Part shown: positions 1-37,707 of the stretch, piece after piece | Numbering within the stretch: position 1 is the stretch's first letter | Layout: each line of letters begins with the position of its first letter | Assembly: GCA_903879715.1 (NCBI GenBank) | Contig: CAIRMR010000143.1 | Coordinates: forward strand, 1 to 37,707 | DNA length: 37,707 nt | Direction of reading: 5' to 3' | From: an uncultured Bacteroidales bacterium | GTDB taxonomy: Bacteria > Bacteroidota > Bacteroidia > Bacteroidales > UBA4417 | Notes under the pieces: model-generated | What the model was told of the DNA's origin: nothing | The model's database searches: none | The model's input: only the letters and a program-made list of their open reading frames with translations | Made by a program: the position numbers and the translations under genes

Positions 1-219
1 TTAGCAGCTGATGGTTAAGCGTAACGTACTAAACATAATTTGGCTTGTTGACTAATGCTACCACAGGCATTAACCATTTGCTGCTGTGCGGCAGTGAAAG
101 GCATGAGATTACGAGGGACGAGTAATGAATGGCTTGCAGCTGCATTGGAAGTGGGTGGAGTGAGCAGGTTGCGCAGGTGCAGGCAGTGGCTACTTGGCTT
201 TAGCCCTTGCACATAATAA

Positions 220-280
220 AGTTATGAGCTTGCCGGATTATGACATTTATACCTATAAAAAAGCAGGCAAGATCATAACT
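220..280. repeat. Imperfect inverted repeat, 15-bp arms
   Basis: The arms are AGTTATGAGCTTGCC at 220-234 and GGCAAGATCATAACT at 266-280. They pair at 14 of 15 positions around a loop of about 31 nt. No run of T follows, so a terminator is unlikely. It may belong to the same structured element as the larger hairpin at 301-394. Confidence 0.6.
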
Positions 281-300
281 ATTGTTATGTGAAGTAGCTA

Positions 301-394
301 CCCGGTGGCGGAGTGTGCTTTTTTCCTGGCGCGCCATGGTGTAATTGCTTTTTTGCAATTACCGTGACAGGAAAAAGCACATGGAGCCAACCGG
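301..394. repeat. Long imperfect palindrome (nested hairpin)
   Basis: Outer arms at 301-328 and 368-394 pair over about 27 bp with a few bulges; the core is TGTGCTTTTTTCCTG against CAGGAAAAAGCACA. A second perfect 8-bp stem lies inside, GTAATTGC at 341-348 with GCAATTAC at 355-362. A stem of this size with bulges and an inner hairpin resembles the fold of attC recombination sites or REP-type elements. No integrase gene lies in the window, so its role is unknown. Confidence 0.6.
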
Positions 395-724
395 CACTGC
401 CTGAGCGATGGCGGAAAGAACTGAGTGAATGAATTGTAGAGTAAGACATCCGTAGAGAGATAGAAAACTCAAGACAACCCGGCAATAACTTGTAGGACTG
501 CGTTAGGGATTATTCACTATTTTAATTGTTTTTTAAAGGTGTTCATGAATCGCTTCGCTTATTTGTAGCGAAAATCCTTTTGTTGCGTCAGGGTTTTAGT
601 GTGAATGGCAAAAAGATTGCAGCGGAAAGCCCGACCCGAGGCCCTATGTTTGCAAAATGAAGCATAAGTCTGGAAATTTATTAGTTTTGGATACCACTCT
701 ATAAACCATAAAAACACCAGACTT

Positions 725-1804
725 ATGCAAACACAAAGTAACAAAATTGATTTCAATGGACAGAATATTTATGCTGGATTAGATGTCCATTTAAAAGATT
801 GGAAGGTGACAATAATGACAGAAAAGCTTACCCATAAGACGTTCTCGCAACCGCCTAAACCGGAAGCTTTATATCACTATTTGAAAAAGACCTTTCCAGG
901 CGGAACTTATCATTCAGCCTATGAAGCCGGATTTAGTGGGTATTGGATTCACAACAAACTACGTAACTTAGGTATCAATTCAATCGTGGTTAATCCTGCG
1001 GATGTACCTACAACAGGGAAAGAAATTGTAATGAAAGATGACATCAGGGACAGTATCAAGATAGCCAGATCATTACGCAATGGTGAATTAAATCCGATTT
1101 ATGTTCCCACCATACCAACACTTGAAGACAGAACTCTGGTTCGCACACGGACAACGTTGGTAAAGGATTTGACAAGATATAAAAACCGGATAAAGTCATT
1201 TCTGTATTTTCACGGCATAGAATATCCTGAAGCATTTAGTCGGCCTCAAACCCATTGGTCAAACCGGTTTAATAAGTGGCTGGAAGATGTTGAGATGACA
1301 GAACCGAGTGGGAAGGCCTCCTTAAACATTTTATTAGCACAAAGCAGTTATTTGCGTGCATCTGTCCTTCAAACAACAAAACAAATAAGGGAGCTGGCAA
1401 AAACAAGCCGTTACAAAAGGCAACATGAATTACTTCGCAGCATACCAGGTATTGGCCTGTTGACAGCAATGATAATCTTGACAGAAATCGAAACCATAGA
1501 TCGATTTGACACATTTGACCAGTTTTGTGGATTTATTGGACTTGTACCATCAACCCATTCCAGTGGAGATCATCAGGTTATAGGAGATATAACACCCCGT
1601 GGACATAGTGTACTTCGGGCAGCAATTATTGAAGCAACCTGGATGTCAGCGCGACTTGACCCCGCATTAAATAAATGCTACCATGATTATTGCAAAAGGA
1701 TGGAACCAAATAAAGCAATAATAAGGATCGCAAGAAAATTAGTCAGCAGGATCAGGTTTGTTTTAAAAAACAATCAACCGTATGTATGTTCAGTGGTTAA
1801 GTAA
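725..1804 (+). CDS. IS110-family transposase (DEDD + serine domain)
   Basis: This 359-residue protein is a full-length IS110-type recombinase, which moves its element under guidance of a bridge RNA. The N-terminal RuvC-like DEDD domain shows D20 in GLDVH, E67 in YEAG, and D106 and D109 in KDDIRDS. The C-terminal Transposase_20 domain has the helix-hairpin-like SIPGIGLLTA segment and the GLVPSTHSSGD block that carries the candidate catalytic serine. Length and both domains are normal and no frameshift is seen, so it may be active. The ATG lies inside the right arm of a perfect 12-bp inverted repeat (GCATAAGTCTGG at 662-673, CCAGACTTATGC at 717-728). In a transcript starting upstream this would hide the start codon. 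Confidence 0.9.
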   Translation: MQTQSNKIDFNGQNIYAGLDVHLKDWKVTIMTEKLTHKTFSQPPKPEALYHYLKKTFPGGTYHSAYEAGFSGYWIHNKLRNLGINSIVVNPADVPTTGKEIVMKDDIRDSIKIARSLRNGELNPIYVPTIPTLEDRTLVRTRTTLVKDLTRYKNRIKSFLYFHGIEYPEAFSRPQTHWSNRFNKWLEDVEMTEPSGKASLNILLAQSSYLRASVLQTTKQIRELAKTSRYKRQHELLRSIPGIGLLTAMIILTEIETIDRFDTFDQFCGFIGLVPSTHSSGDHQVIGDITPRGHSVLRAAIIEATWMSARLDPALNKCYHDYCKRMEPNKAIIRIARKLVSRIRFVLKNNQPYVCSVVK

Positions 1805-1812
1805 AACAAAAT

Positions 1813-1979
1813 TCTATAAAAACACCATCAGAAGTGAGACTAATATTCGTTCCATGCAGTTCTGAATCAGGGAATCTGTTATTTCCGAGATCGTAGCTCA
1901 CATTCTATAAAAAAATAAAAGAGGTAATGCAGCCTGGAATTGATTTCCCGTTCTGCTGATAGAAGGTTGTTTTTATAGA
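1813..1979 (+). ncRNA. Candidate bridge-RNA region of the IS110 element
   Basis: This 167-nt stretch directly behind the transposase is closed by inverted arms, TCTATAAAAACACC at 1813-1826 and GGTTGTTTTTATAGA at 1965-1979, which pair with one bulged base. Further TCTATAAA copies lie at 698 and near 1904. Position (downstream of the gene) and size match bridge RNAs described for IS1111-type elements, which are near 150-200 nt. The internal guide loops could not be assigned by eye, so this is an inference from position and the closing stem. Confidence 0.35.
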
Positions 1980-2058
1980 TTTTCGTTCATTGAGAGTATG
2001 CGAAATCTTGAGATTGAGATTTTTTGAGCCATGTGGACAATGAATAAACATAAAGAAA

Positions 2059-2083
2059 AAGACCTTTCTTTTGGAAAGGCCTT
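2059..2083 (-). terminator. Rho-independent terminator on minus strand
   Basis: Read on the minus strand, GGCCTTTCC pairs with GAAAGGTC across an AAAA loop and is followed by TTTTTCTTT. It sits a few bases behind the stop codon of the ORF remnant at 2091-2235, as expected for that gene's terminator. On the plus strand the U-tail is poor. Confidence 0.6.
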
Positions 2084-2090
2084 CTTCGGT

Positions 2091-2235
2091 TTATTCACCG
2101 TCATAAATCTTATTGCTGGTGAGTTGCTCTCCAGCAGAGCTCACTTCCTCTTCAGATTTATCATACAAAGATAAAATTTTAAAAATAAATTGCCATTCTC
2201 TTGTTTTACAACATAGAAGGAACGAGGGGAACGCC
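2091..2235 (-). pseudogene. C-terminal remnant of an unidentified small protein
   Basis: On the minus strand an open frame ends with TAA at 2091-2093 and reads back through residues ending SEEEVSSAGEQLTSNKIYDG. It has no start codon at a sensible place and runs into a stop near 2240. The segment ILSLYDKSEEE resembles the end of RelE-type toxins of Bacteroidota, but the match is short and the identification is weak. The terminator behind it supports a real gene that lost its front part. The sequence at the break (GGAACGAGGGGAACG at 2219-2233, plus strand) recurs at 36943. Confidence 0.3.
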
Positions 2236-2267
2236 CAAATTATTTAATAAAAAAAATGGATTATGCT

Positions 2268-2303
2268 GGAACGCATGCGAAAATAAGACGCGCTCCAACA
2301 AGG
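2268..2303. repeat. Dispersed repeat, copy 1 (second at 37018)
   Basis: The stretch GGAACGC followed by a variable hexamer, then AATAAGACGCGCTCCAAC and AAGG, is nearly the same here and at 37018-37053. The ends GGAACGC and GCGCTCC form an imperfect palindrome. In both places a GGAACGAGGGGAACG box lies 35-60 bp to the left, so a larger module may be repeated. Confidence 0.65.
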
Positions 2304-2663
2304 GTGCTATTCCTAATTTGCTGTATTTTCCATAAAAGCTTTTTCAAAGGTATAGTGCTTTTAGAATTTTTTTCATTTATTTACTGAATGTAAAATAACA
2401 TTACTCTGTTACTAATCATGAAACGATTGATTTACAGCATATCCGGAAAGTACAATAAGAGGCGTAATGCAAACAATGTCATTACGTTGTGACCCTGTAC
2501 GATTACGTAAAGTGAAAAATTAACAGAGCATGAAAAGAACTATCCTGCTAATAATTGTTACTTTTGCTTAAGGACACACAAGGTGCCATAAGGGTAAAGT
2601 GATGGAGTGCCTAAGGAACTATTTATATTGTATTGTATTTTGCACTTATATTGGAATTAACAG

Positions 2664-5600
2664 ATGAACATGCAAGATAAAAGTATGGAAGAGCTCATTG
2701 TTGAATTGCGGGAGCTGAAACAAAAATATGATTCTCTTGAGAGAATGTATGCCAGTGAAATTGCTGGTCGAGATATAGTGAACAGGGACAACTATCGGGC
2801 AAATGCAGAAGAATTGCAACGACAGAGATCTTTAGCATCAGGTACCATCACCACTGAAGTAGATATACTGAAACTTAATCAGGAACTACAGCTACATCAG
2901 ATTGAGCTGGAACTTCAAAACGAAGAACTAAGGCTGGTTAGCAATAGCTTGCATGAGAGCGAATCGCAATACAAATCGCTGTTCATAGATAACCATTCGA
3001 TCATGCTGCTGATTGATCCTACGACCGGAGAAATTAAAGACGCAAATAAAGCTGCTTGTCAATACTATGGTTGGTCATATGCGGAAATATGCAATAAAAA
3101 TATTTCGGAAATTAATACATTGGGGCCTACTGAACTAGAGGAAACGTTGCAAGTAGCTAAAACCGAAAAACGCAAACATTTCTTTTTTAATCATAGACTG
3201 TCAAGTGGCGAAGTACGCAAAGTTGAAGTGTATTCAGGGCTGATTTTGGTTGAAAATACAACAATGTTGTACTCCATTGTTCATGACATCACTGACAGGG
3301 AAACGGCTGAAGAAAAACTTAAGCTAAGCGAAGAAAAATACCGCAATATTTTCGAAACTATGCTGGATGCCTATTACGAGGCTGGTTTAGATGGGAAATT
3401 AATGGATATCAGCCCATCTATTGAAAGCATCTCGAAAGGGCAGTACAAGCGAGATGAACTGATTGGCAAGACCATTGACGAAGTGTATTTTGATTTTACT
3501 GAAAAGGAAGCTTTTTTCAATGAATTAAATAAATATGGGAAAGTTACCGATTATGAGCTTGCGTTAAAAAACAAAGATGGTTCAGTAGTACCCGTTTCTA
3601 TTTCATCCGGATTGATACGCGATAAAGAAGGTAAACCGGTAAAAATTGCCGGAACCATACGCGATATCAGTGCACGCAAATTGTCAGACGAAAGACTAAT
3701 TGAAAATGAAGAAAAGTACCGCGTGCTTTTTGAATCGATGATCATGGGCGTTGTATATCAAAATGCAGAAGGATTTATAACTGTTGCTAATCCGGCGGCT
3801 GAGCGCATACTGGGACTAACGTTGAGTCAAATGCAAGGGCTTACCTCCATTGATCCGCTTTGGAAATCAATTCACGAGGATGGTTCCGATTTTCCCGGAG
3901 AAACTCATCCATCCATGGTGTCGTTGCGTACAGGCGAAGAAGTAAGAAATGTAGTGATGGGTGTTTTTAATACCACCCAAAGTGCTTACACCTGGATTAA
4001 AATAAACGCGGTACCACAATTACAGGAGGGCGAGAAGAAACCTATACAGGTGTACACCACTTTCGAGGATATAACTGAAAGGAAACTGGCTGATGATGCT
4101 TTAAAAGAAAGTGAACTACGGTATCGGAACCTGGCTAATTCAGGGCAGGCGCTGATATGGACCGCCACTCCTGATAAAAAGTGCGACTATTTTAACCAGG
4201 TTTGGCTAGATTTTACAGGCAGAACAAAGGAGCAGGAACTAGGTGACGGATGGGTTGAAGGTATACATCCTGAAGATCTCGACAGATGTTTAAGCATTTA
4301 TACCAACTCATTTGATTTGCGCAAATCTTTCAGTATGGATTACAGGCTACGCCATCATGATGGCAGCTACCGCTGGCTGCAGGATGATGGCAAACCCCGT
4401 TACAACAGCCATGGAGAATTTATCGGATACATCGGGCATTGCCTTGATATCACGGAACGAAAGCAGGCGGTTGAAAAACTGGATGAAAAACGAAAAGAAC
4501 TTGCCATTGCAAATAATCAACTGACCCTGGCGCAGCAAATCGGTCATACAGGTTCATGGACATACAACCTGAAGACAAGAAAACTGAAAGGTTCAATCGA
4601 ATCTTTAAAATTGTTCGGATTAGGCGACAACCTTGAGAATTTTACAACTGAAAATGTAGAATCCTGCATTCCTGAAAGGGAAAGAGTGGTGCAGGCATCG
4701 TATGACCTATTAAAAAAAGGCATACCCTATAATCTTGAATATGAAATTCATCCTGCCGATGGCTCGCCAACCAGAATTATCACCTCTAAATCGGAGATAA
4801 AAAATGATGATGAGGGAAATGCAGTTGAACTATTTGGGGTTTTTCAGGATATAACAGAGCGTGTACACGTTGAACAAACACTGAAAAACAATGAGGAGAA
4901 GTTCCGGGCCATTACTGAACAAACCCGCGACCTGATTGCAATTTCTGATGAAAAGGGATTTATTGTATATGCTTCAGCCTCTTCCATGCTAATTTTCGGG
5001 ATTTCTCCGGAAGATATGGTTGGAAAGAATTTCATTGAATTTGTAGCAGACCCGGATACTAGCAGGGCGATGGCTGATTTCAACAATTTAATGGGGCATG
5101 GTGGAATAATTCAGGACATTGAGTTTCGGATGAAACGCAACGATGGCACCACATTTATAGGTGAATTGACAGGTTCAAATTTTAATACAGGGATTGAAAA
5201 TGGTGTACTGGTTACCATTCGAGATATTTCAGAACGCAAGCTCGCCGAGGAAGCTTTAATAGCGAGCGAAGAAAAATACCGTCTTTTGTTTTACAATAAT
5301 CCGCAACCCATGTGGATTTACGACATCGAAACACTTGCATTTCTGGAAGTAAATCAGTCCGCAATATCACATTATGGGTATTCGAGACCGGAATTTTTAA
5401 ACATGACCTTGAAAGATATTCGACCTGCCGAAGAAATACCGGCACTTTTGAAGGATATTGAACTATCAATAAACAATATGAATTCCCAGTCGGAATGGAC
5501 ACATCTGAGGAAAAACAAAGAATTTATTGTAGTTGAGGTTACAGCACAATCGCTGGTTTTTAATGGCCGGAGCGCACGACATGTTTTAATTAATGATATT

Positions 5601-8600
5601 ACCGAACGGAAAAAAGCAGAAGAAAGTTTTAAAAAGCTCTCACAGGCAGTTGAGCAGAGCCCTGTAATGACCTACATAACCGGAATTTCGGGATTGATAG
5701 AATATGCGAATCCAAAAGTTATAGAAATAACCGGATATTCAATCAAAGAACTGCTGGGCCAGAATCCACGTATTTTCAGTTCTGGTGAAAAATCAAGGGA
5801 AGAATATCAAATTCTATGGCAAACCATAAATGCAGGCAAGGATTGGAGGGGTGAGTTTCATAACAAAAAGAAAAGCGGGGAATATTACTGGGTTTCGGCA
5901 ACTATTTCGCCTATAACAGATACCCATGGCAAAATCATGCATTACCTGGCAACAGAGCAAGATATTACAGATCGAAAATATGCAGAAGAAAATATCAAAC
6001 AGCAGAATGATCGATTAAATGCTATAATCAGTGCGATGCCCGACCTGATTTTTGTCATTGACAAAGAAGGTACTTATACTGAGTTCTTTTATGCCAATCC
6101 GTTGGTACTGCCAATTCCCGAGAGTGACATAATCGGGACCAACCTGAGTGATTTTTTTGGCATAGCAAAAGCTGGCGAATATCTGCAATATATTCATACT
6201 TGTATACGAGATAAAAAACTTATCACATATGAATACGCAGTGCCAGAGGAACATGGACTACACTATTTTGAAGCGCGTATTGCGCCTTACGGGAAGGATA
6301 AAATACTATCGGTTGTAAGGGATGTAACAGTTAATAAAGAAAAAGAAACAGAAGTTAAAAAGCTTTCATTAGCAGTAAGTCAGAGTCCGGTTTCAATAGT
6401 AATCACGGATACAAGGGGTGATATCGAATATGTAAATCCGGCTTTTGAGCTGGCAACGGGTTATAAATTTGAAGAAGTAAAAGGAAAGAATCCACGGGTT
6501 CTAAAATCCGGAAAAATGGAAGAAGCCATTTATCGCGAATTATGGGAAAGCATTACGGGCGGAAAAGAATGGCACGGCGAATGGATAAACAAAAAGAAAA
6601 ACGGTGAATTTTACTGGGAGGAAATTTCAATTACGCCCGTATATGGGAAAAATGGGGAAATAAGCAATTATCTTGCTGTAAAGCAGGATATTACACAGCG
6701 CAAGCAATCCGAGAAAGCACTGAAAGAAAGCGAAGAAAAATATCATAGAGATTTGGTACTTCTGGAATCAATTTTTAATAGCCCAATTAAAATAATAATA
6801 TTTTCAATAGATAAAGATTATTGTTACACAAAATTTTCAGTATCTCACAAAGAAACAATGAAAAAGATTTGGGGTGTTGATATCCAAATTGGAATGAACA
6901 TGCTTGATTTGATTACCAATCCTGAAGACCGAAAAAAGGCTAAGAATAATTTTGACAGGGCTTTAAATGGGGATTTCTATATATTGACAGAAGAATATGG
7001 TGATAAAGAATTTGCCAGAATTTATTACGATAATTATTATAATCCGATAAATGATGATGAAGGAAACATTATTGGCATATCCGTTTTTGTTCTTGATGTG
7101 ACGGAACGTAAACAAGCAGAATTTGAAATTGTAAAACTGAATACTAACCTCGAACTAACAGTTAATACGAGAACAGCACAGTATAAGGAAGCCCTCGGCA
7201 GGTTGGAAAAGATTGCCGACCGAGTCCCCGGCGTTGTGTACCAATTCCAGATGAACCCCGATGGCTCCACGTGTTTTCCATTTTCGAGTGAAGGAATACG
7301 AGAAATATACCGTGTGAGTCCAGAGGAAGTTATAGAAGATGCTTCTGCTGTTTTTGCTAATCTTCATCCCGATGATTTCGAAAGTGTTAAGAAGAGTATT
7401 CAGGATTCAGCAAACAAACTGGAGCTATGGCAATATGAATACCGGGTAAAGTTTGAGGATGGAACTATACGTTGGCTGTCGGGCAATGGTATGCCCCAAC
7501 GCGAGGCAGATGGGTCGGTACTCTGGCACGGATTTATATCTGATATTACTGAGCGCATGCAGGTTGAAGCAGAACTGACCATAGAAAAACAACGTCTCGA
7601 TTTAATTATTACCGGCAATCATTTGGGAACGTGGGAGTGGAATGTGCAGACCGGAGAAACCATTTTCAACGAACAATGGGCCAGTTTAATCGGGTACACA
7701 TTAGAAGAAATTTTACCAATAAATATTAAAACATGGAGGCTTTTAACGCATCCCGACGATTTAAAAAATTCAGATAGATTACTCGAGAAGCATTTTAAAG
7801 GTAAGTCGGAGGATTCGTATAGTTGCGAAACGAGAATGAAGCATAAGAATGGTACCTGGGTATGGATACTTGATAGGGGAAAAGTTCACACATGGGACAA
7901 GGAAGGTAAACCATTGATTATGTCGGGTACACATCTGAATATTAATGCATTGAAGCATGCCGAAGAAGAACTAGCCAACGAGAAGCAACGATTAGCCTCT
8001 ATACTTGAAGGCACCAATGTTGGTACATGGGAATGGAATGTACAAACCGGCGAAACGGTTTTCAATGAAAGCTGGGCTGAAATTATTGGTTTTACACTCG
8101 AAGAAATTTCTCCTGTAAGTATTGAAACCTGGATGAAATTTGCGCACCCTGACGATTTGAAAGTTTCGGGTGAATTGCTTGACAAGCATTTTAAAGGTGA
8201 GATGGATTATTATGCTTTCGAATCCAGGATGAAGCATAAGGATGGCAACTGGGTTTGGGTACTTGACAGGGGCAAAGTGCATGAATGGGATACTGAAGGC
8301 AAGCCATTGCTGATGTCAGGAACACACCAGGAAATTACCGAACGGAAAGATGCTGAAGAAGCATTAAAGGCGAGTGAAATCAAACACAGTACTATGATTT
8401 CCAATATTTCGGATGTAATAGGCATCGTTGGAATTGATGGGATTATAAAATATAAAAGTCCGAATATTGAAAAATTCTTCGGGTGGCATCCAAGCGACCT
8501 GATAGGTTTAGACGGATGGCAGACCGTGCATCCAGATGACCTGGAACGAATTCAGAACGAATTCTTCTCGCTGACGGATCAGGCTGCCAAAACGGTGGAA

Positions 8601-10673
8601 TATAAATACAAATGTAAAGACGGCGGTTATAAGCTTATAGAGCTTACGGCCACCAACCTGATAAATAACCCGGTAATAAAGGGGATATTGCTGAATTATC
8701 ATGATATAACTGAGCGTAAACAGGCCGAAGATGAATTGCGCTGGAATCAGTCGCTTCTGAGCTTTATGTCGAGTGCGTCGCCGTTAGGATTTTTAGTAGT
8801 TGACAACCGTACAGATGACATACTGTATTTTAATCACAGGTTTTGCGAAATATGGGAAATACAGCAACTGGAAGATCAAATGAAAGGCGGCGAACTTAAA
8901 AACAATGACATAATACCCTATTGTTTGCCGGTGTTGGCCGATGTTCCGGCTTTTGCCGAATCGTGCAAACCATTGCAATACGAAGATAACCGTGTGGTGG
9001 TCGAAGATGAGATAGCATTTACCGAAAACCGGACCGTGCGGCGTTTTTCAACCCAGATACGCGGTACTAAGGACGAATATTACGGGCGGTTTTATATTTT
9101 CGAAGACATCACCAAACGCAAACTTTCGGAGGAGGCATTAAAGGAGAGTGAAACAAGATTTTCATTGTTTATGGATTATCTGCCTGCCGTAGTTTTCATG
9201 AAGGACTATAAAGGGAAAACGCTTTTTGTTAATAAATATATGGATGAAGCCTTTGGTGCAAGCGCATGGATGGGCAAAAACATGTTGGAAGTGTTTCCGA
9301 ATGAAATTGGTGAAAAACTGATGGCTGATGATATTAACTCGATGGAGGCGGGTTATCAGAAAATTGAAGAAAGCCTGATGCAGCTTGATGGCAGATTGCA
9401 TTATTACGAAACACAAAAGTTTATTATTGAGAGATCGGGACAGGAATCCTGGTTGGGAGGTGTTTCGTTGGATATTACGGATCGAAAACTTGCAGAAGCA
9501 GAAATTCTGAAAGCAAAAAATGAAGCGGAAAATGCCAATCATGCCAAAAGTGAATTTCTCTCACGCATGAGTCATGAACTACGTACCCCAATGAATTCGA
9601 TATTAGGTTTTGCCCAACTTATGGAGATGATTGAAGTAGAAGAGGCAAACAAAAAAAGGTTAAATCATATACTGACAAGTGGGAAACATCTGCTTAATTT
9701 AATAAACGAAGTACTCGACATTGCCGGAATCGAATCCGGCAAGCAGATTTTGATGATTCAACCTGTGTTACTCAGCGGTATTCTTGATGAAATAATTGAT
9801 GTTGTACAGGTTGCAGCCAACAAAAAAAATGTAACGATAAAAATTGAGGATCCACCATCGACCCATATTTATGCCCTGGCCGACCAGCTACGAATAAAGC
9901 AGGTATTACTCAACTTAGTCAGTAACGCCATAAAATACAACAGGGAAGATGGTACAGTAACTATAAAAGCAGAGTTGCAAGCGAAAAACAGAGAGGGCAA
10001 TAATACGGTCAGGATTTCGATAAGTGATACCGGAACAGGAATTCAAGCTGATGATATCAGCAAGCTATTTCAACCTTTCGAACGTATAGGAGCAGCCAAA
10101 ACCGGAATAGAAGGCACAGGGCTAGGACTTATGGTGGTTAAGAAATTTACTGAAGCGATGGGAGGTGGAGCCGGAGTTGAAAGTGAACCCGGTGTGGGAA
10201 GTACATTCTGGATTGAATTGCCACAAACGGATATAACGGATCATTTTAAAGGTCAAAAAGCAGACGGAGACCAACAAAATGAAATACAGAAGGATGGAAA
10301 GGTAGCAACTGTACTGTATATAGAGGATAATCTTTCGAACATCGAGCTGGTTGAGGAAATATTGAAGGCTTACCGAACTTCGATAAAACTGGTAACATCC
10401 ATTTATGGGAAACAAACTGTGCAACTGGCAAAGGATCACCAAGCCAAGTTCATATTGCTCGATCAGGATTTACCAGATATAAAGGGGGATAAAATAATGG
10501 AAGAGTTGAAGGCTGATAAGGAAACAAAAAATATACCCGTAATAATGGTAAGTGCGGATGCCATGCCACAACAAATTGAAAAATTGATAAAAACAGGTGC
10601 TGCAGCGTATTTAACAAAACCACTTGATGTGGTTCAATTTCTGAAAATAATTGATCAGTATAGTGAGATTTAA
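2664..10673 (+). CDS. Giant hybrid histidine kinase, ~17 PAS + HK + REC
   Basis: A 2669-residue cytoplasmic sensor kinase with no signal peptide or membrane segment. After a coiled-coil start (with LHQIELELQNEEL near 75-90) about 17 PAS domains follow, each ending in a DITERK-type linker: near residues 101, 224, 350, 484, 621, 744, 869, 992, 1117, 1232, 1358, 1513, 1643, 1775, 1905, 2030 and 2163. The HisKA domain has H2304 in SHELRTP; the ATPase has N2421 (NLVSNAIKYN) and GTGLGL; the terminal receiver has D2600 (LLDQDLP) and K2652. The usual cascade is His-to-Asp transfer within the protein and on to a partner. PAS 13/14 and PAS 8/10 are clear internal duplications. It is the only kinase of the window on the plus strand and stands alone, so partners are unknown. 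The frame is intact over 8 kb, which argues for selection. Confidence 0.95.
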   Translation: MNMQDKSMEELIVELRELKQKYDSLERMYASEIAGRDIVNRDNYRANAEELQRQRSLASGTITTEVDILKLNQELQLHQIELELQNEELRLVSNSLHESESQYKSLFIDNHSIMLLIDPTTGEIKDANKAACQYYGWSYAEICNKNISEINTLGPTELEETLQVAKTEKRKHFFFNHRLSSGEVRKVEVYSGLILVENTTMLYSIVHDITDRETAEEKLKLSEEKYRNIFETMLDAYYEAGLDGKLMDISPSIESISKGQYKRDELIGKTIDEVYFDFTEKEAFFNELNKYGKVTDYELALKNKDGSVVPVSISSGLIRDKEGKPVKIAGTIRDISARKLSDERLIENEEKYRVLFESMIMGVVYQNAEGFITVANPAAERILGLTLSQMQGLTSIDPLWKSIHEDGSDFPGETHPSMVSLRTGEEVRNVVMGVFNTTQSAYTWIKINAVPQLQEGEKKPIQVYTTFEDITERKLADDALKESELRYRNLANSGQALIWTATPDKKCDYFNQVWLDFTGRTKEQELGDGWVEGIHPEDLDRCLSIYTNSFDLRKSFSMDYRLRHHDGSYRWLQDDGKPRYNSHGEFIGYIGHCLDITERKQAVEKLDEKRKELAIANNQLTLAQQIGHTGSWTYNLKTRKLKGSIESLKLFGLGDNLENFTTENVESCIPERERVVQASYDLLKKGIPYNLEYEIHPADGSPTRIITSKSEIKNDDEGNAVELFGVFQDITERVHVEQTLKNNEEKFRAITEQTRDLIAISDEKGFIVYASASSMLIFGISPEDMVGKNFIEFVADPDTSRAMADFNNLMGHGGIIQDIEFRMKRNDGTTFIGELTGSNFNTGIENGVLVTIRDISERKLAEEALIASEEKYRLLFYNNPQPMWIYDIETLAFLEVNQSAISHYGYSRPEFLNMTLKDIRPAEEIPALLKDIELSINNMNSQSEWTHLRKNKEFIVVEVTAQSLVFNGRSARHVLINDITERKKAEESFKKLSQAVEQSPVMTYITGISGLIEYANPKVIEITGYSIKELLGQNPRIFSSGEKSREEYQILWQTINAGKDWRGEFHNKKKSGEYYWVSATISPITDTHGKIMHYLATEQDITDRKYAEENIKQQNDRLNAIISAMPDLIFVIDKEGTYTEFFYANPLVLPIPESDIIGTNLSDFFGIAKAGEYLQYIHTCIRDKKLITYEYAVPEEHGLHYFEARIAPYGKDKILSVVRDVTVNKEKETEVKKLSLAVSQSPVSIVITDTRGDIEYVNPAFELATGYKFEEVKGKNPRVLKSGKMEEAIYRELWESITGGKEWHGEWINKKKNGEFYWEEISITPVYGKNGEISNYLAVKQDITQRKQSEKALKESEEKYHRDLVLLESIFNSPIKIIIFSIDKDYCYTKFSVSHKETMKKIWGVDIQIGMNMLDLITNPEDRKKAKNNFDRALNGDFYILTEEYGDKEFARIYYDNYYNPINDDEGNIIGISVFVLDVTERKQAEFEIVKLNTNLELTVNTRTAQYKEALGRLEKIADRVPGVVYQFQMNPDGSTCFPFSSEGIREIYRVSPEEVIEDASAVFANLHPDDFESVKKSIQDSANKLELWQYEYRVKFEDGTIRWLSGNGMPQREADGSVLWHGFISDITERMQVEAELTIEKQRLDLIITGNHLGTWEWNVQTGETIFNEQWASLIGYTLEEILPINIKTWRLLTHPDDLKNSDRLLEKHFKGKSEDSYSCETRMKHKNGTWVWILDRGKVHTWDKEGKPLIMSGTHLNINALKHAEEELANEKQRLASILEGTNVGTWEWNVQTGETVFNESWAEIIGFTLEEISPVSIETWMKFAHPDDLKVSGELLDKHFKGEMDYYAFESRMKHKDGNWVWVLDRGKVHEWDTEGKPLLMSGTHQEITERKDAEEALKASEIKHSTMISNISDVIGIVGIDGIIKYKSPNIEKFFGWHPSDLIGLDGWQTVHPDDLERIQNEFFSLTDQAAKTVEYKYKCKDGGYKLIELTATNLINNPVIKGILLNYHDITERKQAEDELRWNQSLLSFMSSASPLGFLVVDNRTDDILYFNHRFCEIWEIQQLEDQMKGGELKNNDIIPYCLPVLADVPAFAESCKPLQYEDNRVVVEDEIAFTENRTVRRFSTQIRGTKDEYYGRFYIFEDITKRKLSEEALKESETRFSLFMDYLPAVVFMKDYKGKTLFVNKYMDEAFGASAWMGKNMLEVFPNEIGEKLMADDINSMEAGYQKIEESLMQLDGRLHYYETQKFIIERSGQESWLGGVSLDITDRKLAEAEILKAKNEAENANHAKSEFLSRMSHELRTPMNSILGFAQLMEMIEVEEANKKRLNHILTSGKHLLNLINEVLDIAGIESGKQILMIQPVLLSGILDEIIDVVQVAANKKNVTIKIEDPPSTHIYALADQLRIKQVLLNLVSNAIKYNREDGTVTIKAELQAKNREGNNTVRISISDTGTGIQADDISKLFQPFERIGAAKTGIEGTGLGLMVVKKFTEAMGGGAGVESEPGVGSTFWIELPQTDITDHFKGQKADGDQQNEIQKDGKVATVLYIEDNLSNIELVEEILKAYRTSIKLVTSIYGKQTVQLAKDHQAKFILLDQDLPDIKGDKIMEELKADKETKNIPVIMVSADAMPQQIEKLIKTGAAAYLTKPLDVVQFLKIIDQYSEI

Positions 10674-10676
10674 ATT

Positions 10677-10720
10677 GGGGGATTTGGGGATTTGGGGATG
10701 TGGGGATGTGGGGATGTGGG
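10677..10720. repeat. G-rich tandem units
   Basis: Five or so units of GATTTGGGG and GATGTGGGG follow directly behind the stop codon of the giant kinase. The same GATGTGGGG unit precedes each copy of the palindromic repeat at 10825 and 11843. A similar looser run (GGAAATTTGGAAATTT) is at 28015-28050. Confidence 0.7.
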
Positions 10721-10756
10721 GTTAGCAAAGTCCTTAGTTGGAAACTAATAACAGCA
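10721..10756. repeat. Palindromic repeat, decayed copy
   Basis: This copy starts with GTTAGCAAAG and the left arm GTCCTTAGTT, but its right arm reads AAACTAATAACAGCAG instead of AACTAAGGACAGC. It is therefore a decayed form of the 56-bp repeat at 10825-10880. Confidence 0.75.
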
Positions 10757-10824
10757 GTGATGAGAGATGAGATATGAGTGATGAGAGATGGGTTATGGAA
10801 ACTAAGGACAGCAGGGGGGGATTT

Positions 10825-10880
10825 GAGAATGTGGGGATGTGGGGTTAGCAAAGTCCTTAGTTGGAAACTAAGGACAGCGG
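10825..10880. repeat. 56-bp palindromic repeat, copy A
   Basis: Identical over 56 bp to 11843-11898. Its core is a hairpin, GTCCTTAGTT with AACTAAGGAC across a GGA loop, preceded by GATGTGGGGTTAGCAAA and followed by AGCGG. Directly behind it begins the frame remnant at 10881-10990. Confidence 0.9.
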
Positions 10881-10990
10881 CGGCGTATCGCACCCAGCCT
10901 TTTACCAGCGAAGCCAACCGTATGGTATTTTTGTTTGAGCTTTACGAAAAGTACACGGCTGATTTATTTACTAAAAAGAAAGGGAAATAA
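10881..10990 (+). pseudogene. C-terminal remnant of an unknown protein
   Basis: Behind repeat copy A an open frame reads as YRTQPFTSEANRM and then a helical FLFELYEKYTADLF segment ending in KKKGK and a stop at 10988-10990. Its amino-acid composition looks like a real protein tail, while the in-frame sequence upstream is repeat. I do not recognise the family. It is probably the last ~34 codons of a gene cut off at the repeat. Confidence 0.35.
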
Positions 10991-11124
10991 TAAACCCTGC
11001 TACCGCACGAACTTTCTCACCGAAAGTAATCCTTTCCCATACTACCCACTAACAAAACCGAGTTCTTTTCTTCAGTTCACTTAATGTTAATTCAAATTTA
11101 AACTGAAAATACAGAAGCATACGT

Positions 11125-11553
11125 ATGAAAGCAATACAATCAAAAACTCTACTTTTATTGGCCATTCTGTTTTGCAGTTGGTTGAATGTGAAAGGACAAA
11201 ACACAAATATAAGTATGCCGGACAATATGATTATCAGAATATCGGAAATAGGCATTGATTCAGCTTATCTCGATGAGTATATATCAATACTTAAGGAAGA
11301 ATCAGAAGCTTCGGTACGGCTCGAGCCAGGAGTTATTTCGATTTATCCTATGTTTCAGAAAGAGCATCCAACTGAAATCAGGATCCTGGAAATATATGCC
11401 GACAAGGTTGCATACGAATCGCATTTACAAACGCCACATTTCAAACTTTACAAAACGAAAACCTTGAAAATGGTTAAATCGTTAAGGCTCGTTGATATGG
11501 ATGCAATTGATGAGAAAACCATGCCAGTAATTTTCAGGAAATTAAGGCAATAA
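11125..11553 (+). CDS. Secreted ABM-domain (monooxygenase-fold) protein
   Basis: A 142-residue protein with a clear type I signal peptide: a hydrophobic LLLLAILFCSW core and a likely cut after VKG before QN. The mature part of about 118 residues matches the dimeric alpha/beta barrel ABM fold (PF03992, YgiN-like): an RISEIGID strand, a helix with YISILKEESEAS, then EPGVISIYPM and EIRILEIYADKVAYESHLQTPHFK, the conserved ABM core in which the HLQTPHF segment is typical. Family members oxidise small aromatic or quinol substrates without a cofactor, or act only as binding proteins; the substrate here cannot be told. The signal peptide places it in the periplasm. It has no operon partner. Confidence 0.8.
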   Translation: MKAIQSKTLLLLAILFCSWLNVKGQNTNISMPDNMIIRISEIGIDSAYLDEYISILKEESEASVRLEPGVISIYPMFQKEHPTEIRILEIYADKVAYESHLQTPHFKLYKTKTLKMVKSLRLVDMDAIDEKTMPVIFRKLRQ

Positions 11554-11714
11554 TAACTTTCTTATCAAACAATTATTTTAATCATGATTGTTTCGGGAAC
11601 CCTGACAGGGTTAGGTGGAGCAAAGGAGATATGAAGGATGTTAAAATTTGCCAGATGTTGTGTAAGACACATAACAGGGTGAAGGGGAACAGGTGAACTG
11701 CATTCTTAGAGGGG

Positions 11715-11729
11715 GTGACTTTGAGTCAC
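11715..11729. repeat. Small palindrome GTGACT-TTG-AGTCAC
   Basis: A perfect 6-bp inverted repeat in the gap between the ABM gene and the receiver remnant. It could be the end of a convergent terminator or an operator; no T-run follows. The rest of 11554-11756 shows nothing else. Confidence 0.4.
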
Positions 11730-11756
11730 TCCGGCACTAAGCACAAATCCTTTATT

Positions 11757-11842
11757 TCAGTGTTTATTAAACCCAAATTTTGACAGCATCGGGAACAAAT
11801 GCATTCTTTCAACCGGTTTCGAAATATACTCATCGCAACCGG
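11757..11842 (-). pseudogene. C-terminal remnant of a response-regulator receiver
   Basis: On the minus strand the frame ending at 11757-11759 (TGA) reads GCDEYISKPVERMHLFPMLS and then KFGFNKH. GCDEYISKPV is the end of a receiver domain, with the conserved lysine of the phosphorylation site in SKP. Everything upstream, including the phospho-acceptor Asp, is missing: in front lies the 56-bp repeat (11843-11898). It probably once belonged to the kinase gene whose first PAS domain survives at 11942-12508. Confidence 0.7.
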
Positions 11843-11898
11843 GAGAATGTGGGGATGTGGGGTTAGCAAAGTCCTTAGTTGGAAACTAAGGACAGCGG
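11843..11898. repeat. 56-bp palindromic repeat, copy B
   Basis: Identical over 56 bp to copy A at 10825-10880, and followed by a run of eight G (11897-11904). It lies exactly at the break between the receiver remnant and the PAS-only ORF. Confidence 0.9.
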
Positions 11899-11941
11899 GG
11901 GGGGTGACAAAATTGCATTCATGCATTGTATTTTTCTGCTG

Positions 11942-12508
11942 TTAGATTTGGCTGAGCAATTCAAGCTGGCAATTAGGCTCTGTTTTATCGACAGCGGTAA
12001 CCAAACAATGGCTTAAATCTTTCGAAATAATACCGGTGAGGCAAATATTTATTGGTGACCCTTTAGTGGGAATAAGAATGATTTCACAGTTTTGCCTGGT
12101 AAAGTCATTAAATATTTTTGATAGAAACTGGTTGAAAAGCATTTTGGTATTGTTTGAGACAAAAAGGCCAAACAATTTATCGTTCAATATTGATTGTTTA
12201 TTACCCAGCAAAGTTGCGCCGACATTGTTAAGTTGCTTTATAGAACCTTCCCTGGAAAGAGAGAAATAGGCGATTGGGGCAAAATCAAACCATTCTAAAT
12301 ATTTTGCTGCGACAATCTCTGCCTGTTTATTTGCTTTTATGAGTTCTTCATTTTGCATTTCCAGTTCTACTTTGTAAACATCGAGCTCATGATATAGCCG
12401 ATGGATTTCATGTTCAAGCTGAGCAAACCCGTTCATATATTTAGAATTTTTTAATTTTACTGACTTTTTAGTCGGAATCTTAGTTCTGGGAAGCGTGTCT
12501 TTTTTCAT
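11942..12508 (-). CDS. PAS-only ORF, probable kinase N-terminal remnant
   Basis: A 188-residue ORF: basic start, the coiled-coil motif HELDVYKVELEMQNEEL (about 40-56), then one PAS domain (FAPIAYFSLSREGSIKQL onward). This same coiled-coil plus PAS module opens three complete kinases of the window (starts at 27683, 29879 and 32921). Here it stops just where the DITERK linker would lead to the next domain (VDKTEPNCQLELLSQI). No kinase part follows; 44 bp later comes repeat copy B and then a receiver tail. The simplest reading is the front end of a hybrid kinase with its middle deleted. It may still be translated as a PAS-only protein, 55 bp behind the hybrid kinase gene and in the same direction. 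Confidence 0.7.
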   Translation of the reverse strand: MKKDTLPRTKIPTKKSVKLKNSKYMNGFAQLEHEIHRLYHELDVYKVELEMQNEELIKANKQAEIVAAKYLEWFDFAPIAYFSLSREGSIKQLNNVGATLLGNKQSILNDKLFGLFVSNNTKMLFNQFLSKIFNDFTRQNCEIILIPTKGSPINICLTGIISKDLSHCLVTAVDKTEPNCQLELLSQI

Positions 12509-12563
12509 ACTATTGTGTATTTTTAAGAGGAGACATCAGGGGTTAGAAACCAGGCAACAGAAG

Positions 12564-14906
12564 TTAGGTTTTAGGGCTATTTTTAAAATGATTCATTACC
12601 ATGTTCTTAAGAGATGCAATAGTTATCGGTTTAGAAATATAATCGTTGCATCCGCTTTCAATTGCCTTTTGCTTATGGCCAGGTAAGCTAAACGCTGTTT
12701 GCGCAATAATAATAACGCTGCTGTTAAATTGACGAATCTGTTTGGTGGCTTCATATCCATCCGTACCTGGCATTTTCATATCCATCAGGATAATATCTAA
12801 ATCAGGGATGGTTCGGCAAATATCAATTGCTTCGTGACCCGACTGTGCGGTGAATATTTCTTTACTGTATTTTTTTAATACCAGGGAGAGTAAGAGCGAA
12901 GAAGCTTCGTCATCATCTACGATTAAAATTTTAAGGTTTTTTATTGAATTTTCATCAAACTCAACTGGCAATACTTTATTTATGATGCTTTTTTCTACGC
13001 TATTGCATGGAGTAGTAAAAAAGAATGTAGATCCAATACCTTCATCGCTTTCCACCCAAAGTTTTCCGCCAAGCATTTCTACATAGGATTTGGAAATCGA
13101 CAATCCCAGCCCGGCTCCCTGAAAAGCCCTTGTGTCAGCAATATCTGCCTGTACAAACCTATCGAAGATGGCAAGTTGTCTGCCTTTAGGGATACCTATG
13201 CCTGTGTCTTTAACATAAAATTCCAGCTCAGCTTCGGCAGGCTCAGCTACCGCAGCGATTTCGGAAACTGACGACTTGCCGGATGGTTTTAGGGTATATC
13301 CAAATTCTATTGAACCTTTATCGGTGTACTTAATAGCGTTTTTGACAAGGTTTGTGAGAATGGCATAGAGCTTCTCCCGGTCGGATTTTATAATAAACTC
13401 TTTAGATTCCAATCCATTTTTAAATAAAAATTGAATACCTTTTCTTTCGGCCTGGGGTTTTAAAAATGTATAAATGAATTCGGTTTGCTGATGAATATCA
13501 GTTTCTGTAATATTTAGCAGCATCAGGCCTGCTTCGATTTTGGAAATATCGACAATATCGTTTATAATATTCAGCATACGGTCGCCACTCTTTTTAATAA
13601 TTCCAATATATTCCTGCTGCTGATCACCTGAAAGATCCGGCTTTTTAAGCAATTCGGCAAAGCCAAGAATACCGTTCATTGGTGTACGGATTTCGTGGCT
13701 TATATTAGCCAGGAAAGCTGATTTTAACCGATCGCTTTCAATGGCTTTCTCTTTAGCTTTGATCAATTCGGCTTCATTATTTTTTCTCTCGGTTATATCC
13801 TGAAAAATCTCCAGCAATGCTTTGTGGCCCATATACATCATACCTGTGTGGCTGATTTCAAAAATCCTTCCGCCCAGTATTCTATGAGATTCGTAAACTC
13901 CGGTATTACCTATTGTAATTCCTTTTAATAGAGGACATTCAGTACATTGTTTTTTATCATCACGATACAAATCCCAGCATTTACTGACTCCTTGTTGTTC
14001 CCCTGTAAGCTGTTTAAGATTTTCACTTTGAAAGAGAATAGTACCAGTTTCATCAACTATGTCCATTCCGAAAGGAATTGTATTCAACAGGGATTCGTTG
14101 AATTCGTGACTTTGATGCAATAATTGTTCTGCATTTTTACGTTCAGTAATATCGCGTATGCTGCCAATAATATGTTCAGGACTGCCCTGGGAATCAAAAG
14201 TGATCTTAGCAGAGATTGAACCTATAATAAGTGATCCATCGCGATTGGCAAGCGTGATTTCATAATCTGTTATTGTTCTTTTCTCCTGAAGTTCAGCAAG
14301 AAGAGCCTGGCGCTCCAGCGGGTAATTGTAAAAATCAAACAATGATTTACCAATGAGTTCATTACGGTGGTATTGACCCTGCGACATTATTTCAATAGAT
14401 GGACTGACTTCCAGGATTGTGCCATCAAAAGATGCTTCATAAAACACATCATGAACATTTTCGAATATTTTCCGGTATTTTGCGTCACTCTCCCGTAATT
14501 CTTTTTTAATTGATTCTTTTTCCTTGTGTATTTTGATTTTATTAATGGAGTTGTGCACTGCAGGACCAAGGCGTTTTAAATTTTCTTTAATTACATAGTC
14601 GGAAGCACCGGCTTTCATACACTCAACGGCAATTTCTTCGTTCATGGATCCGGTTACCAGGATAAACGGTGTAGCAGGAGTTATTTCATTAGCCATCTTC
14701 AGGGCCGCCATTCCATCAAACTGGGGCAGGGAATAATCAGAAATTATGATATCGGGATTGAAGACCTCAAGGGAACTGAGGTAGTCATCGCTGTTATCAA
14801 CCAGCTTTTTTGAAAAAACGATATTATTTTTACTGAGTTCCCTCCAAATGAGTTCAGCATCGCTTTTTACATCTTCAACAAAGAGGATTTTCAGAATGTC
14901 TTCCAT
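12564..14906 (-). CDS. Hybrid histidine kinase REC-PAS-PAS-HK-REC
   Basis: A 780-residue cytoplasmic protein. An N-terminal receiver (D57 in IISDYSLP) is followed by PAS 1 (about 141-255), PAS 2 (about 262-385), HisKA (H404 in SHEIRTP), ATPase (NLVKNAIKYT near 520, DTGIGI, GAGLGLSI) and a second receiver (D709 in LMDMKMP). The front receiver lets it take phosphate or signals from another kinase, the rear one lets it pass phosphate on. PAS 2 carries C310, C321 and C324 (CWDLYRDDKKQCTECP), a pattern that could bind metal or sense redox. It lies 71 bp behind the CheY-like gene of the kai cluster. The kinase core is closely related to the protein at 30081-32921. A short repeat-derived peptide (AVAEPAEAE) sits in a loop of the ATPase domain. 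Confidence 0.93.
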   Translation of the reverse strand: MEDILKILFVEDVKSDAELIWRELSKNNIVFSKKLVDNSDDYLSSLEVFNPDIIISDYSLPQFDGMAALKMANEITPATPFILVTGSMNEEIAVECMKAGASDYVIKENLKRLGPAVHNSINKIKIHKEKESIKKELRESDAKYRKIFENVHDVFYEASFDGTILEVSPSIEIMSQGQYHRNELIGKSLFDFYNYPLERQALLAELQEKRTITDYEITLANRDGSLIIGSISAKITFDSQGSPEHIIGSIRDITERKNAEQLLHQSHEFNESLLNTIPFGMDIVDETGTILFQSENLKQLTGEQQGVSKCWDLYRDDKKQCTECPLLKGITIGNTGVYESHRILGGRIFEISHTGMMYMGHKALLEIFQDITERKNNEAELIKAKEKAIESDRLKSAFLANISHEIRTPMNGILGFAELLKKPDLSGDQQQEYIGIIKKSGDRMLNIINDIVDISKIEAGLMLLNITETDIHQQTEFIYTFLKPQAERKGIQFLFKNGLESKEFIIKSDREKLYAILTNLVKNAIKYTDKGSIEFGYTLKPSGKSSVSEIAAVAEPAEAELEFYVKDTGIGIPKGRQLAIFDRFVQADIADTRAFQGAGLGLSISKSYVEMLGGKLWVESDEGIGSTFFFTTPCNSVEKSIINKVLPVEFDENSIKNLKILIVDDDEASSLLLSLVLKKYSKEIFTAQSGHEAIDICRTIPDLDIILMDMKMPGTDGYEATKQIRQFNSSVIIIAQTAFSLPGHKQKAIESGCNDYISKPITIASLKNMVMNHFKNSPKT

Positions 14907-14977
14907 GATTTTTAGTATTAATTAATTTATGCCAGCATTATTTCCAGAGAAGTCATGCCAAGAGAATTGTAAGTCAC

Positions 14978-15421
14978 TTATTTTGGTGGCTGATTTACAA
15001 GCAGCCAATATAAACCAAGCCTGCTCATGGCAATACTGAACTGATCGAAATCAACGGGTTTCACTACATACCCGTTTGCTCCAAGATTATATGCGGTTTG
15101 AATGTCAGGCTCCTCGGCCGATGAGGTTACCACCACAACCGGTATGTGAGATGTGCGTATATCTTCCTTGAGAATTTTAAGTATTTCAAGCCCGTTTACT
15201 TTTGGCAGTTTCAGGTCGAGCAGCACAATTTTGGGAGGATATAAAATATCCCGGTGAGCATATTTTGCTCTGCAAAAAAGAAAATCTAGGGCAATTTCCG
15301 AATCGCTGAGCACCAGCAAGTGATTTGCAAGGTTGTTTTTTTTGAGTGCCCTGATTGTCAGTTCGGCATCGCGGGGATTATCTTCTACAAGAAGAATTTC
15401 AACTGCATTAAGATCTTCCAT
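14978..15421 (-). CDS. Rcp1-type CheY-like response regulator
   Basis: A 147-residue stand-alone receiver with VEDNP acidic pocket, phospho-acceptor D69 ([12 protein letters not shown]), T99/S100 switch region and K121 (VVKPVDF). The insert between strands ([12 protein letters not shown]) is typical of the Rcp1 group, which pairs with phytochrome-type kinases having a SHDLRAPL phospho-site. The kinase gene directly upstream (77 bp) has exactly this site, so the two are the likely cognate pair. It has no output domain; it may shuttle phosphate to the hybrid kinase next door. Confidence 0.93.
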
Positions 15422-15498
15422 GGCAAATTAATTTAATTTGTTTGACAATTATGTTAAGATACAATGAAACTTACCAGCGAAACATTTTTTGAATTGTT

Positions 15499-18400
15499 TT
15501 ACCGTGACGTGTTTTCAGATGGTAAACTAAAAAAAAAGGTTGCGCCTTTCCCAATTTCACTTTCTGCCCACACTTCACCAGCATGTTTTGAAATAATCCT
15601 TTGAACCATTGCCAGGCCAACGCCATTGCCTTCAAATTCGCTTTCAGTATGAAGTCGTTGGAAAACTCCAAAAAGCTTATATCCATATTGCATGTTAAAA
15701 CCAACTCCGTTATCCTTGATGAAATAAGTTATATGATCGCCTTCCTGCCTGGACCCTATACTTATTTCTGGTGTTTTTTGCTTCGACGAGTATTTGATCG
15801 CATTGCCAATCAGGTTATTCCATACTATTTTTATCAGGTTAAGATCGCAGGACACCTTGTGTAAATCTCCTACCTTTAACACAATCCTCTTTTTAGCATC
15901 TTCATCGGTGAAATCCCAATATACTGAGTTGGCGACAGATTTCATATCAATTATTGCGGGTGTCATGCTGCTTCGGCCTATCCTGGAAAAATTAAGCAGA
16001 TCATCAATTAGCCGTCCCATTTGTGATGCGCCTGATGAGATTATGCCGCAAAGCCTTTTGCCTTCATCATCCAGAATATCGCGGTAATCATCGAGTAAAA
16101 TATTGGAAAATCCCTGAACGGCGCGCAGGGGTGCTCTAAGGTCGTGCGACACGGAGTAACTGAATGCTTCGAGTTCTTTATTAGCTTCATTAAGCTGCCC
16201 GGTACGTTCGATTACACGTTGTTCAAGTGTTTCGTTTAGTTGCCTGATTTCTGCTTCCGCCTGCCTGCGCTCCGTGATGTCCAGGGTCGAGCCGATATAC
16301 CGGATGAGTTTGCCGTCCTGGTCGAAATTCGGCTCGGCACGTTCATACACCCACCGCACACTTCCATCGGGCCTAATGATCCTGTGTTCAAGTTCATAAA
16401 CAGAACTACTTTGAATGGCGGCTGTGAAGGTCTTGAAGAGCAGGGACGAATCGTCAGGATGTATACAATTTGCCAGCAGTACGTCAAACGTGGGTGAAGG
16501 CTCCGTTGGGTCTAATCCGTAAATTGAGTATTCCTCTGCTGACCACAACGTTGAATTAGTATCTGCCAAGTACTCAAATGTGCCCATATGTGCAATCTTC
16601 TGGCCCTCATTCAAGATGAATTCCATCTTCTTTAAGACTTCCTCCGCATGTTTACGTTTGGTGATATCGTTAAATGTGACAACTATATGTTCTAATGTTC
16701 CATCATTATGTAGCTGTGGCAGTGCACCGACTAATAACCATCTACGATCATCAATTGTGGGATTATAAACGCCCATTATAACATCTCTGACCGGAAGAAG
16801 TGTTTCAATTGCCTGGAAAACGGGATGGGTTTTACCCGGAAAGGGTGAACCATCCTCGTGAATAACATTCCAGCCAGGATCTAACGAAGTCTTGCCCAAT
16901 ATTTGATCTTCAGTCATTCCAAGCAATTCAAGCGCCTTGGGATTACTCAATACTATTTCGGACTTTGGCCCATGGATCAGCACTCCAACCTGCATATCAG
17001 CGACAAGATTTTTAAATTTGTATTCGCTTTCGCGCAATGCCGCCTCTGCATGTTTGCGTTCGGTTATATCATTAATAAGAGCCAGAAAGTAACTGGTCTT
17101 ATTTTCTTCATTCCGGAAACAGCGAACTGCAAGTTCTGTATAAATTTCTTCACCATTTTTTCGAATAAATCGCTTATCAATTTTATAGCCTTCAATTTCA
17201 CCATTCAAAACCTGATCGAAATATTTGATATCAACGTCAATATCATCAGGATGAGTAAGATCATCCCATGTTTTTTGCATCAACTCTTCCCTTGTGTAGC
17301 CTAAAAAGCCGCAAATAGTATCGTTTACCTCTATCCATGTCTTATCAACAGAAGTAATCGCCATACCTAATAAACCAAGTTCAAAATAACTGCGTAAACG
17401 GATTTCGCTTTCTTCCGCAAGTTTTCTGGCTTTTAACAATTCATCCTCCGCCAGCTTTCGTTTGGTAATATCACGGTTTACGCTCACATACCCACTTATC
17501 TTCCCATCGTTATCGCGAATTACTATAGATGATACTTCCACCGGAAAGCGGCTTCCGTTTTTTCGTATCTGTACAGCTTCTCCGATCCATCGGCCGATTT
17601 CTGCGATATTACGCCTCATAAGTTTGGCAGTTGTAAACGGGAATTCTGTTTGTATGATCTGAATCCCATGTTTTCCAAGCACTTCTTCGGCTTTCCATCC
17701 GTACGTAAATTCAGCAGCTTTGTTCCAATGAGTAATTACAAAGTTCTCGTCGGAAGCAATAACAGCATCGTTTATATTTTCGAGCACGAGCGAATGATAG
17801 GCCAGTTGTTCTTCGGTATGCTTACGGTCGGTAATATCGATACTCATGTTGGCGTAATGATCGGGGTCAAGCAAAAAAACTGATGACAGATAAGTTCTGT
17901 CGTTGATTTCGAAATAGGACTCGAAAGTAATTGGTGTGCCGGTTTTAATTACCTGGCGGGCAACCTGAAAATAGGGCGCCATTACCTGTTCACCGAAAAG
18001 GGCAAGTACACGTTTTCCTATAGCAGCTGCCTTTTCAAGTCCAATGCTTGAAGCGCCCATTTCATTAATGGCGCTGATTTCCCAATCCACTATTTCTCCT
18101 GAATTATCGCGGATGAGTTTGTAAATTACACCATTAAAAGGCGCCTGGCTCAGGAGTGCCTCGAAACGAATGGAACTCTTTTTTAATGATTCTTCCGCCA
18201 ACTTTCGCTCGGAGGCTTCTCTGACTAATTCATCATTTTTTACCTCTAAAATATTTTTTGCCTTAACCAGTTCTTCCGATAGTCTTATAGTAGCTTCTTG
18301 CTGGAGGACTAAGTCTTCGATGGTTTTATATAAATCGGAGGTTCTTTCGGACACCTTTTGCTCTAACAGGGCATTTAAATTGATCAGCTCTTCTTCCTGG

Positions 18401-18915
18401 CGCTTTAACTCCGTAATATCTGAAAATATAATACATACCCCGTTTTGAATAACTTCGGGCAGTACACTGATCGAAAGTCGCAGATTTAATATATGACCGT
18501 TGTTCTTTATATAAACTAACTCGCCAACGCTTTTGCCGCTGAGCCCGGTTTTAAATAATTCGAGAAAATTCGGTACTTCACTTTCATGGAGTAAATTAAC
18601 GAAGTAAGTGCCAATTATTCTTTCATAAGGTTCCGAAACAAGTTCCGCAAAGCGGGCATTGCAATACGTGATTAATCCATCTTTGGTAAGGGTAATGGCT
18701 CCTTCGTACATCTGTTCAATAATAATACGGTACTTGGTTTCAACAGAAGTAAGAGAATAAATGTTATCCCCATCCACTCCTGAAACAACAATTGCATCAA
18801 TTTCGCCATTATGTATCGAATTTAAAGTTTCTTCAAGTTCATACACACGCCGATGCAATTCTTCGTTTTCAAGAAGCAACTGTTTCTCTGTAAGCCGTAT
18901 TTTATTACTTTTCAT
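15499..18915 (-). CDS. Six-PAS histidine kinase, phytochrome-type core
   Basis: A 1138-residue cytoplasmic kinase. The start at 18915 is chosen because AAAGGA lies about 10 nt before this ATG; an earlier ATG at 18948 would add 11 residues. An N-terminal coiled coil is followed by six PAS domains (beginning ETKYRIII, IRFEALLSQ, SLVLENIND, EIRLRSYF, YKFKNLVAD and FILNEGQK), long helices such as LEQKVSERTSDLY between PAS 1 and 2, and LNETLEQRVIERTGQL before the HisKA domain. The phospho-accepting His is in SVSHDLRAPLRAVQGFSN (H924 from this start). The ATPase has NLIGNAIKYS and GNGVGLAM. There is no receiver; the Rcp1-like regulator downstream is the likely partner. The gene follows kaiB by about 40 bp, so it is probably co-transcribed with kaiBC. 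It has no KaiB-like SasA domain. Confidence 0.93.
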   Translation of the reverse strand: MKSNKIRLTEKQLLLENEELHRRVYELEETLNSIHNGEIDAIVVSGVDGDNIYSLTSVETKYRIIIEQMYEGAITLTKDGLITYCNARFAELVSEPYERIIGTYFVNLLHESEVPNFLELFKTGLSGKSVGELVYIKNNGHILNLRLSISVLPEVIQNGVCIIFSDITELKRQEEELINLNALLEQKVSERTSDLYKTIEDLVLQQEATIRLSEELVKAKNILEVKNDELVREASERKLAEESLKKSSIRFEALLSQAPFNGVIYKLIRDNSGEIVDWEISAINEMGASSIGLEKAAAIGKRVLALFGEQVMAPYFQVARQVIKTGTPITFESYFEINDRTYLSSVFLLDPDHYANMSIDITDRKHTEEQLAYHSLVLENINDAVIASDENFVITHWNKAAEFTYGWKAEEVLGKHGIQIIQTEFPFTTAKLMRRNIAEIGRWIGEAVQIRKNGSRFPVEVSSIVIRDNDGKISGYVSVNRDITKRKLAEDELLKARKLAEESEIRLRSYFELGLLGMAITSVDKTWIEVNDTICGFLGYTREELMQKTWDDLTHPDDIDVDIKYFDQVLNGEIEGYKIDKRFIRKNGEEIYTELAVRCFRNEENKTSYFLALINDITERKHAEAALRESEYKFKNLVADMQVGVLIHGPKSEIVLSNPKALELLGMTEDQILGKTSLDPGWNVIHEDGSPFPGKTHPVFQAIETLLPVRDVIMGVYNPTIDDRRWLLVGALPQLHNDGTLEHIVVTFNDITKRKHAEEVLKKMEFILNEGQKIAHMGTFEYLADTNSTLWSAEEYSIYGLDPTEPSPTFDVLLANCIHPDDSSLLFKTFTAAIQSSSVYELEHRIIRPDGSVRWVYERAEPNFDQDGKLIRYIGSTLDITERRQAEAEIRQLNETLEQRVIERTGQLNEANKELEAFSYSVSHDLRAPLRAVQGFSNILLDDYRDILDDEGKRLCGIISSGASQMGRLIDDLLNFSRIGRSSMTPAIIDMKSVANSVYWDFTDEDAKKRIVLKVGDLHKVSCDLNLIKIVWNNLIGNAIKYSSKQKTPEISIGSRQEGDHITYFIKDNGVGFNMQYGYKLFGVFQRLHTESEFEGNGVGLAMVQRIISKHAGEVWAESEIGKGATFFFSLPSENTSR

Positions 18916-18955
18916 CGGGTTGATCCTTTGCAAAAAAAGATGAATCAAATGTTGG

Positions 18956-19300
18956 TCATGTTTTTTTTAAATCGAGCCCGACGAGTAAGCGTTCGGTGCC
19001 CGACAGATCGCCTATTATGCGGCGCAGGGGAAGAGGAAGTTTTTTTATAAGCGTTGGCGCGGCAATAATCTGTTCGCCTGTGGCTAACTGTGGGTTCTGG
19101 TAAAGGTCTATCACTTCAAGATCATAACGCCCCTTAAGATGGTCCTCACAAATAGTTTTTAAATTTGAGATTGCACGGATAGATTTTGGCGTCATTCCGG
19201 CTATGTATAACCTCAAAATGTATTTCTCACTATTCGAATCCCCAAGCGCTGATTCAAATTGATCGGTGGAATATTCTATTTCCTTAATTTTTTTTTTCAT
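18956..19300 (-). CDS. KaiB-family protein, second copy
   Basis: A 114-residue KaiB homologue with an N-terminal extension of about 25 residues. The thioredoxin-like core starts at YILRLYIAG; IAAPTL and the RRIIGDLSGTERLLVGLDL block are conserved. G108 and D110 match the glycine and aspartate (G88, D90 in Synechococcus) that govern fold switching. The acidic C-terminal tail of cyanobacterial KaiB is missing; it ends LKKT. Its role would be to bind the KaiC CI ring and so gate downstream kinases. It is 19 bp behind the first kaiB, and the six-PAS kinase gene follows at once. It differs from copy one at many positions, so the pair is not a recent duplication. Confidence 0.92.
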   Translation of the reverse strand: MKKKIKEIEYSTDQFESALGDSNSEKYILRLYIAGMTPKSIRAISNLKTICEDHLKGRYDLEVIDLYQNPQLATGEQIIAAPTLIKKLPLPLRRIIGDLSGTERLLVGLDLKKT

Positions 19301-19319
19301 CGCCGTTCGTAATTAATGT

Positions 19320-19664
19320 TTATTTAAACCTCGGCAGCAGGTCTAAGCCGATAAGCACCCTTTCGGTATTAGAAAGATCGCCAATGATTTTCTTTACCGG
19401 TTCGGGTAATTTGCGAACCAGTGTGGGGATGGCAAGTATCTGGTCATCCCTGCCCAGTTGCGGATTAAGTAAAAGATCAATTACTTCTATCTGATACCGG
19501 CCATTTAATTGTTCCTCACAAATAATTTTGAGATTTTTAAAAGCAAGCAGAGCTTTAGGTGATTGCCCGGCAACGTATAAACGTAATACCCAATTTTCCA
19601 AATCGGGTAATGAAGTAATTTCCTGATTATCATTAATTTTAGTATTTTTTTTAGACGCGCTCAT
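19320..19664 (-). CDS. KaiB-family protein, first copy
   Basis: A 114-residue KaiB homologue lying directly behind kaiC (49 bp). After a polar N-terminal extension the core runs from [14 protein letters not shown] through [17 protein letters not shown] to [21 protein letters not shown]106 and D108 match the fold-switch residues of Synechococcus KaiB. It ends PRFK without the acidic tail. Of the two copies this is closer to canonical KaiB at the C-terminus (IGLDLL). It is expected to bind the CI ring of KaiC in its phosphorylated state. Confidence 0.93.
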
Positions 19665-19713
19665 GTAGTTCCTCCGTTGGCTTACAAAAATTATTTTTAT
19701 AAAGTTTGAAAAT

Positions 19714-21420
19714 TTAGTCAGTATCAGCTTTCCTGCTCATAGCCATATCGCGTTGCTGTAATAAAAAGGCTTTATTTCTTTCTTCTTCCAGATAAATCAT
19801 ATTGAGGGTTTCAATGCTTTCGGCCTCAAATTCTTCCTGCAATTCGCTTATTTTAGCGACCATAGCTTTGCGTTTGCGCTCAAGTGCCAGTTTCTTGCGT
19901 TCGGTTTCCTGCTGTCGTGATAATTGTTCTGAATATTCCTGTGCTTCTTTTGATATCCTGGCCGATCCTGTCAGCACCCCGTCAGGACCTACATAAACAT
20001 CAAGCAACTCGGCTCCGTTATCGGTGAGGATGTACTCGCGTATCTGATTTGAGTGAGCCATTCCCCGCGATTTAAGAATATGCAATCCACGGTTGCGTTC
20101 GCCACCGATTTCAATATCACGCAGAATCATCCATGTATCGATGAGCGATGATATGTTTATTTGCGTATGCTCAAGTTCAGAATTGGCTCCTGTAAGAGAG
20201 GTAAAGAAGCCGGTGATAGTATTCATTTTAAGAAAGTCAACCATACGCATGATCATCGACTTGGCTTCAAAATCGTTGGTACCGACAATAAAACTGCTGA
20301 TCGGATCAATGATTACGACTTCTGGTTTAAATTCATTAATCACTTTATGCATAAGTGTCAGATACGATTCCAGTCCAATAAAGGTTGGTCGGTTGGAATG
20401 AAATTTCATTAACCCGTTTTTCACCCATTGCTCATTGTCGATACCGATCGACCGCATATTCCGGATTATCTGTTGTGGCGATTCTTCCAGTGCAAAGTAA
20501 AGCACGCGTTCTCCCCGCTTACAGGCAGCGAAAGCAAAATGTGCGGCGAGGCTGCTTTTGCCGGTTCCGGCCGTACCCGAAACAAGTACACTGCTTCCAC
20601 GGTAGTATCCTTTGCCGCTAAGCATTGTATCGAGCCGCGGAATGCCACTCGAAATCCGATCGGTAGTAACCGAATGATTAAGACCTACCGAGGTTACAGG
20701 GAGTACTGAAAACCCGGTTTCATCAATCAGGAACGGATACTCGTTGGTGCCGTGAGCTGAACCTCTGTACTTAACAACACGCAGACGCCGTGTTGAAGTT
20801 TGTTCGGTTACGCGGTGGTCGAGCATAATAACACAGTCGGAAACATACTCTTCCAAACCCTGGCGGGTGAGCATCTCGTCTCCGCGTTCCCCTGTGATTA
20901 TTACCGTTACACCTTTCTCTTTCAGGAAGCGGAACAAGCGCCTGAGTTCAGCCCGGAGGATAAGCGTATTAGGAAGCCCTCCAAAGAGGGACTCTATGGT
21001 ATCCAGGACAAGTCGTTTTGCACCTATACTGTCGATTGCAAGATTAATACGGATTAATAATCCTTCCAGGTCGTATTCGCCGGTTTCTTCTATTTCACTC
21101 CTTTCGATATGGATATGTTCGAGCAGAAGCATTTTTTTTGCTGTAAGCTTATCCAGATCGAAACCAAGCGAGGCGACATTGGCCGTTAATTCCTTTTCCG
21201 TTTCCTCGAATGCCATAAAAACACCCGGTTCATTGTATTGAGTTGCACCACGCACAAGAAATTCCATAGCCAGGAGTGTTTTCCCACAGCCTGCGTTGCC
21301 GCAGATAAGGGTTGGCCTGCCTTTTGGTAACCCGCCACCGGTAATTTCATCCAATCCCTGTATGCCGGTAAGCGATTTAGGGAGGTCATTTTGCTTAGGC
21401 TGATCGTTAGCTTTTTTCAT
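19714..21420 (-). CDS. kaiC: KaiC clock ATPase/autokinase
   Basis: A 568-residue double-domain RecA-like ATPase, the central part of Kai timing systems; it forms hexamers with ATP between subunits. CI has Walker A GNAGCGKT (41-48), catalytic E72/E73 and D140; CII has GTAGTGKS (282-289), E312/E313 (LEESPQQ) and D372. S424 and S425 (ISSLIDTW) match the S431/T432 phospho-sites of Synechococcus KaiC, and T419 matches T426. The catalytic residues are all present, so ATPase and autokinase activity are likely. It is about 50 residues longer than the cyanobacterial protein: from residue ~490 a charged coiled coil replaces the KaiA-binding tail, as reported for Rhodobacter sphaeroides KaiC. No kaiA is in the window. 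The gene is 15 bp behind the CheY-like gene and leads the two kaiB copies. Confidence 0.97.
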
Positions 21421-21435
21421 ACTGCTTGCTGATTT

Positions 21436-21789
21436 TTAATACATTTTTAAAATCATATTAATTTTATCGAAGTCATCCGATTTGTTGAAAAAATAATCTG
21501 CGCCTAAAGCCATACATTTGTTTTTATACTGTGGATAGGAGTAGCTGGACAGGATGCACACTATGGTTTTAGCACCTTGCATTCTGAGTTTTTTAAGAAC
21601 CTGGATTCCATTCATGAGTGGCATACGTATGTCAAGGATAATCATATCCGGGTTTTTTTCACTGATGAGGGCCATCGCCTCGGCTCCGTTACTGCATTCG
21701 CCAATGATTTGTACATTTGAATGCTTTAGTGCCAGATTCCTGGTGCGTTCGCGGAAACCAGCCGAATCATCGGCGATTAATAATTTCAT
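21436..21789 (-). CDS. CheY-like response regulator heading the kai operon
   Basis: A 117-residue single receiver: acidic pocket D7/D8, phospho-acceptor D53 (IILDIRMP), S81 and K103 (FFNKSDD). It has no output domain. It is the first gene of the presumed operon and only 15 bp before kaiC, so it is probably translationally linked. Possible jobs are input to KaiC, or a phosphate sink for the kinases downstream. The local motif FNKSDDF is typical of the receivers of NarL-like regulators, but the protein ends there, with no helix-turn-helix. Confidence 0.92.
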   Translation of the reverse strand: MKLLIADDSAGFRERTRNLALKHSNVQIIGECSNGAEAMALISEKNPDMIILDIRMPLMNGIQVLKKLRMQGAKTIVCILSSYSYPQYKNKCMALGADYFFNKSDDFDKINMILKMY

Positions 21790-21822
21790 TTTTGTAACCG
21801 TTACTGAATGTTAGCAACTATT

Positions 21823-21853
21823 ATTATACTTCGTGCTAAATTACTGAGTACAA
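21823..21853 (-). promoter_or_regulatory. Possible promoter of the kai operon
   Basis: On the minus strand TTGTAC (21848-21853) and TATAAT (21823-21828) are 19 bp apart, about 35 bp before the ATG of the CheY-like gene. The -10 box is perfect but the spacing is long, and Bacteroidota usually use TTTG / TAnnTTTG, so this is tentative. Confidence 0.25.
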
Positions 21854-22393
21854 AATCAAAAGAATATAGGCAGAACATTGATTTTATTGTAAGGAAAATG
21901 CTGAATGGATTGTAAGTAGAAACCTTACAAAGGAGGTAGAGTAAATTAAAAATTGGGAAATTTTTACGAGAAGAGAACGGATAAAGCACCGAAAATAAGA
22001 AGGATTGTTAAAGCAGAAGTTTTTAACGCAAAGTGCGCGGAGAACACGCAAAGCGCCGCAGAGCCTTTTAATGCCTGACTTCTTCTGGCAACTCTATGTA
22101 TATAATTGTAATTCGCTGACAGCAGGCAGGCAAGTTCGCGGTTACTATTTCATGATGTTAACTTAATTTGGCCAATGATAGAATAATCATTCGCTGAGAT
22201 CCCGAAATTTTGACCCGATAACTGCCAGATTCTATTTGTAGATTTGCTTCTATATTATAAAATACTGACAATTCGTAATTATCAAAAAATGCTAAATGTT
22301 CAAGTTTTGATAATTTGTTTTATGTCTTCGCATCATGGACAAATTTATAAATCGGAAGGAATATATTGACAAACGCCTGTCGTATAAAGTTAA
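21854..22393. other. Gap before the kai operon
   Basis: No gene is seen. The leader of the kai operon lies at its left end. A GC-rich repeat is at 22024-22063, and the remainder is AT-rich with no long hairpin. The LuxR-type regulator gene ends at 22394 without an obvious terminator. Confidence 0.5.
22024..22063. repeat. CGCAAAG/CCGCAGAG repeat, single arm
   Basis: AACGCAAAGTGCGCGGAGAA followed by CACGCAAAGCGCCGCAGAG. It belongs to the same family as the paired inverted repeats at 23150-23246 and 37058-37159, but here only one arm is present. Confidence 0.7.
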
Positions 22394-23023
22394 TTACTCA
22401 ATCAGCTTATTATTAATAGCATAGAATGTAAGATCTGTGTTTTTTTTCATACCCATTTTGCGCATTATCCGCAGGCGGTGAGTACCTACAGTTTTTTCGC
22501 TGATGAATAGGTCGCTGGCGATTTGCCGTGATGATTTTCCTTTAGCAAGAAGAATCATAATCTGAAATTCACGTTCCGAAAGTTTTAGATGTACTGTAAT
22601 TTCGAATTTGCTATCTAAGTTAAATGCCATATATTCGGCCAGTTCAGGGGAAACATATTTTCCGCCTCCGGATATTTTTCTAATGGCAGCAAGCAGTTCT
22701 TCCCCGGCTCTATCCTTGGTTACATACCCTAAAGCACCCAGTTTTAATGCCCGGATAGCAAACTGCTCCTCGGGATGCATAGAAAGGATAAGAATACGGG
22801 AAGTGATATTCAGAAGTTTTAAACTTTTGAGTATATCGATACCAGACATTCCCGGCAAAGAAATATCGAGTATTACAAAATCGTAAAAACTACTTTCGAT
22901 CATCTTCAGCGCATCGACCCCATTTGTTGCTTCTTCAACCTGCCCGATTTCCGGGAGTTTTTTCAGAATCTGTTTCAATCCTTCGCGGACAATAGTATGA
23001 TCGTCGGCAATGAGTATTTTCAT
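22394..23023 (-). CDS. NarL/LuxR-type response regulator
   Basis: A 209-residue DNA-binding response regulator. The start at 23023 (MKILIADDH) is preferred over an in-frame ATG at 23056, which would add 11 unconserved residues. The receiver has D7/D8, phospho-acceptor D53 (VILDISLPGMSG) and the switch residues around ILSMHPEE; the C-terminal HTH_LuxR domain reads LSEREFQIMILLAKG and SEKTVGTHRLRIMRKM. It activates or represses transcription after phosphorylation. Its natural partner is the HisKA_3-type kinase at 23847-27683, the only kinase of that class here; the two are in the same direction, separated by a GxxExxY gene and repeats. Confidence 0.93.
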   Translation of the reverse strand: MKILIADDHTIVREGLKQILKKLPEIGQVEEATNGVDALKMIESSFYDFVILDISLPGMSGIDILKSLKLLNITSRILILSMHPEEQFAIRALKLGALGYVTKDRAGEELLAAIRKISGGGKYVSPELAEYMAFNLDSKFEITVHLKLSEREFQIMILLAKGKSSRQIASDLFISEKTVGTHRLRIMRKMGMKKNTDLTFYAINNKLIE

Positions 23024-23149
23024 ATTATATGTTTTTAAGCCCCCTCCAAATCTCACCCGAATGGTGAGGTTTTAAAAAAGCAACACCTATATTTTGGTAT
23101 TTATAATCATTCTACTGTATGTATTCTGTAGCTAATAATTGTTTGATTA

Positions 23150-23246
23150 CTCTGCGGTTCTTTGCGTCTTCGCTGCGTAACTCTGCGGTAAAAAAAGGTT
23201 TAACCGCGGAGAACCGCAAAGGATTTACGCAGAGAGCCGCAAAGCT
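23150..23246. repeat. Long imperfect inverted repeat at the GxxExxY gene end
   Basis: Left arm 23150-23190 and right arm 23202-23246 share CTCTGCGGTTCTTTGCGT-like text in opposite directions, so about 40 bp can pair with mismatches around a short A/T loop. The right arm reaches the stop codon (23245-23247) of the GxxExxY gene. Similar sequence is at 22024 and 37058. Confidence 0.75.
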
Positions 23247-23622
23247 AAAGCTTGTTAACCAGTCTTTTAATTCCATCAACTACACGTAAAACATTGAAAT
23301 TCATCAATAAACCTAATTTACAACCAGAAAGTTTTAAGTAAGTTAAAACTTGTGCAATATGAATTTCGTTTAATGCCTCAACAGACTTTAGTTCGATAAT
23401 TACTTTCCCTTCCACTACCATATCTATACGGTAGCCAACATCCAGCTTAACTTCTTTATAAACTAATGGCAAAGACTTTTGCTTTTCAACATGCAAACCT
23501 GCCTTTTGTAATTCATAAAATAAACACTCAAGGTAAGCACTTTCAAGTAAACCGGGACCGAGAGATTTATGTACTTCAATGGCGCAACCGATTATCTTTT
23601 CTGAAATCTCATTCTCTATCAT
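23245..23622 (-). CDS. GxxExxY protein (PDDEXK_3-like nuclease fold)
   Basis: A 125-residue protein of the GxxExxY family (PF13366). The name motif is visible in GPGLLESAYLECL. A PDDEXK-like site follows: D in GYRIDMVVEG, then IIELKSVE (E-x-K), and a helix with HIAQVLTYLKLSG. The length is usual for the family. Its biochemical role is not established; the fold suggests nucleic-acid cleavage or binding. It sits between a kinase gene and its likely regulator gene, and its stop codon touches a long inverted repeat, so it looks like an inserted unit. No partner gene is seen. Confidence 0.88.
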   Translation of the reverse strand: MIENEISEKIIGCAIEVHKSLGPGLLESAYLECLFYELQKAGLHVEKQKSLPLVYKEVKLDVGYRIDMVVEGKVIIELKSVEALNEIHIAQVLTYLKLSGCKLGLLMNFNVLRVVDGIKRLVNKL

Positions 23623-23749
23623 AAATAAGTTTTTTAAAAGGTTTGCTTTGGTTAGTGAACAACATGTAAATCCTATTGATTTCCTGATTTATAACTACTA
23701 TTTTAAATTATTTCCAAATTACTTTCTTTCATCTGATACTTTTTCAATT

Positions 23750-23865
23750 GCTCCAGATTCCCAACTACTGCCTGCGTCGACAAGTGCCTCCTGCCTTCCA
23801 GTGCCTGATGGCACATGTCTTCCGCCTTGTGCCTCAATCCCAGTGCCTACCGCCTACTCAAAGGT
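23750..23865. repeat. GTGCC-rich repeat overlapping a stop codon
   Basis: Contains CTGCCTGCG, AAGTGCCTCCTGCCTTCCAG, TGCCTGATGGCACA and CAGTGCCTACCGCCTACT. On the minus strand the stop codon of the eight-PAS kinase (TAG, 23847-23849) falls inside GGCGGTAGGCACTGGG. The remaining part of 23623-23749 is AT-rich and holds nothing I can name. Confidence 0.55.
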
Positions 23866-26800
23866 ACGCTAACTGTTACCTCTGTTCCAACATTAATTTT
23901 AGTATTGATTTCGAATTTCCCATTTATCTGATTTGCTCTTTCACGCATACCGATTATGCCGAATGATTTTGAAGATTTGAGTTGCTCAGAGGTGATTCCA
24001 ATACCGTCATCAGTTACGGATAAATAAATTACATTTTCTTTGAGTTCCAGTTTAACTGAGATGGATTTTGCTTTTGAATGCAGCATTATGTTGGTCAAGG
24101 ATGCCTGGAAAATCCGGAACAGCGAAATTGCAATATTTTCGGCAATATCATCAATTTCTTCGAGGTCAAGCGTGCATTTTACACCGGTTCGTTTCCTGAA
24201 TTCGTTTGACTGCCATTCAATTGCGGAAGCCAGACCCAGTTCGTCGAGCATTTGGGGGCGTAATTGAGATGTTAATTTCTGAGCTGATTTGATGGTGGTT
24301 TCAACCAGGGAAATGGCCTTGTTAATTTTTGGTGTTTGACATACTTTATCATGTATATCCTCTTTAATCCCTAACAGGTCAATTTTTAAACCCGCAAGTG
24401 ATTGTCCCAAATCATCATGAATTTCACGTGCAATACTTGTGCGTTCTTCTTCGCGGACTTCGTTGAGATGCTTATAAAGTTGGGCTAATTGTTCTCTTGA
24501 TTCACTTATTTGTCGCTCTGCAATTTTTCGGTCGGTGATGTCGCGGATATTACACTGAATCACTTTCTGATTATTCACATAGTAAACATTACTGATAAAT
24601 TCAACGTGAATGGTTTGCCCATCTGCGGTTTCCAGTGGCAGATCTTCGTAACGGATATATTCTTTTTGTTGTAACTCCAGAAAGTTTGCTTTATTTTTAA
24701 TAACATCTTTGAAGGAACCAATTTCCCATATTTTCTTTCCCAGAAATACATCATGAGAGTAATACAGCATTGTAATCAGGAATGGATTTACATCAACGAT
24801 TATTCCTGTTTCCGCATCGAGTATGAGAATGCCATCTTTAGCCGATTCGAAAAGTCGGCGATAACGGACTTCGGATGCCGATATTTTTTCCTCCGATTTT
24901 TTGCGTTCAGTAATATCGTTTGCTATTGACATAACCGATGCAACTTTTGACTGTTCGAGTAACGGCACCAAATAACCTTCGTATGTACTTATTATGCCAT
25001 TGTGGCTAAGTGCATCATATTCGAACTGTTGAGTTTGTTGGCTGAGCCTGCATTCTTCAAATTTAGCCAAAAATGTTTCTCTTGATTTGTGAGCGATAAA
25101 GTCAACCGCTTTTTTACCAGAGATATCCTTTAATGAAAATCCTTCTGCAAAACGATTCAGATACTGATAGTTGCCATCAATATCAAGAATAGCTATAAAT
25201 TCGGGACTCGTATTTACAAGTTTTTGCCATATTTCTTCACTTTTCTGAAGGGATTGCTCTGCGATTTTACTTTCGGTGATTACTTCTGAAAAAAGGATAA
25301 TCCCACCGATTATACCATCAGTTTCGTACCATGGGCAGATTTCCCAACGAATCCAGTCTATCTTTCCGTTGGCTCGTGCAAAGGGGTCTTCCTCACACCG
25401 CTCCGTCATACCCGATAGGCAACGATTATGTATTGCCTTCCATCGTTCCGGGATTTCAGGAAATACTTCATAATGGGACTTCCCGATTAGATTTTGCCCA
25501 CCCAGATCATAGTCAATCAGGTAACGGTTGCTTGTGACAATATACTTCATATTGAGGTCGAACATGGCAATTGCTGCCGGAGAGTGCTCTACAAAAAGTT
25601 TTAGTATTGTCTCACTTCTTTTAATGGCTTCTTCTGCCAACTTGCGCTCAGTGATGTCGCGGCAAACAATTAACTGGCCTGTACTTGTCATGTTATCGTC
25701 CCGCAGGAGTGAAGAATTAACCTCCACCAAGATATAAGTACCATCCTTTCGAAGATACTGAACTTCTCCTTCCCAATAGCCATTATTAAACAACTTCAGC
25801 CTTTCCTGGTCGCGCGAGGAACCTTTGATTTTTGGGTTGAGCAATTCTCCCGAATTTTTGCCCACTGCTTCTTCTGTTGTCCAGCCGAACATCTTTTCTG
25901 CCGCCTGGTTCCAATAATTAATCCTGAAGTTGCAGTCACTGCTGAAAACTGCGTCATTTACTTCTGATAATAACCGAGCTTGAAACGCTAATTCTTCTTC
26001 TTTCAATTTGCGATCAGTGATGTCCTGAAAGAAACCGTAAACACGGCGCTGTTTAAAATCTGCTTTTCCAATGGAATGTACTTTTCTCAGATTTCCTTTC
26101 GCTGTTATTATTTCCAACTCTAAATCATAGGGTTCGCCGAGTTCCATTACCCGTTGAACAGCTTGTGCAATTATTGGTTTTGATTCATTCGTATAAAAAT
26201 TTATTCCCTCATCAACATTTGGATCGTAATTAAAATCAACTTCATGTATGTTATATACTTCATCTGTCCAGATCAGTCTCATTGTGTCTATGTTAAATTC
26301 CCAGCCACCGACCTTTCCAATAATCTCTGTTTCAGCCAATAATTGCTGAACCTTTTTTAATTGTTCCTCGGTATTCTTACGATCCGTTATATCGACAGAA
26401 CTGGATTGAATGGCAACATTATTGCCATTCTCGTCTTTCATACATTGATCAATAATGAAAAAAGCTTTCTGCTTTCCATTCAAAACAAATATATCCTCGT
26501 ACTCCCTATGACCTCCTTTTTCAAGAAGTGAATTATTAAATTCTAAATACTTTTGGGCAGTTTGTTGGGGTAAAAAGTCGAACAATGATTTTCCAATTAT
26601 TTCTTTGGGTGCACAGCCAAATTGTGTAGCGGATTTTTTGTTTACCATCAGAAATTTACCTTCCCTGTTGATAATAACAACACCTGTTCCTGAATTCTCG
26701 AAAAGCATCCGGTAGGATTTTTCACTCATGCGTAAAGCCTTTTCCGCGAGTTTGCGTTCTGAGATATCAAATACAAGACCTGTGACATTGAGCGGTGAGC

Positions 26801-27683
26801 CATCAGGGCTTCGTTTAACAATGGAACCAATATCATAGAACCATTTGTAATCACCCGATTTGGTTTGAATACGATACTCTACTTCATATTTTTCCAATTC
26901 GCCATGGATGTGCCCGAACATGGCATTCATCGCTTTGTCGAGATCGTCGGGATGAATTAGTTTGGTGAAATCCGAATAATGTTTAAAGTTTTCAGGAAGG
27001 TAACCCAGCATTTCGGTTTTCTTCTCATTGAAAATAATATTACCTGTCCTTACGTCCATTTCCCACCAGGCCATATTAGCGGCCTGCATAGCAAGGTTTA
27101 GTCTTGCATTATTTTCCTGCAGTTCTGCTTCTGCTTTCTTTCGTTCTGTAATATCAACTCCTGTTAGCAGACAGTATTCGTCCTTTTCGGCAACTATTCC
27201 GGTGAGATAAACATAAGTTGTTATTTTATTCTCGGTAAGAAGTGCAATTTCGCAGCTTTGTTTGGTTTTGCTTTCGAATATATTATTTAGGAATTTGTTA
27301 AATACAGGCCTGTCTTCTATCGTGATGTAAATGCCTAATTGCCTGTTTTTAATGTAAAGTCTTTCTTTGCCAAGTAATTTTGCTCCTGTTAGATTGAGTT
27401 CAATAATTTTTCCATCCCTGGCGAGGGTATAATAAGCTGTTGGGGCAAAATCGTAAAGTGTTGTGAATTTAATAGTAGCTGCTTCAGCTGCTTCCTTAGC
27501 CTCCAGAAGTTCATCGTTTTGTAGTTGGAGTTCAACCTGGTGCACCTGGAGTTCATGAATGAGTTTGAGCATTTCGCCATCCGAAAGCGAAGAGGTTTGA
27601 CTGCTTTTTTTTGCTAACAGTAATTCTTCTGCTTTTTGGCGAAGTGTAGCTGCAACCGATTTCTTATTTGAATTTTTAGTCAT
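23847..27683 (-). CDS. Eight-PAS histidine kinase, HisKA_3 (NarX-like) core
   Basis: A 1278-residue cytoplasmic kinase; the start at 27683 (MTKNSNKKS) is preferred, an upstream ATG at 27704 would add seven residues. It opens with LRQKAEELL and LIHELQVHQVELQLQNDEL, then eight PAS domains (first TLYDFAPTAYYTLARDG, last EVRYRRLFESAKDG), and a HisKA_3 domain with the phospho-site REIHDDLGQSLAG (H1089 from this start). The ATPase has DDGIGI and the FGIIGMRERA block typical of this class. One oddity: the N-box reads FQASLTNIMLHSKA, whereas the family has QEALTN, so the usual glutamate is replaced by alanine. Its likely partner is the LuxR-type regulator downstream. The last PAS resembles the last PAS of the CheB-CheR fusion. 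Confidence 0.93.
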   Translation of the reverse strand: MTKNSNKKSVAATLRQKAEELLLAKKSSQTSSLSDGEMLKLIHELQVHQVELQLQNDELLEAKEAAEAATIKFTTLYDFAPTAYYTLARDGKIIELNLTGAKLLGKERLYIKNRQLGIYITIEDRPVFNKFLNNIFESKTKQSCEIALLTENKITTYVYLTGIVAEKDEYCLLTGVDITERKKAEAELQENNARLNLAMQAANMAWWEMDVRTGNIIFNEKKTEMLGYLPENFKHYSDFTKLIHPDDLDKAMNAMFGHIHGELEKYEVEYRIQTKSGDYKWFYDIGSIVKRSPDGSPLNVTGLVFDISERKLAEKALRMSEKSYRMLFENSGTGVVIINREGKFLMVNKKSATQFGCAPKEIIGKSLFDFLPQQTAQKYLEFNNSLLEKGGHREYEDIFVLNGKQKAFFIIDQCMKDENGNNVAIQSSSVDITDRKNTEEQLKKVQQLLAETEIIGKVGGWEFNIDTMRLIWTDEVYNIHEVDFNYDPNVDEGINFYTNESKPIIAQAVQRVMELGEPYDLELEIITAKGNLRKVHSIGKADFKQRRVYGFFQDITDRKLKEEELAFQARLLSEVNDAVFSSDCNFRINYWNQAAEKMFGWTTEEAVGKNSGELLNPKIKGSSRDQERLKLFNNGYWEGEVQYLRKDGTYILVEVNSSLLRDDNMTSTGQLIVCRDITERKLAEEAIKRSETILKLFVEHSPAAIAMFDLNMKYIVTSNRYLIDYDLGGQNLIGKSHYEVFPEIPERWKAIHNRCLSGMTERCEEDPFARANGKIDWIRWEICPWYETDGIIGGIILFSEVITESKIAEQSLQKSEEIWQKLVNTSPEFIAILDIDGNYQYLNRFAEGFSLKDISGKKAVDFIAHKSRETFLAKFEECRLSQQTQQFEYDALSHNGIISTYEGYLVPLLEQSKVASVMSIANDITERKKSEEKISASEVRYRRLFESAKDGILILDAETGIIVDVNPFLITMLYYSHDVFLGKKIWEIGSFKDVIKNKANFLELQQKEYIRYEDLPLETADGQTIHVEFISNVYYVNNQKVIQCNIRDITDRKIAERQISESREQLAQLYKHLNEVREEERTSIAREIHDDLGQSLAGLKIDLLGIKEDIHDKVCQTPKINKAISLVETTIKSAQKLTSQLRPQMLDELGLASAIEWQSNEFRKRTGVKCTLDLEEIDDIAENIAISLFRIFQASLTNIMLHSKAKSISVKLELKENVIYLSVTDDGIGITSEQLKSSKSFGIIGMRERANQINGKFEINTKINVGTEVTVSVPLSRR

Positions 27684-27704
27684 TTCACTGGCGTTTATGA
27701 GCAA

Positions 27705-28211
27705 GCTAAATTTCTCTTATAAAAAAGAAAGAAGCAGCCTTTTTTTTATCCTGATTTTAGCCCAGGAAGGAGTTCTTTTTGTATCAATTGTAATTTTATA
27801 GTTGCAAGATTAAAAATTAACTATTCAAACGTAGAGATAGTACTATTACGAGCAACGATAGTTAGATGCTGAGAGTCAAAGTTATGGAAGTAGTTTGGGA
27901 TAACATTTGATTTTGAAAGATATTTATGAGAAAATGGATAACGGTCGTGTAAGAAGAGGAAATTGCATGAAAGACTGCCTGCAAAGGGGTTTGATTATGT
28001 GGGGATTTGAAATGTTAAATTTGGAAATTTGGAAATTTAAAAATGGTGGAATAGTGGGATTTAAGGATTTGTGGATAGCTGGAAAATAGACTGGCTTGAA
28101 TAACAAAAGCTTGCCAGGTGGGAGCACTGTTCTTAGTTGTATAGCAATGCCTTTAGTACGGAAACTAAGGACAACTGCGTGGGCTATAGCCGGGAATTAA
28201 CCCGTAATTAA
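27705..28211. other. Intergenic stretch with repeats
   Basis: No convincing gene. A short plus-strand frame at 27907-28089 is low-complexity (GGAAATTTGGAAATTT). At 28133-28172 there is a variant of the palindromic repeat of 10825, with arms TTCTTAGTT and AACTAAGGA separated by about 24 nt. The part next to 27705 is the leader of the eight-PAS kinase gene. Confidence 0.5.
28131..28172. repeat. Variant of the CTTAGTT palindromic repeat
   Basis: GTTCTTAGTTG and GGAAACTAAGGACAACTGCG are in inverted orientation around a longer loop than in copies A and B. It shares the GGAAACTAAGGACA block exactly with them. Confidence 0.65.
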
Positions 28212-29879
28212 TTACGAATATTCGTTGGCAAGGAGAGTAAAATAAAATGTGCTTCCAACGCCTTCTTCGCTCTGGATATGTAAAACGCCACCGTGTTTTT
28301 CGATAAAATCCTTGCAGAGGATTAGTCCCAGGCCTGTACTGAGTTCACCGGCAGTGCCTTTGCGGCTTGTATTTGCATCGAGCCGGAACAGGTTTCCGAT
28401 CATGGCCTTGCTTATCCCGATACCTGTATCCTTAACCGAAATCCGAATCTGGTTGCCAGGCAAGGATTGTGCCGAAATTTGAATATTACCTCCTACAGGT
28501 GTGAACTTAACAGCATTACTTACCAGGTTACGCATTATACCTCCAAACATATTGGGATCGGCTGAAACAGTCAACTGTTCAGAAATATCATAATCGATGG
28601 TAATCTCTTTTTGTGCAGCTGCTTCAGATGCCAATGCAATATTTTCGATTATTTTAGGTAAAAGAAAAAATGATTGAGGATTAAATGTGGTTATGCCCCT
28701 GTTCAGCAGCGACCATTCCAGCAGATTACTAATTAAAAGGTTTAGATTGGAAGCAGAATTATTTATTAAATTCATGGCCTTTTGGAGCTCTACATGCGTC
28801 ATGGCGGAGAAATTTTCAATCATAACCTTGGTCAGCCCGTGTATAGCGCCAAACGGGCCACGGAGGTCGTGGGCGATAATGGAGAAAAACTTATCTTTTT
28901 CAGCGTTCAGTTTTAACAGTTCGGCATTTTTTACATTTATATCTTCTTCACGCTGCTTGCTATAGGTTATGTCTCTTATGGAACCAAGCATAATCAGGGG
29001 TTGGTTTTTATCATTGAATATAAGCCTCCCGGTACCATGTACCCAGCATTCAGCTTTGTCGTTTTGCCTGATAATTTTATATTCCTTGTCAAATTTTATT
29101 TTTTTGCCAATTACTTCTTCGTTAAAATAATCTGTCATTTCCTGTTGCCAGTCGGGATGAATAATGGATGTCCACCCTGAAAGTGATTTGTCAAAATCAG
29201 GATTAATCCCAAAAATGGTATCGAGCATACTGGAACTTGTCCATTTATCGGCAACAATATCAAATGAATAGGTTCCAAGGTTGGCAATAATCTGTATTTC
29301 AGCTAGCTGACTCTCGCTTTGCCTGAGTAAATTTTCTTTCCTGTTGCGCTCGGTAATATCAACAGCAGTTACAAAGCAAGTATCACCCTCATTGGTAACA
29401 ATGCCTGTAAGGTAAACATCGATTAGTGGCGTTCCATTTTTTGTAAGTGTAACTTCACAATACGACTGTTCCATATTGCTAAATATACCAGCTATAAAGA
29501 GGTTGAAGGCTGGTTTTGTGGCGGTAGATACGTAAAGACCAAACATTCTGTTTTTTAGTTCTGATCGGTTTTTACCCAGCATTTTTGCTCCGGCAATGTT
29601 CAATTCTTTAATTTTACCTTCTTTTGAAAGGGTAAAATATCCGGTTGGGGCAAAATTGTATAATTCGGCATATTTTTCGGTAGCAATTTCTGCATTTTCA
29701 TTTGCCCGAATCAGCTCTTCGTTCTGTAATTCCAGTTCAACCTGGTGCACCTGGAGTTCATGAATGAGCTTGTGAAATTCGCCTTCAAGTTTGGTAGCTG
29801 CTTTTTTTGATTTTTTTTCTAATAAATCGGAAGCCTTTTGGCGGAGAATTTCAGCTTTGATCTGGGTTTCTTTTTTCAT
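28212..29879 (-). CDS. Two-PAS histidine kinase
   Basis: A 555-residue cytoplasmic kinase. It opens with the shared module LRQKASDLLEKK, LIHELQVHQVELELQNEEL and the PAS domain FAPTGYFTLSKEG; a second PAS follows (QIIANLGTYSFD to SIRDITYSKQ). The HisKA domain has H337 in IIAHDLRGPFGAIHG, a variant of the phytochrome-type site; the ATPase has NLVSNAVKFT, DTGIGI and STGLGL. No receiver is attached and no regulator gene lies next to it, so its partner is elsewhere, possibly one of the single receivers of the window. The gene is about 200 bp behind the next kinase gene, with a repeat between them. Confidence 0.93.
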   Translation of the reverse strand: MKKETQIKAEILRQKASDLLEKKSKKAATKLEGEFHKLIHELQVHQVELELQNEELIRANENAEIATEKYAELYNFAPTGYFTLSKEGKIKELNIAGAKMLGKNRSELKNRMFGLYVSTATKPAFNLFIAGIFSNMEQSYCEVTLTKNGTPLIDVYLTGIVTNEGDTCFVTAVDITERNRKENLLRQSESQLAEIQIIANLGTYSFDIVADKWTSSSMLDTIFGINPDFDKSLSGWTSIIHPDWQQEMTDYFNEEVIGKKIKFDKEYKIIRQNDKAECWVHGTGRLIFNDKNQPLIMLGSIRDITYSKQREEDINVKNAELLKLNAEKDKFFSIIAHDLRGPFGAIHGLTKVMIENFSAMTHVELQKAMNLINNSASNLNLLISNLLEWSLLNRGITTFNPQSFFLLPKIIENIALASEAAAQKEITIDYDISEQLTVSADPNMFGGIMRNLVSNAVKFTPVGGNIQISAQSLPGNQIRISVKDTGIGISKAMIGNLFRLDANTSRKGTAGELSTGLGLILCKDFIEKHGGVLHIQSEEGVGSTFYFTLLANEYS

Positions 29880-29940
29880 GAGACTTTGATATTTTTTTAA
29901 CTCCGATACTACAAAACTTTGATTAATTGCTTATTTTTAT

Positions 29941-30059
29941 TGGCACGCGGATTACGCTGATTCACACGCGGAACGAGGATTTACGCTGATTTTTTTATCC
30001 GCGCTGCCTGCATACGCTTTATCCGCAAGCAATTCTTTATCCGCTTTATTTGCGTGCCA
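29941..30059. repeat. TGGCACGC inverted-repeat element
   Basis: The element is closed by TGGCACGC at 29941 and GCGTGCCA at 30052-30059. Inside are GGATTACGCTGATT, GGATTTACGCTGATT, and several TTTATCCGC words. Such GC-rich words contrast with the AT-rich surroundings. It lies between two kinase genes and is not coding. Confidence 0.65.
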
Positions 30060-30080
30060 TCTTTAATCTTATCCTACTTT

Positions 30081-32921
30081 TCATTTATTAAAATAGGCTC
30101 GAATTAAATTCATTAATAAAACAATCTCTAATGGTTTAGCAATAAAATCATTGCATCCGGCAGCTATTGCTTTTTCGCTGTCGCCCTTTTGCCCATAAGC
30201 GGTTTGTGCAATAATTACCACATCATTATTGAATTTGCGTATTTGCCTGGTAGCTTCAAGTCCATCCATGCCTGGCATTTTGATATCCATCATTATCAGA
30301 TCAATATCAGGGTTAGTGCGGCAAACATCAACAGCCTTATATCCGGTCCATACTTCTAAAACTTGATGGTTCTGTTTTTTTAGTACAGCCGAGAGCAGCA
30401 TTTCTGAAACTTCATCGTCTTCTGCAATCAGTATTTTTAGTTTTTTGATTTGAGCATTTACATCATTAACAGGTACAACAGGCTTAACAACTGTTTGAAT
30501 GACAGGCTGAGCGCTGTAAGGCAGTGTGAAATAAAACGCGCTGCCTTTTCCTTCTTCGCTTTCAATCCATATACGGCCACCCAGCATTTCGATATAGGCT
30601 TTGGAAATGGATAATCCCAGGCCGGCTCCCTGGAAGGCTCTTTTATCGGCAATATCGGCCTGTATAAAACGATCGAATATGGCTTGCTGCCGGTCCTTTG
30701 GAATACCGATGCCGGTGTCTTTTATGTAAAACTCCATTTCGTGGGTTCGGCTCCGCTCACCCACCTGAGCGTCCGGGGTTAAAGTATATCCAAATTCAAT
30801 TGAACCGCTATCGGTATATTTTATAGCATTTTTTACCAGGTTGGTAAGGATGGCGTATACCTTTTCGCGATCGGTTTTAATAATGGATTCTTTAGCTGAA
30901 AGGCTGTTTTGGAAGCTCAGTTTTATTCCCTTTGCTTCTGCTTCGGGTTGAAAGAAAGTATAAATGTATTCGGTTTGTTCGTTGATATTTGCATCCGTAA
31001 GCGAAACCAGCATTTGCCCGGACTCAATTTTCGAAATATCCACAATTTCGTTGATGATATTGAGCATGCGGGCACCGCTTTTCTGCATAATACTGATGTA
31101 TTCCTGCTGCTGATCGCCCGAAAGCCCCGGCATTTTAAGCAGTTCGGCAAAACCCAGGATGCCATTCATGGGTGTACGGATTTCGTGGCTTATATTGGCA
31201 AGAAAGGCGGATTTAAGGCGATCGCTTTGTTCGGCATGTTCTTTGGCTTTTACTAATTCTTCCCCGGCCAGTTTACGTTCAGTAACATCCTGGGATGCCC
31301 CCCAAAGCCCAATGGTTTTGCCTTCTTTGTCATGTTCTGCCTCTCCCCGCACCCACATCCACCCATTGCTGCCATCAGCCCTTACGGTTTTAAGTTCGAG
31401 TTCGTATGGAATTCCGGTTTCTATTGTTTTGGCAAGTGAGGTTGACAATAAATCCCAACTTTCGGGAGTAAACAACTTCTGATGTTCAGTATAAGCCGGG
31501 GGAGAAAGTGCCGGATCAAAACCGTACATTTTGTAAAGTTCATCTGTCCAAACTACCTCATTGGTTTCAATGTCTAAATGCCAACTGCCGATATGTGTGA
31601 TTTGTTGAGCTCGTTTTAATTCTTTTTCGCTTCGGAGAAGTTCCACTTCTATAAGTTTGCGTTCGGTAATATCGCGCAACGCGCCATCAATATGATCGGG
31701 AGTACCATCAGCATTGCAAATCAAACTGGCGTTGAGCGAAACATACTTTAATCCTCCTGTTTTAGTTTTCAGTATTATTTCAAAATCCATAAGCTCACTC
31801 TTTTCGATTATCTGAGCAAGCAGGATATTCCTGTCGTCGGGGTTATAATAAATGTTGGATACCGGGGTGCCAATTATTTCATCCCTGTTGAACTCGGAAA
31901 AATGCTTTATGGATGGACTTATTTCGAGAATTGTACCAGCAAGGTCGGTTTGATAGAATACGTCCTGAACATTGTCGAAAATAGCATGGTATTTCATTTC
32001 ACTCGCCCGTAACGAAGCCTCAGCCTTTTTTCGTTCGGTGATATCAATAAATACTTCGAGCAAGGCTTTTTGGTCCTTATACATCATACCAGTATGCGAT
32101 ATTTCGAAGATTTTGCCACCCATTACACCATGGCTTTCGTACGATTTGGTTTCACCTATTTTTATATCAATATGTAAAGGACAATCAGAACATTGTAATT
32201 TATCATCGCGGTATAACTCCCAGCATTTTTTAACAAGTGCATCTTCACCAAAATGATGTTTTAAACTGTCACTCAAATAAAGAATATTCCCGGCTTCATC
32301 TACTATTTCCATTCCAAATGGGATGGTATTCAACAGGGTTTGGTTAAAGTCGTTGCTTGCACGAAGTTCATCTTCCGCCTTCTTGCGCCCGGATATGTCG
32401 GTAGCAGTGACAAAGCAATAGCCTTCATTTGCGTTAAGAATGCCGGTAAGATAAATGTACACAGCTGTATCGTTGCTGGCTGAAAGGGCTATCTCGCAAG
32501 TTTGCTTTGTTTTGGTTTCAAAAGCGTTTTCGAGAAAATAAGCAAAGGCAGGTTTGGAATTATAGTGGACGTAAAGCGATAGAGACCTGTTTCTTAAATC
32601 AGCTCTATTTTTCCTAAACATTTCTGCTCCGGCCAGGTTCAACTCTATAATTTCACCTTCTTTTGATAGGGTAAAATATCCGGTTGGTGCAAAATCATAT
32701 AACTCAGTATATTTTGCAGAATCAACTTCGGATTGTTCTTTTGCCAGCAATAGTTCTTCATTCTGCAGCTTTAGCTCGATCTGGTGAACTTCAAGCTCAT
32801 GAATAAGCTTTTGGGCTTCGCCTGCCGAAAGGTGAGAAGCTGATTTTGAAAGATTAGCGGTTACAAGTTCTTCGGCTTTTTGGCGGAGAGCGGCGGCTTC
32901 GGATCTGGAGTCTTTTTTCAT
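30081..32921 (-). CDS. Four-PAS hybrid histidine kinase with receiver
   Basis: A 946-residue cytoplasmic protein. It opens with LRQKAEELVTAN, LIHELEVHQIELKLQNEEL and PAS 1 (FAPTGYFTLSKEG). PAS 2 (about 195-310) carries C233, C244 and C247 in CWELYRDDKLQCSDCP, like the hybrid kinase of the kai cluster. PAS 3 and PAS 4 follow, then HisKA (H579 in SHEIRTPMNGILGF), ATPase (NLVKNAIKYT, DTGIGI, GAGLGLSI) and a receiver (D879 in MMDIKMPGMDG). The kinase-receiver half is strongly similar to that of the protein at 12564-14906, so one arose by copying of the other. A palindromic GTGGGT...ACCCAC repeat (30741-30764) is read in frame as QVGERSRTH in an ATPase loop, at the same place where the relative has another insert. 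Confidence 0.94.
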   Translation of the reverse strand: MKKDSRSEAAALRQKAEELVTANLSKSASHLSAGEAQKLIHELEVHQIELKLQNEELLLAKEQSEVDSAKYTELYDFAPTGYFTLSKEGEIIELNLAGAEMFRKNRADLRNRSLSLYVHYNSKPAFAYFLENAFETKTKQTCEIALSASNDTAVYIYLTGILNANEGYCFVTATDISGRKKAEDELRASNDFNQTLLNTIPFGMEIVDEAGNILYLSDSLKHHFGEDALVKKCWELYRDDKLQCSDCPLHIDIKIGETKSYESHGVMGGKIFEISHTGMMYKDQKALLEVFIDITERKKAEASLRASEMKYHAIFDNVQDVFYQTDLAGTILEISPSIKHFSEFNRDEIIGTPVSNIYYNPDDRNILLAQIIEKSELMDFEIILKTKTGGLKYVSLNASLICNADGTPDHIDGALRDITERKLIEVELLRSEKELKRAQQITHIGSWHLDIETNEVVWTDELYKMYGFDPALSPPAYTEHQKLFTPESWDLLSTSLAKTIETGIPYELELKTVRADGSNGWMWVRGEAEHDKEGKTIGLWGASQDVTERKLAGEELVKAKEHAEQSDRLKSAFLANISHEIRTPMNGILGFAELLKMPGLSGDQQQEYISIMQKSGARMLNIINEIVDISKIESGQMLVSLTDANINEQTEYIYTFFQPEAEAKGIKLSFQNSLSAKESIIKTDREKVYAILTNLVKNAIKYTDSGSIEFGYTLTPDAQVGERSRTHEMEFYIKDTGIGIPKDRQQAIFDRFIQADIADKRAFQGAGLGLSISKAYIEMLGGRIWIESEEGKGSAFYFTLPYSAQPVIQTVVKPVVPVNDVNAQIKKLKILIAEDDEVSEMLLSAVLKKQNHQVLEVWTGYKAVDVCRTNPDIDLIMMDIKMPGMDGLEATRQIRKFNNDVVIIAQTAYGQKGDSEKAIAAGCNDFIAKPLEIVLLMNLIRAYFNK

Positions 32922-32931
32922 ATTGATTTTT

Positions 32932-33010
32932 TTATCACTAAAGCACTACGGGCACTATGTTTCACTAAGTGTTTTAAAATCTTTTCTTTGTGTACTTCGT
33001 TTCTCACTAG
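32932..33010. repeat. CACTA-rich intergenic repeat
   Basis: The words CACTAAAGCACTACGGGCAC, TTTCACTAAGTG and TTTCTCACTAG recur in this 80-bp stretch between two genes. It is of the same general type as the other GC-rich word repeats in the gaps, but the word differs. Confidence 0.4.
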
Positions 33011-33050
33011 TTAATTTTATTTGCCAGGAAAAGGAATGCTGTTTCGCCTG

Positions 33051-36023
33051 CTAATTTTTTACCCGTTCCCGAATCTGGCACTGGATCTGCTTCAGATTTT
33101 CGACGGAATATACATTGCTGATAAACTCCACATTGATCTTTCGCCCGTCGGCCGTTTCGAGCGGAAGGTTTTCGTAACGTACAAATTCCTTCTTCTGCAA
33201 TTCTGCGAATTTATCCTGGTTAGTCACAATATCTTTCAGGAACCCTATTTCCCATATTGCTTTTTCCATGAATTGATCGCGCGAATAACCCAGCAATTCA
33301 ACCAGGAAAGGATTTACTTCCCTGATTTTCCCGGTTTCGGCATCCAGGATCAGAATCCCGTCTTTTGATGTTTCGAAAAGGCGGCGAAAGCGGGTTTCGG
33401 ATATAGCCAACGCTTTATCTTTAGTATGTAGTGTCTCATTGGCTGCCTGCAGCTTTATTTCGAGGTTTTTGGCTGTTGTAATATTGGTAAATGTTATCAC
33501 CAGTCCATCGATAAAGTCGCTGATTTTGCGATAGGGCATTATACGCACATTAAACCATCTTTCATCAGATGTCGCAATTTGTGTTTCGACCGAAATAAGC
33601 GTTTTGAGTACCTGCCGGGCATGGTTCTCAATTTCGGGGTACTGCATATCTGTGACCAGGTCAGTAAATGGCCTGCCGATATCGGAGTTCCTCAATTTAA
33701 AAATATGGGTTGCTTCGTCGGTAAACCTGCGGATATTTAGCTCCTTGTCGAGGAAAAGGGTAGCAATCTCGGTACTGTTGAGCAGGTTTTTCATATCGTC
33801 GTTGGCTTGCAGGTAATCCGATACCTTACTTTGCAGTTCTATATTAACGGTTTGCAGTTCCTCGTTCAGGCTTTGCATTTCTTCCTTCGAAGTGGTAAGT
33901 TCCTCGTTGGTGGATTGCAACTCTTCGTTGGTGGATTGCAACTCTTCGTTAGTCGATTTGAGTTCCTCCTGAGAGGTTTGCATCTCCTCGCGTGTGCTTT
34001 GCAGGTCTTCGAGGCTCCGTTGCAGTTCGGCTTCCAGTATATTCTGATCTTCCTTTGATACGGGTTTATGTGAGCTGGCAACAGATTTGCCCTTTATTTT
34101 TTTAGCCTTTACATCAGCAAATAATAGTAAGATCATGCCTCTGAGGGTATCCGGTTTGTCGAGACGTTGAATAGTTACATCCACATACTGCGTTCCGCCG
34201 TTCGTTCCTACTTTGATATTTTGAAGGTAAACTGCATCAAAGTTCTGGCAGGCTTTGCGTATGGCACCGGGCAGCAGATTCAGCAAGCCTTCGCGGGCCA
34301 TGGCAAATATGTTCATATTTGCTTTGCCGGCGGCAGGTTCGAGGTATTTACCTGTGCGACCTGTTATATACAGTATGTCGCCTTTATCATTAACCAACAC
34401 ACTAGCAGGTGAAAAGCGCTGCAACAGCACCTGGTCCGTTAGGGATTGTATGTTTCCTACAGGTTTAACGGGAGTTTTCCTTTCATCTTCCACGGGTTTG
34501 TGATGAAAGGAACTGGGAAAATCAATGAGTTCATTTTCCGTGGCTGATAAGGAACGTTTGAAAACTTTATATTTATTGTCAAGTAAAGTAAATCCGACGT
34601 TTTGGTTTCCGAGGGTTTCGGCAGTGCCCAATACCATTATACCACCAGGGTTAAGGCTATAATGAAAAAGAGCCATAAGTTTTTTTTGCAGTTCGGGCTC
34701 CATATATATCAGCATATTGCGGCACGAAAGAATTTCGAGCTTGGTAAAAGGCGGGTCTTTGATCACATTTTGCAGGGCAAAAACCACCATTTCGCGTATG
34801 GCGGTATTAACCCTGTAGCCATCCCCTTCCACAGTAAAAAAGCGGCTGATACGCTCGGGCGATACATCGACAGTAATATTGGACGCGAAAAACCCTTTAC
34901 GGGCTTTTTCGACGGAATCGGCGTCGAGATCAGTGGCAAATATTTGTAAAGTAATAGCTTTATTTGTTTTTGCAATTTCGAGTGCTTCCTTAAAAACAAT
35001 GGCCAAAGAATAGGCCTCTTCACCCGACGAACAGGCTGGTACCCAAGCACGGATAATGTGTCCGTCGGGCAATTGGCTGATAAGTTCGGGGAAAATATTT
35101 TCCTGAAGCAATTCCCACAAGCCCGGGTCGCGGAAAAAGCTGGTAACGCCAATCAGTAATTCCTTGAAAAGGATTTCGACTTCTTTAGGGTTTTCCTGCA
35201 GCAAACGTACATAATTGTTAATTGCGTCAATCTGATGGACCCCTTTACGCCTTTCGATGCGCCTCATCAGGGTGTTTTTTTTATACAACGAAAAGTCGTG
35301 GCCCGATTGCTGGCGTAGCAACAGGATTATTTTTTCGAGGCTGCTTTTTGTTTTGCCTTCAATTTCAGGTTGGGTAGTGGGTACAAATTTTAACAGCGTG
35401 ATAAGCTTGCCCGGCAAATCCTCAGCCTGGGCAACAATATCGGGAATTACTGATTTTACGGCACTACCGGGCATTCCATCAAATTTTGCCGTAGCGGGGT
35501 CCTGCACCAGCACTAAACCATTTTTTTCTTTTATAGCTTTAAGCCCCAGGCTGCCATCGGAGCCCATTCCGGAAAGAATAATTCCAACACTCCGTTCCTG
35601 CATTTCAATAGCCAGGGCACGGAAAAATATATCTACCGGCAAACGCAGGCCTCGTGATTCGACGGGATCAAGCAAATATAAAGCACCATTAAGTATCGAA
35701 AGACTTTTGTTTGGCGGAATCACATATAAACAGTTGGGCCTCACATTAAGGTGGTCGGTGGCCTGAAAAACCTTCATAGGCGTAATCCGCTGCAAAAGCT
35801 CGGGCATAATTCCGGCATGGGTTGGATCGAGATGTTGTATTACCACGAAGGCCATGCCACTGTCCTTTGGCATATTGCCAAAAAACTGCTCCAATGCTTC
35901 GAGACCCCCTGCCGAGGCACCGATGCCAACAATGGGGAAACTTAAAGAAGTTGAAATTTTCTGTTTAACAGGTGTTGAAACAGTTATTTCTTTTTGTTCC
36001 TTTTTAGAGATGGTTTTTTTCAT
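33051..36023 (-). CDS. CheB-CheR-PAS-PAS fusion protein
   Basis: A 990-residue protein; the start at 36023 (MKKTISKKE) drops three residues of an earlier ATG. Residue numbers here count from the earlier ATG. The CheB methylesterase part has the triad S40 (GASAGG), H67 (QHLDPTH) and D159 (GMGSDG). The CheR methyltransferase part (about 240-490) has the SAM site ACSSGEEAYSLA. A coiled coil of TNEELQS heptads follows (DNA 21-bp tandem units near 33901-33965), then a PAS_10-type domain and a last PAS domain ending QCQIRERVKN. Family members usually act on non-classical receptors or relay signals by methylation. Many relatives continue into a kinase core; this one stops at the linker, so it is either a short form or has lost a kinase. 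No chemoreceptor gene is seen. Confidence 0.93.
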   Translation of the reverse strand: MKKTISKKEQKEITVSTPVKQKISTSLSFPIVGIGASAGGLEALEQFFGNMPKDSGMAFVVIQHLDPTHAGIMPELLQRITPMKVFQATDHLNVRPNCLYVIPPNKSLSILNGALYLLDPVESRGLRLPVDIFFRALAIEMQERSVGIILSGMGSDGSLGLKAIKEKNGLVLVQDPATAKFDGMPGSAVKSVIPDIVAQAEDLPGKLITLLKFVPTTQPEIEGKTKSSLEKIILLLRQQSGHDFSLYKKNTLMRRIERRKGVHQIDAINNYVRLLQENPKEVEILFKELLIGVTSFFRDPGLWELLQENIFPELISQLPDGHIIRAWVPACSSGEEAYSLAIVFKEALEIAKTNKAITLQIFATDLDADSVEKARKGFFASNITVDVSPERISRFFTVEGDGYRVNTAIREMVVFALQNVIKDPPFTKLEILSCRNMLIYMEPELQKKLMALFHYSLNPGGIMVLGTAETLGNQNVGFTLLDNKYKVFKRSLSATENELIDFPSSFHHKPVEDERKTPVKPVGNIQSLTDQVLLQRFSPASVLVNDKGDILYITGRTGKYLEPAAGKANMNIFAMAREGLLNLLPGAIRKACQNFDAVYLQNIKVGTNGGTQYVDVTIQRLDKPDTLRGMILLLFADVKAKKIKGKSVASSHKPVSKEDQNILEAELQRSLEDLQSTREEMQTSQEELKSTNEELQSTNEELQSTNEELTTSKEEMQSLNEELQTVNIELQSKVSDYLQANDDMKNLLNSTEIATLFLDKELNIRRFTDEATHIFKLRNSDIGRPFTDLVTDMQYPEIENHARQVLKTLISVETQIATSDERWFNVRIMPYRKISDFIDGLVITFTNITTAKNLEIKLQAANETLHTKDKALAISETRFRRLFETSKDGILILDAETGKIREVNPFLVELLGYSRDQFMEKAIWEIGFLKDIVTNQDKFAELQKKEFVRYENLPLETADGRKINVEFISNVYSVENLKQIQCQIRERVKN

Positions 36024-36166
36024 TATTACCAAGGTTATTAACTTACTGAAACGTTTTTGAAAATGGCAAAAAACAATGCAAGATTTCAGCCAATAAGAAT
36101 CAAAAAATTAGGTAAATACGGAGAGCTTATAAAAGTACTCAATAGTTTATGCTAAACCTAATTTTA

Positions 36167-36176
36167 CCCCCCCCCC
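36167..36176. repeat. C10 homopolymer next to TATAAT
   Basis: A run of ten C lies just left of TATAAT (36177-36182). Such runs can slip; the nearby plus-strand frame is doubtful, so a regulatory role is only a possibility. Confidence 0.5.
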
Positions 36177-36214
36177 TATAATGCTAATAATCAATACATT
36201 ACAATATATCGACT

Positions 36215-36556
36215 TTGATGCTACTGCATTTTTATTCGAAACAGCGTCTTCTTTATGGAACACTGCGAAAAATATTTAAAATGAGAGGATTAATTTCTTT
36301 CCTGCTGTTTGTTTTTGCGCACCAGATAATGCTGTTAACGGAATCGGATATTCAGGGTACTCCGAACCAAATAAACGTCCCGTTGAACGGATATCCATTT
36401 ACAGGAGAGGAAAGGTGGCTTGTCCAGGTTAGGGGTTTAGGGTTTCAGTGTCAAAATCCCCAGGCTTGCGGCCACCCCTTACCTCATGAGGCCTGTGGGC
36501 ACCTTCTCAAACCTCATCCGCCCTGTGGGCACCTTCTCCTAAGGAGAAGGAAATAG
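36215..36556 (+). pseudogene. Doubtful ORF, probably decayed
   Basis: A 113-codon frame. An internal start gives MRGLISFLLFVFAHQIMLL, which looks like a signal peptide, then about 40 ordinary residues. From about 36460 on the frame reads through repeat sequence: CCTGTGGGCACCTTCTC twice, at 36492-36508 and 36522-36538. So the tail is not genuine protein. It may be the front of a small secreted protein cut by a repeat, or chance. Confidence 0.25.
36492..36550. repeat. Direct repeats and perfect 9-bp palindrome
   Basis: CCTGTGGGCACCTTCTC occurs at 36492-36508 and 36522-36538. The second copy merges with a palindrome, CCTTCTCCT-A-AGGAGAAGG at 36532-36550. Confidence 0.75.
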
Positions 36557-36624
36557 GTCTTTTTGCTTGTTTGGAGAAGGGAAGCGGACTTTTTACTTTT
36601 TGGAGAGGGGACTTGAAGACGAGG

Positions 36625-36680
36625 ATGGGAGTGATGAGTTATGAGTTATGAGTTATGAGTGATGAGATATGGGAGATGAA
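36625..36680. repeat. GAGTTATGAG / GATGAG short units
   Basis: Units such as GATGAGTTATGAGTTATGAG and GAGTGATGAGATATGGGAG repeat here, at 36970-36995, and in similar form at 10757-10795. Confidence 0.6.
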
Positions 36681-36688
36681 TGAAACTA

Positions 36689-36960
36689 TTAGAGTTTATA
36701 AGTTGTCAGCCTGGATTTGATTGAATTCATAAGGGATTCCTGGCCGGAGGATTTGGAAGTGAGAGATTTTATGATGTCTTCGTCGATGGTGTTTTCAGTG
36801 ATTAAATGGTAAACATTGACAGGCCTGGACTGGCCCTGGCAATGGAGACGGGCATTGGCCTGCTGGTAGAGTTCGAGGCTCCAATCGGTGCCGAACCAGA
36901 TGATGGTGTTGCCGCCGAATTGAAGATTAAGGCCGTGGGCGGCGGAACGAGGGGAACGAC
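36689..36960 (-). pseudogene. C-terminal remnant of SNF2-type helicase
   Basis: On the minus strand a frame ending with TAA at 36689-36691 encodes GRSPRSAAHGLNLQFGG, then TIIWFGTDWSLELYQQANAR, LHCQGQSRPVNVYHLITENT, IDEDIIKSL and a tail. This is the end of an SNF2/helicase C-terminal domain as in phage or mobile-element helicases (the HGLNLQ block and motif VI). In motif VI the usual ARLHRQGQ reads ARLHCQGQ, so the arginine of motif VI is lost. No start or helicase N-terminal part is present: upstream lies repeat DNA. Hence a broken gene. Confidence 0.8.
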
Positions 36961-37017
36961 CAATTGAGAGGTGAGTTATGAGTTATGGATGAGGTAGAAT
37001 TAAAATGAAATGATACC

Positions 37018-37053
37018 GGAACGCGTCAGGAAATAAGACGCGCTCCAACGAAG
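37018..37053. repeat. Dispersed repeat, copy 2 (first at 2268)
   Basis: GGAACGCGTCAGGAAATAAG followed by ACGCGCTCCAAC and AAGG; nearly the same as 2268-2303. Confidence 0.65.
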
Positions 37054-37057
37054 GTTT

Positions 37058-37159
37058 AAACGCAAAGTACGCTGAGAAGCCGCAAAGAACCGCAGAGTCT
37101 ATAAATTTAAACTTCTTTGCGTACCTCTGCGCAAAGCTTTGCGTTTCTCTGCGGTTAAA
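37058..37159. repeat. Long imperfect inverted repeat, CGCAAAG family
   Basis: The arms are at 37058-37097 (AACGCAAAGTACGC and AACCGCAGAG words) and 37112-37159 (CTTTGCGT and CTCTGCGGTT words). They can pair over about 40 bp with mismatches around an A/T loop, as at 23150-23246. No GxxExxY gene is next to this copy. Confidence 0.7.
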
Positions 37160-37232
37160 TTTTCGTTTCGTCCTGCTAACTAATTGACATTAAATAGTGA
37201 AAAGTATAGGTATGTTGTTCATTCTGAAATAG

Positions 37233-37424
37233 AAATCCCGAAGGGATGAAATTATTATTGAAAAGATGAAATAGCCATGATTGGAATTAATCACCAACCC
37301 CTTCCTGTAGCAGGCCGGGAAGATGATATTATTATCAATCTGGCGTATACCATGTGACCCGTAAAAAATAAATAATAACACATGAATAAGTAAGAACAAA
37401 ACTCCGGAGGGGTGACATAAAAGT
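37233..37424. repeat. Probable Bacteroidota intergenic repeat
   Basis: One end has AATCCCGAAGGGATGA, the other ACTCCGGAGGGGTGACATAA; each box is itself a small palindrome (TCCCGAAGGGA, CTCCGGAG). From general experience such boxes recur between genes in Bacteroidota genomes; only one copy is in the window, so repetition itself is not shown. Confidence 0.4.
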
Positions 37425-37707
37425 GAATATCGAAAGGAACCTGAAACTTGAAAATCATCAAACCCTGCTTGCCTGCCTGCTTCGCCTGCCTGCATCGCGC
37501 AGGTAAACTCAGGTAAACAGCAGGCCAGGGTACATTAAGTTTGTAATTCAAAAATTCAAGTCACAAAGTGAACTTAAGAGAACTCCCTCGCGATATTGTT
37601 AAAAAAGCAGTAAGAACAGAGTTAGAAGATGGAAGAAGGTGACGTGTGTTTAGTGTACTGACGATTTAATTCATGTAGGTTTTCGATTCATTTTGAGTAC
37701 TTTTGAA

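Follow-up and report, generated by a model that had tools for sequence, protein, structure and literature searches.

How do Kai timers outside the cyanobacteria, working without SasA and KaiA, pass their state to the cell? In cyanobacteria, KaiC and KaiB keep time with KaiA, and output runs through SasA, a kinase with a KaiB-like sensor. We addressed this question with a kai cluster in a 37,707-nucleotide stretch of DNA (the window) from an uncultured Bacteroidales bacterium. ORF coordinates and Pfam searches recovered all seven genes named in the initial annotation, in a row and on the minus strand. The features are as follows.

21436..21789, minus strand: REC117, a stand-alone receiver of 117 aa (Pfam REC)
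19714..21420, minus strand: kaiC, KaiC2 type by sequence, 568 aa (Pfam KaiC; two ATPase domains, Ser424/Ser425, long C-terminal tail)
19320..19664, minus strand: kaiB of the position 1 lineage, 114 aa (Pfam KaiB)
18956..19300, minus strand: kaiB of the position 2 lineage, 114 aa (Pfam KaiB)
15499..18948, minus strand: HK1149, a PAS histidine kinase of 1149 aa (Pfam HisKA, HATPase_c, PAS)
18400..18894, minus strand: Kai-linked N-terminal module of HK1149, comprising helix, beta-hairpin and PAS (profile match, alignment)
14978..15421, minus strand: RR147, a stand-alone receiver of 147 aa (Pfam REC; 67% identical gene in locus L071)
12564..14906, minus strand: HK780, a hybrid kinase of 780 aa, REC-PAS-(unassigned)-HisKA-HATPase-REC (Pfam; loosely linked)
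22394..23056, minus strand: NarL/LuxR-type response regulator of 220 aa, REC plus GerE (Pfam; counterparts precede kaiC in L013 and L014)
23847..27704, minus strand: HK1285, a PAS kinase with HisKA_3 (similar kinases in L013 and L014)

By these coordinates, the gaps from REC117 to HK780 are 15, 49, 19, 7, 77 and 71 bp. The in-frame ATG at 18915 is the likely start codon of HK1149; it lies nearer to the start sites of relatives and widens the 7-bp gap behind the position-2 kaiB to 40 bp. Promoter and terminator scans gave counts of 36 and 14, near the shuffled means of 31.6 and 11.2, and so carry no information on co-transcription. The same genome carries a second kaiC-kaiB-kaiB-kinase cluster on another contig (C213, locus L093), which the initial annotation had overlooked, as it had the LuxR-type regulator. 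We compared 80 related loci, picked by similarity to the KaiC of this cluster. The order kaiC-kaiB-kaiB together with a signalling gene returns in loci that, by their titles, come from many phyla; given this recurrence, the cluster is more than a chance arrangement.

By sequence, the KaiC of the cluster is KaiC2-like, of the R. sphaeroides type. Its nearest PDB chain is R. sphaeroides KaiC (8dba), to which residues 14-563 align, tail included, and it is 53% identical to C. sphaeroides KaiC. Both ATPase domains have a Walker A motif, and glutamate pairs lie at 72 and 312; we assume the usual roles for these motifs. The phosphosites, Ser424/Ser425, align with the R. sphaeroides Ser-Ser, and each of the two columns holds Ser in 79 of 83 aligned KaiC sequences. 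At 568 aa, with a tail that aligns to 8dba up to residue 554, the protein shows the C-terminal extension of KaiC2 / KaiC_RS, which exceeds the tail of other clades by about 50 aa. Such tails and KaiA-free phosphorylation are described for KaiC2 proteins (PMC10076222). No match to the KaiA model (Pfam PF07688) was found at E<=1 in the genome, which is 99.56% complete, although this model may miss KaiA3-like proteins. These results support the proposal of a KaiA-free timer. The lack of KaiA is not peculiar here, because KaiC of this type phosphorylates itself without KaiA.

These parts need not form a clock. KaiBC2 may instead be an ATP/ADP (energy) sensor or a stress switch, with the kinases relaying energy state, a reading that is compatible with the coupling element described below. 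By their titles, the 80 relatives are mostly metagenome bins, which fits it; its parts are common to timing and sensing, and sequence cannot separate the two. We regard it as a real possibility, while leaning away from it.

If the timer does without KaiA, its output must also be accounted for. The KaiB model (PF07689) scored above its cut-off in only four genes of the genome, two pairs of short open frames, and a fifth match fell below the cut-off and has four stops inside. Since all matches above the cut-off sit in these four short genes, the genome holds no SasA-type kinase. Likewise, Pfam found no KaiB-like domain in HK1149 or HK780, as had been stated. The expectation of a coupling unlike that of SasA is right, and the N-terminus of HK1149 provides a concrete candidate.

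This candidate is a module of about 165 residues (helix, beta-hairpin and PAS) at the N-terminus of the gene behind the last kaiB. Against a profile built from Kai-linked modules only (13 seeds), the gene after the last kaiB scored at least 124 bits in 72 of 74 cases (59 of 61 without the seeds). Among 5144 ORFs, the best domain of any other reached at most 38 bits, except three ORFs in Kai loci (L057, L088, L060). HK1149, directly behind kaiB, scored 198.9 bits over model positions 2-165. Its own genome has 61 HisKA matches over cut-off and only two full-length module copies (215 and 199 bits), both behind kaiCBB; the third-best match (43 bits) covers the PAS part only. Pfam and NCBIfam offer no name for the module beyond general PAS models and PF24820 (Diguanyl_cycl_sensor).

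The link to kaiB holds in wider genome sets. Among 296 genomes of the phylum, KaiB occurs in 27 and the module in 19, all among those 27; all 20 module copies lie downstream of KaiB, 18 within 80 bp and two at 283 bp. Of 349 genomes around G301, 36 have KaiB; in 10 the module matches from the start of the profile (one copy is interrupted by a contig end), and every one of these lies within 95 bp of KaiB. The Fisher values, 5e-24 and 4e-11, ignore relatedness. In the order set, two of 12 other module genomes (L131 and L132, with the two lowest scores) have no KaiB beside the module, a count that covers the neighbourhood only. KaiB without module is also found, in eight of the 27 genomes (two of these KaiBs being partial matches) and in 26 of the 36, and the module is therefore confined to part of the Kai types. 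A conserved signalling gene beside kaiBC, which the initial annotation had asked for, was found across the 80 loci and the phylum genomes.

Such proximity could also arise if the cassette simply moved as a block, keeping neighbours together that have no functional contact. The spread is indeed patchy, four same-genus genomes lack the module, and copies of the module-bearing cassette lie on plasmids of Cereibacter and Pararhizobium. However, the module is retained while the remaining protein is swapped, and the gap from kaiB to module is 0 or less in 22 of 66 cases (simple start choice). Moreover, in one metagenome bin (L050), the position-2 KaiB and the module form one protein, 20 bp being missing relative to L045, and this fusion leaves both parts whole. 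The predicted structure of the fusion had low confidence (pTM 0.47) and is uninformative on docking. We therefore consider mere co-transfer highly improbable.

What follows the module differs greatly between loci. Among 65 complete module proteins, 38 have HATPase_c, six GGDEF, six EAL, three sigma-54 and one HD domains, and 16 are merely 232-242 aa long; one of these short proteins (L025), scanned singly, matched PAS only. Standing behind kaiB in many phyla and before very different outputs, the module is a promising candidate for what links timer and cell.

The same module could serve as input, its PAS sensing redox, oxygen or a ligand and its contact with KaiB or KaiC setting or resetting the timer, with the C-terminal domains as feedback. 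Among the many PAS domains that its PAS fold matches in structure are those of DosP, NifL, FixL and LOV proteins; the kinase of R. sphaeroides has been named a candidate for relaying a redox signal to KaiBC (PMC5520375, PMC10931921); and the short module proteins agree with such a role. Yet the conserved helix and hairpin lie outside the PAS fold and would resemble a contact surface rather than a sensor, and interchangeable C-terminal domains would be expected of an output plug. On balance, an input role seems unlikely.

The cluster has two KaiBs, both stand-alone (87.5 and 90.5 bits; cut-off 27). By tree and alignment, the KaiBs at positions 1 and 2 are distinct lineages: the tree requires 6 and 7 label changes between positions, against about 53 in shuffles, and 29 alignment columns differ strongly. 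The position-2 KaiB of the cluster has an N-terminal Phe-Glu, residues found in 47 (Phe) and 44 (Glu) of 74 position-2 KaiBs. Loci with one KaiB and the module exist (R. sphaeroides, L051, L065, L088, L101-L110, L128-L130), and a second KaiB is therefore not always needed. A preference of the module for KaiBs of the position-2 type was not borne out in 16 hand-picked single-KaiB loci, where KaiB type and module score were not significantly correlated (rho 0.33, p 0.22; L088, whose module sits upstream of kaiC, was excluded). The argument that the position-2 KaiB plays a distinct part is therefore weak.

The linked kinases and receivers had been proposed collectively as input and output. Only HK1149 is consistently tied to kaiBC, via its module. 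The kinase core of HK780 has nine paralogs in the genome (53-67% identity), one being the Kai-linked kinase of L093; HK780 is thus excluded as a Kai-specific kinase. Of its proposed architecture, REC-PAS-PAS-HK-REC, we recovered REC, PAS, HisKA, HATPase and REC; the second PAS was unmatched by Pfam at E<=1e-3. Several Kai-linked kinases in the compared loci resemble HK780.

HK1149 has five PAS_9 stretches, HisKA at 927-991 with His935, and HATPase_c at 1037-1145; its kinase part shares 56% identity with the module kinase in the Nitrospirae locus L071. There, the gene directly behind the module kinase is the 67% identical counterpart of RR147, so the same pair recurs. RR147, which we take to be of the Rcp1 type as previously named, has Asp69 and Lys121. 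From these residues and the shared neighbourhood, RR147 is the probable phosphate acceptor of HK1149.

The single receivers fared unequally as parts of the system. Behind the module gene, a REC-only gene occurs in 12 of 59 loci, compared with 9 of 293 for control genes, which places RR147 in between. Such a gene immediately before kaiC, as REC117 is here, is rare (4 of 71 kaiC, including one LuxR-type regulator and one REC-PAS gene). REC117 has Asp53, the acidic pair Asp7/8 and Lys103, residues whose roles we presume; a 66.7% identical gene occupies the same place in L014 and is absent in L013. The LuxR-type regulator lies upstream of kaiC in these two nearest relatives (83% identical in L013, 73% in L014), preceded by an HK1285-like kinase (49% over 457 aa and 44% over 500 aa, respectively).

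Compared with cyanobacterial KaiABC-SasA-RpaA, the cluster shares the KaiC double ATPase, KaiB and a likely kinase output; it differs in having no KaiA match, no KaiB-domain kinase, Ser-Ser phosphosites and a long KaiC tail. The kaiC-kaiB-HWE kinase row of R. sphaeroides (Cereibacter) also resembles it, with KaiC2 Ser-Ser, the tail and a PAS kinase directly downstream bearing the same module, diverged (77 bits). There, however, a single KaiB and an HWE kinase replace the two KaiBs and HisKA, and no receiver gene is annotated within the 12-kb stretch compared. A receiver-type gene upstream of kai genes, as here, is described for Synechocystis KaiA3-KaiB3-KaiC3 (PMC11372060). Unlike KaiA3, REC117 consists of a receiver only, and the 220-aa regulator carries a C-terminal GerE DNA-binding domain; this domain content excludes both as KaiA3-like proteins.

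Taken together, we propose, with a probability of about 0.5, that the cluster encodes a KaiA-independent KaiBC2 hourglass with a dedicated signalling partner, wherein the N-terminal module of HK1149 is the coupling element. By homology with R. sphaeroides KaiC, KaiC would autophosphorylate at Ser424/Ser425 without KaiA, its state tracking ATP/ADP, and phosphorylated KaiC would be bound and reset by KaiB. The two KaiB lineages may share the work: one would turn the timer over, and the position-2 KaiB together with KaiC would be read by the module through contact with KaiB or KaiC. This reading would set HK1149 kinase activity, in the direction from timer to kinase, and HK1149 would pass phosphate to RR147; we infer this transfer, as we do all kinetics. 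HK780, REC117 and the LuxR-type regulator may carry further output.

The KaiC2/KaiB timer type without KaiA and a signalling gene behind kaiBC were already known (PMC10076222, PMC3164672), a kinase or GGDEF/EAL gene having been in print since 2011 (PMC3164672). The latter gene context is the same as here. The section of that paper on this gene context describes no shared N-terminal module for the group, and its RtaNt module is that of a different one, in which kaiC-HK stands without kaiB. In the main text of the study on R. sphaeroides KaiBC, a term count gave no mention of a histidine kinase (PMC10076222). We found no description of a shared N-terminal module behind the last kaiB in open-licence papers; this module, before varied outputs, appears to be what is new here.

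We tentatively extend the proposal to KaiBC timers without KaiA across bacteria and archaea, which might have a plug in common, made of a dedicated second KaiB and a module reading KaiC-KaiB in trans. It could stand before any output: histidine kinases of several classes, enzymes of c-di-GMP, sigma-54 activators and HD proteins, or it could act as a free adaptor. If true, this plug would correspond to a SasA that is split and modular, and Kai systems outside the cyanobacteria would have a general route for output. Because the module is short, has a known place and also occurs in the R. sphaeroides gene row, timer output becomes directly testable, and from the output domains behind it (phosphorelay, c-di-GMP, sigma-54) one would predict which process each species times.

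Each of the seven genes that the initial annotation had assigned to a Kai cluster was borne out at its position, all on one strand, with measured gaps of 7 to 77 bp. Moreover, Pfam confirmed the identities of KaiC, both KaiB proteins, two stand-alone receivers and two kinases. The genes considered here are as follows.

2664-10673, strand opposite to the cluster: 2669-aa kinase, PAS-rich by appearance
12564-21789, minus strand: kai cluster
12564-14906, minus strand: HK780, hybrid kinase
14978-15421, minus strand: RR147, stand-alone receiver
15499-18948, minus strand: HK1149, PAS histidine kinase beginning with a helix-hairpin-PAS module of about 165 residues
22394-23056: LuxR-type regulator
23245-23622: small ORF between this regulator and HK1285, which we take to resemble a GxxExxY protein
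23847-27704: HK1285, PAS kinase

In the genome (6.07 Mb, 99.56% complete), full-length double-domain kaiC occurs twice and kaiB four times; these genes sit in two clusters, one in the window and one on contig C213 (L093). A search of the genome for KaiA gave nothing at E<=1, and none of its kinases carried a KaiB domain over the cut-off. A KaiB-like match under the cut-off, with four in-frame stops (G000:C179:27635-27838, L012), is either chance or a remnant.

The solved structures closest to the window KaiC are 8dba, 8fwi and 8db3 (E 2e-196 to 3e-189), all of R. sphaeroides KaiC; the next KaiC chain followed at 1.6e-108 and cyanobacterial chains at about 1e-97. In an alignment the protein is 53% identical to the plasmid-encoded C. 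sphaeroides KaiC, with Ser424/425 opposite the Ser-Ser of the latter, and each of the two phosphosite columns holds Ser in 79 of 83 KaiC sequences. All 83, a set picked by likeness to the window KaiC, have at least 77 residues from window position 490 onward; according to PMC10076222, a long C-terminal tail of this kind characterizes the kaiC2 group, and R. sphaeroides KaiC autophosphorylates without KaiA. The absence of KaiA is therefore expected for a KaiC of this type. A Bacteroidetes group with only KaiB2/KaiC2-like proteins is described in PMC5520375. The best KaiC matches of the window, L013 and L014, have titles naming Bacteroidetes, which suggests that the window belongs to Bacteroidota.

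Gene order was compared in 82 loci, comprising the window, L093 and the 80 top-ranking relatives of the window KaiC from named genomes, whose titles span Bacteroidota, Pseudomonadota, Chloroflexota, Nitrospirota, Planctomycetota, a Spirochaetia bin, archaea (e.g. Methanoperedens) and others. At least two kaiB genes lie behind kaiC in 73 of them; of the nine exceptions, four stop at a contig edge (L014, L040, L070, L081), four have a single kaiB (L051, L065, L088, L089), and none was found behind kaiC in L060. The first and second KaiB form largely separate lineages: on the KaiB tree, which was built on few columns and leaves many forks open, 6 and 7 changes of the position label were counted, versus about 53 after shuffling. 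Among 74 KaiB pairs, 29 columns differed strongly (total variation >0.55); one such difference is a Phe-Glu that the second KaiB has in its N-terminal extension. Three loci (L101-L103; G048, G145, G201) carry one KaiB, scoring nearly equally with both lineage profiles, directly upstream of a module protein, an arrangement that may predate the KaiB duplication. L115 and L116, which lack the module, have a kinase and receivers, kaiB, kaiC and then a divergent second KaiB about 2 kb past the first.

The gene behind the last kaiB encodes a kinase in only part of the loci, but the N-termini of its products are alike. A profile of this module, built from 13 loci, recovered 72 of the 74 genes in this position, with best-domain scores of 124 to 239 bits, missing L089 and L088, the latter having a module gene upstream of kaiC. 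Of all remaining ORFs, three rose above 38 bits by best domain: L057|17 (the gene after next), L088|7 and L060|29. Eight positions are invariant (38 rows). In the AlphaFold2 model (mean pLDDT 88.9), residues 13-38 form a helix and 44-57 a hairpin, with a PAS fold starting at 61, and Foldseek returned PAS domains of many kinds. The outputs are exchanged: among the 65 complete module proteins, which exclude seven genes cut at contig ends, HATPase_c is matched (E<=1e-5) in 38, HisKA in 31, HisKA_2 in 5, Response_reg in 20, GGDEF in 6, EAL in 6, a sigma-54 activator domain in 3, HD in 1 and KaiB in 1. The L019 protein has HisKA_3. Sixteen of the 65 are only 232-242 aa long; one of these short proteins (L025), scanned singly, gave PAS only.

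The module is closely tied to KaiB across genomes (the large searches scored only the top 9 to 12 candidates from each genome). The window's own genome has 61 HisKA matches over the cut-off and two full-length modules, each behind kaiC-kaiB-kaiB; the remaining 21 module matches cover the PAS part only (<=43 bits). Among 296 genomes of the phylum, 19 have the module (E<=1e-25) and 27 have KaiB; all 19 module genomes have KaiB, and at this threshold the 269 genomes lacking KaiB gave no module match. All 20 copies lie behind a KaiB on the same strand, at a distance of up to 80 bp in 18 cases and of 283 bp in the other two (G130, G234). In the phylum of G301 (L031, titled Betaproteobacteria; 349 genomes), KaiB occurs in 36 genomes and a module match (E<=1e-12) in 21: ten matches begin at model position <=10 (one split at a contig end), all with KaiB within 95 bp, and eleven are partial, covering only the PAS part. 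Within the window's order (393 genomes), 13 including its own have the module, with KaiB directly upstream in 10 of the 12 others; the two lacking it, L131 and L132, score lowest. These module kinases without an adjoining KaiB gene (G956 and G731, respectively) may be decoupled descendants; L132 is flanked by a kinase, a 151-aa receiver and a 325-aa REC gene. Of 30 genomes from which the studied loci come, 29 have the module, 23 of them in single copy. Because the genomes are related, the Fisher values (5e-24 and 4e-11) overstate independence. Four sampled members of the same genus (G791, G888, G969, G1033) gave no module match at E<=1e-25; the cassette is thus patchy and probably moves laterally.

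Plasmids carry similar arrangements. In Cereibacter sphaeroides 2.4.1, kaiC, kaiB and an HWE kinase whose N-terminus is the module (77 bits) adjoin on a plasmid, and a module protein scoring 155 bits accompanies kaiC-kaiB-kaiB on a Pararhizobium plasmid; these are the two organisms represented in the 10 plasmid records. PMC4794148 and PMC6627678 already note a PAS kinase in the kai operons of R. sphaeroides and R. palustris. In L050, the second KaiB, the module and GGDEF-EAL form one 911-aa protein, whose KaiB part is 91% identical to the second KaiB of L045; relative to L045, it lacks 20 bp in the region of the kaiB stop codon and the start of the following gene. This fusion comes from one metagenome bin and is not a single-base frameshift.

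In L071 (Nitrospirae), the module kinase has a core 56% identical to that of HK1149 and is immediately followed by a counterpart of RR147 (67% identical). Next come a REC-PAS gene and, two genes further along, a kinase of PAS-HisKA-REC type, an order close to the window's. A REC-only gene comes after the module gene in 12 of 59 loci, versus 9 of 293 control genes. The LuxR-type regulator is 83% (L013) and 73% (L014) identical to a regulator upstream of kaiC, preceded in both by an HK1285-like kinase (with HisKA_3 in L013); the locus therefore probably reaches upstream past the limits first drawn. HK780 appears to be a general kinase in this genome.

In PMC3164672 a kinase or GGDEF/EAL gene is already described downstream of kaiBC, and the conserved N-terminal domain which that paper defines belongs to kinases of kaiC clusters without kaiB. 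In the open-licence papers searched, we found no description of a common module or of paired KaiB lineages.

Single-KaiB loci with the module exist, and in single-KaiB loci KaiB type and module score did not correlate. In L127-L129, KaiC (501-507 aa) is too short for the long tail, but KaiB and a module kinase nevertheless lie downstream of it; the tail is thus probably not the target of the module. Most likely, KaiC2 and KaiB would form an ATP/ADP-driven hourglass, as homology suggests, and the module of HK1149 would read KaiB2/KaiC, with HK1149 signaling to RR147, as genomic linkage, conservation of the module with exchanged outputs and one fusion suggest. We infer the direction of the signal, the binding partner and the division of roles between the two KaiB proteins.
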